This document shows, piece by piece, positions 1-56,572 of a stretch of 56,572 nt of DNA. The number at the start of each line of letters is the position of its first letter. Position 1 is the stretch's first letter. The stretch is from assembly GCA_017936375.1 (NCBI GenBank), contig JAGBFR010000016.1, positions 1-56,572 on the forward strand, in the 5' to 3' direction. Source of the DNA: Clostridia bacterium (GTDB taxonomy: Bacteria > Bacillota > Clostridia > Christensenellales > Aristaeellaceae). The position numbers were made by a program, and so were the translations under genes. The notes beneath the pieces were generated by a model. It searched no databases. It was not told the origin of the DNA and worked only from the letters and a program-made list of their open reading frames with translations.

Positions 1-140
1 CGCTGCCTGCGCCTTGCCAGCTGCGGTTACAGCTGAATCTGCTGTGGTCTGAGCGTTGTCTGCCGCTGCCTGCGCTTTGCCAGCTGCGGTTACAGCTGAA
101 TCTGCTGTGGTCTGAGCGTTGTCTGCCGCTGCCTGCGCCT
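1..140. repeat. 63-bp in-frame tandem repeat
   Basis: Units at 1..63 and 64..126 differ by one base (gcctt versus gcttt), and the start of a third unit runs to about 140. The period is a multiple of three, so the repeat encodes the 21-residue helical unit of the fibre-like gene. Near identity at DNA level points to recent expansion or ongoing recombination. Confidence 0.85.
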
Positions 141-255
141 TCTCTGCGGCTTCATGCGCCGCATCAGCAAGTCCCCGCACCTTGGAGATGCTGTTCTTCA
201 TTGCAGCGCCGATGCCCTGAATGGCACCTCTGACCTGCTCCCATGATACATACAT
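1..255 (-). CDS. Phage tail-fibre-like protein with 21-residue repeats (partial)
   Basis: The reading frame starts at an ATG on the minus strand at 255, 7 bases after a strong SD (GGAGGTG, 263..269), and runs off the left edge. The first 38 or so residues (MYVSWEQVRGAIQGIGAAMK...) are followed by identical 21-residue Ala/Gln/Asp/Thr-rich units (KAQAAADNAQTTADSAVTAA plus G) that should form a long helix or trimeric coiled coil, as in phage fibre shafts. It is the most downstream visible gene of the late operon, after two other appendage-like genes. The role in host attachment is inferred; the C-terminus is not visible. Confidence 0.6.
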   Translation of the reverse strand, partial: MYVSWEQVRGAIQGIGAAMKNSISKVRGLADAAHEAAEKAQAAADNAQTTADSAVTAAGKAQAAADNAQTTADSAVTAAGKAQAA

Positions 256-270
256 CGGTCAGCACCTCCG

Positions 271-795
271 TCAATCGCCCATCGCAGTATCGGAAAATAT
301 GAGCATAGCCATGAGCATGTTTGTCATCATAAACAATCCAACTGCTCCGATTTTCTGGTCATCCATGCAAGCAGCCATCATCGGGTAGAAATAGGCATCC
401 ATCCCCTCCATATTGGCAACCACAAGACAGCCACCTTCGATCAGTGCCTTTCCTTCCGCATAACTCATATTGGTAAGTCGTTCCTTATCCGCATAGGCGG
501 GAAGTGTCGCCGGATCGCCGCCAGAATAATCTTCCGGAATGGTGATATAGATTTTTCCCAAAGAGCCGCCACCCTTGCCGCCAATCTTGCTGGCATCCAC
601 CTTCACGATATTGCCGCCGCTGTTGACAAGGATCTTGTCACCCTCAGTCAGTTCTTCCGCTTCCGGGGCCTTCAGGATGGGATTGACCTTTTCAGCGTCA
701 ATCTGTCTGGCCGTGCCATTGCTGTTGACCAGCAGCTTGTCACCCTCATTCAGGGCTTCGATTTCCGGCACTTCATTGATGGGTCTGAAATTCAT
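271..795 (-). CDS. Phage structural protein with duplicated N-terminal module
   Basis: 174 residues. I chose the ATG at 795 because SD AGGAGTG (804..810) lies 8 bases upstream; a TTG two codons earlier is less likely. The N-terminal half holds two diverged copies of one module, EALNEGDKLLVNSNGTARQI and EELTEGDKILVNSGGNIVKV, followed by a Gly-rich hinge (GGKGGGSLGK). The C-terminal half is rich in Met and aromatics and could be a small adsorption domain. It lies between two appendage-like genes in the late operon. I do not recognise a named family; a baseplate or fibre part is inferred from context. Confidence 0.6.
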   Translation of the reverse strand: MNFRPINEVPEIEALNEGDKLLVNSNGTARQIDAEKVNPILKAPEAEELTEGDKILVNSGGNIVKVDASKIGGKGGGSLGKIYITIPEDYSGGDPATLPAYADKERLTNMSYAEGKALIEGGCLVVANMEGMDAYFYPMMAACMDDQKIGAVGLFMMTNMLMAMLIFSDTAMGD

Positions 796-810
796 ATGCA
801 ATACACTCCT

Positions 811-1311
811 TTACCACTCAATCACGTTGTTTTCTTCGTCACAGAGTACGCCGTCAGCATCGCCCACGGCCACCATCAGGTCTTCATCCGCAAGGGTTTC
901 AAGGACTTCTTCGTCCGTGACGGCATTCCTGATGTCTGCCCGGTTCAGAATCTCCATCATCTGCGCATACACGTCTTCAGCCGGAGCGGCAGGGGGGCCG
1001 CTAACGCAGAGGATGCTCTTCTTTGCTGGGACATAGGCCGGGGTGGTCGTATGCAGGTCACCCGCAAACACGCCCACACGGATTCTGAACGTATTGGACA
1101 GCACGGGCACGGGGCAGATGTTGCCGTTGAATACAACATCAAAGTAGCTGTCATCGTCATCAATCAGCCTGGCCGTCTTGACCGGGTATGCCGCCCATTC
1201 TTCGTCAAAGTCGAAGTCAATGACAAAATCGCTGTTGCCGCAGATGTAGACTGTGCGGTCTGTCTTCGTTGCGATCTTGTCCTGAACGGCAATGTGAATG
1301 ATATGTTCCAT
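811..1311 (-). CDS. Phage baseplate / receptor-binding-type protein
   Basis: 166 residues from ATG 1311 (MEHIIHIAVQDKIATK). The internal stretches DFDFDEEWAAYPVKTARLID, FNGNICPVPVLSNT and RVGVFAGDLHTTTPA match a protein type common beside receptor-binding proteins in Firmicutes prophages, built of beta-sandwich modules like the N-terminus of upper baseplate proteins. The C-terminus (AEDVYAQMMEILNRADIRNA onward) is helical and acidic. It sits directly after the large terminase gene, where a portal gene would be expected. Assignment to the particle is from family resemblance; the exact position in the virion is inferred. Confidence 0.6.
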   Translation of the reverse strand: MEHIIHIAVQDKIATKTDRTVYICGNSDFVIDFDFDEEWAAYPVKTARLIDDDDSYFDVVFNGNICPVPVLSNTFRIRVGVFAGDLHTTTPAYVPAKKSILCVSGPPAAPAEDVYAQMMEILNRADIRNAVTDEEVLETLADEDLMVAVGDADGVLCDEENNVIEW

Positions 1312-1330
1312 GGGGATATCGCCGCCTTTC

Positions 1331-2722
1331 TTATACCAGCCACGTTCCCAGTGGCTTCGGGTTCTCATATACGCCCGTCAGAGCATCCGGGGCATCATCG
1401 TGTTCATTCTTTCCTTCACGCTGATACTTTTTGATGGCCCTTGCGAACTCCGGCCATCTATCCTCCCAGTTGACAGGGAAGTATATGTTGTTCATGACGG
1501 ATGTGCTGTTTGAAAGGATTCTGGCTACCTTGTTTTTCGACTGGTGGAACCATTTGATGTTCGTGTGCCTGTTGCCCAGTTCTTTGCATTCACGCTCAAC
1601 GTTCCGGGCAAAGCCCCTGCCGCCGTTATTGCTTTCGATGATGGCACAGCCCACATTCAGCCGTGTCAGCATCTGAGCCGTGGCAGGTTCGGTCACTTCC
1701 ATGGCATCCTTGGTGTACAGCACATCCAGAATGTAGTAGGAATCCTCATACATGCCATAACAGATAGAACACAAAAAATCACTGCCTTCATCAGCAGTGT
1801 CCGTGTAATTCAGTATGTACTTGAACAGAGGATTGCCCTTCTCATCCTGCGGTGTTTCGGTGTAGGTCTTGAGTTTGGAATACAGTCTGCCCTTCACGTC
1901 AATAGGTTCCTGCTGATAGTTGGCTGCGACTATATCCTTGTTCATGTTCTTGGTCTTCAGGTCATAGTCTTTGCGGGACAGGATTTCTGGGCAGAGCATG
2001 CTGCCATCATCCTGCACAGCCTTGTAATTGACGTGAATGACATTCGGATAGTTCTGAAGGACGAACCCGGCAAGGTCATCATTGCTCCATCTGGTCATGA
2101 TGATAATCAGCTTGAAGCCGTTCTCTGTACGGGACAGCATGGTGTCCGTGAACCAGCTGATGAGCCTTTGCAGGGTGTTGGCATTGTAGGCTTCTTCTGC
2201 ATTCTTAATGACATCATCAATAATCATGATGTTACATCCGAAGCCCGTAGCCGTGCCCGTGGGGGATGTGGCCAGGTAATTGGCTTGCTGACTGCCTTCA
2301 AGCGCCCACTTCTGTGCTGATGCTTCGCCGTATTTGATTTTTGTCTTCGGGAAGATGTCATTGTATACGGTCACGCCCAGCGTCCGCTTTTCTGCGATGC
2401 TGTCACGCACCTGTTTTGCGAATGTGCCGGACAGCGTTTCATTGTAGCTGCCCGTCATCACCTTGATGTTCTTTCCGTATACGCCGAACAGCCACTTCAC
2501 AAAATTGGTGGCTGAACGTGATTTGCCATGGCGGGGCGGCATGTTGACCACCATGATCTGTTCTTCTGCATCTTCCACAAACCACTGAAGCTTTTCAGCC
2601 AGATCCTTCAGGAAGTGTCGTTCTTCCGTGTAGAAATCAGGGGATGTGAATTTACAGAATTCCCAGAAACTGCGCCGTGCCAGTTCCATCTTGGCATAAA
2701 ACTTCAAAAGCTGTTTATCCAT
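1331..2722 (-). CDS. terL: Phage terminase large subunit
   Basis: 463 residues, full length for the family. ATP-driven packaging motor and nuclease that cuts concatemeric DNA and fills the prohead. Walker A-like PPRHGKS at residues 62-68, Walker B IMIIDD at about 165-170, coupling motif region IIIMTRWSNDD near 207-216. The C-terminal RNase H-like nuclease shows acidic residues in YTDTADEGSD (about 307-315), IIESNNGG (about 361) and HDDAPDALTG (about 441-450). The start ATG overlaps the end of the small subunit gene by 8 bases (shared ATGGATAA), so the two are translationally coupled. No interruption seen. Confidence 0.95.
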   Translation of the reverse strand: MDKQLLKFYAKMELARRSFWEFCKFTSPDFYTEERHFLKDLAEKLQWFVEDAEEQIMVVNMPPRHGKSRSATNFVKWLFGVYGKNIKVMTGSYNETLSGTFAKQVRDSIAEKRTLGVTVYNDIFPKTKIKYGEASAQKWALEGSQQANYLATSPTGTATGFGCNIMIIDDVIKNAEEAYNANTLQRLISWFTDTMLSRTENGFKLIIIMTRWSNDDLAGFVLQNYPNVIHVNYKAVQDDGSMLCPEILSRKDYDLKTKNMNKDIVAANYQQEPIDVKGRLYSKLKTYTETPQDEKGNPLFKYILNYTDTADEGSDFLCSICYGMYEDSYYILDVLYTKDAMEVTEPATAQMLTRLNVGCAIIESNNGGRGFARNVERECKELGNRHTNIKWFHQSKNKVARILSNSTSVMNNIYFPVNWEDRWPEFARAIKKYQREGKNEHDDAPDALTGVYENPKPLGTWLV

Positions 2723-3299
2723 CCTCAATCAGCTTCTTCAGTTCCTCCGTGGTCAGTCCGGCCATCGGGTTATTGACTTCGCCGCTGACTTCCACCTTGT
2801 CCTGGAACATGCCCAGATGCTTGCCCAGCAGTTCAAGCGCCCTTACTTTGTCATACGGCTTGACCTCAAAGCCGTCACGGCCCTTCTTGATGACAGCAAG
2901 CGCCCGCTTCTGGTCTTCTGTCAGATCCTTGGTCAGCACAGGTTCAACCGTTCTGTACATGAGCGGGTTACCGTCTTCATCCAGCACCTTTATAGGTTCG
3001 CCGTCCGCGCTTTCAACGGTGACTTCCCTTTCTACCACAGCGGCATAATCTGCCGCATTGCTGAAGGCGATGATGGCCAGTTCACGCAGAACCCTGTCCT
3101 GTGTGATGCGTGTACGCTTGACCCGTTCTTCCTCCAGCACTCTGATTTTCTCTGCGATTGCAGTAATTTGCAGTAATTTATGTGCATTCGTGCTGGCATA
3201 TTTTTCTGCGTATCCGGCTCTGATTGCGGCTTGCGTTGCATTCAGGTCAATCAGATATTCTTCGCAGAACTGCCGCTGCCGTCTGTTCAAGCCATCCAC
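2715..3299 (-). CDS. terS: Phage terminase small subunit
   Basis: About 194 residues. Recognises phage DNA and recruits the large subunit. The N-terminus LNRRQRQFCEEYLIDLNATQ followed by AAIRAGY is the helix-turn-helix typical of the Terminase_2 family; the C-terminus is acidic and helical (AGLTTEELKKLIEDG), as for a large-subunit contact. GTG 3299 is preferred because GGAGG at 3308..3312 lies 8 bases upstream; ATG at 3305 almost touches the SD. The frame stays open far upstream through the repeat array and promoter, but that part is not coding. First gene of the visible late operon. Confidence 0.88.
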   Translation of the reverse strand: MDGLNRRQRQFCEEYLIDLNATQAAIRAGYAEKYASTNAHKLLQITAIAEKIRVLEEERVKRTRITQDRVLRELAIIAFSNAADYAAVVEREVTVESADGEPIKVLDEDGNPLMYRTVEPVLTKDLTEDQKRALAVIKKGRDGFEVKPYDKVRALELLGKHLGMFQDKVEVSGEVNNPMAGLTTEELKKLIEDG

Positions 3300-3328
3300 A
3301 ATCATCACCTCCAGCCATTTTGAGCATA

Positions 3329-3361
3329 GAAAAAGCCGGAAGGGGAAGGCCCCGTCCGGCT
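3329..3361 (-). terminator. Terminator-like hairpin inside the terS leader
   Basis: On the minus strand AGCCGGAc-GGGG-ccTT-CCCC-TTCCGGCT folds into a long GC-rich stem ending in TTTTTC, a classic intrinsic terminator. It lies between the late promoter (3388..3416) and the terS SD (3306..3312), so most transcripts should stop here unless antitermination occurs. Seen in sequence; the regulatory role is inferred. Confidence 0.8.
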
Positions 3362-3387
3362 GTGCTTTGATATTTCTTTTCACGATA

Positions 3388-3416
3388 ATACTATCACGCC
3401 AAACCTGCGAATTCAA
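3388..3416 (-). promoter_or_regulatory. Predicted late promoter upstream of terS
   Basis: Minus strand: -35 TTGAAT (3411..3416), 17-bp spacer, -10 TAGTAT (3388..3393). Predicted transcription start is near 3381, only about 20 bases before the leader terminator. A 10-bp repeat array abuts the -35 on its upstream side, the usual place for an activator. Confidence 0.65.
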
Positions 3417-3420
3417 GACG

Positions 3421-3476
3421 AATTCTTGCGAACTTTTGCGAACTTTTGCGAACTCTTGCGAACTTCTGCGAACTGC
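3421..3476. repeat. 10-bp direct repeat array upstream of late promoter
   Basis: About five and a half units of TTGCGAACTT-like sequence with an exact 10-bp period (variants TTGCGAACTC, CTGCGAACTG). One unit per helical turn puts every copy on the same DNA face, as for cooperative activator binding. A related half unit (GCGAATTC) reaches into the -35 region. Candidate target of the DUF1492 protein (4483..4917), by analogy with RinA-type activators acting upstream of terS. Confidence 0.75.
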
Positions 3477-3478
3477 AT

Positions 3479-3502
3479 GAAAAAAGCGGGTCATGCCCGC
3501 TT
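3479..3502 (-). terminator. Intrinsic terminator closing the three-small-gene operon
   Basis: Minus strand AAGCGGG-catga-CCCGCTT followed by TTTTTC. The stem includes the stop codon of the gene ending at 3491, so it ends that leftward transcript and isolates the late promoter from read-through. Confidence 0.8.
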
Positions 3503-3649
3503 CTTAAATTCGACATATCCAAAGTATGTGTCATGCCCGATCCACTTTCCGAAGCAGACCATTTGATACTGGCCGTCTCCCATCAGCAGCCGCCTGACCG
3601 CCCTGCCGTACCGCTCCTTGCTTGTGAAGTTCAGCGTCATGGTTTCCAT
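3491..3649 (-). CDS. 52-residue phage protein, unknown function
   Basis: Starts METMTLNFTSKERYGRAVRR and ends YVEFKKRA. ATG 3649 is preferred over ATG 3658 because AGGA lies 8 bases upstream of it and overlaps the other. It is basic and aromatic-rich with no membrane segment. Third and last gene of a leftward mini-operon controlled by the two-way promoter at 4136..4241 and ended by the terminator that overlaps its stop. A hairpin (3666..3687) lies just upstream of its SD. No family recognised; size and setting are like anti-defence proteins, which is inference. Confidence 0.6.
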   Translation of the reverse strand: METMTLNFTSKERYGRAVRRLLMGDGQYQMVCFGKWIGHDTYFGYVEFKKRA

Positions 3650-3665
3650 GGTTCCCATCCTTTCT

Positions 3666-3687
3666 GCCGGGGTTTTGCCGCCCCGGC
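3666..3687 (-). promoter_or_regulatory. RNA hairpin just upstream of an SD, copy 1
   Basis: Minus strand GCCGGGG-cggcaaaa-CCCCGGC, followed by AGAAAGGA (the SD). There is no T-run, so it is not a terminator. Copy 2 at 3880..3901 has the same stem and the same AGAAAG sequence after it. Confidence 0.6.
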
Positions 3688-3701
3688 GCGGCGCGTCGTG
3701 T

Positions 3702-3863
3702 TTATTTTACCCGCTCAACTCTGACGATCTTGTAGCCCTTTTCGTGGGCAATGTTCACAGCGCGTTCCCATTCCTTGCCGTCTTTCGTTTCAAAAACGAA
3801 CGGATCGGAGAAGAGTTCGGATTGATTCGGGAGGTAGTAGTACATTCTCAGCGCGTTTCTCAT
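3702..3863 (-). CDS. 53-residue phage protein, unknown function
   Basis: Starts MRNALRMYYYLPNQSELFSD and ends IAHEKGYKIVRVERVK. ATG 3863 follows SD-like GTGAGGAC. An aromatic N-terminus is followed by a charged helix and the ending GYKIVRVERVK, which resembles GYNIVKTWIE of the next gene upstream (3916..4083); both may share a small alpha-beta fold. Middle gene of the leftward mini-operon, with a hairpin (3880..3901) before its SD. No family recognised. Confidence 0.6.
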   Translation of the reverse strand: MRNALRMYYYLPNQSELFSDPFVFETKDGKEWERAVNIAHEKGYKIVRVERVK

Positions 3864-3879
3864 GCTGTCCTCACTTTCT

Positions 3880-3901
3880 GCCGGGGTTTAGCCGCCCCGG
3901 C
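3880..3901 (-). promoter_or_regulatory. RNA hairpin just upstream of an SD, copy 2
   Basis: Minus strand GCCGGGG-cggctaaa-CCCCGGC followed by AGAAAG, nearly identical to 3666..3687. It lies between the stop of 3916..4083 and the start of 3702..3863. It could protect mRNA or tune translation within the mini-operon. Confidence 0.6.
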
Positions 3902-3915
3902 TCGGCTTGCCGTTG

Positions 3916-4083
3916 TTACTCAATCCAGGTCTTTACGATGTTGTATCCGTGCTTCTTGAATCGCTCAATACCGTCTTCGGCTTCCGTGATGGATTTATAC
4001 AAGTCGTATATCGTCACTTCCCATTCATGGGTTTCATCCTTCAGAATTGCCTTCGCCGTGTAATACTTCTTGCTACGCTTCAT
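3916..4083 (-). CDS. 55-residue phage protein, unknown function
   Basis: Starts MKRSKKYYTAKAILKDETHE and ends ERFKKHGYNIVKTWIE. A very strong SD (AGGAGG, 7 bases upstream) supports ATG 4083. A basic N-terminus is followed by a predicted beta hairpin and a helix (SITEAEDGIERFKKHG). First gene of the mini-operon transcribed from the leftward promoter 4136..4164. Shares its C-terminal pattern with 3702..3863. No family recognised. Confidence 0.65.
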   Translation of the reverse strand: MKRSKKYYTAKAILKDETHEWEVTIYDLYKSITEAEDGIERFKKHGYNIVKTWIE

Positions 4084-4135
4084 TATCTTTTCCTCCTGTA
4101 TTCGGTCGGTGTGTGATGTCCTTTTCTATGGTCTT

Positions 4136-4164
4136 ATTATACTCTATTAGTACCAATATATCAA
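4136..4164 (-). promoter_or_regulatory. Leftward promoter of the small-gene operon
   Basis: Minus strand -35 TTGATA (4159..4164), 17-bp spacer, -10 TATAAT (4136..4141), close to consensus. Operator copy 1 fills the spacer, so a bound repressor would block it. Confidence 0.85.
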
Positions 4165-4225
4165 TCGGCCATACCTCTAAATATTAGTACCAATATTTGT
4201 GCATTCGGTATATTGATACTAATAT
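4145..4225. promoter_or_regulatory. Three operator copies in a two-way promoter
   Basis: TATTAGTACCAATATA (4145..4160) and ATATTAGTACCAATAT (4181..4196) are direct repeats; ATATTGATACTAATAT (4210..4225) is the same site inverted. Copy 1 lies in the leftward promoter, copy 3 covers the -35 of the rightward promoter, copy 2 lies between. This fits autoregulation by the ribbon-helix-helix protein at 4268..4468, whose family binds short repeated half-sites. Confidence 0.8.
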
Positions 4226-4241
4226 ATGGTTGTGGTATAAT
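4213..4241 (+). promoter_or_regulatory. Rightward promoter of the RHH gene
   Basis: -35 TTGATA (4213..4218), 17-bp spacer, -10 TATAAT (4236..4241). Transcription should start near 4248, which makes an ATG at 4250 almost leaderless and favours the GTG start at 4268. Confidence 0.85.
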
Positions 4242-4267
4242 CTTCTCAGATGAAAGAGGTGAAGCCC

Positions 4268-4468
4268 GTGGCACTTACAGAAGCGCAGCGCAAGGCCAAT
4301 GACAAGTATCTTGCCGCCAAGTATGAGCGGCTCCCCGTCAGCTATTCCAAGGACTTCTGCACCGCAGTCCGTGCGGCAGCTGAAGCGTCCGGCTGTTCCC
4401 TGGCCGGATACGTCAAGAAGGCAATCGAAGCACAGATGGAACAGGACAAGAAAAGCGGCGCAGTTTAA
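4268..4468 (+). CDS. Ribbon-helix-helix DNA-binding regulator
   Basis: 66 residues from GTG 4268 (MALTEAQRKANDKYLAAKYE...), with SD AGAGGTG 6 bases upstream. An in-frame ATG at 4250 would give 72 residues but lies at the expected transcript start. The part ERLPVSYSKDFCTAVRAAAE followed by SGCSLAGYVKKAIE has the strand-helix-helix pattern of Arc/CopG proteins: a strand that inserts into the major groove, then two helices with a Gly/Ser turn. It is the only rightward gene between the CI region and the left edge. The three operators beside it suggest it represses itself and the divergent small genes. Confidence 0.75.
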   Translation: MALTEAQRKANDKYLAAKYERLPVSYSKDFCTAVRAAAEASGCSLAGYVKKAIEAQMEQDKKSGAV

Positions 4469-4484
4469 CTGCACCGCCTTTTTT
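4455..4484 (+). terminator. Terminator after the RHH gene
   Basis: GCGG-c-GCAGTT/AACTGC-a-CCGC stem followed by TTTTTTATT. It overlaps the RHH stop codon and the 3' end of the convergent DUF1492 gene, closing the right side of the small cassette. Confidence 0.8.
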
Positions 4485-4917
4485 ATTCCTGCGCCTTCAG
4501 GATCTTCCCGAAGACCTCCAGCGCCCTGCCGTGCAGCTTCTCTGCCCATCTGCGGGAACATCCCTTCTTGGCACCGATCTGCTCAAAGGTCATGTATTGC
4601 AGATAGTGCATCTCCAGCACGTCATAGTATTCCTGATTGCTGATCTTATACAGCAGTTCGTATGCTTCGCTCTGCATGTCGGCCAGCTGTTCAACGTCCC
4701 TGTTGATTTCGGCATTCAGGTCAATCCACTTGTCCATGGCCGCGCTGACCTTATCCTGATTCCCGCTGCCGCCCCCGCCGCTCTCGCTCATGGTCGGGGT
4801 GATCTTCGTGGCCAGGCTGTACAGCCGTGCCGCCTTGTCCAGCTTCCTGTCAATCAGCTTGTCCAGCCGCTTGATCCGCTCCAGATATTTTTTTTCGTCA
4901 TTGCTCTGGCCTTTCAT
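4483..4917 (-). CDS. DUF1492-type sigma-like late gene activator
   Basis: 144 residues. The N-terminal coiled coil (YLERIKRLDKLIDRKLDKAA) and linker SESGGGGSGN are followed by a second helical segment and a C-terminal sigma-70 region-4-like HTH (MTFEQIGAKKGCSRRWAEKL). This layout matches phage DUF1492 / ArpU / RinA-like proteins that switch on packaging and structural genes. It is the last gene of the early leftward operon, its start overlaps the gene upstream by 20 bases, and the terS promoter with its repeat array lies about 1 kb downstream. Function by family; target inferred. Confidence 0.75.
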   Translation of the reverse strand: MKGQSNDEKKYLERIKRLDKLIDRKLDKAARLYSLATKITPTMSESGGGGSGNQDKVSAAMDKWIDLNAEINRDVEQLADMQSEAYELLYKISNQEYYDVLEMHYLQYMTFEQIGAKKGCSRRWAEKLHGRALEVFGKILKAQE

Positions 4918-5101
4918 CCGGCTTCACCTCCGTCACGGAAATCCTTTCCCACCATGCGCCGCTGAAGGAATCATTGAACATCATCCACGCTTCGCCAGCG
5001 TCACGGGCATGCTGGCCGATGACCAGCTGGATTTTGTGCCCGGATGCCGTCCGTCCCTCAACGGAGATACGCCACAGCCTTCTTGCCTTAACCATGCGCA
5101 T
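4898..5101 (-). CDS. 67-residue phage protein, unknown function
   Basis: Starts MRMVKARRLWRISVEGRTAS and ends ISVTEVKPDERPEQ. Overlaps both neighbours (14 bases with the helicase-loader-like gene, 20 with the DUF1492 gene), as expected for a coupled operon. A predicted beta strand is followed by a helix (QHARDAGEAWMMFNDSFSGA). ATG 5101 or 5095 could be the start; a GGGG just before the first favours the second. No family recognised, though compact proteins of this shape are common next to replication genes in Firmicutes phages. Confidence 0.55.
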   Translation of the reverse strand: MRMVKARRLWRISVEGRTASGHKIQLVIGQHARDAGEAWMMFNDSFSGAWWERISVTEVKPDERPEQ

Positions 5102-5621
5102 CCCCGCTTTCCAGTCTCAGTGTGAATTCGCCCTGAATCTGGCCAATGACCTCTTGCAGTTCCATCGGCAGCTGAAGGCGCATCTGCTGACGCTTGGCTT
5201 CCGTCTCAAATATCTGCTGGAAGCGCCTTGTGTAATAGCCGATGTCCTCCGTGTCACAGAGGTTGCCGAAGCCAAGGCACTTGACTGCCTTGCGGGTGAT
5301 GGGGTCAAGGCTGGCCAGTGCTTCCGCTGGCCTGTACCTGCCATAGCGCTGGATGGCCATATTGACCTTATACCATCCTTCCGACCAGTCCGGGGCATCT
5401 CCGCGCCTGACATCCACGCACATTTCCCTGATTTCTGCTATGGTCGGTGACCACTTGCTGGTGGATACCCACTTGCGCAGGGCCGCTTCAGCCACCTGCA
5501 TGGGGATGTCGTGCAGTTCCTGGAACCACAGTTCAATGGCCTGGGCGTTGGGCAGAAGCTGTTCACGGGGATAGTAGGTCTTCAGGGCCATGACCCACTT
5601 GCTGAATTCCTGCTTCGTCAC
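5088..5621 (-). CDS. Replicative helicase loader/inhibitor-like protein (G39P type)
   Basis: 177 residues. The N-terminal 70 residues (LKTYYPREQLLPNAQAIELW, then EAALRKWVSTSKWSPTIAEI) match the helical G39P-type domain, including the typical S/T-K-x-x-P-T-I-A-E-I ending. Such proteins bring the hexameric helicase to the phage origin. The C-terminal part is helical and Gln-rich. It lies two genes downstream of the replisome organizer, the usual partner. The window shows no phage helicase, so it may recruit host DnaB/DnaC; that is inference. The start overlaps the upstream stop by 4 bases. Confidence 0.7.
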   Translation of the reverse strand: MTKQEFSKWVMALKTYYPREQLLPNAQAIELWFQELHDIPMQVAEAALRKWVSTSKWSPTIAEIREMCVDVRRGDAPDWSEGWYKVNMAIQRYGRYRPAEALASLDPITRKAVKCLGFGNLCDTEDIGYYTRRFQQIFETEAKRQQMRLQLPMELQEVIGQIQGEFTLRLESGDAHG

Positions 5622-6205
5622 AGGGCAGCACCTGCCTCCGCCGCAATCAGCTTGTCCAGCAGTTCGTAATAGACAGACTTGTACGTCTCACAGCAGGTGA
5701 CCTCCAGCTGCAATTCAGCAACGCTGTCATTCAGGCTTTCGTTGACCTTCTTCTGCGCCTTCAGTTCAGTCGTGACATCCTCCAGCATCTTCTTCATGCT
5801 GTCATGGTCTTCCCTCAGTTTGGCATTCTCAAGCCACAAGTCTTCCGCATCCTCGTCCACGGAAGCCGCAAAGCCCAGCGCATCAGCCACAGCCTTCTGC
5901 ACCGCTTCAAATTCTTTCTTTGGCAGGGTCTTGACGTAGCAGCCAAGACGGTTATGGAACAGATAGCCAAGCATGGCGGGATTGGTGAACATCACCTCAC
6001 GGCAGGTTACGGGGATGGAGCCGTCACAGTCACGGTTGGTCAGCTTCAGACCCGTGCATACATGGCTATTGACGGCCAGCAGCACCCAGTAATCATCATC
6101 CCTGTCACCCTGCGTCCAGATTTCGCCGGGGTTCGCATGGGTCATGCCTTCATAGGCGGTCATATCCACATAGCCGGAGCCATTGCGCAGCATTTCATTC
6201 ATCAT
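5618..6205 (-). CDS. Phage protein with C-terminal coiled coil, unknown function
   Basis: 195 residues from ATG 6205 (SD GGAGAATG). The N-terminal half (EIWTQGDRDDDYWVLLAVNS...CTGLKLTNRD) looks like a small beta barrel related to prophage PemK/MazF-like folds of unknown role. The C-terminal half (DLWLENAKLREDHDSMKKML onward) is a continuous coiled coil, suggesting an oligomer or adaptor. It lies between the replisome organizer and the helicase loader in the same operon, so a replication accessory role is plausible but not shown. Confidence 0.55.
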   Translation of the reverse strand: MMNEMLRNGSGYVDMTAYEGMTHANPGEIWTQGDRDDDYWVLLAVNSHVCTGLKLTNRDCDGSIPVTCREVMFTNPAMLGYLFHNRLGCYVKTLPKKEFEAVQKAVADALGFAASVDEDAEDLWLENAKLREDHDSMKKMLEDVTTELKAQKKVNESLNDSVAELQLEVTCCETYKSVYYELLDKLIAAEAGAAL

Positions 6206-6208
6206 ATG

Positions 6209-7087
6209 TCATTCTCCTTCTGCCGCCCATTCAGCGGCCATGTTGTAAAATTCGTTCATCTCGTCAGCCTTGCTGGCCTTCCTGTACGGCTGGGCATCCT
6301 GACGGGGGAGCGGGACAGGCTGGGCCTTTGCCAGCTTGTCAAAGATGATCCCTTTCCAGCCGCTGGCCATGCACAGGTCAATCAGGTCAATCAGGGCAGG
6401 TTCCCCGTATTCCATGGCTTTGTTCTCCACCTGACGAAGCAGGGACTTCAGGCCCGTTTCCTTGTAGCCTTCCTTCCGCTCCGTCTTGTAGGTGATCCAT
6501 TCGGCCATCTTTGCCTTCAGGGCATCCGTCATGGTATACTCAGGTATCAGGCGTTCAAGGAGGGTGTGGGGGGATTCCTTCACACTCTTTTTCTTCTTCT
6601 TCTCTTTTTCTTTATCTCTTTCTTCTTCTTTATCTGTTGCGTTAGGTTGCGTTACAGTAACGTTATGCCTAACGTTAGGATTATCCTCTGAAGCGGGCAG
6701 GGCTTTCTTTTTGTCGTACCACTTCTTCTGACGCAGCCTGTTCTGCTCTCTGATCTTGTCCATACCCTCAATGTTCTGGTATTCGTTCCATCCGGCGATG
6801 GAGAAATAGCCCTGATCCGTCACCACCATGTTGAACTGCTCCAGAGCCTGAAGGGCCAGCTTCACGGTGTTTTCCTCAAAGCCCAGTTCATCGGCCAGCA
6901 TCTTGGGCGTGTAGGGGATGTTTTCCGTCAGGAAGATCATCCCTCCAGCGTTGCATCTCCCTGCCATGGTCAGCAGCATCACCCAAATCAGCACGATGTT
7001 GTTGCCGTCAGGAAGCTTGCGCAGGTGCTTGATTTTCCTGTTGTCGAACATGTCCGTGGTGATTTTCACCCATTTCACTTCAGCCAT
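6209..7087 (-). CDS. Phage replisome organizer
   Basis: 292 residues from ATG 7087 (MAEVKWVKITTDMFDNRKIK), with SD AAGGAAG upstream. The N-terminal 120 residues are a winged-helix domain of the phage replisome organizer family (VKITTDMFDNRKIKHLRKLP and ADELGFEENTVKLALQALEQ), which binds the origin. A very charged linker (EEERDKEKEKKKKKSVKE) leads to a DnaD-like C-terminal helical domain. Phage origins of this type often lie inside this gene; I saw no clear iterons here. Stop and the next start are 4 bases apart. Confidence 0.82.
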   Translation of the reverse strand: MAEVKWVKITTDMFDNRKIKHLRKLPDGNNIVLIWVMLLTMAGRCNAGGMIFLTENIPYTPKMLADELGFEENTVKLALQALEQFNMVVTDQGYFSIAGWNEYQNIEGMDKIREQNRLRQKKWYDKKKALPASEDNPNVRHNVTVTQPNATDKEEERDKEKEKKKKKSVKESPHTLLERLIPEYTMTDALKAKMAEWITYKTERKEGYKETGLKSLLRQVENKAMEYGEPALIDLIDLCMASGWKGIIFDKLAKAQPVPLPRQDAQPYRKASKADEMNEFYNMAAEWAAEGE

Positions 7088-7115
7088 CCTCATCACTTCC
7101 TTCCTTTGAATTTTC

Positions 7116-7526
7116 TCATTCTCTCGGAACGACCTTAAAGCATATCATGCGGTACTTGTCCCGGCTTTTGACAAGCCTGTGTGTCTGTAATAGTGCGTCA
7201 ATTCTATCAAGGCAGAAGTATGCATCCTTTTCACACTCCTTGTATTCCTTGTCGAATTGCGGGCAGTCGGGGCAGACAAATGTGTGGCAGAAATCATGGC
7301 AAGCATAGTGGAAATCGTCTTTACCAACTCCGTCCCAAGGATCAATAAAATCCCATAGCTCGTTTACGATAAAATCGCAGCGTTCATGAGATTTCCAATC
7401 AAAGAAAACATCGTCCTTGTATGCGCCATAGATGTATTTTTCGCCCCTTTTGATGATGCCGCCGCAATAATCGCATGTATGCGTTTTTCTTGCTGTTCGC
7501 TCTGAACGTCTTAAACACTCAGTCAT
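7116..7526 (-). CDS. Cysteine-rich zinc-binding phage protein
   Basis: 136 residues, SD AAGGAG 6 bases before ATG 7526. Contains CDYCGG near the N-terminus and a second cluster, CHDFCHTFVCPDCPQFDKEY followed by KEC, so at least one and probably two zinc sites. The middle (WKSHERCDFIVNELWDFIDP) is aromatic and acidic. First of a run of small zinc-ribbon genes between replication genes and the rest of the early operon. Family of unknown function. Confidence 0.6.
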   Translation of the reverse strand: MTECLRRSERTARKTHTCDYCGGIIKRGEKYIYGAYKDDVFFDWKSHERCDFIVNELWDFIDPWDGVGKDDFHYACHDFCHTFVCPDCPQFDKEYKECEKDAYFCLDRIDALLQTHRLVKSRDKYRMICFKVVPRE

Positions 7527-7535
7527 ACGTTCTCC

Positions 7536-7826
7536 TTATTCGATTTCCGGCATATCGTCCATCTTTGATCCGCAGTGCTGGCAGTAGGGCGTGTATCCGC
7601 TCCCAGCTGCCTTGCCGCCGCAGTTGTCGCAGAAGAACCATCCGGCATTATAGAACCAGTGAGAAGAACCGGGTGTGCGCACCGTCACGCTGGGTGCCCT
7701 CCGCACGATTTCAAGCGCTCCTTTGAAGCCGCCCTTCCTTGCCGGGGTGTAGGTGCGCTTCATCTCCGCATGCAGGGCAGAGATGGCATCACTGCGCCGG
7801 ATCAGGTCACTGTCCGCTGTCATCAT
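7536..7826 (-). CDS. Small zinc-ribbon phage protein
   Basis: About 96 residues from ATG 7826 (MMTADSDLIRRSDAISALHA). The motif DLIRRSDAISAL is typical of a family of short prophage proteins from gut Clostridia that end in a two-knuckle zinc ribbon; here the knuckles are CDNCGG and CQHCGS. Overlaps the end of the upstream gene by 20 bases. The SD is weak, so translation probably depends on coupling. Function unknown. Confidence 0.6.
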   Translation of the reverse strand: MMTADSDLIRRSDAISALHAEMKRTYTPARKGGFKGALEIVRRAPSVTVRTPGSSHWFYNAGWFFCDNCGGKAAGSGYTPYCQHCGSKMDDMPEIE

Positions 7827-8274
7827 CAGGCTCACCGTCCATTCGAACACCGCAAGCGGGGCAATGTTCCGGGTTTTTATAGCTATCAGTGTCCCTTCTC
7901 ATGAAGACAATCTCATCCGAAAAGGTTGCACCACATTCAGAACACTTGATGTCTGTGCGTTCATCCAGCCATCGGCCATGGCCGTTACACCGCTCCACAG
8001 GCTCATCTGCGTCTGCGTAATACACCGCACAGCGTTTGGTTTTAACACCTTCGTCAAGGATGATTCTATCCTCCCATTCGTCAACATTCTTGACGCTTAT
8101 AAAGGACGTGTTTCCTTCGTGCTGTACATGCACAGCGTCGATGGTTTGCCGCCTGTCCACAATGTTTATGGCTTCACCAAGCGCCGCCGCATAAGTTGAA
8201 TGGCCGTTATCCTGCATGTGGTTTGCAAAATAGATTAACTGTGCTTTCAGCGAATCCGCATCAATCGGCCGCAT
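7807..8274 (-). CDS. Zinc-ribbon phage protein
   Basis: 155 residues. Strong SD AGGAGGG before ATG 8274. The N-terminus MRPIDADSLKAQLIYFANHM matches a very common prophage protein type beginning RPIDADxLK; the C-terminal third carries a zinc ribbon (CSECGATF and CPACGVRMDG) like that of its downstream neighbour. Overlaps genes on both sides. Function unknown; paralogy to 7536..7826 in the C-terminal module is visible. Confidence 0.6.
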   Translation of the reverse strand: MRPIDADSLKAQLIYFANHMQDNGHSTYAAALGEAINIVDRRQTIDAVHVQHEGNTSFISVKNVDEWEDRIILDEGVKTKRCAVYYADADEPVERCNGHGRWLDERTDIKCSECGATFSDEIVFMRRDTDSYKNPEHCPACGVRMDGEPDDDSGQ

Positions 8275-8461
8275 TTCCGTCCCTCCTGTTCCATAATCTT
8301 GCTACACGACTTCCTTCGCTTCTAGACGTTCCAACTGCATCCATCTTCAGGTTGCAGTTATGGCATTTGATGCGTTCAACCCAGAAGAAGCCTTCACAGA
8401 AATGCTCATAAGTCGGCAAGTCCCCGCAGAATGGGCAAGGCTTGAATTTAACCTGTGCCAT
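8261..8461 (-). CDS. Lar-like restriction alleviation protein
   Basis: 66 residues from ATG 8461 (MAQVKFKPCPFCGDLPTYEH), SD GGAGGTG 6 bases upstream. CPFCG near the N-terminus, CHNCN in the middle and the ending SRVARLWNRRDGN fit the Lar family (CPFCG...W..R), small zinc proteins named after the Rac prophage protein that reduces type I restriction. Family match is moderate, and many members have no tested activity. It is the only gene in the early operon with a recognisable anti-restriction link. Confidence 0.65.
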   Translation of the reverse strand: MAQVKFKPCPFCGDLPTYEHFCEGFFWVERIKCHNCNLKMDAVGTSRSEGSRVARLWNRRDGNAAD

Positions 8462-8588
8462 ACTCTTCACCTCCAGCAGGTTCCCATTTTGTGCATTCGC
8501 CGTCCTGGATGCACCCTATGCACAGATAGTGGATGGATGCACCCAGGGGCGAACGGTATTTGCATGTAGCGCAGCAGTGCTTCTGCAT
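8448..8588 (-). CDS. 46-residue cysteine-rich phage protein
   Basis: Starts MQKHCCATCKYRSPLGASIH and ends AGGEEYGTG. Five or six cysteines (CCATCKY, CIGC, GEC) suggest a zinc knuckle. Starts right after the stop at 8594 and overlaps the Lar-like gene by 14 bases, so it fills a gap in the coupled operon. A GTG at 8597, four bases inside the previous gene, is another possible start. No family recognised. Confidence 0.45.
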   Translation of the reverse strand: MQKHCCATCKYRSPLGASIHYLCIGCIQDGECTKWEPAGGEEYGTG

Positions 8589-8593
8589 GGCCG

Positions 8594-8962
8594 TCACTTC
8601 GGAAGGCCCTCATATTCCCAGTGCGGATGCCCCGTCTTGGTCAGGCATTCATCGCACTTCTCGCCGTTCCAGTGCTTGCAGACCCCGCAGTCACCCTGCA
8701 TCTGGATCTTCATCAGGTCAATCTGCCCCTCCAGCTGCTGGATGAGGGCACCATGGCGAAGCACGGCACCAATGGCAAGTTCTCTGCATTTGTCCCAGAA
8801 TGCGTTCCAATCTTCAAACGGGAATTCTGCGTTCCTATAATCCGGCCTAGTTTCCTTTGGGCCGCAGGAAAGGCAGTTATCGCATTTCATCCAGATGTGA
8901 ACGGAATCTGCATCAAGCCGCATTTTCTCCCCGCAGTATGGGCATTTCGGAAGTGGATTCAT
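8594..8962 (-). CDS. Zinc-ribbon phage protein
   Basis: 122 residues from ATG 8962 (MNPLPKCPYCGEKMRLDADS), SD AAGGAGGG 8 bases upstream. N-terminal ribbon (CPYCGEK, CDNCLSCG), then a segment FEDWNAFWDKC resembling restriction-alleviation-type proteins, and a C-terminal module CGVCKHWNGEKCDEC ending HWEYEGLPK. That last module recurs in the neighbour 8965..9372 (CGNCKH...HWEWRGMPD), so the two share a common domain. Function unknown. Confidence 0.6.
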   Translation of the reverse strand: MNPLPKCPYCGEKMRLDADSVHIWMKCDNCLSCGPKETRPDYRNAEFPFEDWNAFWDKCRELAIGAVLRHGALIQQLEGQIDLMKIQMQGDCGVCKHWNGEKCDECLTKTGHPHWEYEGLPK

Positions 8963-8964
8963 GG

Positions 8965-9372
8965 TCAGCCCTCCTTGTCCGGCATACCGCGCCATTCCCA
9001 GTGGTTATTGTCCGGCTCATAGATGTCACAAGTCTTGCATGGACAGCTTTCGATATAGCAATCATCACAAAGGAAATCATTGTCTTTGCAGTCAGGCTTC
9101 GAACCTCCGTGCTTGCAGTTTCCACAACCAGAAAAGGTCTTCAATTCCTTCAGCATTGCATCCCGCTCATTCAGAACGTTTTCCAGCACAGCAGTCAGCC
9201 GTTCAATCAGGTCGTTATCGTCACGCTGTTTCTCCTTGAGATAAGCGTCAATGGCTTCCGCAATCGTTGCGTATGCTTTCGGCCTGATCGTGTGGATTTC
9301 TTCATTCGCCACAAACATCATCGGATGTCCAGCACGGTCAAGCAGTTCCTTGATCCTGTCAAACGTTGTCAT
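8965..9372 (-). CDS. Phage protein with coiled coil and cysteine-rich C-terminus
   Basis: 135 residues from ATG 9372 (MTTFDRIKELLDRAGHPMMF), SD GGGAGGG. The middle is helical (LIERLTAVLENVLNERDAML); the C-terminal 45 residues hold eight or more cysteines (CGNCKHGG, CKDND, CDDCYIESCPCKTC) and end NNHWEWRGMPDKEG, like the ending of 8594..8962. A zinc cluster on a helical dimer is likely. Function unknown. Confidence 0.55.
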   Translation of the reverse strand: MTTFDRIKELLDRAGHPMMFVANEEIHTIRPKAYATIAEAIDAYLKEKQRDDNDLIERLTAVLENVLNERDAMLKELKTFSGCGNCKHGGSKPDCKDNDFLCDDCYIESCPCKTCDIYEPDNNHWEWRGMPDKEG

Positions 9373-9374
9373 CT

Positions 9375-9569
9375 TCAGCCCTCCCACTTCTGTTCAAGCC
9401 ATCTGACTTTGCATTCCTCGCAGACGGTCATGTCCTTCGGGTTTCCGTCCCATGCGCAGTCCCTTGCGCTGGTGCATTCGATGTAATTGGCAATCGACAC
9501 CTTTTCTTCCCAGTCAAGGATGTCAAAGTTGTTCAGGGCATCGGCCAGCGCCCGTGCATTCGTCAGCAT
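9375..9569 (-). CDS. 64-residue phage protein with Cys pair
   Basis: Starts MLTNARALADALNNFDILDW and ends CEECKVRWLEQKWEG. CTSARDC and CEEC could bind one zinc. The start overlaps the stop of the frameshifted gene upstream by 7 bases, giving coupling rather than a strong SD (only AAGAG). No family recognised; it fits the series of small zinc proteins. Confidence 0.5.
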   Translation of the reverse strand: MLTNARALADALNNFDILDWEEKVSIANYIECTSARDCAWDGNPKDMTVCEECKVRWLEQKWEG

Positions 9570-9873
9570 CTCTTGAACACCTTGCCTTTCCCGTTGTCCC
9601 GGTTGGCCTTCTTTTCCCTGGCGGCTTTTAAGTGCCGCTCCTCAATGGCCCATTCATCCTCCAGCTTGGCCAGAAATGCCTTGCCGTCCATATTGGTCAA
9701 GGTGCCGAAGAGCGGGGATAGAAAGAAGCGCTCACAATCGGCCAGCATGTACTGCTGTACATCGTGTCCGGGCACTGGAACAGCCGCTTCTTGGCAATCC
9801 TCCAGTCCTGCACGGCCTTCTTCACAATGCCGTTCACAAGGCGAATGCAGCCCTGCTCATCAAGATTCATCAT
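9563..9873 (-). pseudogene. Small phage protein broken by a frameshift
   Basis: Frame 1 starts at ATG 9873 (or 9870) with SD AAAGGA and reads MMNLDEQGCIRLVNGIVKKA, then VQDWRIAKKRLFQCPDT before leaving the family pattern and stopping at 9697. A second frame (from about 9770 to the stop at 9563) continues it: ADCERFFLSPLFGTLTNMDG, then KAFLAKLEDEW. In the common prophage family, a helix like the first is followed directly by an ERFF...L...D...L...L segment like the second, so one intact protein of about 100 residues was probably encoded. The shift lies around 9745..9775. No clear slippery heptamer, so mutation or assembly error is more likely than programmed shifting. Confidence 0.6.
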
Positions 9874-9886
9874 GCGTTTTCCTTTC

Positions 9887-10369
9887 TCAGTCCATGAGGG
9901 CACTGAAGTCAACCCCGGCCCAGCTTTTGCCTTCCCGGTCATAGGCCAGCAGGTGGTCAAGCGACCTGCCCAGCTTGCATGCACGGCAGTTCTCCTTGAA
10001 GCACATCTTGCACTGCTCATGAGCAAAATACAGCGCCGCATGCAGGTCATCCGCAGCCACCACGATTTCGTTCTTTTCGACCATCCGCATCCGGGGCCGG
10101 ATGAGGATGTCAAAATGCGTGTGCTTGGCCTGACGCTTGACGGCTTCCCGCTTTTCCTCCGGCACCGTGGCGATGATGTGCCGCATCAGCTTATTGCCCA
10201 CGCTCAGAAGCAGATGCAGGTCACGCTTGCCGTTCGGAATCGCCTTGATCCGCTGGGCCATCCGCTCTTCTGCGATTTCAAACTGTCCAAGACCTGCGAA
10301 CATGCCATAGATGTTCTTGTATTGGTCTTCCGATACCCGGAAGGTGGGGAGGTCATAATTCTCCTTCAT
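9887..10369 (-). CDS. Phage protein of unknown function
   Basis: About 160 residues from ATG 10369 (MKENYDLPTFRVSEDQYKNI); AAGGA lies 10 bases upstream. Mostly helical, with RDLHLLLSVGNKLMRHIIAT and, near the C-terminus, CKMCFKENCRACKLGRSLDH, which suggests a zinc or metal site. It overlaps the preceding 56-residue membrane gene by 17 bases. No family recognised. Confidence 0.55.
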   Translation of the reverse strand: MKENYDLPTFRVSEDQYKNIYGMFAGLGQFEIAEERMAQRIKAIPNGKRDLHLLLSVGNKLMRHIIATVPEEKREAVKRQAKHTHFDILIRPRMRMVEKNEIVVAADDLHAALYFAHEQCKMCFKENCRACKLGRSLDHLLAYDREGKSWAGVDFSALMD

Positions 10370-10523
10370 CCCGCTTGTCCTTCCTCTCTTCGAGCCACTT
10401 TTCATGCTCCCATTTCAGGGTGATATCGTACATCTCCACATCATCACTGCGGTCATTCCTGCCCATGCAGTAGGCCACACAGTGGGTGATGAGCAGACAG
10501 AGCAGCCACCACAGATCCATCAT
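10353..10523 (-). CDS. 56-residue single-span membrane protein
   Basis: Starts MMDLWWLLCLLITHCVAYCM, a hydrophobic N-terminal segment of about 20 residues, then a charged tail (EKWLEERKDKRDEGEL). SD GGAGGTG is well placed before ATG 10523. Overlaps genes on both sides (4 bases upstream, 17 downstream). Topology inside-tail is likely. Such tiny membrane genes in early operons are usually of unknown role. Confidence 0.55.
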   Translation of the reverse strand: MMDLWWLLCLLITHCVAYCMGRNDRSDDVEMYDITLKWEHEKWLEERKDKRDEGEL

Positions 10524-10744
10524 CCGCACACCTCCAATTCGAAAATGTTCATCTGGCCTTCCAGTTCAGGCTGGGCAAACATGCCTTCCTGCTCCCCGGC
10601 CAGCCCTTTCCTGTGCCGCCACAGACGGCATTCCCGGCTTGTGCATGTGTCTACAAGCTTCCGGCTTCCGCACATGCAGTCAAGGCACTTGGCCCGAATG
10701 TCAGCAAGCAGTACGTCCGTGCTGACCGTGTGCCCTCTTCGCAT
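10520..10744 (-). CDS. Cysteine-rich small phage protein
   Basis: About 74 residues from ATG 10744 (MRRGHTVSTDVLLADIRAKC). The core IRAKCLDCMCGSRKLVDTCT followed by RECRLWRHRKG matches a widespread prophage protein type (IRAKCLDC....V..C....CPL...R.G) that probably binds zinc. Overlaps the next gene by 4 bases and the previous (membrane) gene by 44. Function unknown. Confidence 0.6.
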   Translation of the reverse strand: MRRGHTVSTDVLLADIRAKCLDCMCGSRKLVDTCTSRECRLWRHRKGLAGEQEGMFAQPELEGQMNIFELEVCG

Positions 10745-10871
10745 CCTCCGGCTTCCTTTCTCCCTCACGCATCATGTCCATGGCGCAGACCACGCCGAAC
10801 AGCCCGGTGATAATCAGAGCGCCCGCCAGCAGGATGCTGGCCGCAATCCAGAAAAACTGCATAAAGTCCAT
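10701..10871 (-). CDS. 56-residue single-span membrane protein
   Basis: Starts MDFMQFFWIAASILLAGALI with one clear membrane helix (about residues 5-30), then a hydrophilic tail EGERKPEDAKRAHGQHGRTA. SD AAGGAG lies 8 bases before ATG 10871. Its last 44 bases overlap the next gene in another frame. Second tiny membrane gene of this operon; no family recognised. Confidence 0.55.
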   Translation of the reverse strand: MDFMQFFWIAASILLAGALIITGLFGVVCAMDMMREGERKPEDAKRAHGQHGRTAC

Positions 10872-10873
10872 GG

Positions 10874-11026
10874 TCACTTCTCCTTTTCAAATTCTCGCTT
10901 GTAATCGTCCGCAAGATACACAATCTGCCCCTTGGCCGTGCATATGCAGACCAGCCGTCCGTTTCGCTTATTGATCGGGGATGCCGCCCGGCTGGGCGGC
11001 TTGTCCCTTCTTGTGTCAAGCTTCAT
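10874..11026 (-). CDS. 50-residue basic phage protein
   Basis: Starts MKLDTRRDKPPSRAASPINK and ends LADDYKREFEKEK. SD-like GGGGTG 6 bases before ATG 11026, which overlaps the stop of the gene upstream. The N-terminus is basic and probably disordered; the rest (RLVCICTAKGQIVYLADDYK) is a likely beta hairpin plus helix. No family recognised; coding status rests on position in the packed operon. Confidence 0.45.
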   Translation of the reverse strand: MKLDTRRDKPPSRAASPINKRNGRLVCICTAKGQIVYLADDYKREFEKEK

Positions 11027-11180
11027 ACTTGGCACCCCTGACGTATTCAAGCACCCGCTCTTCATTGACCAGACGGTGTGCGTCAATCGGATCTTCTGCC
11101 GCCAGTTCCGGGTATTTCGCCTGAATCAACTGCCTGTTGCGTCTCACGCTCTCAAAGGGCGGGAAGCCGTATTCCTTCAT
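11016..11180 (-). CDS. 54-residue phage protein
   Basis: Starts MKEYGFPPFESVRRNRQLIQ and ends ERVLEYVRGAKYEA. There is no good SD; ATG 11180 lies inside the end of the preceding gene and probably relies on coupling. Helical and charged. It fits exactly between two coupled neighbours, which supports it as a gene. No family recognised. Confidence 0.4.
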   Translation of the reverse strand: MKEYGFPPFESVRRNRQLIQAKYPELAAEDPIDAHRLVNEERVLEYVRGAKYEA

Positions 11181-11349
11181 ATTCAGCAGGAAGCGGGGGC
11201 ACCGTCAGGCTCTTCAGGTCGGGGCAGTCGCTCCGCTCTGCGATGTATTCCAGCACTTTGAGGTATAGGAAGCTGTCACTGTTGCGGGTTCGCTTGTCTT
11301 CCTCCAGCACATGCTTGACGATGTGCGCCGTGGCCTTGAGATTATCCAC
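11152..11349 (-). CDS. 65-residue phage protein (early-operon family)
   Basis: From GTG 11349 (MDNLKATAHIVKHVLEEDKR). AAGGTG lies about 7 bases upstream; the longer open frame upstream overlaps another gene and is not needed. The pattern IVKHVLEEDKRTRNSDSFLY followed by LKVLEY is shared by many small proteins of Firmicutes prophages of unknown function (a helical domain with an arRNsD.yLyl motif). Overlaps both neighbours. Confidence 0.55.
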   Translation of the reverse strand: MDNLKATAHIVKHVLEEDKRTRNSDSFLYLKVLEYIAERSDCPDLKSLTVPPLPAEYEGIRLPAL

Positions 11350-11827
11350 ACGGTTCACCTTCCTTTCTGTATGTGTTCCCCCAGTCGCATCTGATCGGAA
11401 GAATAATGCCGACCGGGATGTCATCCTTGGGTGTTGCGCCCTTTTCTGTCACGGCAATCATGCCAATCTCGTCCTCTCCCTGCCAGAATCTTGGGTTCTG
11501 GAAGTTGGCAAGGAAGGCGTTGTTCACGAACACGTTCTTGCCGGATGCCTTCAGTCTGCGGTACATCCGCTTATCTCCGAAGCCGCCGCCATGGTAATCA
11601 TCAGTCAGGAAAATCTCATTTTCCGGCTTGATAAGTTCGGAATAGTTCAGCGGCTGCATCTGCATGCACTTGCCCGCATTGAATGAGATGGCAGAAAGGG
11701 GAAAGATGTACCCCATGTATCCATCAGCGGTGACGAATACATGCGTGTCATCCACGGGGAAAAAGTATACTCTTTCGCCCCTGACCATCTTGTTGAACAC
11801 TTCTCTTTCGGCTCTGATGATATTCAT
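11342..11827 (-). CDS. Phage protein of unknown function, 161 residues
   Basis: Starts MNIIRAEREVFNKMVRGERV; ATG overlaps the stop of the ThyX-like gene (ATGA). Predicted mixed alpha/beta: FFPVDDTHVFVTADGYMGYI then IFLTDDYHGGGFGDKRMYRR and DEIGMIAVTEK. A regulator or substrate-binding domain is possible, but no family is recognised. Translational coupling to 11824..12402 suggests they act together. Confidence 0.55.
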   Translation of the reverse strand: MNIIRAEREVFNKMVRGERVYFFPVDDTHVFVTADGYMGYIFPLSAISFNAGKCMQMQPLNYSELIKPENEIFLTDDYHGGGFGDKRMYRRLKASGKNVFVNNAFLANFQNPRFWQGEDEIGMIAVTEKGATPKDDIPVGIILPIRCDWGNTYRKEGEPCG

Positions 11828-12402
11828 ACAGCTTCATATTCCTTCCCCGTAATCATGAAGGAGCAGGGCAGGGTTTCCATCCAGCGGCAGAATTCCTGCC
11901 ACTCCGGCAGTCGGTGATTCTTCCTCTGCTGGTAGATGGTCTTCAGCTGCCTGTAATTCATGGTCATTCTGGCCGTCAGCCGGAAGCCCGTGGGGATGTT
12001 GTACAGCACCTTCAGATAGTTTTCGGGGGTCGGCCCGTCCAGGTGCTGTCTGATGAGGTTTTCGCAGACCTTGATGATTTCAGGGCTGACGTACTCATTG
12101 CACTGCGCTTCAAGGTCAAACTTGGTGATGCGGTGCATCGTGGACTGACTTGACACGAAGTCAAAGAAGTGATACCGCTCCGCTTCCACCCATGCCTTGA
12201 TGGAAAAGGTCAGGTCAAACTGGACGATGATGCCCGTCGGGAACTGGTCATGTCCCGTCCCCGGTGCGCATCCGGCAAGCCGGATCACCCTTTCCGTGAT
12301 GACGGGGGAACAGCTTTCCGTGTCCACGGCCATGGGGTACTTGCTAGCCTTCACGCTGTCAGCGATGCCAAACACGGAGCAATTGTCAACTATACTTGTC
12401 AT
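11824..12402 (-). CDS. ThyX-like phage protein with altered motif
   Basis: 192 residues. Seems a distant relative of flavin-dependent thymidylate synthase: GHDQFPTGIIVQFDLTFSIK lines up with the ThyX GHETPFEH...F.F part, AERYHFFDFVSSQSTMHRIT with the RHRxxSxNxxSxR signature, and LYNIPTGFRLTARMTMNYRQ with the LP.....F..T.N.R.L segment. The signature is stretched (R-Y-H...SSQS...H-R), so normal dUMP methylation cannot be assumed. The N-terminus SVKASKYPMAVDTESCSPVI is not standard ThyX. Neighbour of a MazG-like nucleotide hydrolase. Homology is my reading of patterns; activity unknown. Confidence 0.5.
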   Translation of the reverse strand: MTSIVDNCSVFGIADSVKASKYPMAVDTESCSPVITERVIRLAGCAPGTGHDQFPTGIIVQFDLTFSIKAWVEAERYHFFDFVSSQSTMHRITKFDLEAQCNEYVSPEIIKVCENLIRQHLDGPTPENYLKVLYNIPTGFRLTARMTMNYRQLKTIYQQRKNHRLPEWQEFCRWMETLPCSFMITGKEYEAV

Positions 12403-12734
12403 CAGATGTCACCCTCCTTCCTGTGAAGGCTCTTTCCGGTGCTGAAGCCCTCAGGGTATCGCTCCATCAGCTTGACGATATTCTCCCTGCCGACTTCCTC
12501 CAGCGTCCAGTCCATAGCCGTGCAGAATTCTGCGATGAACCACAGCAGGTCACCAAGTTCCTTCTTCATGTGCTGGGGGTCGATTGCGTGACCCTGATAG
12601 TCCTTCTGGAACAGCCCGTGGATTTCGCCCACCTCACTGGTCATGCCGTGAAGGGCGTGATACATCTGCTGGGTGGAATGAAGCTTGGGGTTGATCGTCC
12701 GCGCCGCCAGGCGCTGGTATTCGTTCATCTGCAT
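12402..12734 (-). CDS. MazG-like nucleotide pyrophosphohydrolase
   Basis: 110 residues from ATG 12734 (SD GGAGG, 9 bases). Helical bundle with HGMTSEVGEIHGLFQKDYQG (E-x-x-E type metal ligands) and HMKKELGDLLWFIAEFCTAM (the ExxD motif), as in MazG / dUTPase-like all-alpha NTP pyrophosphatases. Phage copies are thought to clean nucleotide pools or lower alarmone levels. The stop codon and the next start overlap at 12402. Paired with the ThyX-like gene, hinting at dNTP pool control. Confidence 0.75.
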   Translation of the reverse strand: MQMNEYQRLAARTINPKLHSTQQMYHALHGMTSEVGEIHGLFQKDYQGHAIDPQHMKKELGDLLWFIAEFCTAMDWTLEEVGRENIVKLMERYPEGFSTGKSLHRKEGDI

Positions 12735-12738
12735 GTGA

Positions 12739-13074
12739 TTAAACCTCCTTGATGCGGATGCCGTGGAAGTGCAGCATCATTTTTCGTTTCAGTATGTATT
12801 CCTTGGTCTTGAAGCCCTTGGTGTCCTCAACGACCTGTTTGCCTGTCTTGCAGTCGGTGTATACGAAGTCAGCCACATAGGTGACAGCCCGTTCAATCAC
12901 CTTTCCGCTTTCGTCTCGCTGGGCGGGGATCAGCACGAACCCGACCTGGCGCTTCAGGTCTTTGATGGCCTTGCCGCGCTCCAGCAGCCGAAGTTCTGCA
13001 TATCGCTGGGCTTCCTTCTGGCTGTCGAAGGTCTTGCCGTCATAGGTGACCTTCTTGGCTCCGTATTTGCTCAT
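12739..13074 (-). CDS. DUF1064 phage nuclease-like protein
   Basis: 111 residues from ATG 13074 (MSKYGAKKVTYDGKTFDSQK). FDSQKEAQRYAELRLLERGK, then YVADFVYTDCKTGKQVVEDT followed by KGFKT are the DUF1064 pattern (E, then D-x-n-E-D-x-K), a PD-(D/E)xK nuclease fold often suggested to be a junction resolvase or repair endonuclease. The E, D, E and K expected at the active site are present. Located in the early operon between the MazG-like and radical SAM genes. Confidence 0.75.
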   Translation of the reverse strand: MSKYGAKKVTYDGKTFDSQKEAQRYAELRLLERGKAIKDLKRQVGFVLIPAQRDESGKVIERAVTYVADFVYTDCKTGKQVVEDTKGFKTKEYILKRKMMLHFHGIRIKEV

Positions 13075-13079
13075 GTTCA

Positions 13080-13889
13080 TCACTTCCTCAGATTGCAGCA
13101 GTCGTTTTTGTCATGATTGACGCATTCACGCCAATACTCATAGTGTTCTGTCACATCTTCGCAGACGGACACTTCATCAAATCCAGTGACCTTGGCCAGA
13201 TATTCAATCTTCTTCTCCAGCGGAAGATGCTGATACCCGGCATGCTTGACCGTCCATTCGCTGTAGTCCAGCGGAAGCCACTGCTTAATCCAGTGATTGA
13301 CCCGCAGGAATTCCACGATGATCTTGTTGCAGCGGATGCTGTTCAGCTGCTCAAAGTCCACAAACTGCGGAACGTAGGGTGACAGCCGGACGGCCACGTC
13401 AAAGCCTTCCGCATGCAGGGCTTCAATGGCCGCAATCCTGCGCCTGGTGCTGACTGCCTTTTCGCAGGGAATCCATGTCGTGCTGATCTGGATGTGTGCT
13501 TTCTCTTTATCAAGAATGTGCATGTATTCACATACCATGTCAGACTTGGTGACGATCAGATATCCGATGCCGTACTGATTCAGCAGCCGGATGACCTCCC
13601 GTGTAACATGTTCCTGTCCCTCCAGCGGCTGGAAGCAATCCGTCATCCCGCCAAGGCGAACAATGGAGCCTTTCGGGATCTTCGCAATCCTGCGCTCAAT
13701 CTTCCCGATGTCCGCAACGGACGGTTCCTTCGCATCCCACAGGTTCCTGAAGTTCAGCAGGCTCTTGGCGTAGCAGTAGGAACAGTCGTGCTGGCATCCG
13801 CAGCCGTAGGTATCAAGCCTTGTGTTGTATCGGCACTTGCCGCCCTCATTTCCGGCCACCTCTTTGTAAAAGCTTTTGAATTCCTTCAT
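13080..13889 (-). CDS. Radical SAM protein of phage type
   Basis: 269 residues, SD AAAGGGG before ATG 13889. CQHDCSYCYA (about residues 33-42) is the CxxxCxxC motif for the SAM-bound 4Fe-4S cluster; GSIVRLGGMTDCFQPLEGQE and YLIVTKSDMV follow as in spore-photoproduct-lyase-like and Rv2578c-like radical SAM proteins. C-terminal cysteines (CVNHDKNDCCNLRK) could hold a further cluster. It is adjacent to a PP-loop sulfur-type protein (13943..14986), so a joint base modification or sulfur chemistry is plausible. Substrate unknown. Confidence 0.8.
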   Translation of the reverse strand: MKEFKSFYKEVAGNEGGKCRYNTRLDTYGCGCQHDCSYCYAKSLLNFRNLWDAKEPSVADIGKIERRIAKIPKGSIVRLGGMTDCFQPLEGQEHVTREVIRLLNQYGIGYLIVTKSDMVCEYMHILDKEKAHIQISTTWIPCEKAVSTRRRIAAIEALHAEGFDVAVRLSPYVPQFVDFEQLNSIRCNKIIVEFLRVNHWIKQWLPLDYSEWTVKHAGYQHLPLEKKIEYLAKVTGFDEVSVCEDVTEHYEYWRECVNHDKNDCCNLRK

Positions 13890-13942
13890 TCGTTCTGACC
13901 CCTTTCTCTTTGAGGTCAGAAACGGTCTATCTTCCAGAAGAA

Positions 13943-14986
13943 TTATTCGTAAGGAATCCCGATGTACTCCATGACCTTCCTAAGGCCAAGCCCGTCCTTG
14001 CTTGGTTGCCATACGCCGTCAACCATCTCGCCGCCGTTCATGCAGTATGCGTACTGCTTTGGATGCGTTTGCTTCATCCGCTGGAAGCGGTTCGGCTCCT
14101 TCTCCATGTGACAGCCGAACATGCAGAACATGCAGCCTGTCCTGTCACAGCCCGTGGATTCAAGGACATCTTCCGCTTCATAACAGCCCAGATAGTCAAT
14201 GATGTTCATCTGGCCTTTTATGGTGTCGTGCTGGGCCACCCGGATTTCTCCATATACGGGGCAGTATGGGACATTGAACTGCTTTGTGTAGTGCAGAACG
14301 TCCTGTTCAGTCCAGAAGGCCATCGGCTGTGAAATAGGAACCTTTGCTTCAAAGGCATTGCATCCGTTTTCGCGCCACGACTGCTCACGGTTCGGGCTTT
14401 CGCAGGCCATGGTTCCAATAATCGCTTTCCTTCCCGTCTGCTTTCCGTACTTATTGACAGGCTTGTGTTTCATGATTTCGCAGCACTTCGCCGACACGTT
14501 GAAGGGCGCATCAATCAGGAACGACCATTTACCGCCTGTGACAAACTTGGTCTTTTCTTCGCCCCTGATCCACTTGGCCCGCATGGAATCTGGGTGCCGC
14601 TTTGCTGTTTCGATATACCCGGATACACGTTTACTGGCAACGGGGTATCCGTATTTCTTGATGATCTCATCAAACCGCATTTCCGGCCTGATGATCTCCA
14701 CATCAGAATTGAAGCAGGGGAACTTCCCGGCCTTGATGTCCCGCACGAATCGCTGGATTTCGGGATACTCCAGACCCGTGTTGACGAACACGGCAGGGAT
14801 ATCATCATACATGCCATCCACGATGTGCTTCAGCACCGTGCTGTCCTTGCCACCGCTGAAGGAGACGTACACATCCCCGTGCCAGTAGTCCACCCAGTCC
14901 CTGATGCGCCGCTGGGTCATCAGGATCTTGGCTTCCAGCGGCAGGGACTGCATCTGCTGCAAGTCACCTTTGCTGTGACGGCTCAT
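13943..14986 (-). CDS. PP-loop / PAPS-reductase-like phage protein with Cys cluster
   Basis: 347 residues. The PP-loop SFSGGKDSTVLKHIVDG (about residues 43-59) binds and activates with ATP, as in PAPS reductases, DndC and tRNA thiolases; VNTGLEYPEIQRFV follows as in PAPS reductases. The C-terminal cluster CDRTGCMFCMFGCHMEKEPN could ligate Fe-S. Phage members are common in gut Firmicutes, but their substrate is unknown; simple sulfate assimilation is unlikely in a phage. Its start overlaps the gene upstream (GAATGAGC). Pairing with a radical SAM gene is the main clue to function. Confidence 0.75.
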   Translation of the reverse strand: MSRHSKGDLQQMQSLPLEAKILMTQRRIRDWVDYWHGDVYVSFSGGKDSTVLKHIVDGMYDDIPAVFVNTGLEYPEIQRFVRDIKAGKFPCFNSDVEIIRPEMRFDEIIKKYGYPVASKRVSGYIETAKRHPDSMRAKWIRGEEKTKFVTGGKWSFLIDAPFNVSAKCCEIMKHKPVNKYGKQTGRKAIIGTMACESPNREQSWRENGCNAFEAKVPISQPMAFWTEQDVLHYTKQFNVPYCPVYGEIRVAQHDTIKGQMNIIDYLGCYEAEDVLESTGCDRTGCMFCMFGCHMEKEPNRFQRMKQTHPKQYAYCMNGGEMVDGVWQPSKDGLGLRKVMEYIGIPYE

Positions 14987-15165
14987 TCGTCCTCATCTCC
15001 ATCCTCAGAATCTTCGTTCACTCTCTGCCGGAAGTTCTCGTTCAGACATCCCTTGCAGATCACGTCACCGTTGATGACGTACCAGAAATTCTCAGGGACG
15101 GTGTGTTCGCAGTAATCACACACAGGCTTGCTGCTCTCCATACACATCCGCTCTGTCAATGCCAT
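14983..15165 (-). CDS. 60-residue zinc-ribbon phage protein
   Basis: MALTERMCMESSKPVCDYCE onward; the knuckles CDYCEH and CKGC probably bind zinc, and the tail EDSEDGDEDE is very acidic. SD AAAGGA lies 5 bases before ATG 15165. Overlaps the upstream gene by 50 bases and the PP-loop gene by 4. Function unknown. Confidence 0.5.
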   Translation of the reverse strand: MALTERMCMESSKPVCDYCEHTVPENFWYVINGDVICKGCLNENFRQRVNEDSEDGDEDE

Positions 15166-15304
15166 CCATCCTTTCTCCAGTCTCTTTGTCCACCCGATGC
15201 AGGGTGATTTTCACGCCGTATTCCTCGCCGTACTTGTCCGTCAGGATGTCGGACAGCACCCGTGCGATTCTGTCAGCCAATCCAGGCGGGTATTGAATCG
15301 CCAT
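15116..15304 (-). CDS. 62-residue phage protein
   Basis: Starts MAIQYPPGLADRIARVLSDI and ends IDRADVYGEQQACV. SD AAGGGGTG before ATG 15304 is good. N-terminal helix followed by a predicted strand-rich part (VKITLHRVDKETGERM). Second gene of the leftward early operon after the Cro-like gene. No family recognised. Confidence 0.5.
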   Translation of the reverse strand: MAIQYPPGLADRIARVLSDILTDKYGEEYGVKITLHRVDKETGERMDGIDRADVYGEQQACV

Positions 15305-15328
15305 AAAATCACCCCTTTCCTTGTTTTG

Positions 15329-15424
15329 TCAGCCTTTGTTCTTTTCGGCCAGCCACGCCTTCAGGCGCTGTTCGTTGGCCTTTTTGATGTCGGCCAGAAG
15401 CCGAAGCTTTTCTTTGATGGTCAT
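15329..15424 (-). CDS. 31-residue basic peptide gene
   Basis: MTIKEKLRLLADIKKANEQR followed by LKAWLAEKNKG; SD GAGGTG 6 bases before ATG 15424. One amphipathic helix. It is the first reading frame after operator copy 1 (15444..15458) and so would be the first product of a promoter there. Short helical peptides of this kind at the start of early operons are common but rarely studied. Confidence 0.5.
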   Translation of the reverse strand: MTIKEKLRLLADIKKANEQRLKAWLAEKNKG

Positions 15425-15465
15425 TCGTATCACCTCTATATAATTAGCTTTAAGCTAACCTGTGG

Positions 15466-15660
15466 TTAAAAAAATTTGAGCATGTCATAAGGAACGGAGT
15501 AGACCTCACAAATCTTGTCGATCATCGGCTGGTTCGGAAAGGTCTTCTTCGCTTCCCAATTCTTGACCGTGCTGATGCTCACGCCAAACCTGTCAGCTGC
15601 TTCCGCAAGCGTCATGTCAGCGTTGACCCTTGCGGCCTTCATGGACACCTTGTACAGCAT
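15466..15660 (-). CDS. Cro-like XRE-family regulator
   Basis: 64 residues. Strong SD (GGAGG, 9 bases) before ATG 15660. One HTH: MTLAEAADRFGVSISTVKNW followed by EAKKTFPNQPMIDKICEVYS, the Xre/Cro pattern. First gene read leftward from the lysogeny promoter, opposite the CI-like gene, as for a Cro repressor that keeps the lytic programme on. It is flanked by copies of the palindromic operator. Confidence 0.82.
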   Translation of the reverse strand: MLYKVSMKAARVNADMTLAEAADRFGVSISTVKNWEAKKTFPNQPMIDKICEVYSVPYDMLKFF

Positions 15661-15714
15661 TGCATTTCCTCCTTCTTCGTTGATTGAAATCAGCTTAAAG
15701 CTAACTTCGGGATT

Positions 15715-15743
15715 AGAATACTATATCAAAATAATTTTGTCAA
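15715..15743 (-). promoter_or_regulatory. Leftward lytic promoter
   Basis: Minus strand -35 TTGACA (15738..15743, consensus), 17-bp spacer, -10 TATTCT (15715..15720). Operator copy 3 overlaps the -35 end, and copy 2 lies just downstream of the expected start, so CI binding would block it. Confidence 0.8.
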
Positions 15744-15774
15744 TAGCTTTCGGCTAATATTTTGCGCTTTTATA

Positions 15775-15803
15775 TTTACTTTTAAGCTAATGTGTTGTAT
15801 TAT
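15775..15803 (+). promoter_or_regulatory. Rightward CI promoter
   Basis: -35 TTTACT (15775..15780), 17-bp spacer, -10 TATTAT (15798..15803). The spacer contains operator copy 4, allowing autoregulation of the repressor gene. Confidence 0.65.
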
Positions 15804-15833
15804 TTATTCAGAAAAGCCAAGGAGGTGATAGAA

Positions 15834-16187
15834 ATGGCTCAATGGTCAAAAGAAGTCTTCGCCAGGAATCTGAGGAAGTACATGGACAGGGCTGGCAAAA
15901 GTCAAAAAGACATGGCCGACATCGTTGGTGTTTCTACTGCGACATTCAGCGACTATATCAATGCGAAAAAATACCCTCGTATTGACAAAATTGATATTCT
16001 TGCAGATTATTTCGGGATACTCAAGAGTGATCTTATAGAAGACAAAGGCGAAGAAATAAAAGAACCCGCCATGTTTGACGGGTTATCGGAGAACCAGAAG
16101 AAGCTTATTGAATTTGCTCAGACTGTTCCAGATGACAAGGCTGCGATGATTCTGAAAGTAATTCAGTCAATCGTGGAATCTGACTGA
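15834..16187 (+). CDS. CI-like prophage repressor without protease domain
   Basis: 117 residues from ATG 15834, with SD AAGGAGGTG. N-terminal XRE HTH: KSQKDMADIVGVSTATFSDY followed by INAKKYPRIDKIDILADYFG. The C-terminal 50 residues (FDGLSENQKKLIEFAQTVPD...) are a short helical dimerisation part; there is no S24 self-cleaving domain, so RecA-stimulated cleavage cannot inactivate it. Induction must use another route; the LexA-box-controlled antisense gene at 16105..16254 is the obvious candidate. Confidence 0.85.
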   Translation: MAQWSKEVFARNLRKYMDRAGKSQKDMADIVGVSTATFSDYINAKKYPRIDKIDILADYFGILKSDLIEDKGEEIKEPAMFDGLSENQKKLIEFAQTVPDDKAAMILKVIQSIVESD

Positions 16188-16254
16188 CCACCTTGTCCAC
16201 CTGCTCTGGGGTTAATGTTAATATGTATGATATCAGTTTATCTGTGTCACTCAT
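16105..16254 (-). CDS. 49-residue SOS-controlled gene antisense to the repressor
   Basis: Starts MSDTDKLISYILTLTPEQVD and ends SSQPCHLEQSEQIQ. SD AAAGGAG about 10 bases before ATG 16254. The last 83 bases lie antisense to the 3' end of the CI-like gene. Two LexA-type boxes lie 27-51 bases upstream. Helical, with TLTPEQVDKVVSQIPRLTEL resembling short helical segments of other phage regulators. An anti-repressor role, like the LexA-controlled Tum or AntO-type proteins of other phages, is inference; coding status is supported by the SD and regulatory sites. Confidence 0.5.
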   Translation of the reverse strand: MSDTDKLISYILTLTPEQVDKVVSQIPRLTELLSESSQPCHLEQSEQIQ

Positions 16255-16280
16255 TCAAGCATTCTCCTTTCCACCGGGGC

Positions 16281-16305
16281 AAACGTTTGTTCTGAACTAA
16301 TGTTC
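16281..16305. promoter_or_regulatory. Two LexA-type (SOS) boxes
   Basis: AAACGTTTGTTC (16281..16292) and GAACTAATGTTC (16294..16305) fit the Firmicutes LexA core GAACN4GTTC (first with one mismatch). A plausible leftward -10 (TATACA on the minus strand, just upstream of the boxes around 16316..16321) would place them over the transcript start of 16105..16254. Confidence 0.65.
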
Positions 16306-16490
16306 TGAAAACATTGTATATTATGTGATTGATTGAAAGCAATGGAACTTGTTTCCATGCTGAAATGACTTGAACAGCGGGGGTGCCGCAGCACCACCTG
16401 AACACCCCCACTGCCGGAAGATAGGCCATTTCTGACCTGGATATAGCCTATCATTTTGTAAGCAGAATTTACAGCCCAAAGTAAGGGGAT

Positions 16491-16524
16491 TATACGGTAA
16501 TATATCGGAATAATACGGAAATAC
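16491..16524. repeat. Three 10-bp phased repeats before the HTH gene
   Basis: TATACGGTAA, TATATCGGAA and TAATACGGAA lie head to tail with an exact 10-bp period. They are upstream of the gene starting at 16581, so they may be its operator. The stretch 16306..16580 otherwise holds no convincing gene; a small inverted repeat AGGGTTTAACCCT lies at about 16542..16554. Confidence 0.5.
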
Positions 16525-16580
16525 ACACGCCCCTTTCTTGAGGGTTTAACCCTAATGAATTACAAAATGGAGTATGTATC

Positions 16581-17219
16581 ATGAAAAAGAAGACTGATTT
16601 TGCAAGCAAGCCCTATAACAGATGCCTTTCCTGTCCGCATAGGAAGGTTCGCTGCGATGGCCCCCGTACTGCTGGATTGACGCTTGACCGCTGGTGTGAG
16701 TACATGCGTGACCTCAAAGAGATTAACGGCTTGACCAATGCCGAAATCGCAGAAATCGCCGATATCTCCGTCAAGACCGTCGAAAGACTGATGGCCGGAA
16801 ATCCTGATAAAGACATTTATCGTGATACGGCCAGACGCATTGAGGATGCCATCATTGGTTCTTCCAACACATATCCGTGCTATCTGGCCTTTGAGGAAGA
16901 AAACCGCCCGGACGAACAGCGTCTGAATGACGCTATGCGTGAACTGGAACGTGCGCTTGACGATAACAGGGATTACAGGGCTGCGCTGGACAATATTCAT
17001 GATTCATACAGGGCAGAAATGGAGACGATCCGCGCCGATGCGCAGAAGAAGATTGACTTTCTGCTGGAGCAGATTGCGCGGCTTCGTGCGGACAATGACA
17101 ACCTCTGGGCTGAGAACAACAGAAAGTCCAAGGTGGTTGACATGTTCCTTCCGCTCATTCAAAAATATAACGCTTTGCATGTAGACAAGAAGGATGACCA
17201 ACAGACATTTGATGCCTGA
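16581..17219 (+). CDS. HTH and coiled-coil prophage regulator
   Basis: 212 residues. N-terminal CLSCPHRKVRCDGPRT (Cys/His-rich, probably zinc-binding), then an HTH (GLTNAEIAEIADISVKTVER), followed by YPCYLAFEEE and a long coiled coil (RADAQKKIDFLLEQIARLRA). This architecture is common in gut Clostridia prophages and mobile elements, usually near the integrase or repressor. Reads rightward with the CI-like and integrase genes, so it is probably expressed in the lysogen. DNA target unknown; the 10-bp repeats upstream are candidates. Confidence 0.7.
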   Translation: MKKKTDFASKPYNRCLSCPHRKVRCDGPRTAGLTLDRWCEYMRDLKEINGLTNAEIAEIADISVKTVERLMAGNPDKDIYRDTARRIEDAIIGSSNTYPCYLAFEEENRPDEQRLNDAMRELERALDDNRDYRAALDNIHDSYRAEMETIRADAQKKIDFLLEQIARLRADNDNLWAENNRKSKVVDMFLPLIQKYNALHVDKKDDQQTFDA

Positions 17220-17276
17220 TTATATTGAAGCTCATGACATTCAGAGAAGAAATATGACATATTGAGGAAGAATCAA

Positions 17277-17474
17277 ATGGAAAAGAAAGTGTTTATTATT
17301 TTCATGGACGATCCAGAAAACTACGGCTATTTACCCTCCATGATAAAAGGATATATACATGGAACTGAGGAAGAAGCAGCGGCCTATTGTGATGAACTGA
17401 ATAAGGGCGTAAAACACTATTATGATAAATATACTTTTGACGAACTCGATTGTTTGAATCCACAAAGGCAATAA
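17277..17474 (+). CDS. 65-residue protein of unknown function
   Basis: Starts MEKKVFIIFMDDPENYGYLP and ends DELDCLNPQRQ. SD GAGGAAG upstream of ATG 17277. Mixed alpha/beta, with GYIHGTEEEAAAYCDELNKG as a helix. Lies between the HTH regulator and the integrase, same direction, with lower GC than host genes. No family recognised. Confidence 0.6.
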   Translation: MEKKVFIIFMDDPENYGYLPSMIKGYIHGTEEEAAAYCDELNKGVKHYYDKYTFDELDCLNPQRQ

Positions 17475-17542
17475 TGTCTTTGCAACTTAGAAACACGAAT
17501 AAGAAGGAATGCATGATACTATATGACAAAGGACGATGAAAT

Positions 17543-18913
17543 ATGACAATTTTAAGAGCAGGACTATACGAACGTGTATCAACAGAGGAACAGGCCCTGC
17601 GCGGTTACTCCATAGAAACACAGATTGATAATCTGACAGAATACTGTGAAAAGAACAAGCTGAAAATCGTGGATCATTACACGGATGAGGGTATTTCCGG
17701 CGCAAAACCGCCGCTGAAGCGTCCGTCCCTCCAGCGTCTGCTTGATGACGTTCAGGCCGGAAAGATTGATATTATCCTGTTCACCAAGCTTGACCGCTGG
17801 TTCCGCTCCGTGAAGGAATACTTCAAGGTGCAGGAAATTCTGGACAAGCACGGTGTCCAATGGAGAGCCATCCATGAGAACTATGACACCACCACGGCCA
17901 ACGGACAGATGGCCATCACCATCTTCCTGGCCGTGGCGCAGAATGAGCGTGACCGCACAGCGGAGCGTATCAAGGTAGTCTTTGAGCATAAGCGCAAGAA
18001 CAAGGAAGCTTGCTTTGGTGGCCCGAATAAGCCGATGGGATACATGAAGGTGAAGGACGAAAACGGCATTCGCCGTCTGGTCAAAGACCCGGAGCAGGAG
18101 CAGATGACACAGGAGTTCTGGGACATCCTTGTCAAGAAGAATAACCTTGCCGCCGCCGTCCGTCATATGCTCAATGAGTACGGTGTCAGTAAGTCGCACA
18201 AGACCTGGTTAAGGATTGCCCGTTCCCCTTTCTATTGCGGAATGTGGGAAGGCATTGAAGATTTCTGTGAACCGTATGTCAGCAAGAAGGATTGGCTGAT
18301 GGTGCAGGAATCGGCAGAGCGCAGACGGCAGGATACAAGGGCAAAGGGTGTCTATCTGTTCTCCGGCATGATCCGCTGCCCGGAATGCGGAATGATCCTC
18401 TGCGGAACGTACAAGTACAATGTCCGCAAGGGGGAAAAATACAGGTATCAGACATATCGCTGCCGTTTCAAATTTACGACATGCACATACAAGCACAGCC
18501 CGTCTGAGATCAAAACAGAAAGATGGCTGCTGAAGAATCTAAGGCCGCTGCTTGAAAAAGAAATTCATGAACACGAACTGGAAAAGGCGAAGCCGAAGAA
18601 AAAGCCGAAGAGCAAGCTGCCCGCCCTGAAGGAGCGCCAGCGCCGTCTGAATGTCATGTACATGGCTGGCAATATGTCGGATGCCGATTATCTCAAAGAG
18701 GATGCAGAACTGAAGCTTGCCATTGCCAAGGCAGAATCTGAAGCCCCGCCGCCTGAACGTGACATCACACCTTTACAGGAACTTTTGAAGACCGACTTTG
18801 AAGGAATCTATAAAACGCTTGAACCCGAAGAGAAAAGACGCTTCTGGCGCAGTATCATCAAGGAAATCAAATTTGATAACAAAGACATTGTTGATGTTAT
18901 ATTTTGCGATTGA
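17543..18913 (+). CDS. Large serine recombinase (phage integrase)
   Basis: 456 residues, normal for large serine integrases. N-terminal resolvase domain with nucleophile Ser13 in YERVSTEEQ and the conserved FTKLDRWFRS and QNERDRTAERI segments; recombinase domain (about 150-260); zinc ribbon CPECGMILCG...CRFKFTTC (about 275-315); C-terminal coiled coil (PALKERQRRLNVMYMAGNMS). It ends 46 bases before recognisable host sirtuin sequence, so it lies at the right attachment junction. Catalyses insertion between short att sites; excision would need a directionality factor not identified here. Confidence 0.95.
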   Translation: MTILRAGLYERVSTEEQALRGYSIETQIDNLTEYCEKNKLKIVDHYTDEGISGAKPPLKRPSLQRLLDDVQAGKIDIILFTKLDRWFRSVKEYFKVQEILDKHGVQWRAIHENYDTTTANGQMAITIFLAVAQNERDRTAERIKVVFEHKRKNKEACFGGPNKPMGYMKVKDENGIRRLVKDPEQEQMTQEFWDILVKKNNLAAAVRHMLNEYGVSKSHKTWLRIARSPFYCGMWEGIEDFCEPYVSKKDWLMVQESAERRRQDTRAKGVYLFSGMIRCPECGMILCGTYKYNVRKGEKYRYQTYRCRFKFTTCTYKHSPSEIKTERWLLKNLRPLLEKEIHEHELEKAKPKKKPKSKLPALKERQRRLNVMYMAGNMSDADYLKEDAELKLAIAKAESEAPPPERDITPLQELLKTDFEGIYKTLEPEEKRRFWRSIIKEIKFDNKDIVDVIFCD

Positions 18914-18920
18914 AAAATAA

Positions 18921-18970
18921 CCTATATTTTTTTACGAAAAAATCAGGTCTTACATACATATCTCAACGGA
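18921..18970. other. Prophage right junction (attR region)
   Basis: Just after the integrase stop the sequence is AT-rich (TATATTTTTTTACGAAAAAA...). From about 18959 it becomes in-frame sirtuin coding sequence (ATC TCA ACG GAA TCG GGC = ISTESG). The switch must occur within about 18940..18970. The exact core needs the left junction, which is outside the window. Confidence 0.7.
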
Positions 18971-19607
18971 ATCGGGCATCCCGGATTTCCGCGGCGTGGA
19001 CGGGCTGTATCATCAGCAGTTCCGCGAGCCGCCGGAGACGATCATCTCCCATACGTATTATGTGAAGCACCCCGACGTGTTCTTTGAATTTTACCGCACG
19101 CGCATGCTCTACCCGGATGCAAAGCCCAACATTGCGCATGAGACGCTCGCCCGCTGGGAACGGGAGGGGAAGCTCTCCGCCGTGGTCACGCAGAATATCG
19201 ACGGCCTGCACCAGATGGCGGGCAGCCGCGCGGTCTATGAGCTGCACGGCAGCGTCCATCGCAACATCTGCCGCCGCTGCGGAAAGGTCTATGACCTTGC
19301 GCAGTTCATGGCGCTTGAGGATGCGGTGCCCGTCTGCACGGCATGCGGCGGGCGCGTGAAGCCGGACGTCGTGCTCTATGAAGAGGGATTGGATCCCCTG
19401 ACGATTCAGGGCGCGGTGGACGCCATCCGATGCGCGGATCTTCTGATTGTGGCGGGGACGTCGCTGACGGTCTATCCCGCCGCGGCGTTCCTTGATGAGT
19501 ACACAGGCCGCAGGCTGGTCCTCATCAACAAGACGCCGACCAAGCGCGACGACATCGCCGACCTCGTTCTGCATGAGGGGCTGGGCGACGTGTTTGCGCA
19601 GCTGTGA
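18959..19607 (+). pseudogene. Host sirtuin (Sir2) gene, 5' end removed by prophage
   Basis: The frame reads ISTESGIPDFRGVDGLYHQQ and then VVTQNIDGLHQMAGS, ELHGSVHR (catalytic His), and four zinc cysteines (CRRCGK, CTACGG), ending at 19607. This is the NAD-dependent protein deacylase family, but the first 30 or so residues, including the start of the NAD loop GAGxS, are missing; the cut falls inside the GAGISTESGIPDF motif. A GTG at 18996 could open the frame but would give an inactive protein. The 5' part should lie beyond the left prophage end; precise excision would restore the gene. Confidence 0.88.
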
Positions 19608-19619
19608 GCATAGAAAAAC

Positions 19620-19645
19620 GGCCCGCCGGGTTGTCCCGGCGGGCC
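19620..19645. terminator. Hairpin between convergent sir2 and yfhO-like genes
   Basis: GGCCCGCCGGG-ttgt-CCCGGCGGGCC, a perfect 11-bp stem. The left flank AAAAAC gives a T-run on the minus strand, so it works mainly for the leftward gene 19662..22049. Confidence 0.75.
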
Positions 19646-19661
19646 GCTGCATTGTGTCAGA

Positions 19662-22049
19662 TTATGAGGCTTTCTTTCTTATCAGGAGGACATAGCCAGC
19701 CAGCGTAATCGCTGCGATCAGGCTCATCGCCAAGCCAAGGCGCAGGCCGCGCGTGCGGTAGGTGAACTCGATCTCATGCTCGCCCGGCTCGACCCATACG
19801 CCCATGAAGGCGACGTCGCAGGGGATGATCTCCGCCTTCTGCCCGTCGACGGCGGCGGTGAAGCCCTTGTCATACGGGATGGTGAAGACGAGCAGGCCGG
19901 CCTCCTTGGCGTCAATGTGCGCGCTGAAGCCGTCGGGGCTCGTCTCAAAGCGGTCGCAGGCGTTCTCCCGCAGGCGCGCGGCGCTTTCCTTCCAGTCGGG
20001 AATACCATACACATCAAGGCGGGGCAGGTCGATGCGCTCCAAGTATTCGTCGTCGAGCGTCGCTGCGGCGAGGAGCACCTGGCCGAGCGTCTTCTCGTCC
20101 ATGCGCTGGTGATGCGTGCCGGTGACAGTCGTCTGCAGGAAGCCCATGGGCACAGCGGCGTCGCTGGTATAGACCTTGAAGCCATTCTCCTCGTGGCTGT
20201 AGACAAAGCCCTCGGGGATGGTCTCGCCCTCGTCAAACTGATGATACTGCGTGACGCTCAGCAGCGCGCGGAGCGCACCGGAGGCGTCCGGCGGGCGGAC
20301 GGTGGTCGACTCGTCATAGCCAAAGCCCGCCATCGAGACAAAGCGCCCGACTGTCGAGGAGCGCAGGGAGGAGAAGCAGGTCAGCGAGGACTGGCCGCGC
20401 AGCAGGCCGTAATTGCGAAGGCGCATGCCGTAGTCGATGCGGGTGTACGCTTCCGGCTCGGGCAGCGTGAGCGCGCCGAGCGTGGGCGCTGCAATGTCGG
20501 ACAGTTCGTATACGCCGCTGCCCGGGTCCGTGCCGCCGGAGAGGATCTCGCGGTCGCCCACGGCGATATACGCGCCGTACTGCACGCAGGCGCACAGGCA
20601 CACGAGCGCGAGCGCCTGCCCATAGCGCAGGCGGCGGAGGATGAGCGCGAGCATCACGCCGGCGCCCAGCAGCGAGAGCGTGATCGCCATGACGCGGAAG
20701 GCGTCGCCCGCGTAGGCGCCGGTGCGGCGGTTTGTGATGATCTGCGCGATGCGGCTGAGCAGCCCGCCCTGCGCGCTTATCGCGTCAAGCGCGCCCTGCG
20801 GCAGCAGGAAGGGGATCGTGAGCGCGACCGCCGCAAGCGTACAGGCAGCGAAGGCGACGACCCATGCACCGCGCCGGGGAACATCCCATGCCTCCGCGCA
20901 GAAGGGGAGCGGACGATCCTTGAGCGCAAAGACCGCAGCGAGGGCCAGCATGAGCGCAAGGCCATACCACCAGCGGGTGTAGGCGACATTGGTGAACAGC
21001 GCGAATGCGCCGCACAGCACGGGAACGACGCTGCAAACGAGCAGCGCGGCGAGCAGCGCGCGCAGCCAGCCGTGCTTCCTGCCGCCCATCAGGACGGCGG
21101 CGCCGGTCATGCCCAGCACGGGCAGATGGCAGGCGGTGGAGGACCAGCTGTGCGCATCGCCGTAGAAGGCGTGTACGACGTTGCTCTCAATCGGCATGAG
21201 CAGAGCGCGCATGCGCTCAAGGATCACCGACGGGCTGTATGTCATCGTGAGCAGAGAGCCGGTGCCTCCGCCCGTGCGCGTGATGGAGAGCATGTACCAC
21301 ATCGCCGGGACGAGGATCACGCCCGCGAGCGCGCAGCCGATACCGCACTCAAAGACGGTCATGACGACGCGCCGCATGCTGCGCGCGGGCTTCCATTCCT
21401 CTGAGAAAAAGCGGAAGGCGAAGTACAGCGCGGCAAGCAGCGCGCTGGAGAGCATGAAGTAATAGTTGACCAGCGTATTGAGCCCGCAGAAGAGCGCGAG
21501 CAGCCCGGGGCGCGGGCGGTCGCTCATGGCGATCTCCAATCCGAGGAGGATCAGCGGGAAGAAGGCGACGACCTCTGTAAAGTGATAGAACTGCGTGTTG
21601 ACGATGGTGAAGGAGGAGAAGGTATAGAGCACGCTGCCCAGCAGCGCCAGGCGCGGCTCGCGGGTCATCCTGCGCAGATACAGGAAGGCGGCGAGCATGC
21701 AGACGGCGTGCTTGAGCACGGCCATGATGCTCACGCCGTAGGGGATCAGCGCCTCGTCAAGCAGCGCCAGCGGCCAGACGAAGGGGCTGCCCAGCGTGTA
21801 GAAGGCATAGCTGCCCACGGAGGGCGCGCCCAAAAACGTGCTGAAGGAATAGCCGCTCAGCCCGCCGCGCATGCTGCGCCGGGTTTCAAGAATGAAGGGG
21901 AGCTGCTGCTCGATGTAGTCCCCGCGCGTGACAAAGCGCCCGCCGTAGGGCAGGATGGCCGGGGCGAGGGCGATGAGCGCGAGCAGCGCGCCGAGAAAGA
22001 ACGCATGCGCGGCGGTGATGCGGCGCCTTGCGGTGAGGGTGTTGTTCAT
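19662..22049 (-). CDS. YfhO-family membrane protein
   Basis: 795 residues from ATG 22049 (MNNTLTARRRITAAHAFFLG). About 12-13 membrane helices in the first 560 residues, with the family's early loop (YGGRFVTRGDYIEQQLPFIL), then a large outer domain (PEAYTRIDYGMRLRNYGLLR to GFTAAVDGQKAEI) and a last membrane helix. YfhO proteins are polytopic and related to GT-C glycosyltransferases; some glycosylate lipoteichoic acid in Bacillaceae. Substrate here is unknown. Single leftward gene with terminators on both sides, so probably its own unit. Confidence 0.8.
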   Translation of the reverse strand: MNNTLTARRRITAAHAFFLGALLALIALAPAILPYGGRFVTRGDYIEQQLPFILETRRSMRGGLSGYSFSTFLGAPSVGSYAFYTLGSPFVWPLALLDEALIPYGVSIMAVLKHAVCMLAAFLYLRRMTREPRLALLGSVLYTFSSFTIVNTQFYHFTEVVAFFPLILLGLEIAMSDRPRPGLLALFCGLNTLVNYYFMLSSALLAALYFAFRFFSEEWKPARSMRRVVMTVFECGIGCALAGVILVPAMWYMLSITRTGGGTGSLLTMTYSPSVILERMRALLMPIESNVVHAFYGDAHSWSSTACHLPVLGMTGAAVLMGGRKHGWLRALLAALLVCSVVPVLCGAFALFTNVAYTRWWYGLALMLALAAVFALKDRPLPFCAEAWDVPRRGAWVVAFAACTLAAVALTIPFLLPQGALDAISAQGGLLSRIAQIITNRRTGAYAGDAFRVMAITLSLLGAGVMLALILRRLRYGQALALVCLCACVQYGAYIAVGDREILSGGTDPGSGVYELSDIAAPTLGALTLPEPEAYTRIDYGMRLRNYGLLRGQSSLTCFSSLRSSTVGRFVSMAGFGYDESTTVRPPDASGALRALLSVTQYHQFDEGETIPEGFVYSHEENGFKVYTSDAAVPMGFLQTTVTGTHHQRMDEKTLGQVLLAAATLDDEYLERIDLPRLDVYGIPDWKESAARLRENACDRFETSPDGFSAHIDAKEAGLLVFTIPYDKGFTAAVDGQKAEIIPCDVAFMGVWVEPGEHEIEFTYRTRGLRLGLAMSLIAAITLAGYVLLIRKKAS

Positions 22050-22144
22050 GGTGTGAATCAGTCCGCCTTGGATGAGAGTCGGCAGGAAGAGCCCTGCGCA
22101 TGATATGTTTATTGTACGTTCCGCATCTGACGGTGTCAAGCAAA

Positions 22145-22171
22145 TTAAAAAACGCCGCAGAACTGCGGCGT
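22145..22171 (-). terminator. Terminator after the NrdD-like gene
   Basis: Minus strand ACGCCGCAG-tt-CTGCGGCGT followed by TTTTTTAATTT; ends the 22183..22452 transcript. Confidence 0.85.
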
Positions 22172-22182
22172 GCAAAGGTGTG

Positions 22183-22452
22183 TTACATGCTGATCCCGTG
22201 CTTGAGGCGGTCGCGCTCCTCGGCGCGCTTGGCGTTGTTGAAGCGGTCGAGCGTGCCGACCAGATAGCCGGTGATGCGGCGGATGCGGTGGAAGGGCTGA
22301 TTGCTGAAATGATAGGCCAGTTCAACGTAATCGCCGTCCAGATGGATATCGATGGAATCGGGCTCGCGGCCATAGAGCTCGGCGCCGCGGGCGATGTAGG
22401 CGTTGATTTCTTCCTGCGGGCAGGTACCGCCCGTCATACGGACTTCACACAT
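22183..22452 (-). CDS. Small NrdD-C-terminus-like protein
   Basis: 89 residues from ATG 22452 (MCEVRMTGGTCPQEEINAYI), since GGAGG lies 9 bases upstream. The ending RRITGYLVGTLDRFNNAKRA followed by EERDRLKHG resembles the GY....WNdgK.aEf.dR region near the C-terminus of anaerobic ribonucleotide reductases and of short NRDD-type proteins in Clostridia. No glycyl-radical motif is visible, so it is not a full reductase. Acidic N-terminal half (ELYGREPDSIDIHLDGDYVE). Lone gene; role unknown. Confidence 0.5.
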   Translation of the reverse strand: MCEVRMTGGTCPQEEINAYIARGAELYGREPDSIDIHLDGDYVELAYHFSNQPFHRIRRITGYLVGTLDRFNNAKRAEERDRLKHGISM

Positions 22453-22486
22453 GGGCAAGACCTCCATATCTTGTATCTGTGAGGAT

Positions 22487-22514
22487 ATTATAGCACAAAC
22501 TGTTGAGATGTCTA
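22487..22514 (-). promoter_or_regulatory. Promoter of the NrdD-like gene
   Basis: Minus strand -10 TATAAT (22487..22492) with TAGACA 16 bp upstream (22509..22514). The start would lie near 22480, giving a leader of about 28 bases. Confidence 0.55.
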
Positions 22515-22597
22515 CTGTTTTTGATCGAATGTATGAGGTTATTTTTCTGCAGTCAGCCAGCCGCGCCGGGGATGCGGGATGCGGCGCCCGGAAAGAG

Positions 22598-22621
22598 AAA
22601 AAGCCGCCCCTCGGGGCGGCT
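22598..22621 (-). terminator. Terminator after the SGNH gene
   Basis: Minus strand AGCCGCCCC-ga-GGGGCGGCT then TTTTTC, right after the stop of 22628..23944. Confidence 0.85.
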
Positions 22622-22627
22622 GATCGA

Positions 22628-23944
22628 TTACAGGCTGCGCAGGAAATCCTCGATGATCGTGGAGCGGTATTCGTGCGCCTTGGGGTTGGGATGCTGGTCC
22701 TCTTCGGATTTCTGGAAGGCTGCGTCGCGCAGATCCTTGGCCTTGACGGCGACCTTCTCGTAGCGGCCGCTGATGCCCATGGGGATGCTGTCGTCGCCCT
22801 TCAGGTCCAGGCAGGGAATGCCCCAGTACGCGCAGATTTCCTTGACGGCATTGGCGTATTCCTCGGTCATCCACGCATCGGCGATGATGACGCCGACCTT
22901 GGCGTACGGGCAATTCGTCAGGATATGCTCAAAGACGATGTTGTACGCGCCCCAGAGGGTGGCGTTGGTCTCGTCCCAGGGGTTGCCGATCAGCAGACCC
23001 TTGTTGCCGATGTTCGTCTCGTTCAGGCCGAACATGAGGGTGATGTAGTCCGCGTCCGCCGGGATATCCAGATAATCCGAGACGGAGAAGGCGCGCATGG
23101 TATCGTCCAGATTGGTCAGGCGCATGCCGGAGTGGGCCATGTTGACCAGCGTCATGCCGTTGCGCTGGGCGATCCACCAGGGATAGGTCTTGTAGGACTG
23201 GGTGTCCTCATCCCAGGTGTCCGCTGTCTTTTCGTCAAAGGGACCGGCGGTGAAGGAGTCGCCGCAGGCGACGTACTTCTTGCCGTAGAGCACATTGGAG
23301 CGCTCGAGGATGGCGGTCAGGTCGGCGACCTGCTTTTCAAGCGTGGTCACCTTGTCCTGATAGTCCTCGGCGACAAAGGTGAGGCCCGTGTTCTCCCAGT
23401 CGTATTCCATCGTCAGGAAGACGACGCTGAGGAAGGTCTCGCTGTAGCCATAGGAGAAGAAGCGGACGTACGCAGCGCCGTCGGGGGCGACGACGTTGAC
23501 CGTCTCCGGGGTGAAGGAGTCGATGCCGTACGCGGCGCTCTGCAGGATGCGCTCATTCTCGTCATACCAGATGACGCTGGCGTTGAATTTGCCCATGCTG
23601 GTGACCATGAAGGCGTCGCCCTCGACGACGGGGATCAGGTTCGTCCGCTGGCCGGTGGCGTTCTCCATCGGCACCCAGTCGCCGGTCTTGTTGTAGTAGC
23701 CGCCGTCGTTGGTCTCGATGGTGATCTCCGGGCTGGGGCTGGCGTTGTGGTAGATCTGCCCGCCCGGCAGGACATAGAGCTTGGAGGGATCGGTGCAGTC
23801 GGCGATGCCCTCCGCCGGCAGGAGCGCCGTGTCGCTGTATGCCTCGGAGCCCTCGGTGAGCGCCTTATAGACATAGACCTCGTCGGCCAGCGCTGCGCTG
23901 CACAGAAGGAGCGCGAGCAGAATCATTGCGGCAGTTTTCTTCAT
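22628..23944 (-). CDS. Secreted SGNH/GDSL hydrolase
   Basis: 438 residues. Signal peptide MKKTAAMILLALLLCSAALA. The first 200 residues are a beta-rich domain (YVLPGGQIYHNASPSPEITI), then a short coil (VTTLEKQVADLTAILERSNV), then the SGNH hydrolase: GDSF block I (VACGDSFTAG), GLNE in block III (MFGLNETN) and the His of HPNPKAHEYR in block V. Probably removes acyl groups from polysaccharides outside the cell. SD AAGGAGG before ATG 23944; lies downstream of trpS with a terminator between. Confidence 0.85.
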   Translation of the reverse strand: MKKTAAMILLALLLCSAALADEVYVYKALTEGSEAYSDTALLPAEGIADCTDPSKLYVLPGGQIYHNASPSPEITIETNDGGYYNKTGDWVPMENATGQRTNLIPVVEGDAFMVTSMGKFNASVIWYDENERILQSAAYGIDSFTPETVNVVAPDGAAYVRFFSYGYSETFLSVVFLTMEYDWENTGLTFVAEDYQDKVTTLEKQVADLTAILERSNVLYGKKYVACGDSFTAGPFDEKTADTWDEDTQSYKTYPWWIAQRNGMTLVNMAHSGMRLTNLDDTMRAFSVSDYLDIPADADYITLMFGLNETNIGNKGLLIGNPWDETNATLWGAYNIVFEHILTNCPYAKVGVIIADAWMTEEYANAVKEICAYWGIPCLDLKGDDSIPMGISGRYEKVAVKAKDLRDAAFQKSEEDQHPNPKAHEYRSTIIEDFLRSL

Positions 23945-24002
23945 GGAAATCCTCCTTGGGCATTCTCCTTGGGAATCCTTCTTGCGGATGTGCGGGGGAT
24001 GA

Positions 24003-24032
24003 GAAAAACCGGACGCGCTTTCGCCGTCCGGT
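24003..24032 (-). terminator. Terminator after trpS
   Basis: Minus strand ACCGGACG-gcgaaagcgc-CGTCCGGT followed by TTTTTC, just after the trpS stop. Confidence 0.8.
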
Positions 24033-24039
24033 AAGGGGT

Positions 24040-25068
24040 TTACTTGGCGACGTAGCCGATCTTCTTCATGAACTTCTGAAGGGTGCGCTCGGCGAGCATG
24101 CCCGCGCGTTCGGCGCCGGTGCGGTAGACGCTCTCCATGTACTTCTTGTCCTTCATGATCTGGTTGAAGCGGTCCTGAATCGGGGCGAGCGCCTCGATGG
24201 TCACGTCGGTGGCGGCGGCCTTGAGATCGCCGTAGCCCTTGCCCTCAAAATCCTCGACGAGCTTCTCGATCGGCTCGCCGCTCAGCGCGCTGATGATGGA
24301 GAGCAGGTTGGAGACGCCCGGCTTATTCTCCGGGTCGAAACGGATGCTGGCGTCGGAGTCGGTGACGGCGCGGCGATACTTGCGGCGGATGACGTCCGGC
24401 GTATCGAGGACGGAGATGAAGCTGTCCTCCGCGTCGGATTTACTCATCTTCCTCGTCGGGTCGGACAGGCTCTTGACGCTCGCGCCGGTCTTGGAATAGT
24501 AGCCCTCCGGGACGGTGAAGACATTGCCGTAGACGCCGTTGACGCGCTGGGCGATGTCGCGGCAGATCTCCAGATGCTGCCTCTGGTCCTTGCCCACCGG
24601 CACGAGATTGGCCTGATAGAGCAGGATGTCGCCCGCCATGAGCACCGGATAGGTGAACAGGCCGCAGTTGATGTTGTCCGCATGCTTGGCGCTCTTGTCC
24701 TTGAACTGGGTCATGCGGTTCATTTCGCCCATGTAGGTGTAGCAGTTGAGCAGCCAGGCTAGCTCTGCATGCTGATGCACATGGCTCTGGAAGAAGAGCA
24801 CGCTCTTCTCCGGGTCAAGGCCGGAGGCGAGGAGCAGGCCGAGCATCTGCATGGCGTTCTGGCGGAACTTCGCCGGCTCCTGACGGACGGTGATGGTATG
24901 CAGGTCGGCGACCATGTACAGGCAGTCGTATTCGTCCTCGAGCAGCTTCCAGTTGCGCATCGCGCCGATGTAGTTGCCCAGCGTGGGCGTGCCGGTGGGC
25001 TGGATGCCCGAGAGGATGCGCTGCTTCCTGACGGGGGCCTGGGTCTGCTGTCCGTTCTGCTGTTCCAT
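24040..25068 (-). CDS. trpS: Tryptophan-tRNA ligase
   Basis: 342 residues from ATG 25068 (MEQQNGQQTQAPVRKQRILS), SD GGAGG 10 bases upstream. Class I synthetase: HIGH-type motif PTLGNYIG with SGIQPTGT before it (about residues 20-32), KMSKS in DPTRKMSKSDAED, and the Trp pocket GEMNRMTQFKDK and AGDILLYQANLVPVGKDQRQ. Slightly extended Gln-rich N-terminus. I looked for a T-box in the 5' region and saw none, so it seems to be simply expressed. Confidence 0.95.
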   Translation of the reverse strand: MEQQNGQQTQAPVRKQRILSGIQPTGTPTLGNYIGAMRNWKLLEDEYDCLYMVADLHTITVRQEPAKFRQNAMQMLGLLLASGLDPEKSVLFFQSHVHQHAELAWLLNCYTYMGEMNRMTQFKDKSAKHADNINCGLFTYPVLMAGDILLYQANLVPVGKDQRQHLEICRDIAQRVNGVYGNVFTVPEGYYSKTGASVKSLSDPTRKMSKSDAEDSFISVLDTPDVIRRKYRRAVTDSDASIRFDPENKPGVSNLLSIISALSGEPIEKLVEDFEGKGYGDLKAAATDVTIEALAPIQDRFNQIMKDKKYMESVYRTGAERAGMLAERTLQKFMKKIGYVAK

Positions 25069-25151
25069 AGAGGGGAACCTCCTTTGCTGATAAGCGCGTG
25101 CGCGCATGTTTTTTTTCATGAGGCCGCGTTCCCTGCGGCGGATGATAGTTC

Positions 25152-25180
25152 ATTGTATCACAAAGCGTCCCCATACGCAA
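25152..25180 (-). promoter_or_regulatory. Probable trpS promoter
   Basis: Minus strand -35 TTGCGT (25175..25180), 17-bp spacer, -10 TACAAT (25152..25157). Leader of about 75 bases to the trpS start with no obvious riboswitch fold. Confidence 0.55.
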
Positions 25181-25233
25181 GGCGGAGATGCCCTGAATCT
25201 GCGCTGCGGGAGGGGAGAAAAGCACAGATTTCA

Positions 25234-25262
25234 TTGACTTTTTGGCATGCCGGGGGTATACT
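25234..25262 (+). promoter_or_regulatory. Promoter of the GT2-GtrA gene
   Basis: -35 TTGACT (25234..25239), 17-bp spacer, -10 TATACT (25257..25262). Diverges from the trpS promoter about 55 bp away and probably drives the run of rightward genes that follows. Confidence 0.75.
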
Positions 25263-25326
25263 GTTGTCACCTGTCGGCATTTTGAATGCAGGCGGATAAA
25301 CATGCGTTTCTGATGAGGAGATATAT

Positions 25327-26373
25327 ATGGATCACAGCGAAAGAAGCCAAGCGGTCGTGCTGATTCCGGCCTATAAGCCGGATGAAAGGCTGATTACCCT
25401 GACCGAGGAACTGCTGGGCAGCGGCCTGCGGGTGATGCTCGTGGACGACGGCGGCAAGGAGACCTTCCGCCCGGTTTTTGAGGCCTGCGCAGCGCTCGGC
25501 GCGAAGGTGGCCGTGCATGCGGTCAATCAGGGCAAGGGCCGCGCGCTCAAGACGGGCATCAATGCCTGTCTCAACGAGTGGCCGGATCTGTGCGGCATCG
25601 TCACCGCGGACGCGGACGGCCAGCACACCCCCAAGGATATCCTGCGCCTGATCGACGCGATGCTCGAGCATCCGGACAAGCTGGTGCTCGGCTCCCGCGA
25701 GTTTACCGGCGAGGTGCCCTTCAAGTCCCTCTGGGGCAACAGGATCACCCGCGCCGTCTATCATCTGGTCAGCGGCGTGAAGGTCGGCGATACGCAGACG
25801 GGCCTGCGCGCCCTGCCGCGCTGCGCGCTGGAGGATATGATCCGCATTGACGGCGAGCGCTATGAATACGAGATGAACGTGCTGCTCAAGCTGCGCGATA
25901 TGAAGATCGGTGTGCATGAGGTGCCGATTGAGACCATCTACATCAACGACAACGCGGGCAGCCACTTCAATCCCGTGCGCGACGCGATCAAGATCTACAT
26001 GGTCATCTTCAGGCATCTGCTGACCTACATCTTCTCTTCCGGCCTGTCCTTTGTGATCGACTATGCGCTTTACTGGCTCTGCCTCGCGCTCGGCCTGCAC
26101 CGCGCGCTGAGCTATGGCCTGGCGCGCCTGGTGTCCTCGCAGGTCAATTACAGGATGAATAAGCACGCCGTCTTCGGCGGCCGCGGCGGGAAGTATTCCA
26201 TGCTCAAGTACTATGCGCTGTGCATCATGCAGGGCGCGATCGGCGCGGGCCTTGTCTGGTTCCTGCCGACGGTGCTGCCGGTCTCCGCGGGCTTCATCAA
26301 GATCCCGGTGGACATCGTGCTCTTTGCGATCAGCTACACCATCCAGCGCGACTATGTATTCGCCGACGACTGA
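25327..26373 (+). CDS. Fused glycosyltransferase family 2 and GtrA membrane domain
   Basis: 348 residues. N-terminal GT2 domain (about 1-220): VVLIPAYKPDE, VDDGG, NQGKGRALKTG, DADGQHTPKDI (DxD) and YEYEMNVLLKLRDMKIGVHE, as in dolichol/polyprenyl-phosphate glycosyl synthases. C-terminal GtrA-like domain with about four membrane helices (LSFVIDYALYWLCLALGLHR to DIVLFAISYTIQRDYVF). Such fusions make and flip polyprenyl-linked sugars for wall polymer or lipid glycosylation. SD GAGGAG-type before ATG 25327. Donor sugar unknown. Confidence 0.88.
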   Translation: MDHSERSQAVVLIPAYKPDERLITLTEELLGSGLRVMLVDDGGKETFRPVFEACAALGAKVAVHAVNQGKGRALKTGINACLNEWPDLCGIVTADADGQHTPKDILRLIDAMLEHPDKLVLGSREFTGEVPFKSLWGNRITRAVYHLVSGVKVGDTQTGLRALPRCALEDMIRIDGERYEYEMNVLLKLRDMKIGVHEVPIETIYINDNAGSHFNPVRDAIKIYMVIFRHLLTYIFSSGLSFVIDYALYWLCLALGLHRALSYGLARLVSSQVNYRMNKHAVFGGRGGKYSMLKYYALCIMQGAIGAGLVWFLPTVLPVSAGFIKIPVDIVLFAISYTIQRDYVFADD

Positions 26374-26384
26374 GATAATCAATC

Positions 26385-27557
26385 ATGATGGACAACAGGA
26401 ATCAACCCGATCCCCGTGAGCGCGATCAGGGCGCTGCGGGCGACATGGCGGAGCATACCGAGGGTCAATCGGCGCGGGGGCGCGCGCAGTCGCGCTCCCC
26501 GTTTTTTGCATTCTGTTCTTCCGCCGTTTCTTCTGTCTCTGCTGCCTTTGCGTCCGTTAGGGAGCATGCGGCGGCGCTCCTGCAGGCGTGCGGGGCGCGC
26601 CTTGCTGCTGCGGCGGAGGGGCTTTCCTTCCGCGCGATCGGGCAGCTGATGGACAGCGGCGCGCTCTCCCGGCTGACGCCGGAGGCGTGGGCGGCGCTCC
26701 TCTGTGCCGCCGTGCTGCTGCTGCTCGCCCTCTGGGGCGAGATGGCCCGGCTGATTGCGCCCTCGGGCGTGTGGGCGGTGCTGCTCTCCTTCCTTGGCAC
26801 GCTGGTGTGCGTTCTGCTGCCCGCCGTGCTGGGGCTGGCTTCGCCGTGCAGGCCTGCCCTGCGGCGCAGGCCGGTCACCGCTGAGCAGCGCTTTGCGCTC
26901 GCTGTGACGGGCGCGGCGCTCGTCTGCCCGCTGTCGCTGCTGGCGGATCTGCCGTCCGCCGTGCTTGCGCGCTTTGGCGTTTTCCTGCCCGTGCAGGCGG
27001 CTGCCGCGCCGCAGGCGTCGCTCTTTCTGCCGATGCTGCTTGCCAGCGGCGTCGTCGCGCCGCTCTTCGAGGAGCTCTTCTTCCGCGGCGTCCTCGGCGG
27101 CCTTTTGAGGCGGCGGGGCGAGGGGCTTGCCGCCGCGGTGAGCGCGCTCGTCTTTGCTGCGGCGCATGGGGCGGATCTCTTTGCCGTTCGCGCGCTGATG
27201 GGCCTTCTGCTCTATGCGATCGTCCGCCGGACGGACAGCCTTGCGGCGGGCGTGATCGTCCATTGTCTGCACAACATCAGCCTCCTGCTCATCTCGTTTA
27301 TGGGGCTTGGCGGGCTGTTTTCCGGGTTGTCGCTGGTTTCCTGCGCGCTGCGGCTTGCCGGCACGGCGGTGTTCGCTGCCGGTCTTAGGCGCCTGTGGCG
27401 TGCGCGCCGCCCGGCGATGCCGGATAAGGGACCGGATAAGAAGCTGGATAAGAAGCCGGCAAAGCTGCGGCTCTCGCAGAGGGAATGGGGCATGGCGGCG
27501 GGCGCCGCTGCGCTTATGATCCTCTCGCAGATCATCGCGGGGGTGATGAAGGGATGA
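26385..27557 (+). CDS. CPBP-family intramembrane protease
   Basis: 390 residues. A disordered N-terminus is followed by about eight membrane helices. Motif 1 PLFEELFFRGVLGGLLRRRG (EExxxR), motif 2 FAAAHGAD (FxxxH) and motif 3 HCLHNIS are those of CPBP (CAAX protease/bacteriocin-processing) enzymes. A Lys-rich repeat (DKGPDKKLDKKPAKLR) separates the last helix. In bacteria such proteases trim peptides or protect against bacteriocins. The stop overlaps rlmH (GATGAAC), so it is co-transcribed. The start is uncertain because the SD is weak. Confidence 0.82.
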   Translation: MMDNRNQPDPRERDQGAAGDMAEHTEGQSARGRAQSRSPFFAFCSSAVSSVSAAFASVREHAAALLQACGARLAAAAEGLSFRAIGQLMDSGALSRLTPEAWAALLCAAVLLLLALWGEMARLIAPSGVWAVLLSFLGTLVCVLLPAVLGLASPCRPALRRRPVTAEQRFALAVTGAALVCPLSLLADLPSAVLARFGVFLPVQAAAAPQASLFLPMLLASGVVAPLFEELFFRGVLGGLLRRRGEGLAAAVSALVFAAAHGADLFAVRALMGLLLYAIVRRTDSLAAGVIVHCLHNISLLLISFMGLGGLFSGLSLVSCALRLAGTAVFAAGLRRLWRARRPAMPDKGPDKKLDKKPAKLRLSQREWGMAAGAAALMILSQIIAGVMKG

Positions 27558-28030
27558 ACATGGCGCTCATCTGCATGGGCAGGCTCAAGGAGAAATACTG
27601 GCGCGACGCCGCGGCCGAGTATGAAAAGCGCCTGTCCCGCTTTGGCAAATGGGAGACGATTGAGCTGCCCGACCTGCCGGAGCCGAGCAATTCCTCCCCG
27701 GCGATCGAGGAGCAGATCAAGAAAAAAGAGGGCGACGCCATCCTTGCCAAAATCCGCGACGGGGATGTGGTCGTCTGCCTGTGCATCGACGGAAAGCAGA
27801 TGGATTCCGTGCAGCTGTCCCGAAAGCTCACGGAGCTCATCGACACCGGGCGGCGCGTGGTCTTTGTCATCGGCGGCTCGCTGGGGCTGTCGGATGAGGT
27901 CGTCCGCCGCGCGCAGGTGAAGCTCTCGTTTTCGCCGATGACCTTCCCGCATCAGCTCGCGCGCATCATGCTCCTTGAGCAGACGTACCGCGCGATGAAG
28001 ATCGCGGCGGGGGAACGCTATCACAAGTAA
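27554..28030 (+). CDS. rlmH: 23S rRNA pseudouridine-1915 N3-methyltransferase RlmH
   Basis: 158 residues, usual length (155-160). Starts MNMALICMGRLKEKYWRDAA; VVVCLCIDGKQMDS, VFVIGGSLGLSDEV and the C-terminal SPMTFPHQLARIMLLEQTYR, then RYHK, are the SPOUT-fold trefoil-knot signature of RlmH. Uses SAM to methylate position 1915 in helix 69 of the large ribosomal subunit. The 4-base overlap with the CPBP gene indicates an operon. Confidence 0.95.
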   Translation: MNMALICMGRLKEKYWRDAAAEYEKRLSRFGKWETIELPDLPEPSNSSPAIEEQIKKKEGDAILAKIRDGDVVVCLCIDGKQMDSVQLSRKLTELIDTGRRVVFVIGGSLGLSDEVVRRAQVKLSFSPMTFPHQLARIMLLEQTYRAMKIAAGERYHK

Positions 28031-28043
28031 CAGAGGTGCAAGC

Positions 28044-28868
28044 ATGCATTACGATTTTGATCTTGTCGGCAAGATTGGTTCCATGGCGCTCATTCGCCGC
28101 GAGGACGCCGACATCGACTATAACATCTTCTCCCGCCTTGGCCGGGAGCTGCGCCCGGGCATGATCTGGGTCACCTCCGGCGCGGCGGAGATCGGCCGCC
28201 TTGACTATATCAAGCGCACGGGCCATGAGCTGACCTGCGACAGCGTCGAGGCGAAGACGGACTACGCTGCGCAGGGCCAGACCATCCTCATGGAGCAGTA
28301 CCGCCGGTTCATCCATCAGGACTACTCCGTGCGTCAGGTGCTGGTGGAGCATCAGCACTTCAACGACAAGTATAAGCGCGAGCACATCCGCAAGCTGTTT
28401 CTGCGCGCGAAGGATCAGGGCGCGATCCCGATCGTCAACTACAACGACCCGGTCTCCGACGAGGAGAACCGCAAGTGGGAGCTGTCCCACCTGTACAAGG
28501 GCAATCAGGAGATCCACGAGTGCGTGGACAACGACGAGACGGCCGCCGTCATCGCGGGGCTGATCTCCACGCGCGTGCTGCTGATCATGACCTCCACCGA
28601 GGGCATCTATGCCGATCCGAAGGATCCCTCCACGCTGGTGCGCGACGTGCTCGCCCCGGATGCGGAGCGGCTGGAGGAGAAGGTGCGCGAATTGCAGAAG
28701 CACTGCATCGGCGCGTCCCGTGCGGGCGCGAACGGCGCGCATGCCAAGCTGGAGTTTGCCCTGAGGCCCGCCCTGCGCGGCACGACCGTCATCATCGGCC
28801 ATGGCCGCCACAGGATCAGCGATCTGGTCGAGGGGCGCGTGCCGTGTACGAGGATCGGCATCGACTGA
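28044..28868 (+). CDS. Amino-acid kinase family protein (glutamate-5-kinase-like)
   Basis: 274 residues. AAK fold: VGKIGSMALI (phosphate loop), PGMIWVTSGAAEIGRLDYIK (the SSGA.a.G motif of glutamate 5-kinase), VNYNDPVSDEE and CVDNDETAAVIAGLISTRVL (the NDxxxAxxA motif), and ASRAGANGAHAKLEFALRPA near the end. No PUA domain, and no proA next to it. It could be a ProB paralogue or a related kinase; I would not assign proline synthesis on this alone. Sits in the rlmH operon with a small gap. Confidence 0.7.
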   Translation: MHYDFDLVGKIGSMALIRREDADIDYNIFSRLGRELRPGMIWVTSGAAEIGRLDYIKRTGHELTCDSVEAKTDYAAQGQTILMEQYRRFIHQDYSVRQVLVEHQHFNDKYKREHIRKLFLRAKDQGAIPIVNYNDPVSDEENRKWELSHLYKGNQEIHECVDNDETAAVIAGLISTRVLLIMTSTEGIYADPKDPSTLVRDVLAPDAERLEEKVRELQKHCIGASRAGANGAHAKLEFALRPALRGTTVIIGHGRHRISDLVEGRVPCTRIGID

Positions 28869-28893
28869 GCAGAATGCAACCGGGAGGCAGAGC

Positions 28894-29682
28894 ATGAAGG
28901 CAAATTACCACACGCATACCGCGCGCTGCGGCCATGCGAAGGGCGCGGATGAGGACTATGTCCGCGCGGCGATCGACGGCGGATTTGAACTGCTGGGCTT
29001 TTCGGATCACATGCCGTGGCCGTATGCCTCCGGCTTTACCAACCCCGGCGTGCGCATGGCGCTGAGCCGGATGGACGAATACCTCGCCAGCGCCGCACGG
29101 CTCAGGGAAAAGTATGCCGGAAAAATCCGCATCCTGACCGGGTTTGAGTGCGAGCATTTTCCGGCGTATATGTCCTGGCTTCGGGATACACTGGAAGAAA
29201 AGCCCATCGATTATCTGATTCTCGGCCATCACTTTGACGAGACGGATGAGACGGGCATGTACTTTGGCCGCTGCACGAGGGCTTCGCAGCTGCGCCGGTA
29301 TACGGACGGAGCGATCCGCGGGCTTGAGACGGGGCTGTTCATGTATCTGGCGCATCCGGATCTGTTCATGCGCGGGTACAGGCGCTTTGACGCGGACTGC
29401 CGCGCCGCCGCGCGCGATCTGGCGCAGGCCTGCCGGGCGATGGATATCCCGATGGAGTATAACGTCCACGACCGCTTCATCGGCTATAACGGCGGGCGGG
29501 GCAGCTATCCGCACCCGGAGTTCTTCTCCATCGCGATGGAGGAGGGCGTACGCGTGATCATCGGCCTTGACGCGCATGAGCCCGCCGAGCTGTCCAATCC
29601 CGCCCAGTGGGAGAGGGCGCACGGAGAACTGGAGGCCTTTGGCGGCCTGCGGCTTGACGACATGGAGGCGCTGCGCAAGTGA
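28894..29682 (+). CDS. PHP-domain phosphatase, histidinol-phosphatase-like
   Basis: 262 residues from ATG 28894, with SD GGGAGG. PHP metal motifs: YHTHTARCGH (HxH), FSDHMPW, GFECEHFP, LGHHFD, AHPDLFMRGYRRF and the late GLDAHEP. Layout and the DHMPW stretch are those of HisJ, which removes phosphate from histidinol phosphate. No other his genes nearby, so substrate assignment is by family only. Last gene of the rightward run before a new promoter. Confidence 0.85.
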   Translation: MKANYHTHTARCGHAKGADEDYVRAAIDGGFELLGFSDHMPWPYASGFTNPGVRMALSRMDEYLASAARLREKYAGKIRILTGFECEHFPAYMSWLRDTLEEKPIDYLILGHHFDETDETGMYFGRCTRASQLRRYTDGAIRGLETGLFMYLAHPDLFMRGYRRFDADCRAAARDLAQACRAMDIPMEYNVHDRFIGYNGGRGSYPHPEFFSIAMEEGVRVIIGLDAHEPAELSNPAQWERAHGELEAFGGLRLDDMEALRK

Positions 29683-29699
29683 CCGGCGGGAAATATGCA

Positions 29700-29728
29700 T
29701 TGACAATCGTCTGCTGCCGCCGTATGCT
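29700..29728 (+). promoter_or_regulatory. Promoter before the zinc-ribbon membrane gene
   Basis: -35 TTGACA (29700..29705, consensus), 17-bp spacer, -10 TATGCT (29723..29728); drives 29767..30180. Confidence 0.7.
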
Positions 29729-29766
29729 GTGCATGTGAATACTGATCATTCCGGGAGGAATACGAT

Positions 29767-30180
29767 ATGGGTTTCTTTGATAAGATCCGCGCGTGGTTCA
29801 CGCGTTTTATGTCCGGCCGCTACGGCGTGGACCAGATGAATCACGAGCTGGTGATCGCCGCGCTCGTGCTGACGGTGCTGGGCACGCTCACGGGCCTCGG
29901 CCTTGTGACGATCATCGGCGACGTCTTCCTGATCACGGCGCTGGTGCGCATGTTCAGCAAGGACCGCTACCGCCGCGCAGCGGAAAACCAGGCCTACCTG
30001 CAGAAGACGTATAAGCTCCGCCAGGGCATGACCGAGCGGATGAACCGATTCAGGAACCGCAAGAAGTTCCGCTACTTCTCCTGCCCCAAGTGCAAGGCGA
30101 AGCTGCGCGTGCCGCGCGGGGTGGGCAATGTGACGATCACCTGCAAGGGCTGCGGCCATAAATTCGACAAGAAGGCATGA
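29767..30180 (+). CDS. Small membrane protein with C-terminal zinc ribbon
   Basis: 137 residues. Amphipathic N-terminus, then one or two membrane helices (VIAALVLTVLGTLTGLGLVT, then IIGDVFLITALVRMF), a basic stretch, and a zinc ribbon CPKCKAKLRVPRG...CKGCGHKF at the C-terminus. This layout is common in Clostridia (zinc-ribbon proteins resembling MJ0042-type ribbons). Cytosolic ribbon attached to the membrane; function unknown. Own promoter and terminator, so a single-gene unit. Confidence 0.75.
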   Translation: MGFFDKIRAWFTRFMSGRYGVDQMNHELVIAALVLTVLGTLTGLGLVTIIGDVFLITALVRMFSKDRYRRAAENQAYLQKTYKLRQGMTERMNRFRNRKKFRYFSCPKCKAKLRVPRGVGNVTITCKGCGHKFDKKA

Positions 30181-30186
30181 GTGCAA

Positions 30187-30217
30187 AAGCGGACAGCCAA
30201 AGCTGCCCGCTTGTTTT
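30187..30217 (+). terminator. Terminator
   Basis: AAGCGG-ac-AGC-caaa-GCT-gc-CCGCTT followed by GTTTTG, just after the stop at 30180. Confidence 0.7.
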
Positions 30218-30234
30218 GATTCCGGAGGAAGCGC

Positions 30235-31518
30235 GTGAAAAAGATCTTTTTCTTCATCGCTGTGCTGCTGCTTGCGGCCTGCGCTGCGGTATGGGTATTC
30301 GGTGCGCCGGAGGGGATCGAGCCGATTGAGCCGATGGAGGGCCGGGATTATGCCTGCGCGTCGCTCACCTACGACGAGGGGCTCCGCCTGCTCAGCGGTA
30401 CGCAGACGATCATCGCCGCCAATCGCTCGGATGAAATGCTGGAAGAGATTGTCCTGCGCCTGCCGATGAATGCGCTGGACGGCGCGTCCTGCAGCATATC
30501 CGGCGTGCATGTGAACGGCATGCGCAGGGACTTTTTGCAGGATCAGGATGATGAGACCATCCTGACGATCCAATGCGGCTGGCAGCCGGAGGAATGTATC
30601 GAGATCTCCTTTTCCCTTATGGTCAAGCATCCCGCGCAGGAGGGGACGAGCGTCGTGACATTGCCGTATCTGGCGATGCGGGAGAACGGCGCATGGAGGA
30701 CGGACGCCTATGACGGCCTTGCCGGTATGGGCTATGCGCATGCGTTTGACGCCTGCGTGATCGTGGATGGCGTCTGCGCGGCGTCGCTGCGCGGCGCGCG
30801 CGACATGAGCTTTGCGCTGCCCGGCGGCGCGGTGCGCGGGGCCGAAGTATCCGGCGTGCACATCCGGGCTCTGGCCGGGAACGCGGGCACAGCGGGCGCG
30901 CTGATCCGCAGCGCGAAGGCGGCGATTCAATCGCTCAATGAGGCGGGGATCGCCTATCCCTATGATGTGCTGACGGTCGCGGACGGGCAGACGCGCCGCG
31001 CGGACGGCGAGGCCTGTTCCGGGCTGATCGTGCTGAGCGCGGATGCGGACGGGGAGACGCTCCTTCGCCGCATGACCCGGCTGATCGCGCAGCAGACCTT
31101 CGGCGTGTTTGTCGAAAGCGATCCGTGGAATTCCCCGTGGCTGAGCGAATCCCTCGCCTCGGCGGCGGAGATGCTGGCCTATGAGAAAAGAAAGGGAACG
31201 GCGGCCTACGAGGCGCGGCTGTATGAGGAGATGGAGATCGCCTCCCGCGTGACAAGGCCGCATGGCGTAAACATCGGCGCGGGGACGGCGCACTTCGGCG
31301 GCGACGCGGAGATGACGCAGGTGCTGCGCGACGCAGGCGGCGCGATGCTGCTGGGCCTTCGCGAGGCGATGGGCGGCGAGGCGTTTGTCACCGCGCTGAG
31401 CCTCTACGCAGAGGATTGCGGCGGCGGGGTCGCCGTGCAGGCGGACTTTGAGCGCGCGCTGAAGACGGCGAGCGGGGCGGACTGGAGCGGCTATCTGGCA
31501 GACGGTCTGTCGTATTGA
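30235..31518 (+). CDS. Lipoprotein resembling an M1 aminopeptidase without active-site residues
   Basis: 427 residues, GTG start with SD GGAGG. Lipoprotein signal MKKIFFFIAVLLLAAC. The N-terminal beta domain is like that of M1 (gluzincin) peptidases; the helical domain has RLIAQQTFG where active enzymes have HExxHQWFG, followed at the right distance by PWLSESLASAAEML (normally WLxEGxAxY). Both zinc His and the first Glu are replaced, so it cannot be a normal metallopeptidase. It may bind peptides or act as a scaffold outside the membrane. Its 3' end overlaps the convergent gene by 28 bases. Confidence 0.7.
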   Translation: MKKIFFFIAVLLLAACAAVWVFGAPEGIEPIEPMEGRDYACASLTYDEGLRLLSGTQTIIAANRSDEMLEEIVLRLPMNALDGASCSISGVHVNGMRRDFLQDQDDETILTIQCGWQPEECIEISFSLMVKHPAQEGTSVVTLPYLAMRENGAWRTDAYDGLAGMGYAHAFDACVIVDGVCAASLRGARDMSFALPGGAVRGAEVSGVHIRALAGNAGTAGALIRSAKAAIQSLNEAGIAYPYDVLTVADGQTRRADGEACSGLIVLSADADGETLLRRMTRLIAQQTFGVFVESDPWNSPWLSESLASAAEMLAYEKRKGTAAYEARLYEEMEIASRVTRPHGVNIGAGTAHFGGDAEMTQVLRDAGGAMLLGLREAMGGEAFVTALSLYAEDCGGGVAVQADFERALKTASGADWSGYLADGLSY

Positions 31519-32522
31519 TCCGCATGCCGGGCGGGCGCCGCGCACAGCAGGAGCAGCAGCGCGGCGCAGAGCGCGCCGAGCACGGGATAGCCGCTCTCCA
31601 CCAGCGGGCCAAAGCCCGCCAGCGCAAAGAGCAGGCAGGAAAAAGCGGCGGCGAGTGCGGCGGCACGGCGCCCCATGGGCAGCATGCGCATGATCGCGCA
31701 GAGCATGGTCATCAGCGTGGATGCGGCGGCGGCGTACATGCACGCGGCGACAAGCCCATAGCCGCCGGGGCCAAGCCTTCGGCCGAGGGCGACGAAGGGC
31801 AGCGCCTGATGGAAAAGCGCGGCCCTGTGCCTGCGGCAGACGTGCACGCCGGGCAGCAGCAGCGCGGCAAAGGCCGTGCCAAAGAGCAGCACGGCGCGCC
31901 TGCGCCTTGGCGGGGGCAGGGCGATGAGCATTGGCAGCGCGCCGCCGAGCATGGCGGTATTGAGCGCGGCGTAGAGAAGGCCGTCGCCCATGGCGCGCAC
32001 GGGTAGATCCGGCGTCATCGCGGGGAGAAAGCAGGCCTCGCCCGCAGGCAGCGCGCTAAGACGCAGCAGCAGCGCGGGCAGCAGCACGCACAGCGCCGCG
32101 CCGGGCAGCGCCAGACCGGACAGCCCGAGGAGCGACGCGGGCAGGCAGAGCGCGAGCGTCAGCGCCATGCCCAGCGCGTATGCGCCCCGCACCGGCAGGA
32201 CGAGCGCGGCGAGCTCCGCGCAGGCGGCGAGCATCGCGCCGCCCGTCGTTGCGCACAGGAGGAGAAAGAGGCCGCCGGCCATGCGGCCAGCGGCGCGGCC
32301 CATCCGCGCGCGGCAGAGGGCGGGCAGCGTGGACGCGTCGGACTGCTCCATCCTGCGGCAGAGCAGGAGGAAGAGCACGCCCATCGCGCCGACGGCACTG
32401 AGCGCGGCGGCCGGCGCAGCCGGGCCGTGAGCGGCGAAGAAGCGCATGATCTCCCGCCCGGAGGCGAAGCCTGCGCCGATGGTCCCGCTCAGCAGCGCGA
32501 GCGCGGCGATGAGGACGTCCAT
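31491..32522 (-). CDS. YkvI-like multi-spanning membrane protein
   Basis: 343 residues from ATG 32522, because GGAGGG lies 6 bases upstream. About ten membrane helices, starting MDVLIAALALLSGTIGAGFA with SGREIMRFFA, the start pattern of YkvI-type proteins (LeuT/APC-like fold, with an unwound TGAGFASGxE first helix). Very Ala/Leu-rich. Substrate unknown; ion-coupled transport is likely by fold. Convergent with the M1-like lipoprotein gene; no terminator lies between their overlapping ends. Confidence 0.75.
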   Translation of the reverse strand: MDVLIAALALLSGTIGAGFASGREIMRFFAAHGPAAPAAALSAVGAMGVLFLLLCRRMEQSDASTLPALCRARMGRAAGRMAGGLFLLLCATTGGAMLAACAELAALVLPVRGAYALGMALTLALCLPASLLGLSGLALPGAALCVLLPALLLRLSALPAGEACFLPAMTPDLPVRAMGDGLLYAALNTAMLGGALPMLIALPPPRRRRAVLLFGTAFAALLLPGVHVCRRHRAALFHQALPFVALGRRLGPGGYGLVAACMYAAAASTLMTMLCAIMRMLPMGRRAAALAAAFSCLLFALAGFGPLVESGYPVLGALCAALLLLLCAAPARHADQYDRPSAR

Positions 32523-32591
32523 GTGCATCCCTCCCTTGTGCTTCAAGGGATATGCGCAAGGGGGAAAAAACAGACTCGGGCGCGCTTTGTC

Positions 32592-32620
32592 TTTTCTTTT
32601 GGCGCGTTTCGCTGTATAAT
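32592..32620 (+). promoter_or_regulatory. Possible alr promoter
   Basis: -10 TATAAT (32615..32620) is perfect, but the -35 at 17-bp spacing (TTTTCT, 32592..32597) is weak. The leader runs about 90 bases to alr. Confidence 0.5.
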
Positions 32621-32715
32621 TAAACGATATGAAGGGAGAAAGGGATGCGCTGTGCATCCTGCAGCCCCGACTGAAGCAAACTGAAGCGATTTCAGGGGAA
32701 GCTGGCAGAAAGAAT

Positions 32716-33828
32716 ATGCAGAGAGTCAACTATTGTGAGATTGATCTGGACGCTATCCGGCATAATGTGGGCGTGATGCGCGCGCAGCTTGCCGCGGGCG
32801 TTCGTTTTCTCGCCGTGGTGAAGGCGGACGCCTACGGTCATGGGGCTGTGCCCGTGGCGCGTGCGGCGCTTGAGGCCGGGGCGGATATGCTCGCCGTGGC
32901 GATTCCCGAGGAGGGCATCGAATTGCGCTGTGCGGGCGTCGGCGCGCCGATCCTTGTTCTGGGCGGCATCGACGAGGCGGCGGCGCAGGCCGTCGCGGAA
33001 TATGGGCTGACGCAGGCGGTCTTTGACGAATCGCGCGTGCGCGCGCTGGCGGCGGCGGGCTGTGCCTGCGGCCGGGCGGCGCAGGTGCATCTGAAGCTGG
33101 ACACCGGCATGAGCCGCATCGGCGTGCGCACGGCGGAGGAGGCGCAGGCGCTCGTGCGCCTGATTGACAGCCTTGAGGGCATTGAGTTGACCGGCTGCTT
33201 TACGCACATGGCGACCGCCGACGAGGAGGACAGCGCGGGCACGCTGGCGCAGATCGCCCGCTTCCATGCGATGTGCGATGCGATCGCGCAGGTGCATCCG
33301 GGCCCGATCACGCGCCATGCGGCGAACACGGCCTCGATCTTCTGCTATCCGCAGGCGCATGCGGACATGGTGCGCGGGGGCATCGCGCTCTACGGCTATC
33401 CGCCCGTGCCGCAGGCAAAGGGGCTTCGCCCGGCGATGCGCTGGGTGACGCGCGGCGTGTATGTCAAGACGATCATGCCGGGCGACCGGGTGAGCTACGG
33501 CGGCCTCTTTGAGGCGGAGCGCGAGACGCGGGTGATGACCGTGCCTGTGGGCTATGCCGACGGCTACCGCCGCGCCATCACGGGGAAGGGCTGCGTGCTC
33601 GTGCGCGGGCAGCGGGCGCCGATCCTCGGGCGCGTGTGCATGGATCAGATCATGGTGGACGTCACCGACATTCCCGGCGCGCAGGCGGGCGACGAGGTCG
33701 TGCTGCTCGGCCGTCAGGGGGATGAGATGATCGACGCGGACGAGATGGCGGCGTGGATCGGCACGATCAGCTATGAGGTGATCTGCTCGCCGTCGCCGCG
33801 CGTGCCGCGCGTGCATGTGAACGCATGA
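32716..33828 (+). CDS. alr: Alanine racemase
   Basis: 370 residues, usual length. ATG 32716 (MQRVNYCEIDLDAIRHNVGV). PLP lysine in AVVKADAYGHGAVPVAR; the catalytic tyrosine region RVSYGGLFEAE, LKLDTGMSRIG and RVCMDQIMVDVTD are as in the family. Fold-type III enzyme making D-alanine for peptidoglycan; in spore formers a second racemase often works at germination. The stop overlaps the next gene by 4 bases (ATGA). Confidence 0.95.
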   Translation: MQRVNYCEIDLDAIRHNVGVMRAQLAAGVRFLAVVKADAYGHGAVPVARAALEAGADMLAVAIPEEGIELRCAGVGAPILVLGGIDEAAAQAVAEYGLTQAVFDESRVRALAAAGCACGRAAQVHLKLDTGMSRIGVRTAEEAQALVRLIDSLEGIELTGCFTHMATADEEDSAGTLAQIARFHAMCDAIAQVHPGPITRHAANTASIFCYPQAHADMVRGGIALYGYPPVPQAKGLRPAMRWVTRGVYVKTIMPGDRVSYGGLFEAERETRVMTVPVGYADGYRRAITGKGCVLVRGQRAPILGRVCMDQIMVDVTDIPGAQAGDEVVLLGRQGDEMIDADEMAAWIGTISYEVICSPSPRVPRVHVNA

Positions 33829-34475
33829 TTGAAATAAACACGGGCGCTTCGCGGGAGGAAATCCGCACCGCGATGCGGGCAAGGCGGCGCGCGCTGCGGG
33901 ATACAGAGCAGGCGAGTCAGGCGCGGCTTGCAGCCGGGCATATCCTCGCCTCGCCGCAGTATGCGCGGGCAAAGACCGTCATGGCGTACATCGCCGTGCG
34001 CGGGGAGCTTGCGCTGGACGCGGTGATCGCGGACGTCCTCGCCTCGGGCAGGCGGCTCGCGCTGCCGCTGTGCGAGGGGCCGGGGATCATGACGGCGCGC
34101 GCTGTGCGCGGCATGGACGAGCTTTCGCCCGGCGCGTACGGCATCATGGAGCCGGGGCGCGGCTGCGCGGAAATCCCGCCCGGGGAGATCGATCTCGTGC
34201 TTGTCCCGGGTACGGCGTTTGACCGCTTCGGCGGCAGGATCGGTCAGGGCGGGGGATACTACGACCGCTACCTCCCGCAGACGGGCGCATACCGCATGGG
34301 CGTATGCCATGATTTTGCGCTGCTTGATGAGGCGCTGCCCATGGAGGCGCATGACGCGCGGATGGACGCCGCCGCCATGCCGGACGGAATCGTCACAGTG
34401 AATCGATTGAATGGAAAACCAGCCCGAAGAGGCAATCAGGAATACGAACATCATCAGGAGGAATACGATTTATGA
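33825..34475 (+). CDS. 5-formyltetrahydrofolate cyclo-ligase
   Basis: 216 residues. MRARRRALRDTEQASQARLA at the start, PLCEGPGIMTARAV in the middle, and LVLVPGTAFDRFGGRIGQGG then GYYDRYL at the C-terminus are the YgfA/MTHFS signature. ATP-dependent conversion of 5-formyl-THF to methenyl-THF. The C-terminus (HHQEEYDL) runs into the SD of the next gene with a 4-base overlap, so the two are coupled. Confidence 0.93.
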   Translation: MIEINTGASREEIRTAMRARRRALRDTEQASQARLAAGHILASPQYARAKTVMAYIAVRGELALDAVIADVLASGRRLALPLCEGPGIMTARAVRGMDELSPGAYGIMEPGRGCAEIPPGEIDLVLVPGTAFDRFGGRIGQGGGYYDRYLPQTGAYRMGVCHDFALLDEALPMEAHDARMDAAAMPDGIVTVNRLNGKPARRGNQEYEHHQEEYDL

Positions 34476-35341
34476 GCAAGTCTGCGGGAAACGGCGCGGC
34501 GCAGGCCGCCAAGAAGAAAAAGGCGAAGAAGCCGCTGCGCCGGGCGAAGAACTGGGGCGGCAGCGTGAAGCCGCTGATCGGCCGGCTGATCATCGTGCTG
34601 ATTGCCGCGACGGTGCTGGGCGTGCTGCTCAGCGCGCTGCAGGGTCTTGGCAATATGACCATCCGCTATGTGATTACGGGTGTGATCGTCGCCTCGCTGC
34701 TGGCGCTGTATTTTGCCGAGGGGCTTCGCGAGGGCGTGGCGGACGCTGCGTCCAGCCGGTTCTATGAAAAGGTCGAGGCCAAGGGGCAGGCGCTCACCCG
34801 CGAGGAGGACGCCTCCTGCTATAACCTGCTCAAGCCTGTCTGCGCGGCCTGCCTGATCTTTGCGCTGCCGCTGGCGATGGCGGTGATCGTCGCCCTCTGC
34901 GCGAAGGACTACACCTATACCCTGCAGGATCTGCCCGCGTGGGTGACGCAGTCCTATGCCAATCGCTCCGACGTCATGGGCCCGCTGGGCGCGTATACGC
35001 AGACGGCCGGACTCGGCGCGGTGGACGTCATGCGCATGATCGTGCGCCTGATTGAGATGGTCTTCATCAGCATCTTCCCGGATCCGCTGAAGATGGGCGC
35101 GATGATCGACCGCCTGTCCCCGCTGATGATCCTGACCTTCCCCATTGCGTATGTGCTGGGCTACGCCTTTGGCCCGGTGAGCCACGAGAAGAGCCGCAAG
35201 CAGGAACGCAGGGCGAAGAAGATCGCCGTGCGCAAGGCGCAGAAGAGCAACCTGGCGGAGGAGCTCATCGGCTCCGGCGGCGAGGTGCACTATGGACAGC
35301 AGGCGCGGGACGAGAAGAAAAAGAAGAAGGAGCTCATCTGA
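34472..35341 (+). CDS. Integral membrane protein, unknown function
   Basis: 289 residues. Lys-rich N-terminus (KKKKAKKPLRRAKN), then about five membrane helices (IGRLIIVLIAATVLGVLLSA; MTIRYVITGVIVASLLALYF; KPVCAACLIFALPLAMAVIV; a segment at about 190-210; LMILTFPIAYVLGYAF), and a basic tail ending KKKKKELI. Both ends face the cytosol by charge. SD AGGAGG inside the previous gene. I recognise no named family. Sits between folate and rRNA-methylase genes. Confidence 0.7.
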   Translation: MSKSAGNGAAQAAKKKKAKKPLRRAKNWGGSVKPLIGRLIIVLIAATVLGVLLSALQGLGNMTIRYVITGVIVASLLALYFAEGLREGVADAASSRFYEKVEAKGQALTREEDASCYNLLKPVCAACLIFALPLAMAVIVALCAKDYTYTLQDLPAWVTQSYANRSDVMGPLGAYTQTAGLGAVDVMRMIVRLIEMVFISIFPDPLKMGAMIDRLSPLMILTFPIAYVLGYAFGPVSHEKSRKQERRAKKIAVRKAQKSNLAEELIGSGGEVHYGQQARDEKKKKKELI

Positions 35342-35353
35342 CAGAGCTTCCGG

Positions 35354-35382
35354 TTGAAATGACGTGCCTTGTCTGATATAAT
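35354..35382 (+). promoter_or_regulatory. Promoter of rsmD-coaD
   Basis: -35 TTGAAA (35354..35359), 17-bp spacer, -10 TATAAT (35377..35382). Start expected near 35389, exactly where a leader hairpin begins. Confidence 0.85.
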
Positions 35383-35388
35383 GAAATG

Positions 35389-35421
35389 ACTGACCCGCGT
35401 GTTATTCTTTGCCGGGTCAGT
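35389..35421 (+). promoter_or_regulatory. Leader hairpin before rsmD
   Basis: ACTGACCCG-(15 nt)-CGGGTCAGT, a 9-bp perfect stem at the predicted 5' end of the rsmD transcript, followed by TCTGATCTTGTTTGTTTG. It may be a 5' stability element, a weak terminator/attenuator, or the terminator of 34472..35341. Confidence 0.55.
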
Positions 35422-35453
35422 CTGATCTTGTTTGTTTGAAACGGAGTGCAGCC

Positions 35454-36032
35454 ATGAGAATCATCAGCGGAGAGGCGCGCGGGCGTTCGCTCATCGCGCC
35501 GCCCGGGGAAAAAACCCGGCCGACGCTCGACCATGTGCGCGAGTCCCTCTTCAATATCATCCGCTGGGATGTGATGGACGCGCGGGTGCTCGATCTGTTT
35601 GCGGGCACGGGCGCGCTCTCGCTGGAGGCTGTCAGCCGCGGGGCGAAGGAGGCTGTCCTCATCGACATGGACAGGGACGCCTGCGCCGCAATCACGAAGA
35701 ACATGACCTCCACCAAGCTGGGGGACCGCTGCCGCCTGATCGCGCGCGATTACCGGCAGGCGATCGCGCAGCTGGCGCGGGAGGGGAAAGCATTCGACGT
35801 CGTGTTCATCGATCCGCCGTATAAAATGGAAAACACGGGCGATATGTGCGCCGAGCTCATGGATCTCGGGCTGCTTGGCGAGGAATGCCTGATCGTCGTG
35901 GAGCACAGGCGCGGGCTTGCGCCGCTGGTGGACGAGCGCTTTGAGGCGTTTGACCAGCGCAGCTACCGCGACACGCAGGTGACGCTGATCCGCCGTGCGC
36001 CGGCGCGAGAGGAACAGGGGGATGCGCAGTGA
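35454..36032 (+). CDS. rsmD: 16S rRNA (guanine-966 N2) methyltransferase
   Basis: 192 residues from ATG 35454 (MRIISGEARGRSLIAPPGEK). RPTLDHVRESLFNII, LDLFAGTGALSLEAVSRGAK (SAM loop) and FDVVFIDPPYK (catalytic DPPY) are typical RsmD. Methylates G966 of 16S rRNA. The stop overlaps coaD by 4 bases, the classic rsmD-coaD pair. A strong promoter with a hairpin leader lies just upstream. Confidence 0.95.
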   Translation: MRIISGEARGRSLIAPPGEKTRPTLDHVRESLFNIIRWDVMDARVLDLFAGTGALSLEAVSRGAKEAVLIDMDRDACAAITKNMTSTKLGDRCRLIARDYRQAIAQLAREGKAFDVVFIDPPYKMENTGDMCAELMDLGLLGEECLIVVEHRRGLAPLVDERFEAFDQRSYRDTQVTLIRRAPAREEQGDAQ

Positions 36033-36508
36033 GGACGATGCTCTACCCGGGCAGCTTTGACCCGGTGACGCGGGGCCATATGGACATCATCGAGCGCGCC
36101 AGCCGCCTGTGCGACAGGCTGGTCGTCGCCGTGCTGCATAATCCCGACAAGCGCGGGGCGCTTGCCGTGGAGGAGCGCGTGCGGCTGCTAAAGAAGGCCT
36201 GCGCGGCGCTGCCTAACGTCGAGGTCATCGCCCGCGGCGGGCTGACGATCGAGTGCGCCGCTGAGGTCGGCGCGCAGGCGATCGTGCGCGGCGTGCGCCC
36301 GCTGGGCGATTTTGAGCCGGAATACCAGATGGCGCAGATCAACCGCGCGCTCGGCGGGGTGGAGACGCTGATGATGACGACCAGCGAGGGATTATCGAGC
36401 ATTTCCTCCTCGGTGGTGCGTCAGGTGGCGTCCTTCGGCGGGGATATTGCGCAGATGGTGCCGCCCGGGCTCGCGCAGGAGATTACCCGCGCGCTTGCAG
36501 GGGAATAA
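36029..36508 (+). CDS. coaD: Phosphopantetheine adenylyltransferase
   Basis: 159 residues, usual length. GTG 36029 or ATG 36038 is possible (MRTMLYPGSFDPVTRGHMDI). Nucleotidyltransferase motif GSFDPVTRGHMD (T/HxGH), RGVRPLGDFEPEYQMAQINR for pantetheine binding, and EGLSSISSSVVRQVASFGGD near the end. Adds AMP to 4'-phosphopantetheine in CoA synthesis. Coupled to rsmD. Confidence 0.96.
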   Translation: MRTMLYPGSFDPVTRGHMDIIERASRLCDRLVVAVLHNPDKRGALAVEERVRLLKKACAALPNVEVIARGGLTIECAAEVGAQAIVRGVRPLGDFEPEYQMAQINRALGGVETLMMTTSEGLSSISSSVVRQVASFGGDIAQMVPPGLAQEITRALAGE

Positions 36509-36601
36509 ATAGCGGGGATGGAATGACGGGCCGGTCCCCGGCGTTTATGAAAAAGCCGTCAATCATGCCGATCAGAAACCAATCGACACGAGGAGGATAC
36601 C

Positions 36602-37297
36602 ATGGAGAACAACGAGCGGACGGAGCGCCCGACCCGAAGGGAACAGGTCAGCGCTGACAGCATCAGCCAGGCCAAGCAGGTCATCAGCCAGATTGAGCAG
36701 ATTATCCATGAAGGCTATCGCTTTCCGCTGAAGAAGGATAAGTGCATGGTCGATGTGGCGGAAGTGCTGGATCTGACCGGCCAGCTGCACATCGTGCTGC
36801 CCAAGACCGTGATTCAGGCGCATGAGATCATGCAGCGCAGCCAGAGCATCATCGACGAGGCGACCGCCGAGGCGGACAGGATCGCGGATGAGGCGAACAA
36901 GTACCATCGCGACGCCGTCGAGGCGGCGAAGGCCACGAGCGACGAGATCCGCGCGGACGCGGACGCCTACAGCCAGAATCTGCGCAAGCAGGCGCAGGAG
37001 AACGCCGATGCGATGGTCGCCGACGCGCAGAGCCGTGCGGAGCAGATCCTCTATGCCGCGCAGATGCAGGCGCAGCAGCTCGTCGCTGAGAGCGAGATCA
37101 CCCGCCGCGCGCAGGCGGACGCCATGGAGATGCGTGAGCGCGCGCAGGCGGACGCCGCCAGCATGTACAATCAGGCGTGCGTGCATGCCGACAAGATGCT
37201 CTCCGGCGCGGCGGCGGCGCTGTCCCGCAGCGCGAATGAGCTTGCCGCTCTTCGCGACAGCCTGCTCGGCCCGGCGAACGACGAGCAGAACTATTGA
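36602..37297 (+). CDS. Coiled-coil protein downstream of coaD
   Basis: 231 residues, SD AGGAGG. N-terminal 70 residues are compact (KQVISQIEQIIHEGYRFPLK, then CMVDVAEVLDLTGQLHIVLP), the rest a long Ala/Glu/Arg coiled coil (IIDEATAEADRIADEANKYH onward). Resembles DivIVA-like or V-ATPase subunit H/E-like proteins that follow coaD in many Clostridia; role may be in division or cell-pole organisation, by context only. Cytosolic; no membrane part. Confidence 0.7.
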   Translation: MENNERTERPTRREQVSADSISQAKQVISQIEQIIHEGYRFPLKKDKCMVDVAEVLDLTGQLHIVLPKTVIQAHEIMQRSQSIIDEATAEADRIADEANKYHRDAVEAAKATSDEIRADADAYSQNLRKQAQENADAMVADAQSRAEQILYAAQMQAQQLVAESEITRRAQADAMEMRERAQADAASMYNQACVHADKMLSGAAAALSRSANELAALRDSLLGPANDEQNY

Positions 37298-37352
37298 TTG
37301 ATCCGGATGACGTGCGGCGAATCGCTTCGCCCGGCTGAAAGGAGAACCAACG

Positions 37353-38312
37353 ATGAACGAGAACAAGACGCTGTATATTGTCGTTCCCTGCTATAAGGAG
37401 CAGGAGGTGCTGCCGGAGACGAGCAAGCGCCTTGCACAGAAAATGAAGAGCCTGATGGCCGAGGGAAAGATCAGCGAGAAGAGCCGCGTGATGTTTGTCA
37501 ACGACGGCTCCAGCGATCAGACCTGGCCCATCATTGCCAAGCTCCATGAGGAGCAGCCGGAGCTCTTCTCCGGCGTCAATCTCTCCCGCAACCGCGGCCA
37601 TCAGAATGCGCTGCTGGCGGGCCTGCTCACCGCGGTCAACTATGCCGACATGATCGTCTCCATGGACGCGGACCTGCAGGACGACATCAACGCCGTCGAT
37701 GCGATGGTCGACGCCTATCACGAGGGCTATGAGGTGGTCTACGGCGTGCGCTCCAAGCGCGATACCGACACCTTCTTCAAGCGCTTCACCGCCGAAGGCT
37801 TCTACAAGGTTATGAAGGCGCTGGGCGTGGATATCGTCTTTAACCATGCGGATTACAGGCTGATGAGCCGCCGCGCGGTCGAGGGCCTTGCCTCCTTCAC
37901 CGAGGTCAACCTGTTCCTGCGCGGCATCGTGCCGCAGATCGGCTACAAGTGGACGACGGTGACGTATGAGCGCGCGGAGCGCTTTGCGGGCGAGAGCAAG
38001 TACCCGCTCAAGAAGATGCTCGCCTTTGCGGCGGACGGCATCACCTCCTTCTCCGTTAAGCCCATCCGCCTTGTGCTGACGACGGGCGTGATCGTCTTCT
38101 TCGTCAGCCTGCTGATGCTGCTTTATGCGCTGATCGCCAAGCTGACGGGCAATACCTCCGCCGGCTGGACGAGCCTGATGGGCTCCATCTGGCTGATCGG
38201 CGGCGTGCAGCTGCTCAGCCTCGGCGTGATCGGCGAGTACATCGGCAAGATCTACAACGAGACCAAGCGCCGTCCGCGCTTCATCATCGAGCGCGTGCTC
38301 AATAAGCAGTAA
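37353..38312 (+). CDS. GtrB-type polyprenyl-phosphate glycosyltransferase
   Basis: 319 residues. GT2 domain with YIVVPCYKEQEVLPETSKRL, FVNDGSSDQTW, LSRNRGHQNALLAGL, SMDADLQDD (DxD) and FNHADYRLMSRRAVEGLASF; C-terminal pair of membrane helices (IRLVLTTGVIVFFVSLLMLL and GSIWLIGGVQLLSLGVIGEY). This is the GtrB/ArnC-like family that loads a sugar on undecaprenyl phosphate at the membrane. The GtrA-type partner may be the fused gene at 25327..26373 or elsewhere. SD AAAGGAG before ATG 37353. Confidence 0.9.
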   Translation: MNENKTLYIVVPCYKEQEVLPETSKRLAQKMKSLMAEGKISEKSRVMFVNDGSSDQTWPIIAKLHEEQPELFSGVNLSRNRGHQNALLAGLLTAVNYADMIVSMDADLQDDINAVDAMVDAYHEGYEVVYGVRSKRDTDTFFKRFTAEGFYKVMKALGVDIVFNHADYRLMSRRAVEGLASFTEVNLFLRGIVPQIGYKWTTVTYERAERFAGESKYPLKKMLAFAADGITSFSVKPIRLVLTTGVIVFFVSLLMLLYALIAKLTGNTSAGWTSLMGSIWLIGGVQLLSLGVIGEYIGKIYNETKRRPRFIIERVLNKQ

Positions 38313-38331
38313 CAGCGAGTTTCGCTCATTC

Positions 38332-38357
38332 AAGCCCTCCGCAAGGAGGGCTTTTCA
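38332..38357 (+). terminator. Terminator
   Basis: AAGCCCTCC-gcaa-GGAGGGCTT followed by TTC; ends the glycosyltransferase transcript. Confidence 0.85.
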
Positions 38358-38411
38358 AAAGCACCAAAGCAGAGCGTGAAACAGCCTAATCAGGAAAGCG
38401 GGATAAATCTC

Positions 38412-39779
38412 ATGAATCAGAGGATCATAACCATTGCGGCGCTTGGCCCGGACACGGGCGATATGCTCACCCTCGGCGCGCTCTCTGCCATGCGGGGGGC
38501 GAAGCGGCTGATCCTGCGCACGGCGCAGCATGGCGTGGCCGCGCTGCTGGAGAGCGAGGGCGTCGCCTATGAGACGCTCGACGCGCTTTATGAGGCGTGC
38601 GAGGATTTTGACGAGCTGTGCGAGGCGGCGGCGGATGCGCTGATCGCCCGCGCCGAAGAGGCGGGAGAATTGTGCTACGCCGTCAGCGAGCCGGGCAGCG
38701 ACGCGACCGTCCGCGCGCTGGCGAAGGCGCTCCCGGAGGGGATGGCGCTGCGCGTGGTCGGCGGCTTGACGCTCTCGCAGGCGGCGGCCTGCGCGGTAAT
38801 CCCGTACGGCGTCAACACCGAGAATCTGCGCACGATCACCGCGCTGTCCACGGATGAAATCCGCGTGCAGGCGGACTGCCCGCAGGTCATCACGGAGATT
38901 GATACGAAGTACATCGCCTCGGATGTCAAGCTCTGGCTGAGCGACCTGTTTGAGGACGAGATGACGGTCTACTTTGTCGAGAATGCGGCGGACGGGACGG
39001 CGGCAAGGCCGATCCTGCTGTGCGATCTGGACAGGCAGCCGCATTATGATCACAGGACGGCGGTGCTCGTGCCCGCGGTGAGCGTCTATGAGCGCACGCG
39101 CGCGACGTATGAGGACTTTGTGCAGGTGATCGGCAGGCTGCGCGGCCCGGGCGGCTGCCCGTGGGACAGGGCGCAGACGCACCATACCCTGCGCCAGTAC
39201 ATGATCGAGGAGGCCTGCGAGGCGGCCGAGGTCATGGACGGGGACGACCCGATGAAGATCGCCGACGAGCTGGGCGACGTGCTGCTGCAGGTCGTGCTCA
39301 ATGCGGCCATCGGCGCGGAGCACAGGGACTTTACCGACCGTGATGTGACGAGCATGGCCGCGCATAAGATGATCACGCGGCATGAGCATGTCTTCGGCAC
39401 GGCAAGGGCGAAGGACGCGCAGGCCGTCACCTCCGTATGGGAGAATGCAAAGAAGAAGGAGCGCGGCGAGCAGACGGCGCTGGAGCGCGTGCGCGACGTC
39501 GCGCCCTCGCTGCCGGGGCTGATGCGCGCGCAGAAGGTTGTTCGCCGGCAGATGCAGGCGCAGGGCACACCCGTCAGCCGCGAGGATGCGCTGTCGCAGG
39601 TGATCACTTCTGCAAAGGCCATGGAGAAGGCCGGCGCGGGAGAAAGGGAGCTGGGCGCGCTGCTGGAGGCCTGCGCGCTGCTGGCGCACGCCATGGATCT
39701 GGATGCGGAGACGGCGCTGCGCGCAAAAACGGCGGCGCGAATTGCGGATCTGGCAGAAGAAAGCGGGAAAAATTGCTGA
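38412..39779 (+). CDS. mazG: MazG pyrophosphohydrolase with N-terminal methylase-like domain (YabN type)
   Basis: 455 residues from ATG 38412 (MNQRIITIAALGPDTGDMLT). The N-terminal 220 residues are like a tetrapyrrole methylase (YAVSEPGSDATVRALAKALP, VVGGLTLSQAAACAV). The MazG domain follows: RLRGPGGCPWDRAQTHHTLR, EEACEAAEVMDGDDPMKIAD, ELGDVLLQVVLNA. Same fusion as B. subtilis YabN, in the sporulation-linked yab cluster. Hydrolyses NTPs to NMP and PPi; the methylase part has no proven substrate. Followed by hup. Confidence 0.92.
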   Translation: MNQRIITIAALGPDTGDMLTLGALSAMRGAKRLILRTAQHGVAALLESEGVAYETLDALYEACEDFDELCEAAADALIARAEEAGELCYAVSEPGSDATVRALAKALPEGMALRVVGGLTLSQAAACAVIPYGVNTENLRTITALSTDEIRVQADCPQVITEIDTKYIASDVKLWLSDLFEDEMTVYFVENAADGTAARPILLCDLDRQPHYDHRTAVLVPAVSVYERTRATYEDFVQVIGRLRGPGGCPWDRAQTHHTLRQYMIEEACEAAEVMDGDDPMKIADELGDVLLQVVLNAAIGAEHRDFTDRDVTSMAAHKMITRHEHVFGTARAKDAQAVTSVWENAKKKERGEQTALERVRDVAPSLPGLMRAQKVVRRQMQAQGTPVSREDALSQVITSAKAMEKAGAGERELGALLEACALLAHAMDLDAETALRAKTAARIADLAEESGKNC

Positions 39780-39816
39780 TTTTACAAAGAAATTTCGGAA
39801 AAATCGCATTCCCCTC

Positions 39817-39845
39817 TTGCATGATTGCGTAAATGCATGTAGAAT
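39817..39845 (+). promoter_or_regulatory. hup promoter
   Basis: -35 TTGCAT (39817..39822), 17-bp spacer, -10 TAGAAT (39840..39845). The leader holds a hairpin GCCGTCA-tgatttTGACGGC at about 39885..39904. Confidence 0.7.
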
Positions 39846-39931
39846 ATGTTCCAGTTGCCTTTTGGCAATTCAATCTGAACGAAGAGCCGTCATGATTTTG
39901 ACGGCCTGCATAATGGGAGGATTATCAAGCT

Positions 39932-40207
39932 ATGAACAAGAATGAACTGAGCGCGGCGATCGCCGCGAAGGCCGGTCTCACCCGCAAGGACGCTGAGGCT
40001 GCGCTGTCCGCTATGAGCGACATCATTGCCGAGAGCCTCAAGAACGGCGAGAAGGTCCAGATCGTGGGCTTCGGCGCGTTCGAGGTCAAGGAGCGTCCGG
40101 CCCGCAAGGCCCGCAACCCGAAGACCGGTGAGGAGATCCAGATCGGCGCCCGCCGCTCCCCGATGTTCAAGCCGGGCAAGGTGCTCAAGGAAGCTGTCGA
40201 GGGCTAA
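39932..40207 (+). CDS. hup: HU-type DNA-binding protein
   Basis: 91 residues, full length. MNKNELSAAIAAKAGLTRKD then VQIVGFGAFEVKERPARKAR, NPKTGEEIQI and the C-terminal FKPGKVLKEAV are the HU/IHF signature. Non-specific DNA bending and nucleoid packing. Own promoter, structured leader and strong terminator, as expected for an abundant protein. Directly downstream of mazG as in other Firmicutes. Confidence 0.97.
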   Translation: MNKNELSAAIAAKAGLTRKDAEAALSAMSDIIAESLKNGEKVQIVGFGAFEVKERPARKARNPKTGEEIQIGARRSPMFKPGKVLKEAVEG

Positions 40208-40219
40208 GATAACCACATT

Positions 40220-40246
40220 CCCCGGGAGGATTTCCCGGGGTTTTTT
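40220..40246 (+). terminator. Terminator after hup
   Basis: CCCCGGGA-ggatt-TCCCGGGG followed by TTTTTT. Confidence 0.92.
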
Positions 40247-40360
40247 CATGCCGGCGGAGAATGGGGAAGAAAAAGGAAATCGCCATCCGGGGTGGAATTA
40301 CAATAAGATGGGCCGTCCGGCCCCTCGGGCTGCCGCGCAGGCGGCGGAAGGAGAACAGCG

Positions 40361-41278
40361 ATGACATACCTGCTTAAACCCATGAGTTACGTGCTGGCGA
40401 TTGCCCTTGGCTATCTGCTGCGGCGCGCGGGCCTCTTTTCTGCGCAGGAGCGGGGGACGCTCTCCAAGGTCATGCTCAATATCACGCTGCCCTGCGCGAT
40501 CATTCAGGCGTTTGACGGCGTACAGCCGGGGTCTGAGCTGTTCATGATCGCAGGGCTTGGCTTCCTGTGCGCAGGGCTGCCGATTCTTATGGTATATATG
40601 ACCACGCGCGGCGTGCCGACGGCGCTGCGCGCCTACCGGATGCTCAATATCGGCGGGTACAACATCGGCTGCTTTTCCGTGCCGCTGATCTCTGCGTTCT
40701 TCGGCAGCGCGGGCGTGGTCACGGCCTGCCTGTTTGACATCGGCAACGCCGTCATCATGACCGGCGGCGCATACGCCATCACCAGCTCGCTGCTGGGCAC
40801 GGGCGGCGGCGAGCGTGAGGGGGCGAAGGAGATTGCGCTCAAATTCCTCAGGTCCGTGCCGTTTGATACGTATATGCTGCTCCTCGCCGTCAGCGCGCTG
40901 GGGCTGAGGCTGCCCTCGGCCGTCTTTGCGCTCACCCAGCCGATGGGGCAGGCCAACGGCTTCATTGCCATGTTCATCATCGGCATGGCCTTTGAGCCGG
41001 CGGGCGACGCCGCGCTGCTGCGGGAGGCCGTGCGCGAGCTCTGCCTGCGCTATGCGCTGGCGGCGGTCTTTGCGCTGGCGATCGGCCTGCTTGCGCCGTT
41101 TGATCTGATGACGCGTCAGGTGCTTGCGGTGGTCTGCTTTGCGCCGCTGTCGAGCCTCTCGCCCATCTATACCGAGCGCTGCCGCAGCGATGCGGCGCTC
41201 GCCAGCTTCACCAATTCGATCTCCATCGCCGTCAGCCTGATCTGCATGCTCGGGCTGTCGATGGCATTCATGGCCTGA
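40361..41278 (+). CDS. AEC-family transporter 1
   Basis: 305 residues, about ten membrane helices in two five-helix halves. MLNITLPCAIIQAF and NIGGYNIGCFSVPLISAFFG (first half), QPMGQANGFIAMFIIGMAFE (second half) are family patterns of auxin-efflux-carrier-type proteins, which in bacteria often move organic or amino acids (malate, malonate). Paralogue of 42464..43378, with a DUF362 ferredoxin gene between them. Substrate unknown. Confidence 0.85.
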   Translation: MTYLLKPMSYVLAIALGYLLRRAGLFSAQERGTLSKVMLNITLPCAIIQAFDGVQPGSELFMIAGLGFLCAGLPILMVYMTTRGVPTALRAYRMLNIGGYNIGCFSVPLISAFFGSAGVVTACLFDIGNAVIMTGGAYAITSSLLGTGGGEREGAKEIALKFLRSVPFDTYMLLLAVSALGLRLPSAVFALTQPMGQANGFIAMFIIGMAFEPAGDAALLREAVRELCLRYALAAVFALAIGLLAPFDLMTRQVLAVVCFAPLSSLSPIYTERCRSDAALASFTNSISIAVSLICMLGLSMAFMA

Positions 41279-41323
41279 GGCCGCACACAGGGAGTAACCA
41301 TCCAATTCAAGGAGGAAAGAAAT

Positions 41324-42454
41324 ATGGAAAAGGCAAAGGTGTTTTTTACGGATTTCCGCACCCCGGCGGGCGGCGATGGCCTGCCCACCAAGCTCAAGAA
41401 GCTGATCATGAAGGCCGGCATCGGCGAAATGGATCTGGACGGCAAGTTTGTCGCGATCAAGATGCACTTCGGCGAGCTGGGCAACATCAGCTATCTGCGC
41501 CCGAACTATGCCCGCGCTGTCGTGGACGTGGTGAAGGCGCTGGGCGGCAAGCCTTACCTGACCGACTGCAACACGCTTTATCCCGGCAGCCGCAAGAATG
41601 CGCTGGAGCATCTTGAGTGCGCCTGGCAGAATGGATTCACCCCGCTGACGGTCGGCTGCCCGATCCTCATCGGCGACGGCCTCAAGGGCACGGACGACGT
41701 GGCTGTGCCGGTCGAGGGCGGCGAGTATGTGAAGGAGGCGCGCATCGGCCGTGCGGTGATGGATGCGGACGTCTTCATCAGCCTCACCCACTTCAAGGGC
41801 CACGAGTCCACGGGCTTTGGCGGCACGATCAAGAACATCGGCATGGGCTGCGGTTCCCGCGCGGGCAAGAAGGACCAGCACTCCCACGGCAAGGCGCAGA
41901 TTGACGAGGCGGCCTGCCGCGGCTGCAAGCGCTGCATGCGCGAATGCGCGAACGACGGCCTCGTCTTTGACGAGGAGACCCGCAAGATGCACGTGGATCT
42001 TGACCACTGCGTGGGCTGCGGCCGCTGCGTGGGCGCGTGCAATTTCGACGCGATCTCCTTCGGCGAGGACAACGCCAACGAGATGCTCTGCTGCCGCATG
42101 GCCGAGTACACGAAGGCCGTCGTCGACGGCCGCCCGCAGTTCCACATCTCCCTGATCGTGGACGTCTCTCCGAACTGCGACTGCCACAGCGAGAACGACG
42201 CGCCCATCCTGCCCAATATCGGCATGTTCGCCTCGTTTGATCCGCTGGCCCTGGATCAGGCGTGCGTGGATGCGTGCCTCGCCGCCAGCCCGATGCCGAA
42301 CTCTCAGCTCTGGGACAACCTGCGCAAGCCGGGCTTCGCCGACTGGGGCGATCCGTTCAAGAATTCCACGCCGGAATCCGAGTGGCGCGCCTGCCTGGAG
42401 CATGCGGAGAAGATTGGCCTCGGCGTGCGCGAGTACGACCTGATCAAGATGTAA
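41324..42454 (+). CDS. DUF362 protein with 2[4Fe-4S] ferredoxin domain
   Basis: 376 residues, SD GGAGG. DUF362 domain (KVFFTDFRTPAGGDGLPTKL ... VAIKMHFGELGNISYLRPNY ... FISLTHFKGHESTGFGGTIK, GMGCGSRAGK) carries a ferredoxin insert or tail with two 4Fe-4S sites: CRGCKRCMREC and CVGCGRCVGAC. Family of unknown reaction, frequent in strict anaerobes. Position between two AEC transporters suggests a redox step on a transported acid; that is inference. Confidence 0.88.
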   Translation: MEKAKVFFTDFRTPAGGDGLPTKLKKLIMKAGIGEMDLDGKFVAIKMHFGELGNISYLRPNYARAVVDVVKALGGKPYLTDCNTLYPGSRKNALEHLECAWQNGFTPLTVGCPILIGDGLKGTDDVAVPVEGGEYVKEARIGRAVMDADVFISLTHFKGHESTGFGGTIKNIGMGCGSRAGKKDQHSHGKAQIDEAACRGCKRCMRECANDGLVFDEETRKMHVDLDHCVGCGRCVGACNFDAISFGEDNANEMLCCRMAEYTKAVVDGRPQFHISLIVDVSPNCDCHSENDAPILPNIGMFASFDPLALDQACVDACLAASPMPNSQLWDNLRKPGFADWGDPFKNSTPESEWRACLEHAEKIGLGVREYDLIKM

Positions 42455-42463
42455 TTCGGGGGC

Positions 42464-43378
42464 ATGGCTATGCTGGATATCCTGATGCGCGCGGGCAGCT
42501 TCATCGCGATCATTGCGCTGGGCTTCCTGCTGCGCAGAGTCGGTTTTTTCAAGGCGCAGGATTTTGATGTGCTGGCGAAGATCAGCATCCGTATCACGCT
42601 GCCCTGTGCGATCATCACCAGCTTTGCCGGCAAGACGATCGACCCGGCGCTTTTAAGCCTGCCGCTGATGGCGATTGCCTGCGGCGCGGTCTACGCTGCG
42701 GCGGGCTGGCTTCTGGGCCGCGGGCGCGGGCGGGAGGCGCAGGCCTTCTCCATGCTCAATCTGGCGGGCTACAACATCGGCACGTTCGTCATCCCCTTCG
42801 CACAGAGCTTCCTCGGCGCAGCGGGCGTCGTCGCCGTGAGTATCTTTGATACGGGCAATGCGCTGATCTGTCTGGGCGGCGTATTCAGCCTTGCCTGCAT
42901 GGTCAAGGACGGCGGCGGCTTCTCGGCGAAGCGGGTGATCCGCTCGCTGTGTACGTCGGTGCCCTTTATCACCTACATGCTCATGCTGACGATGAATCTG
43001 ACGAAGATTCCGGTTCCCGCCTTTGTGCTCTCCGTGGCGGAGGTGGGCGGCGGGGCGAATGCCTTCATGGCGATGCTCATGATCGGCGTCGGCTTCCGTC
43101 TGGAGTTTAACCGTGAGCAGCTGACGGCTATCGCGCGGATTGTCAGTATCCGCTATGCGCTGGCGACGATCTTTGCGCTGGCGTATTATTTCCTCACGCC
43201 GTTTGCGCTGGAGGTGCGTCAGGCGCTGGTGATCCTCGCGTTTGCGCCCATCGGCTCCGCCGTGCCGGCCTTTACGCGCGAGATGAACAGCGATTCCGGC
43301 CTTGCCTCGGTCATCAATTCCGTCTGTATGGTCATCAGCATTGCGATTATCGTCTCTCTGCTGGTCATCATGCTGTAA
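42464..43378 (+). CDS. AEC-family transporter 2
   Basis: 304 residues, about ten membrane helices. KISIRITLPCAIITSFAGKT, NLAGYNIGTFVIPFAQSFLG and GGGANAFMAMLMIGVGF match the AEC family and parallel the first copy at the same positions. Starts 9 bases after the DUF362 stop, so it is co-transcribed. The two copies may form a heteromer or have different directions or substrates. Confidence 0.85.
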   Translation: MAMLDILMRAGSFIAIIALGFLLRRVGFFKAQDFDVLAKISIRITLPCAIITSFAGKTIDPALLSLPLMAIACGAVYAAAGWLLGRGRGREAQAFSMLNLAGYNIGTFVIPFAQSFLGAAGVVAVSIFDTGNALICLGGVFSLACMVKDGGGFSAKRVIRSLCTSVPFITYMLMLTMNLTKIPVPAFVLSVAEVGGGANAFMAMLMIGVGFRLEFNREQLTAIARIVSIRYALATIFALAYYFLTPFALEVRQALVILAFAPIGSAVPAFTREMNSDSGLASVINSVCMVISIAIIVSLLVIML

Positions 43379-43396
43379 ATTAAAAAACATGAATAA

Positions 43397-43428
43397 AAGG
43401 GAGTTCGCCTGCAGCGGCGGACTCCCTT
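43397..43428. terminator. Terminator between convergent genes
   Basis: AAGGGAGTTCGCC-tgcagc-GGCGGACTCCCTT, a long stem flanked by A-rich sequence left and TTATTT right; serves the AEC gene rightward and probably the ferritin-like gene leftward. Confidence 0.8.
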
Positions 43429-43436
43429 ATTTGTGC

Positions 43437-44705
43437 TCACAGGGGGCTCATCTCCGTATAGCCCTGAATGGATGGATCGCGGCCGATCTGGGTATTGTCC
43501 CGCGTGCGGCAGCGCAGCTCTCTGACGGGGTGCGGCGCGGTTTCATAGCGGTAATCCTGACCGGACGCGGCAATCGTGCGCTCGATGACCTCGTGGCTGG
43601 CGGCGGGGGCCTGCGCGTCGTGCACGATGCGCTGATAGGCGAAGAAGGGATCCGCCTCCCCGAGGCTCTGCACGGGGACGGGATGCATATCCTTGTAGGT
43701 CAGCTGCGCCGTCGTCAGCAGCGCGCGGACATAGGGGATATTCGACTCGAGCCGAAGCGGCGCGGGGAATTCGGGATTGGGGATGACCTGCTGCCAGTGC
43801 TTGCCCTCATACTGCTCGAGCAGCTGCGCGGCCTTGTGCAGGTGGGCGACCTCCTGCTCCAGATGGCGCGCCCAGATGCGGCGGATGCGCCCGTCGGTCT
43901 CCGTCTGCTCGCAGGACCAGTAGAGGTAGCACTCGACGTATTCGTGCATGAGCATGCATTCCAGCCAGCTCATGTCCGGATTCTGCAGCGCCTCGTACTG
44001 GGAGACATGCTGCTCCTCGATCATGGCGATCTCCTGATAGAGCCTGCGGCCGATGTCGTTGCCGTAGAAGCCGTTTGCATTCATATAGTAATTCATGGTC
44101 TGCTGCTCGGCGGCGGTGATGATGGATGCGGCGAGCAGATCGAACAGCGGCGCTTCCTTGCCAAGCGGGGCGGGCAGGCCGTCCTTGGGGAATCTGTGCT
44201 CGCTGATGGTCGGGCGGCCGGGCATGATTTCCGTGTACCGGCCGACAAGGCGCTCGGCATGCTCGCCGGTGTCCGTTTCCAGCAGGTCGGCATAGCGGTA
44301 GAGGTGGTCAAAATCCTCAAGCAGGGCAAGATCGAGCGCCTCCCTGACCTGCGGGCAGGAGACGCGCTGCGCCAGATGCGCCGTCAGATCGACGGCCAGC
44401 TGCTCGTAGCCGATGGTGTGCTCAAGGATGCTCTCTGAGATGGGCTTGAGCACGGAGAGCTTCTTTTGCTGCTGCTGCTCGGTGCGGCGGGTCATCGCCA
44501 GCTCCCGCCGCAGATCCTGATTGCGGCAGTGGCGCGCCATCTGATGGGAGAACTTCACGGCCTCAAACTCCGTGCCGTTCATCAGGATGATGCGGCATTT
44601 GGTGTAGGGATCTACGGTCTTCGGGTCGTAGGGCGCGGGATAGAGCGCGGCGAAGCTCTCGAACGTGCCGGTGATCGGCATGGGCCGCTCACTGAATGGA
44701 TTCAT
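43437..44705 (-). CDS. Ferritin-like helical protein, unknown function
   Basis: 422 residues from ATG 44705 (MNPFSERPMPITGTFESFAA), SD GGAGG 10 bases upstream. The middle is a four-helix type bundle with repeated acid/His pairs: LLEDFDHLYRYADLLETD, ASIITAAEQQTMNYYMNANG, YQEIAMIEEQHVSQYEALQN, LMHEYVECYLYWSCEQ and RHLEQEVAHLHKAAQLLEQY. The E...EExxH spacing suggests a di-iron site. The N-terminal segment (PYDPKTVDPYTKCRIILMNG) and a long C-terminal part are unfamiliar. No named family; oxygen/peroxide defence or storage is a guess. Confidence 0.65.
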   Translation of the reverse strand: MNPFSERPMPITGTFESFAALYPAPYDPKTVDPYTKCRIILMNGTEFEAVKFSHQMARHCRNQDLRRELAMTRRTEQQQQKKLSVLKPISESILEHTIGYEQLAVDLTAHLAQRVSCPQVREALDLALLEDFDHLYRYADLLETDTGEHAERLVGRYTEIMPGRPTISEHRFPKDGLPAPLGKEAPLFDLLAASIITAAEQQTMNYYMNANGFYGNDIGRRLYQEIAMIEEQHVSQYEALQNPDMSWLECMLMHEYVECYLYWSCEQTETDGRIRRIWARHLEQEVAHLHKAAQLLEQYEGKHWQQVIPNPEFPAPLRLESNIPYVRALLTTAQLTYKDMHPVPVQSLGEADPFFAYQRIVHDAQAPAASHEVIERTIAASGQDYRYETAPHPVRELRCRTRDNTQIGRDPSIQGYTEMSPL

Positions 44706-44848
44706 AGGGGTCGCCTCCTTGCTGCGTGGATAGGGATTCATAGCCAGTATATCCGCCGGGGCGCCGGCTTATGCGGGGAGGAGACTGACGGATGAATTGC
44801 AGTCAGGAAATGATATATAAATTGTACGTTTAGAAAGAAATATTTTCC

Positions 44849-44877
44849 TTGCAGTCGGACTTCCCCGCGCATATAAT
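44849..44877 (+). promoter_or_regulatory. Promoter of the decarboxylase pump genes
   Basis: -35 TTGCAG (44849..44854), 17-bp spacer, -10 TATAAT (44872..44877). Divergent from the ferritin-like gene; the leader is about 45 bases. Confidence 0.75.
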
Positions 44878-44927
44878 ATTAATGTTAGTTAATTTTTTTC
44901 CATCAGGAAAAGAACGGAGGAAAAACC

Positions 44928-46031
44928 ATGACCCAGATCTTTGGGAACTTCGCCGATCTGACTTGGCAGATGATGGCGATGTGGGCGATCGGCGGGATTA
45001 TGATTTACCTGGCGATCAAGAAGGAAATGGAGCCGACCCTGCTTCTGCCGATGGGCTTTGGCTGTATCCTGTGCAATATGCCGAATTCCGGCATGATCCA
45101 TACGCTGGAGATCCTGTTCCAGGCCGGCGTTGACAACGAGCTTTTCCCGCTGCTGCTGTTCATCGGCATCGGCGCGATGATCGACTTCGGCCCGGTTCTG
45201 GCCGACCCGAAGCTGCTGCTCTTCGGCGCTGCGGCGCAGTTCGGCATCTTCTTCACCCTGTCCATGGCGAGCCTGCTCGGCTTTGAGCTGCGCGACGCGG
45301 CCTCCATCGCCATCATCGGCGCTGCGGACGGCCCGACGTCCATCTTCGTCTCCCAGCAGCTCAAGAGTAATTATACGGCGGCCATCATCGTCGCTGCGTA
45401 TTCCTACATGGCGCTGGTGCCGATCGTGCAGCCCTTCTGCATCAAGCTCGTCACCACCAAGAAGGAGCGCATGATCCGCATGGAGTATACCCCGGGCCAG
45501 ATCAGCAAGGGCACCCGTATCCTCTTCCCGATCGTCGTCTCCATCATCGCCAGCCTTGTCGCGCCGGATTCCGCCGCGCTGGTCGGCTTCCTGATGTTCG
45601 GCAACCTGCTGCGTGAGTGCGGCGTGCTGCGCGGTCTGTCCGAGTGCGCGCAGAACGTGCTGGCCAACCTCGTCAGCCTGCTGCTGGGCCTGACCGTCGC
45701 CGTGCGCATGCAGGCGGAGAGCTTCCTCGTGCCGGAGACCCTGATGATCCTCGGCCTGGGCCTCGTCGCCTTCATGTTCGATACCTTCGGCGGCGTGTTC
45801 TTCGGCAAGCTCATCAACCTCTTCTCCAAGAAGAAGATCAACCCGATGGTCGGCGCTGCCGGCATCTCCGCCTTCCCGATGTCCTCCCGCGTCATCGCGA
45901 AGATGGCGAAGGACGAGGATCCGTACAACTTCATCCTCATGCAGGCGGCCGGCGCGAACGTTGCCGGTCAGGTGGCTTCCGTTATCGCGGGTGGTCTGAT
46001 CCTCGCGATGATCGGTCCGCTGGTTCTTTAA
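44928..46031 (+). CDS. Na+-translocating decarboxylase beta subunit
   Basis: 367 residues, usual length (about 370). About nine membrane helices; GIGAMIDFGPVLADPKLLLF with Asp in the membrane, AAIIGAADGPTSIFV-like segment (ASIAIIGAADGPTSIFVSQQ), LKSNYTAAIIVAAYSYMALV, and GNLLRECGVL are the OadB/GcdB/MmdB signature. Couples decarboxylation to Na+ export. Only a small helper subunit follows; no carboxyltransferase or biotin carrier is in this stretch, so the soluble partner must be elsewhere. Confidence 0.93.
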   Translation: MTQIFGNFADLTWQMMAMWAIGGIMIYLAIKKEMEPTLLLPMGFGCILCNMPNSGMIHTLEILFQAGVDNELFPLLLFIGIGAMIDFGPVLADPKLLLFGAAAQFGIFFTLSMASLLGFELRDAASIAIIGAADGPTSIFVSQQLKSNYTAAIIVAAYSYMALVPIVQPFCIKLVTTKKERMIRMEYTPGQISKGTRILFPIVVSIIASLVAPDSAALVGFLMFGNLLRECGVLRGLSECAQNVLANLVSLLLGLTVAVRMQAESFLVPETLMILGLGLVAFMFDTFGGVFFGKLINLFSKKKINPMVGAAGISAFPMSSRVIAKMAKDEDPYNFILMQAAGANVAGQVASVIAGGLILAMIGPLVL

Positions 46032-46049
46032 TCACAAGGAGGCAATGCT

Positions 46050-46190
46050 ATGAAGATCAATGTGAAGGCGTTCCTCGAGTCCCTCGTGTTCATGGTCGAA
46101 GGCTGGCTGGGCATCTTCGTGGTCATGGCGATCATCATCGCCGTGGTCTACGGCCTCAACAAGCTGACCGCCGAGAAGGACGCGAAGTAA
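46050..46190 (+). CDS. Small membrane protein, decarboxylase gamma-like subunit
   Basis: 46 residues, SD AAGGAGG before ATG 46050. MKINVKAFLESLVFMVEGWL then GIFVVMAIIIAVVYGLNKLT gives one membrane helix with short charged ends, like the N-terminal half of OadG/MmdE gamma or delta subunits, which hold the pump complex together. It lacks the His/Pro-rich tail of full gamma subunits. 18 bases after the beta gene, followed by a terminator, so the operon has just two genes. Confidence 0.75.
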   Translation: MKINVKAFLESLVFMVEGWLGIFVVMAIIIAVVYGLNKLTAEKDAK

Positions 46191-46199
46191 GCAAATATA

Positions 46200-46232
46200 G
46201 CCGCCGGAGCAGCGCTGCTCCGGCGGCTTTTT
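46200..46232 (+). terminator. Terminator after the pump genes
   Basis: GCCGCCGGAGCAGC/GCTGCTCCGGCGGC, a perfect palindrome of 28 bases (46200..46227), followed by TTTTTC. Confidence 0.88.
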
Positions 46233-46249
46233 CTATGGCAATCCTCTGG

Positions 46250-46278
46250 TTGACACGGGCGCTGCGTTTGTGTATGAT
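46250..46278 (+). promoter_or_regulatory. Promoter of the Gfo/Idh/MocA gene
   Basis: -35 TTGACA (46250..46255), 17-bp spacer, -10 TATGAT (46273..46278). Confidence 0.75.
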
Positions 46279-46334
46279 GAAAAAAAGAGCCGGATGGCTT
46301 CTCAATGATCCGGTGACGAAGGTGAGGAACGACG

Positions 46335-47492
46335 ATGGATAAACTGCGGATGGGCATAGCGGGCTTTGGCTCCATGGGCCTCAATCATGCAAGAGCGATC
46401 ATAAGCAGTGTGCCGGAGATTGAATTGACGGCGGTCTCCACCCGCAGCGGGACGTATGTGCCTGCGCTGCATGAGATGAAGCCGGATGTGCGCGTGTTTG
46501 AAACGCCGGGGCAGATGTATGAAAGCGGCCTCATCGACGCCGTGCTCATCGCTTCCCCGCACAGGCTGCATGTACAGCAGGCGATGGAGGCCTTTGACGC
46601 GGGGATTCATGTGCTGCTGGAGAAGCCGACGGGCGTCTTTACCCGCGAGGTGCATGAACTGAACGCGGCGGCAGACCGCAGCGGCGTGGTCTTCGGCGCG
46701 ATGTTCAATCAGCGGACGAACCCCGTCTATCAGAAGATGAAGGAGATCGTCGCGTCCGGGAAATACGGCGGGATCCGCCGGACGAACGTCATCATCACCG
46801 ACTGGTTCCGCGCGCAGAGCTACTATGACTCCACCCCGTGGCGCGCGACGTGGAAGCAGGACGGCGGCGGCGTGCTGCTCAATCAGTCGCCGCACAACAT
46901 CGACCTCTGGCAGTGGATCTGCGGGATGCCGGTGCGGGTGCATGCCTTCTGCGGCTTTGGCCGCTGGCACGACGTGGAGATCGAGGACGACGTGACAGCC
47001 TATGCCGAGTATGCCAACGGCGCGACAGGCACGTTCATCACCTGCACGGGCGAGATGCCGGGCAGCAACCGGTTTGAGATCTCCATGGACGGCGGCCAGC
47101 TGATCTATGAGCATGACAGGCTGACGCTCCGCGTGCCGGATGTGCCCGCCAGCCGGTTTATCCGCGAATATGAGGGCGCGTACGGCAAGCCGGGCATCAC
47201 CGTCACGGACATCACCCCGCAGGAGGATTACCCCAAGCATGCGGGCGTGTCGAGGGCCTTTGCGCGTCACATCCTCTATGGCGAGCCGATGACCGCCGAC
47301 GGGCGCGAGGGGCTGCAGAGCCTGATGCTCGCCAATGCGATGCTCCTCTCCGCATGGGAGGGCAGGACGGTTGAGCTGCCCATGAGCGAAGCAGACGACG
47401 AGCGCTATGCGCAGCTGCTCGAGGAGCGCGCGGCAAAGAGCCGGAAGCGCGCGGTGAGGCCGATGATGATCGACCCGGGGAAGTCATTCTGA
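46335..47492 (+). CDS. Gfo/Idh/MocA-family oxidoreductase
   Basis: 385 residues. Rossmann N-terminus MDKLRMGIAGFGSMGLNHAR (GxGxxG), YESGLIDAVLIASPHRLHVQ, and LLEKPTG with the conserved EKP at about residue 97; the C-terminal half holds WKQDGGGVLLNQSPHNIDLW, the usual GGG-x-L-x-x-x-x-H-N-x-D motif with the catalytic His. Oxidises or reduces a sugar or inositol-like compound with NAD(P). Alone between terminators, so its substrate cannot be told from context. Confidence 0.92.
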   Translation: MDKLRMGIAGFGSMGLNHARAIISSVPEIELTAVSTRSGTYVPALHEMKPDVRVFETPGQMYESGLIDAVLIASPHRLHVQQAMEAFDAGIHVLLEKPTGVFTREVHELNAAADRSGVVFGAMFNQRTNPVYQKMKEIVASGKYGGIRRTNVIITDWFRAQSYYDSTPWRATWKQDGGGVLLNQSPHNIDLWQWICGMPVRVHAFCGFGRWHDVEIEDDVTAYAEYANGATGTFITCTGEMPGSNRFEISMDGGQLIYEHDRLTLRVPDVPASRFIREYEGAYGKPGITVTDITPQEDYPKHAGVSRAFARHILYGEPMTADGREGLQSLMLANAMLLSAWEGRTVELPMSEADDERYAQLLEERAAKSRKRAVRPMMIDPGKSF

Positions 47493-47504
47493 ACAAGCAA
47501 AAAA

Positions 47505-47534
47505 CGAGCGGCCTGCGAATCTGCAGGCCGCTCG
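47505..47534. terminator. Terminator shared by convergent genes
   Basis: CGAGCGGCCTGC-gaatct-GCAGGCCGCTCG with AAAA on the left; perfect 12-bp stem between the stops of 46335..47492 and 47541..48947. Confidence 0.85.
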
Positions 47535-47540
47535 ATCGTA

Positions 47541-48947
47541 TTAACGAATCCTTTCAAACACCCTCGTGCCGCAGCGCACGCCCCACGCGTGCCCGTCGCG
47601 GATGAAGAACTCGACGCGGTAGCGCATGCTCCCGGTCTCCGGGTTCACCGCCATGAAGCGCAGGCCACCGCAGTAGGTCAGGGTGAAGGCGTTGCCGTCC
47701 CGCTCGCCAAGCAGCGCGCCGCCCTCCTCCCGGAGGGTGAAGACGCTGGGCACGCCCTCATGCGAGGTATAGGAGCCGGTGATCATCTCCGGTGCGGAGA
47801 AGGGGGATTCCTGTGGGATGAACCACATGTGGCTCTCCTCAAGCGGCAGGCCGACGACGGCGTTGTACATGCCCCACATCAGCTCGTCCATGTCCTCGTC
47901 GCCCTGATTGCACAGGACGGAGAAGCCGTAGCCTTCGCCGAGGATCAGGCCGCCCTTGGTCGAAACGCCGTGCAGGCCGCCGGAATGCTCGCAGAAGATA
48001 TGCCCGGCCTTCACGCGCTTGTTGAGGCCGCAGCACATGACGTTGATCTCCTGCGCCGGGTGCGCGCTGCCGCAGAGCAGCTCGACGGCGCGGCGGGGAA
48101 TGGCCTGCACGCCCTCGTGCATGCCGTAATTGGCGATCATGCGGTAATACGCCGCCATGTCCGGCGCGGTGGACTTGACCATCGCGCAGCCGCGGAAGGG
48201 CGGCAGGATGCTCCATGCGTCGTCGCAGGTGCGCTCGCCGTCGTTCATCTCAAAGAGGGAGGTCAGGTTCCCGCCGGAGAGGGCGAGCGCGGCCTCGTAT
48301 CCGTTGTCGAGGATCGAGCGGGTCATGCCCAGCGGGGCAAAGATGCGCTCCTGCATCATCTGCTCCAGCGGCATGCCGGCGGCGGCGTCCACGGCGTAGG
48401 AGAGGATGGCGTAGCCCTCGTTGGAGTAGCTCATCACCTCGCCCGGCGCGGCGAGCATGCGGTGCGGGCAGTTAGCGATGTAATCGAGGATTTCCCCGAT
48501 GGTCTCCATCTTATTGGGCGCGGTCTCGCGCAGCTTCCTTGACCAGTCGCTCTCGTCCCTGCCGGGAGAATTCATGACGATCGACCACTCCAGCGGCTCC
48601 ATCGGCGGCAGACCGGAGGTGTGCATCATCAGATGGCGCAGGGTGACGGCCTCCGCCGGCTGGCCCGGGAGGGAGAAGCCGGGGACGTACTTGGACACCG
48701 GGTCGTCGATGGAGAGCACGCCGTCCGCTTCGAGGATGCACAGGCACAGCGCGGTCATGGACTTGGACATCGAGGCGATGCCGAACATGGTCTGGCTGTC
48801 GACGGGCGTGCCGTCTGCGCGGCGCATGCCGTAGTTCCAGGTGTATTCGGGGCCGTTGGGGCCCATGATGCAGGCGCTCACGCCGGCGAGATTCTTTTTT
48901 TCTGCCCAGTGATTGAGATAGGCGTCGAGGGCTTTTGTGTCGTACAT
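47541..48947 (-). CDS. Beta-lactamase-family serine hydrolase (class C-like)
   Basis: 468 residues from ATG 48947 (MYDTKALDAYLNHWAEKKNL), SD GGAGG. Motif 1 SMSK in FGIASMSKSMTALCL, motif 2 YSN in VMSYSNEGYAILSYA, motif 3 HSGG in FCEHSGGLHGVS: the layout of class C/D-peptidase-like esterases. No signal peptide, so cytosolic; a C-terminal beta domain (about 380-468) follows. More likely an esterase or peptidase than a resistance enzyme. The longer upstream frame has no good start. Confidence 0.88.
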   Translation of the reverse strand: MYDTKALDAYLNHWAEKKNLAGVSACIMGPNGPEYTWNYGMRRADGTPVDSQTMFGIASMSKSMTALCLCILEADGVLSIDDPVSKYVPGFSLPGQPAEAVTLRHLMMHTSGLPPMEPLEWSIVMNSPGRDESDWSRKLRETAPNKMETIGEILDYIANCPHRMLAAPGEVMSYSNEGYAILSYAVDAAAGMPLEQMMQERIFAPLGMTRSILDNGYEAALALSGGNLTSLFEMNDGERTCDDAWSILPPFRGCAMVKSTAPDMAAYYRMIANYGMHEGVQAIPRRAVELLCGSAHPAQEINVMCCGLNKRVKAGHIFCEHSGGLHGVSTKGGLILGEGYGFSVLCNQGDEDMDELMWGMYNAVVGLPLEESHMWFIPQESPFSAPEMITGSYTSHEGVPSVFTLREEGGALLGERDGNAFTLTYCGGLRFMAVNPETGSMRYRVEFFIRDGHAWGVRCGTRVFERIR

Positions 48948-49064
48948 GGCGATTCCTCCGCTGCGGCCGGGATGGATGATTCCGGCTGCGATAAGATATG
49001 TACTGATTATAGCACTCCGCGCGCCTACGGGGAAGAGGCGGATTGACGCGGACGCAAAAGCATC

Positions 49065-49093
49065 TTGAAAAACGGGCGCAAAGGGCGTACACT
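49065..49093 (+). promoter_or_regulatory. Promoter of the flippase gene
   Basis: -35 TTGAAA (49065..49070), 17-bp spacer, -10 TACACT (49088..49093); divergent from the beta-lactamase-family gene. Confidence 0.65.
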
Positions 49094-49127
49094 TATATTG
49101 TACCAATCTGCGCTTTAAGGAGCTATT

Positions 49128-50648
49128 ATGGATCAGAAAAAGGCGGGCGTGCTGCTCTCGTACGGGCAGACCGTCCTTTCAACGGTCATTTCCCTCGTCT
49201 ATACGCCGGTCATGCTGCGCCTGCTCGGGCAGAGCGAGTACGGCCTGTATACGCTGGTCAATGGCTTTATCTCCAACCTCGCGCTCATGTCCTTTGGTCT
49301 TGGCAGCGCGTATGTGCGCTTCTTTGCCCGGGCGGAGGTGGCCGAGGGTGAGGACGGCGTGGCGAAGATCAACGGCATGTTCATGACGATCTTTATGGTC
49401 ATCGGCGTGCTGAGCCTCATGGTGGGCGGCGTGCTGGTGGCCAATGTCCACAACATCTTCGCCGCCAAGCTCACCGCGCAGGAGATCGAGACGGCGCGCG
49501 TGCTCATGGCGCTGCTGGTGGTCAATATCGCGGTATCCTTCCCGTGCAGCGTGTTCACATCATACATCACGGCAAGGGAGCGGTTCTTCTTCCAGCGCGT
49601 GGTGAGCATGATCCGCACGGTGCTCAATCCCATCGTCATGCTGCCGCTGCTGCTGGCAGGCTTTGGCTCCGTGTCGCTGGTCGTGGTGACGCTCGTGCTC
49701 AGCGCGGTGACGGATATCCTCTCTGCCCTTTACTGCTTCAGAAAGCTGTCCATGCATCTGACCTTCGGTCATTTTGACATGGGCCTTCTGCGGGAGATGT
49801 TTGGCTTCTCGTTCTTCATCTTCCTCAATATGATCATCGATCAGGTGAACTGGACGGTCGACACCACGCTGCTGGGCATCCTCAGCGGCACGGCGGCGAC
49901 GGCGGTATATGGCGTCGGCTCGCAGGTGCACCGGTATTACATGACGCTCTCCACGTCGATCTCCGGCGTGTTCGTCCCGCAGATCAACAGGATCGTCGCC
50001 CACGGCGAGGGGGACGATGCGCTGACAAAGCTCTTTACCCGCGTCGGGCGCATCCAGTTCATGCTGCTGATGCTGGTCTTTACAGGCTTTGTCTTTGTCG
50101 GCGAGCCGTTTATCGAGGCGTGGGGCGGCGGCGAGTATGAGGGCGCGTATCCCATCGCGCTGCTGCTCATGGGCCCGGTGTCCGTTCCGCTGATTCAGAA
50201 TATCGGCATCGAAATCCAGCGGGCAAAGAACAAGCACCAGTTCCGCTCAAAGGCGTATTTCGTGATGGCGCTGTTCAATGTGGCGATCTCCATCCCGCTG
50301 TGCATGCGCTGGGGCGGGCTGGGCTGCGCGCTGGGCACAGGCGTGTCGATGATCGTCTGCAACGGCTTTGTGATGAACTGGTATTATCACAGGCACATCG
50401 GCCTTGACATGGTCTACTTCTGGCGGAGCATCCTGCGGATTGTGCCCGCGATGATCCCGGCGCTGCTGGCGGGCGCGGCGGCTGTGCGGATGCATGCGTT
50501 TGCCGGCTATGGCGGCGTTGTGCTCTTTGCGCTGCCGTATACGGCTGTCTTCTGCGCCTGCCTGTATATGCTGGGGATGGATGAATCCGAGCGCGGGCTG
50601 GTCAGGTCGGTCTTGACCCGGCTGACCGGGAAGCGCGGCGCGCGCTGA
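49128..50648 (+). CDS. Wzx/MurJ-like polysaccharide flippase (MOP family)
   Basis: 506 residues, about fourteen membrane helices. Starts MDQKKAGVLLSYGQTVLSTV; VYTPVMLRLLGQSEYGLYTL in helix 1-2, FSFFIFLNMIIDQVNWTVDT followed by TLLGILSG, and AVYGVGSQVHRYYM are typical of O-antigen/teichuronic flippases in the oligosaccharidyl-lipid family. Moves lipid-linked sugar chains outward. No other polysaccharide synthesis gene lies nearby, which is unusual for a Wzx; a SpoVB-type spore-wall role is an alternative given the sporulation genes downstream. Confidence 0.88.
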   Translation: MDQKKAGVLLSYGQTVLSTVISLVYTPVMLRLLGQSEYGLYTLVNGFISNLALMSFGLGSAYVRFFARAEVAEGEDGVAKINGMFMTIFMVIGVLSLMVGGVLVANVHNIFAAKLTAQEIETARVLMALLVVNIAVSFPCSVFTSYITARERFFFQRVVSMIRTVLNPIVMLPLLLAGFGSVSLVVVTLVLSAVTDILSALYCFRKLSMHLTFGHFDMGLLREMFGFSFFIFLNMIIDQVNWTVDTTLLGILSGTAATAVYGVGSQVHRYYMTLSTSISGVFVPQINRIVAHGEGDDALTKLFTRVGRIQFMLLMLVFTGFVFVGEPFIEAWGGGEYEGAYPIALLLMGPVSVPLIQNIGIEIQRAKNKHQFRSKAYFVMALFNVAISIPLCMRWGGLGCALGTGVSMIVCNGFVMNWYYHRHIGLDMVYFWRSILRIVPAMIPALLAGAAAVRMHAFAGYGGVVLFALPYTAVFCACLYMLGMDESERGLVRSVLTRLTGKRGAR

Positions 50649-50677
50649 GCTTTGCTCTGACCGGGGGAGAAACACCC

Positions 50678-50706
50678 TTTTTATTCCGCGCAGGATATGC
50701 TATAAT
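50678..50706 (+). promoter_or_regulatory. Possible promoter of the solute-binding gene
   Basis: Perfect -10 TATAAT (50701..50706), poor -35 (TTTTTA, 50678..50683) at 17 bp. Confidence 0.45.
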
Positions 50707-50777
50707 GCCAATCAGATATGCGATCAACCGATGCGCCGCCCGACGCTGCGCATCGCAGAGCAATGGAGGATGACGAT

Positions 50778-52274
50778 ATGAAAAAGACAGCCGCCCTGCT
50801 GTGCGCGCTGCTGCTCGTGCTTGCCGCTGTTGCGGCCTGTGCGCAGCCGCTCACGATGACGGGCCTTGATACGGAGACGGTCTCCCGCCAGTGGGAAAAC
50901 AGCCTGTTCTTTACCAGAATGCAGGAGCTGACGGGCGTTGAGGTCAGCGCGCATGCCGTCACGGAGGATGAGGAATACCAAAAGCTGCTCAGCGATATGG
51001 CGGGCGGCAAGGTGGAGGCGGACGTGCTCTTCAAGGCGGCGCTCACGCGCGAGCAGGAGCAGGCCCTTGCCGACAGCGGCGCGCTGATCGATCTTGCGCC
51101 GATGATCGAGGAGCATATGCCCAACCTGAGCGCGCTGCTTGCCGCGCATCCGGAATGGCGGGAGATCATCTCCCTGCCGGACGGCAGGATTGTGGCCCTC
51201 CCGCAGATCAATGAGGGCGAGCGCCATGTGCTGGTGTGGATCAATACCGCATGGCTTTCTCAGCTTGGCCTTGGCATGCCGGGCTCCGTGGAGGAGCTGA
51301 CGGAGGCGCTGCAGGCGATGAAGGGCGCGGATCTCAATGGCAATGGCAGTGCGGACGAGGTGCCGGTGAATCTGCTGGGCACGTTTGAGATGCGCTGGCT
51401 GCTGCCGTATTTTGGCGTAGTGGCAGATGATTATCATCTGGCGCGCAATGAGGCGGGCGAGGTCGTCTTTGCCCCCGAATTGCAGGGATACAGGGATTTT
51501 ATCGCCCAGCTTGCGGAGTGGGTACGCTTCGGCGTGCTGCCGCAGGAGGCCTTCACCAGCTCGCATGCCGCGCAGCAGCTGGCGGCCAGCTCGTCCTCCG
51601 GCGAGGAGAAGCCTGTTGTCAGCGGCCTGCTGGTCAGCGTCGCGCCGTATACGAAGGAGAGCGTCCGGGCGGCGGCGGATTACAGGGCGCTGCTTCTGCC
51701 CGGCCCGGATGGGAAGATCCGCTGGCGCGATTTCCTCGGCCAGGTCTGGACCGGCTGCTTTGCCGTGACCAGCGCATGCGAGGATCCGGCTGCGGCGCTG
51801 CGCTGGGCGGATGCGCTCTATGGCGAGGCCGGCGCGATTCTGGGTCATGCCGGCGTGGAAGGCGAGGATTATGCCTTCAGCAGCGAGGGCCGCTGGTCCT
51901 TCGTCGTGGATGATCTGCGCACGGTGGAAGACGTGCGCCGCGAGGTATTGATGTACACCGGCGGCACGATGCCGGGTATCACCCCGTATGAATTCCTCTG
52001 CAAGGTCGACAGCGATGTGGATGTGCATGTTCTCAATGAGAATGAGGCTGTCCGCGAAGTGGCCGAGCGCGTGACCCTGCCCTTCTGCCTGGACGCTGAG
52101 GCGCAGGCGCGCGCCAATGAGCTTGCCGTGACGATCGGCAGGCTGGTCGAAGAAGGCATTGGCCGCTTTGCCACGGGCGAGATGGAGATGACCGATGAGA
52201 ATTACAGCGCGTGGCTGGCGTCCATGCGCGAGGCCGGCAGCGAGGAGCTTGCCGCTCTGTTTGACGGAAAGTAA
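50778..52274 (+). CDS. Extracellular solute-binding lipoprotein (family 1)
   Basis: 498 residues from ATG 50778 (MKKTAALLCALLLVLAAVAA), SD GGAGG; Cys in the signal end (AAVAACAQPL) suggests a lipid anchor. Periplasmic-binding-protein-type fold: MQELTGVEVSAHAVTEDEEY, QKLLSDMAGGKVEADVLF, then DLNGNGSADEVPVNLLG and LPYFGVVADDY as in sugar-binding lipoproteins of Clostridia. No ABC permease genes are next to it, so it is an orphan receptor or works with a shared transporter. Ends with its own terminator. Confidence 0.82.
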   Translation: MKKTAALLCALLLVLAAVAACAQPLTMTGLDTETVSRQWENSLFFTRMQELTGVEVSAHAVTEDEEYQKLLSDMAGGKVEADVLFKAALTREQEQALADSGALIDLAPMIEEHMPNLSALLAAHPEWREIISLPDGRIVALPQINEGERHVLVWINTAWLSQLGLGMPGSVEELTEALQAMKGADLNGNGSADEVPVNLLGTFEMRWLLPYFGVVADDYHLARNEAGEVVFAPELQGYRDFIAQLAEWVRFGVLPQEAFTSSHAAQQLAASSSSGEEKPVVSGLLVSVAPYTKESVRAAADYRALLLPGPDGKIRWRDFLGQVWTGCFAVTSACEDPAAALRWADALYGEAGAILGHAGVEGEDYAFSSEGRWSFVVDDLRTVEDVRREVLMYTGGTMPGITPYEFLCKVDSDVDVHVLNENEAVREVAERVTLPFCLDAEAQARANELAVTIGRLVEEGIGRFATGEMEMTDENYSAWLASMREAGSEELAALFDGK

Positions 52275-52288
52275 AACTGCATGCCATA

Positions 52289-52320
52289 GGGCCGGAAGCG
52301 TAATGCTTCCGGCTCTATTT
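52289..52320 (+). terminator. Terminator
   Basis: GCCGGAAGC-gtaat-GCTTCCGGC followed by TCTATTTCTTT, after the solute-binding gene. Confidence 0.8.
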
Positions 52321-52363
52321 CTTTCTGCGTGCGCATATGCTGTGCGCAGGGAGGCGATGAATC

Positions 52364-52690
52364 ATGGAAAACACGGAGAACATGGAGCAGAAAACCGACG
52401 TCAGGCAGGCGCGACGGGCGCATACGCTCGTCATGCAGGGGCGGGAGCGGGCACAGCTGGAGGGCGTGACCGCCGTCAGCTGCTTTAACGAGCAGGAGAT
52501 TGTGCTGGATACGCAGGAGGGCGAGGTGGCGCTCTTTGGCCGGGGGCTGCATATCGATCAGCTCAGCCTGGACGAAGGGCGGCTGTGCGTGACCGGGGAG
52601 ATTGCCGGTGTGGAATACACGGCGCCAAAACCTGGGAAGGCGCGCCGGGGTCTCTTTGGACGGCGGGGGAAGCAGCATGAACGCGGCTGA
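52364..52690 (+). CDS. yabP: Sporulation protein YabP
   Basis: 108 residues, usual length. RRAHTLVMQGRERAQLEGVT followed by AVSCFNEQEIVLDTQEGEVA and LFGRGLHIDQLSLDEGRLCV is the YabP pattern (R.H.L....R..L.l.GV..V.SFd...i.l.T..G.l.I.G..Lhi..L). Needed for spore cortex formation in B. subtilis. The Arg-rich tail (RRGLFGRRGKQHERG) is an extension. Overlaps yabQ by 14 bases; first gene of yabP-yabQ-divIC. Confidence 0.9.
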   Translation: MENTENMEQKTDVRQARRAHTLVMQGRERAQLEGVTAVSCFNEQEIVLDTQEGEVALFGRGLHIDQLSLDEGRLCVTGEIAGVEYTAPKPGKARRGLFGRRGKQHERG

Positions 52691-53027
52691 GCAGGGAGGC
52701 GTTTTTCTGATCATGATGCTCGCCGGAGCGGGGAGCTTCGCGGCGTGCGGCGCGGCGGCGATGCTGCTGCGCACGCTGCACGCCGGCCCTGTGCTCTGCG
52801 GGCTGGCGGATCTGACGTATGGCGTTGTCTTTGCCGCGGGGATCGTCGCCGTTTCTCTTGCGCTTCGTGTTCAGGCGGTTCGCTGGTATGTATTTGCAGG
52901 TGCTGCCGCCGGGGCGGCCCTGACGTATGGGGTATGTGCTGTTCTGCACGCCGCCGTAGGACGGCTGCGTGCCTTTTGGCGGGCGGGTGTTGCCAAAAGA
53001 AAAATAAATAACAAAAAATGCTTTTGA
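52677..53027 (+). CDS. yabQ: Sporulation membrane protein YabQ
   Basis: 116 residues from ATG 52677, three membrane helices (FLIMMLAGAGSFAACGAAAM; CGLADLTYGVVFAAGIVAVS; VFAGAAAGAALTYGVCAVLH) and a basic tail ending NNKKCF. Size, topology and its place right after yabP identify it as YabQ, needed for spore coat and cortex. The family is weakly conserved in sequence, so the call leans on synteny. Overlap with yabP shows coupling. Confidence 0.8.
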   Translation: MNAAEQGGVFLIMMLAGAGSFAACGAAAMLLRTLHAGPVLCGLADLTYGVVFAAGIVAVSLALRVQAVRWYVFAGAAAGAALTYGVCAVLHAAVGRLRAFWRAGVAKRKINNKKCF

Positions 53028-53100
53028 GCGGCAAAACAGGCAGGAAAATGTAAAGCAAAGGAAGAATGATAAAGAAATCACCATTTTTGGAGGTCTCTCT

Positions 53101-53439
53101 GTGAACAAAAGGAAAGTACTGCGAATCAGGCCGTTCAGGCTGCTGTCCATCGGCCTTAGCCTGCTGACGCTTTTTCTGCTTGCGCAGTTCCCAAAAAAGA
53201 TGGTGAGCATCGAGGACCAGCAGAAGAAGCTGACGGAGGCTGCCGAGGCCTACTTTGAGGCCCAGTCGGTCAACAATCAGCTATCTGATGAGCTCAAGAC
53301 CGTCGGGACGCATGAATTTGTCGAGCGTGTCGCCCGCCGCGAGCAGGATTACTGCTGGTACGGCGAGGTGATCTACGAGGTGACCAACCTCGACGAATTG
53401 ATGACGCCGGAGGAATACGCCATCTACGGCCAGCGCTGA
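53101..53439 (+). CDS. divIC: Septum formation protein DivIC (FtsB-like)
   Basis: 112 residues, GTG start with SD GGAGG. Short cytosolic basic N-terminus, one membrane helix (FRLLSIGLSLLTLFLLAQFP), then a coiled coil (IEDQQKKLTEAAEAYFEAQS) and the family's end region (THEFVERVARREQDYCWYGE with the E-R-xAR-x-x-Y/W motif). Forms a complex with FtsL and DivIB at the division site. In its standard place after yabQ. Confidence 0.9.
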   Translation: MNKRKVLRIRPFRLLSIGLSLLTLFLLAQFPKKMVSIEDQQKKLTEAAEAYFEAQSVNNQLSDELKTVGTHEFVERVARREQDYCWYGEVIYEVTNLDELMTPEEYAIYGQR

Positions 53440-53481
53440 AGGCCCGGACGGCAGAGGGACAGAGCGAACGGAGGAATGAGC

Positions 53482-54381
53482 ATGCGCCTTGCCTGCATCG
53501 GTATCGGCTCCAACGCGATCCGCCTGCTGACGGCAGAGTGGCATGAGGGAAAGCTCGTCGCCGTGCGCCGCGAGCGCCGCGGCACGCGCCTGTTTGCGGG
53601 CCTCGTCGACGGCGCGCTGACGGAAAACAGCATACAGTCTTCTGTGGACGCCGTGGGTGAGCTTGCTGAGCTTGCGCGATGCGACGGCGCACGGGAGATT
53701 TTTGTTTTTGCCACGAGCGCTGTGCGGGACGCCTCCAACGGGCATCTGTTTACCGCGCGCGCGGAGGCTGTCAGCGGCGCGCAGGTGGAGATCATCACCG
53801 GCGAACAGGAAGCCGTTCTTTCTTATTATGGGGTGAGCGAGGGCGGTCTGTGCGGCATGATCGACATTGGCGGCGGCTCTACGGAGTTTACCCTCGGCGA
53901 AGGAGAGCGCATACTCGGCGCTGTCAGCCTGCAGATGGGCGCGGTGCGCATGAACGGGCAGACGCCGGTTCTTAGGATTGAGGACTATGAGGCGACGGTC
54001 GAGCGCTGCGCGCGGATGATACGCCGGGACGCGCAGGCGCTGCTTGCCTGCCCGCGGATGGATGAATGGGCGGGTGTTGGCGGGACGATGACGACATTGG
54101 GCGCGATGCAGCGCCGCGTGCCGCTGTTTGATCCGGAGAGCTGTGAGGGCATGCTGGTCACCTTTGACGAGGTCGCGGCGTGGGGAGCGCGCATCTCCCG
54201 CATGACCATCGCCGAGCGCAGGGGCATTGTCGGCCTGATGCCGCAACGCGCGGATATTATTCCAAGTGGGATTGCTATTCTGGAGGCGGCGATGCGCTGC
54301 TTTGGCATTGGAAAGCTGCGTCTTTCTGCGCATGGAAATATGGATGGCTATCTGAAGAAAAAATTTAAGGAAACCTATTGA
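53482..54381 (+). CDS. Ppx/GppA-family exopolyphosphatase
   Basis: 299 residues from ATG 53482 (MRLACIGIGSNAIRLLTAEW), with GGAGGA 6-12 bases upstream. ASKHA fold: GIGSNAIRLL (phosphate 1), IFVFATSAVRDASNG, IDIGGGSTEF (phosphate 2, GGGS) and WAGVGGTMTTL, then IVGLMPQRADIIPSGIAILE. Removes terminal phosphate from polyphosphate or pppGpp. Follows divIC directly, as in several Clostridia. Confidence 0.92.
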   Translation: MRLACIGIGSNAIRLLTAEWHEGKLVAVRRERRGTRLFAGLVDGALTENSIQSSVDAVGELAELARCDGAREIFVFATSAVRDASNGHLFTARAEAVSGAQVEIITGEQEAVLSYYGVSEGGLCGMIDIGGGSTEFTLGEGERILGAVSLQMGAVRMNGQTPVLRIEDYEATVERCARMIRRDAQALLACPRMDEWAGVGGTMTTLGAMQRRVPLFDPESCEGMLVTFDEVAAWGARISRMTIAERRGIVGLMPQRADIIPSGIAILEAAMRCFGIGKLRLSAHGNMDGYLKKKFKETY

Positions 54382-54406
54382 CAAATGCTTTAGGATGAGA
54401 TATACT
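54378..54406 (+). promoter_or_regulatory. tRNA operon promoter
   Basis: -35 TTGACA (54378..54383), 17-bp spacer, -10 TATACT (54401..54406), overlapping the end of the Ppx gene; a near-consensus promoter for the two tRNAs. Confidence 0.88.
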
Positions 54407-54435
54407 GATTAAGTCGTCAGAACGACACCATACAT

Positions 54436-54512
54436 CGCGGGATGGAGCAGTCTGGCAGCTCGTCGGGCTCATAACCCGAAGGTCGGAGGTTCAAATCCTC
54501 CTCCCGCAACCA
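54436..54512 (+). tRNA. tRNA-fMet (initiator, CAT)
   Basis: 77 nt cloverleaf with CCA encoded. Acceptor CGCGGGA/TCCCGCA has the C1-A72 mismatch of bacterial initiators, and the anticodon stem has the three G-C pairs (GGGCTCATAACCC). D loop AGCAGTCTGGCAGCTC and T arm GGAGGTTCAAATCCTCC are complete. Confidence 0.96.
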
Positions 54513-54518
54513 ACTCAT

Positions 54519-54595
54519 GGCTCAATAGCTCAGCTGGCTAGAGCGTCCGGTTCATACCCGGCAGGTCGATGGTTCGAATCCGTCTTGAGCCACCA
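54519..54595 (+). tRNA. tRNA-Met (elongator, CAT)
   Basis: 77 nt with CCA. Acceptor GGCTCAA/TTGAGCC fully paired; anticodon loop TTCATAC in the stem CCGG/CCGG. The GTTCATACCC context matches elongator tRNA-Met rather than the lysidine tRNA-Ile2 (which usually has CTCATAAC). Six bases after the initiator tRNA, same transcript. Confidence 0.9.
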
Positions 54596-54597
54596 AA

Positions 54598-54633
54598 ACC
54601 GTTCAAGTGTAACAACTTGGACGGTCTTTTTTT
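54598..54633 (+). terminator. Terminator of the tRNA operon
   Basis: ACCGTTCAAGT-gtaaca-ACTTGGACGGT (one G-T pair) followed by CTTTTTTTG. Confidence 0.9.
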
Positions 54634-55085
54634 GTCCTGTTTGAACAGAGCACCGTACCTGAAGCATGAATGATTCCAGATGTTGGTGGTTATGATATAC
54701 AGGAATTTTGATATATTATTTATGAGACCGGGTTGAGGATGCTTAGAAGGGTGAGTCAACTTTTTGACAACAGGAGACTATTTTGCTGGAGGATTTCATG
54801 CTTTGATGACGATTTCAGGGTAAATAGGGCAGTTTTTTTGAGGAGCAATCCTATATACAAAAGGGTTAGAATTGAGGTTTATGTTTCGCAATGGCACAGA
54901 GGCATTGATCAGAATCTGAGATTCATGAGAGATGTGTAGTTGGAAACCTGTGCATTGTGAAAGAAAAAAGCCTTACCCTGGAACAGAATGGTTTCTTAAC
55001 AGGATTCGTCCTGCGATGTTTCTGTTGGCAGTGTTGAATCGAACCAAAAAACGCCGAAGACAGATAACCACGGCTTTCGGCATTC
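54634..55085. other. Gene-poor AT-rich stretch
   Basis: No convincing gene. Two overlapping rightward frames (54733..54939 and 54932..55171) lack SD sites, family features and host codon use. The base composition is more AT-rich than the host genes on either side, so this may be the remains of foreign DNA next to a tRNA. The only clear element is the leftward terminator at 55045..55081. Confidence 0.5.
55045..55081 (-). terminator. Leftward terminator downstream of the esterase
   Basis: Minus strand GCCGAAAG-(14 nt)-TCTTCGGC followed by GTTTTTTGG; most likely ends the transcript coming from 56056 through the esterase gene. Confidence 0.7.
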
Positions 55086-55136
55086 TTATTTCAGTTGGGA
55101 GAAGTTATGCCAATAATTGCACTCCTTATACAGCAT
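55086..55136 (-). CDS. Possible 16-residue peptide gene
   Basis: MLYKECNYWHNFSQLK, with a very good SD (GGGAGG, 55144..55149) 7 bases before ATG 55136, ending just before the terminator at 55045..55081. Too short to judge by composition; chance occurrence is quite possible. It lies about 150 bases after the esterase stop on the same transcript. Confidence 0.25.
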   Translation of the reverse strand: MLYKECNYWHNFSQLK

Positions 55137-55282
55137 CGTCATTCCTCCCGATCGCTTGCAAAATAAAATGAAGAATTTCTTGTGCTGCTCATTTGCGGAT
55201 TGCAAAAAGATGATTGAACACAGACAAGCCGCATGCAATCATCCATATGAGGGGGGAAGCGAGTTTGGAGAGAAGCCGGCGT

Positions 55283-56056
55283 TTACACCTTGTTTTTGCC
55301 CATCTGCTTATAGACGTCCTCGCGATTGATCCATCTGAAGAATTCCTCGATTTCCTTGTCCCAGATGGCAAATTCATGCTCATATCCCGGAAGATCGTCA
55401 TAGCGGTAGCGGGAGGCCTGCCAGGTTGTACCAAAGGTCTGGTGATACCGTGTGACCCGGTCATAAAGAAAATCCTGATCGCCAATGGACATGAACAGAT
55501 CAGGCAGCTTCACAGGCCAGTCAAGCGCCTTTCGTGTCACTTCATACAGGTCAACGCGCATGATTCGATGGGGATCTGTTTCGCTGTCCGGATCAGGAAT
55601 GCCCGGGGAAAAAGCGCCAATAGCGCTGTAGCGCTGCGGATTCTGAAGGCCGTGAAGCAGTGCGCCGTAGCCGCCCATCGACAGACCGGCGATATACCGC
55701 TGCTTCGGATCGGAAGAAACCGGGAAGTAGTTTTCGACGAATTCCGGCAGCTCGGCGTTCAGAAAGTCGTAAAAGCGCTCTCCCAAAGGGGCGTTCAGAT
55801 AGGCTTTGTTATGGCAGGAGAACGTGACGACTGCGATGCGGTATTCCTCTGCGTATCGCTCGACGCTTGTGTAGCGCTGCCAGACTCTGTAATCGTTGCC
55901 GTATCCATGCAGCAGATAGAGTACGGGGAACTTGGCGGGCAAGGCATGCGTGTGCGGCATATGCAGATTGCAGGACGTAAACGAAGGGAGAGTGACCGCA
56001 ATATCGACAGGGTAACCGAACGAATAGGAATAGAAGTTGCAATGAATCTGTGCCAT
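55283..56056 (-). CDS. Alpha/beta-hydrolase esterase (esterase D-like)
   Basis: 257 residues from ATG 56056 (MAQIHCNFYSYSFGYPVDIA), SD GAGG 7 bases upstream. PVLYLLHGYGNDYRVWQRYT at the oxyanion region, nucleophile Ser in RYIAGLSMGGYGALLHGLQN, Asp in SIGDQDFLYD and His in GYEHEFAIWDKEIEEFF. Family of tributyrin esterases, S-formylglutathione hydrolase-like and cinnamoyl esterases. Cytosolic. Starts 35 bases after the sugar-kinase gene, same direction, so likely co-transcribed. Confidence 0.9.
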   Translation of the reverse strand: MAQIHCNFYSYSFGYPVDIAVTLPSFTSCNLHMPHTHALPAKFPVLYLLHGYGNDYRVWQRYTSVERYAEEYRIAVVTFSCHNKAYLNAPLGERFYDFLNAELPEFVENYFPVSSDPKQRYIAGLSMGGYGALLHGLQNPQRYSAIGAFSPGIPDPDSETDPHRIMRVDLYEVTRKALDWPVKLPDLFMSIGDQDFLYDRVTRYHQTFGTTWQASRYRYDDLPGYEHEFAIWDKEIEEFFRWINREDVYKQMGKNKV

Positions 56057-56091
56057 GTACAAACCTCATGGCGTTGATGATGGCGGGGAGC

Positions 56092-56572
56092 TCAGGCGCG
56101 CGTATTCATATAGGCAGCGATTTCTTCAGGCGTCGGCATCACGCGCAGGGCGCCGCGGCGGGTGGTGACCAGAGAGGCGGCGGCGTTGGCCAGCGTCAGC
56201 ATCTTCCTGAGGCGATCCTCGGTAAAGCTGGTCAGGCCGTTTTCCAGCACATCGTGCAGCACGCAGGCACAGAAGGTATCGCCTGCGCCTGTGGTCTCAA
56301 TCGTGTCAGGATTGATCTGCGCGGGTACCTCGACCATGAAATCCTTCGTGTAAGCGCGGCTGCCGTCCGGTCCCAAGGAGACGAGGATGAGCGGAATATC
56401 GAATTCGCTGCGCAGCGCGTTGACGCCGGCAGTGAAATCCGTCTCGCCCGTCAGCCACTGGATTTCATTGTCGGAGATTTTGAGGATGTCGCAGTGCGCA
56501 AGGCCGAAGCGGACGGCCTTTTTGGCGTCCTCAAGATCCTTCCAGAGCGGGGGACGCAGATTGGGATCGAAG
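56092..56572 (-). CDS. PfkB-family sugar kinase, fructokinase-like (5' end outside window)
   Basis: The last 160 residues are visible. FDPNLRPPLWKDLEDAKKAV, ILKISDNEIQWLTGE and IETTGAGDTFCACVLHDVLE are PfkB signatures; the Asp of GAGD is the catalytic base. FDPNLR is common in fructokinases. The end MPTPEEIAAYMNTRA is typical. The N-terminus with the sugar-binding part lies beyond 56572. Followed by the esterase gene. Confidence 0.9.
   Translation of the reverse strand, partial: FDPNLRPPLWKDLEDAKKAVRFGLAHCDILKISDNEIQWLTGETDFTAGVNALRSEFDIPLILVSLGPDGSRAYTKDFMVEVPAQINPDTIETTGAGDTFCACVLHDVLENGLTSFTEDRLRKMLTLANAAASLVTTRRGALRVMPTPEEIAAYMNTRA

Follow-up and report, generated by a model that had tools for sequence, protein, structure and literature searches.

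Reg_p576 is an RHH repressor with repeated operators, encoded by the conjugative plasmid p576 (pLS20 family, clade II); in the available part of the paper describing it, establishment genes are off in the donor and fire briefly after transfer (PMC8708921). The same part likens this control to that of phage anti-CRISPR genes, for which the repressors discussed there are HTH proteins (PMC8708921). For archaeal viruses, early anti-defence regulons under shared regulatory DNA have been proposed in the accessible part of another report (PMC11065993). A further parallel is offered by the SAS/ESAS elements of cluster K mycobacteriophages, described in the accessible part of the source as repeats, partly with an inverted repeat, lying directly upstream of the starts of varied genes (PMC3203893). 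Our search of the full-text literature, a coverage outside which most subscription papers fall, returned no phage RHH cassette of the type presented below.

Here we analyse such a locus in the window, that is the whole stretch of 56,572 nucleotides under study, which corresponds to contig C35 in a genome of 2.85 Mb that is 81% complete. We put the probability at roughly 55% that the locus is an autonomously regulated accessory cassette which mounts a repressor-limited entry burst against the host with interchangeable cargo. Its architecture and the swapping of its genes are well supported, and an anti-defence role of its three small proteins is plausible and reasonably inferred.

A cassette with its own control DNA between the early operon and terS

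The left part of the window is a temperate prophage of a gut-type bacterium, which encodes a resolvase-type recombinase and two HTH_3 regulators (Table 1). Along the prophage, leftward genes are followed by the regulator gene 4483-4917, the cassette, terS and terL, the last two on the strand of the three small genes (leftward); most late genes are absent from the contig because it starts about 1.3 kb beyond terL. The regulator also gave Sigma70_r4 and DUF1492 matches slightly under the cut-offs and may control the late genes. From the cassette terminator to terS (3334-3474), the window holds TTGCGAACTT-like repeats in an array phased at 10 bp, together with a -10-like box and a second terminator, also leftward, as a candidate late promoter with sites for this regulator; the layout before terS reads alike in a cousin phage (L021), with different repeats. 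One of the leftward early genes (13943-14986) carries a PAPS-reductase domain, which is also known from DNA-modification genes.

The initial annotation had described the cassette as a self-contained unit with the early operon on one side and terS on the other, in which three leftward genes of 52, 53 and 55 residues and a rightward RHH gene share a two-way promoter with three copies of a 16-bp operator, between terminators on both sides. This picture was borne out throughout. The reading frames are present at the places given, the promoter is a divergent sigma-70-like pair in which each member has 11 of the 12 consensus letters, and the three operator sites are palindromic. Four promoter-like sites were counted in 3000-5000, vs 1.9 (sd 1.4) in shuffles, which is in itself unremarkable. 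The operator (ATATTRRTACYAATAT) had no match in 100 dinucleotide shuffles of the window; within the window it is confined to the cassette, and all remaining matches in the 2.85-Mb genome, with up to two mismatches allowed, carry two mismatches. Both flanking terminators fold strongly compared with shuffles (dG -13.6, z -4.3 and dG -15.3, z -4.8), and neither was listed by a consensus terminator scan.

With a transcription regulator gene (phrog_36) on one flank and terS, read in the direction of the small genes, on the other, the RHH protein could be imagined to time the neighbouring late genes, the small genes being passengers of an early/late switch. We regard this as improbable: a terminator of its own closes the cassette, terS is preceded by a separate repeat array as well as the second terminator, the operators within the window do not extend beyond the cassette, and RHH genes paired with operators are found in other contigs too.

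Table 1. Features of the cassette and of the surrounding prophage (positions in the window).
Feature	Position	Strand	Basis or remark
Leftward promoter TTGATA-17-TATAAT	4136..4164	-	Promoter scan; alignment of five related heads
Rightward promoter TTGATA-17-TATAAT	4213..4241	+	Promoter scan
Operator O1	4144..4159		1 mismatch; fills the -35/-10 interval of the leftward promoter
Operator O2	4181..4196	+	0 mismatches; between the two promoters
Operator O3	4210..4225	+	0 mismatches; covers the -35 of the rightward promoter
RHH (Arc-like) protein P0004, presumed autorepressor	4268..4468	+	Longer reading from ATG 4250
Terminator past the RHH gene	4450..4484	+	Folding; end of the RHH frame enters the stem
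Small gene 1, P0003, 55 aa	3916..4083	-	Predicted beta-beta-alpha-beta; purifying selection; replaced in sister phage
Hairpin + Shine-Dalgarno spacer ahead of gene 2	3874..3901	-	
Small gene 2, P0002, 53 aa	3702..3863	-	Predicted beta-beta-alpha-beta; purifying selection
Hairpin + Shine-Dalgarno spacer ahead of gene 3	3660..3687	-	
Small gene 3, P0001 from second ATG	3491..3649	-	52 aa from ATG 3649; 55 aa from ATG 3658
Leftward-operon terminator	3480..3505	-	Folding vs shuffles
Regulator, phrog_36 (transcription regulation), E 1.4e-19	4483-4917		Last of the leftward early genes before the cassette
HTH_3 regulator	15466-15660	-	Prophage
HTH_3 regulator	15834-16187	+	Prophage
Resolvase-type recombinase	17543-18913	+	Prophage

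The RHH protein and its association with the operators

The RHH protein more likely starts at GTG 4268 than at ATG 4250, because a cousin contig has ATG at the former codon and the family profile starts there. On its own, P0004 matched no RHH family in Pfam and hit a PHROG of unknown function (E 2e-9); a profile of 11 of its relatives matched the Arc repressor in the PDB (1b28, E 8e-7). Protein searches with all four proteins (P0001-P0004) against 50,697 phage records gave no match, and in a search of the other genomes of the genus as a set, run with P0004, 3 of 29 matched. The host genome encodes a second RHH of the P0004 family (L193, G000:C9:20861-21031), with one loosely similar site upstream.

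To relate the protein to its presumed sites, pairs of operators 8-38 bases apart were collected by a scan of DNA only, which gave at least 143 loci (28 in IMG/VR and at least 115 in genomes), and RHH homologues were sought there with an HMM based on five RHH proteins. A homologous RHH lay at most 250 bp from the operators in 27 of the 143 loci listed, vs 3.6 by random placement, a count that includes HMM-source contigs or the sister phage (L021, L024 and L035) and two loci that look like near copies (L020 and L041). One further locus had its RHH homologue elsewhere, and the other 115 of the 143 had no RHH of the P0004 family, so that part of the set is probably chance. This co-occurrence beyond random placement and the Arc profile match support the earlier claim that the RHH gene and the operators belong to one set; the co-occurrence suggests that the RHH protein binds to the operators.

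When loci were drawn by the RHH profile (30 examined out of 36 matches, five of them, L170, L179, L186, L190 and L197, over a shorter stretch up to the end of the DNA), two or more operator copies were present only at the window's own locus, and a single copy at two others. The idea that every RHH of the P0004 family works on this operator is rejected by this count (1/30), and other sites must be in use across the wider family. A variant of the operator with a GGTACC core occurs with its own RHH subfamily (L115, L125, L133, L151 and L157); two of these loci, L157 and L115, have the RHH gene ahead of a large gene, which in L157 encodes an SNF2/ResIII-like helicase. At another locus (L009, 3270-4330), two tandem RHH genes come after a gene pair that we take to be DUF4258/YgiT-like, and three operators lie downstream.

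Genes with an ArdC anti-restriction domain, whose background frequency was uncontrolled, lie near two related RHH loci; in one (L088) the operators are upstream of the ArdC-domain gene, and in the other (L019) they are imperfect, with 2-3 mismatches. We take these neighbours as mildly supportive of the anti-defence reading. Other related RHH loci adjoin a zeta toxin-like gene, DUF4160/DUF2442 or a helicase, and this variety indicates that the regulator is used for accessory genes generally. RHH proteins are common among antitoxins, and the zeta-like and DUF4160/DUF2442 neighbours would also suit a toxin-antitoxin module in which the RHH protein is the antitoxin-like regulator. This we consider highly improbable, since the genes are divergent, the RHH gene is constant while the cargo changes, and P0001-P0003 match no toxin family in Pfam, PHROGs or NCBIfam.

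Small genes, their exchange and the spacers

The cargo proteins are near-orphans. As far as searched, small gene 3 is present only in the window and in the sister phage; against 396 genomes drawn from the order, P0001 gave one further match (L165), dropped as a chance match lying out of frame inside another gene. For P0002 and P0003 the window's own genome was the sole match in the same set, and alignment-based scans for further relatives of the two returned contigs already known. P0001-P0003 matched no named family, and no known Acr or anti-defence family, in Pfam, PHROGs and NCBIfam, databases which contain few anti-defence families; P0003 matched PHROG 5962, of unknown function (E 0.003). 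Genes 1 and 2 are under purifying selection (pN 0.28 and pS 0.83 for gene 1, pN 0.16 and pS 0.91 for gene 2, pS being near saturation in both) and thus encode real proteins.

Structure models of P0003 and P0002, each built from an alignment of two sequences, reached pLDDT 89 and have the element order beta-beta-alpha-beta in both. The GY(K/N)IV ending noted earlier for two of the proteins is there to the letter; a sequence kinship of P0002 and P0003 is unsupported against shuffles (p = 0.34), and the element order of their models agrees. The proposed check of the small proteins by HMM and structure tools named no family and was weakly favourable in the fold matches of gene 1 to phage inhibitors. 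Searched against PDB sequences, the profiles of P0003 and P0002 found nothing significant (best E 0.084 and 0.03, respectively). In Foldseek, the top PDB match of gene 1 was p56, the uracil-DNA glycosylase inhibitor of phage PZA (prob 0.97, E 0.064), followed by T7 Gp2 bound to RNA polymerase (prob 0.85, E 0.10), and its best matches among viral models were uncharacterised phage proteins (E 0.012). Gene 2 was best matched by phycobilisome linker proteins (E 0.022) and, lower, by the RNA polymerase-binding protein YkzG (prob 0.72, E 0.63). No fold match of either gene reaches 1e-3, and E is at least 0.06 for those in the PDB.

The p56, Gp2 and YkzG matches are what would be expected if the small proteins served host take-over or growth modulation, binding host RNA polymerase or DNA-repair enzymes while the RHH protein limits their toxicity. 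We hold this to be unlikely: the E-values of these fold matches are not significant, and the 55-aa beta-beta-alpha-beta model fits phycobilisome linkers and many uncharacterised phage proteins as well.

The small genes had been expected to be swapped behind a constant head, and such a swap is seen in both the sister phage (L035) and the cousin (L021). The sister is 98.2% identical to the window over 3298-3913 and 98.4% over 4078-4453. Between these blocks, the 164 bases of the gene 1 region in the window correspond to 324 bases in the sister, where an unrelated 108-aa gene without PHROG or Pfam family stands in place of gene 1; one break point falls close to the start codon, the other at the base of the following spacer. 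The sister also has an extra 62-aa gene, absent from the window, between the RHH gene and the terminator. In the cousin (76.6% identity in terS/terL, 84.6% in the head), promoter, operators and RHH are kept while the leftward cargo differs: its genes of about 75, 67, 256, 90 and up to 111 aa have no blastn match to the window except in the spacers, the final two genes belong to PHROGs of unknown function, and the row ends, by reading, in a similar GC hairpin. A further contig (L010), with an RHH 32% identical to P0004, retains promoter-operator DNA 75% identical over 108 columns ahead of a leftward ORF of 54 aa without family. The early operon is also patchily different between the window and the sister, showing that swapping is not special to the cassette.

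Genes 2 and 3 are each preceded by an identical 28-nt element, a GC hairpin followed by AGAAAG (spacer core GCCGGGGCGGCNAAACCCCGGCAGAAAGG), which recurs ahead of unrelated genes in other phage contigs. A 29-base form has exact copies in two more IMG/VR contigs (L166 and L167), and the element is present in 2 of 29 genomes of the genus, the host included; one genome (G026) has two copies with 3 mismatches each. Compared with window 1-19000 by blastn and tblastx, the stretches of L166, L199 and L201 (5.2, 3.0 and 1.6 kb) matched in the spacer only, and L167 in the spacer and one early gene. A second spacer type (CCCGCCCCGGAGGTTACGAGGGCAGAAAGGA) lies ahead of the 256-aa gene of the cousin and is also present in G005 (1 mismatch) and G026, and two copies of it can be read where L166 ends; a third type is found twice in L206. 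One G026 spacer array adjoins a terminase small subunit gene, and the gene 1 relative in L012 stands behind a looser spacer. In two other genomes of the genus (L207, 1161-2599, and L206), rows of small accessory genes stand behind spacer elements, one of the rows being adjacent to a terminase small subunit gene. For five spacers, folding was no stronger than in shuffles (z -1.2 to +0.4), so that the case for the spacers rests on the reuse of their sequence and not on unusual stability.

Proposed mechanism and comparison with known systems

In the preferred reading, that of a repressor-limited accessory cassette, both divergent promoters would fire upon infection of a repressor-free cell, the leftward one producing three tiny proteins in a burst, with host factors as their targets (in counter-defence or host take-over), and the rightward one giving the RHH protein. 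The latter would then fill the three palindromic operators, one per promoter and one between, and shut both promoters, and in a lysogen the cassette would stay off. Between related phages the small genes would be exchanged behind a retained promoter-operator-RHH head, perhaps with the aid of the short repeated hairpin-Shine-Dalgarno spacers. A bolder proposal, which we advance tentatively, is that gut Clostridia phages share a portable entry-protein cassette, in which standard spacers act as recombination linkers and counter-host genes are plugged singly behind a constant head of divergent promoter, three palindromic operators and RHH; the RHH protein of a resident prophage would, in addition, keep the cassette of a related incoming phage silent, as a second immunity layer beside the CI-type repressor. 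If this proposal were true, operator and spacer DNA could serve as bait for new anti-defence families. Likewise, should the cargo serve counter-defence, small inhibitors in gut phages could be sought at the DNA level with the operator-RHH head and the spacers as bait, guilt by association via protein similarity being of no use for such near-orphans. In that case the RHH-limited entry-burst logic of a conjugative plasmid family would also extend to phages.

Like anti-CRISPR/Aca loci, the cassette belongs to a temperate phage and combines tiny unrelated genes with a small DNA-binding protein, the presumed autorepressor. It differs in that, according to the accessible part of the source, an HTH repressor follows the acr gene in one operon there (PMC8708921), whereas the cassette's RHH gene is divergent. 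Moreover, the cassette has no match to a known Acr in Pfam, PHROGs or NCBIfam and no Cas1 was found in the host assembly (81% complete), and an anti-CRISPR function in the narrow sense is therefore disfavoured.

For the spacers, SAS/ESAS is the nearest described parallel, as far as the available part of that account goes: both are repeated inverted-repeat elements immediately upstream of the starts of several gene families. The strings differ, however (SAS/ESAS core GGGATAGGAGCCC vs spacer core GCCGGGGCGGCNAAACCCCGGCAGAAAGG), as does the host group, and the cassette spacer borders an exchanged gene in a repressor-linked cassette.

The best reading of the cassette as a whole would resemble the RHH-controlled establishment regulon of p576, moved into a phage and fitted with swappable cargo. 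Judged from the available part of the p576 paper, both have an RHH repressor and repeated operators at promoters including its own, binding in the cassette being probable from co-occurrence, and p576 has short inverted repeats before ardC, while ArdC is found near two RHH relatives of the cassette. They differ in their carrier (plasmid vs phage), in the operator (a dual heptamer, TTATCCCnnTTATCCC, in PMC8708921 vs the 16-bp palindrome ATATTRRTACYAATAT) and in extent, four promoter regions in p576 against one divergent promoter pair here; and, in contrast to the p576 regulon, the cassette is without ArdC and its cargo is interchangeable.
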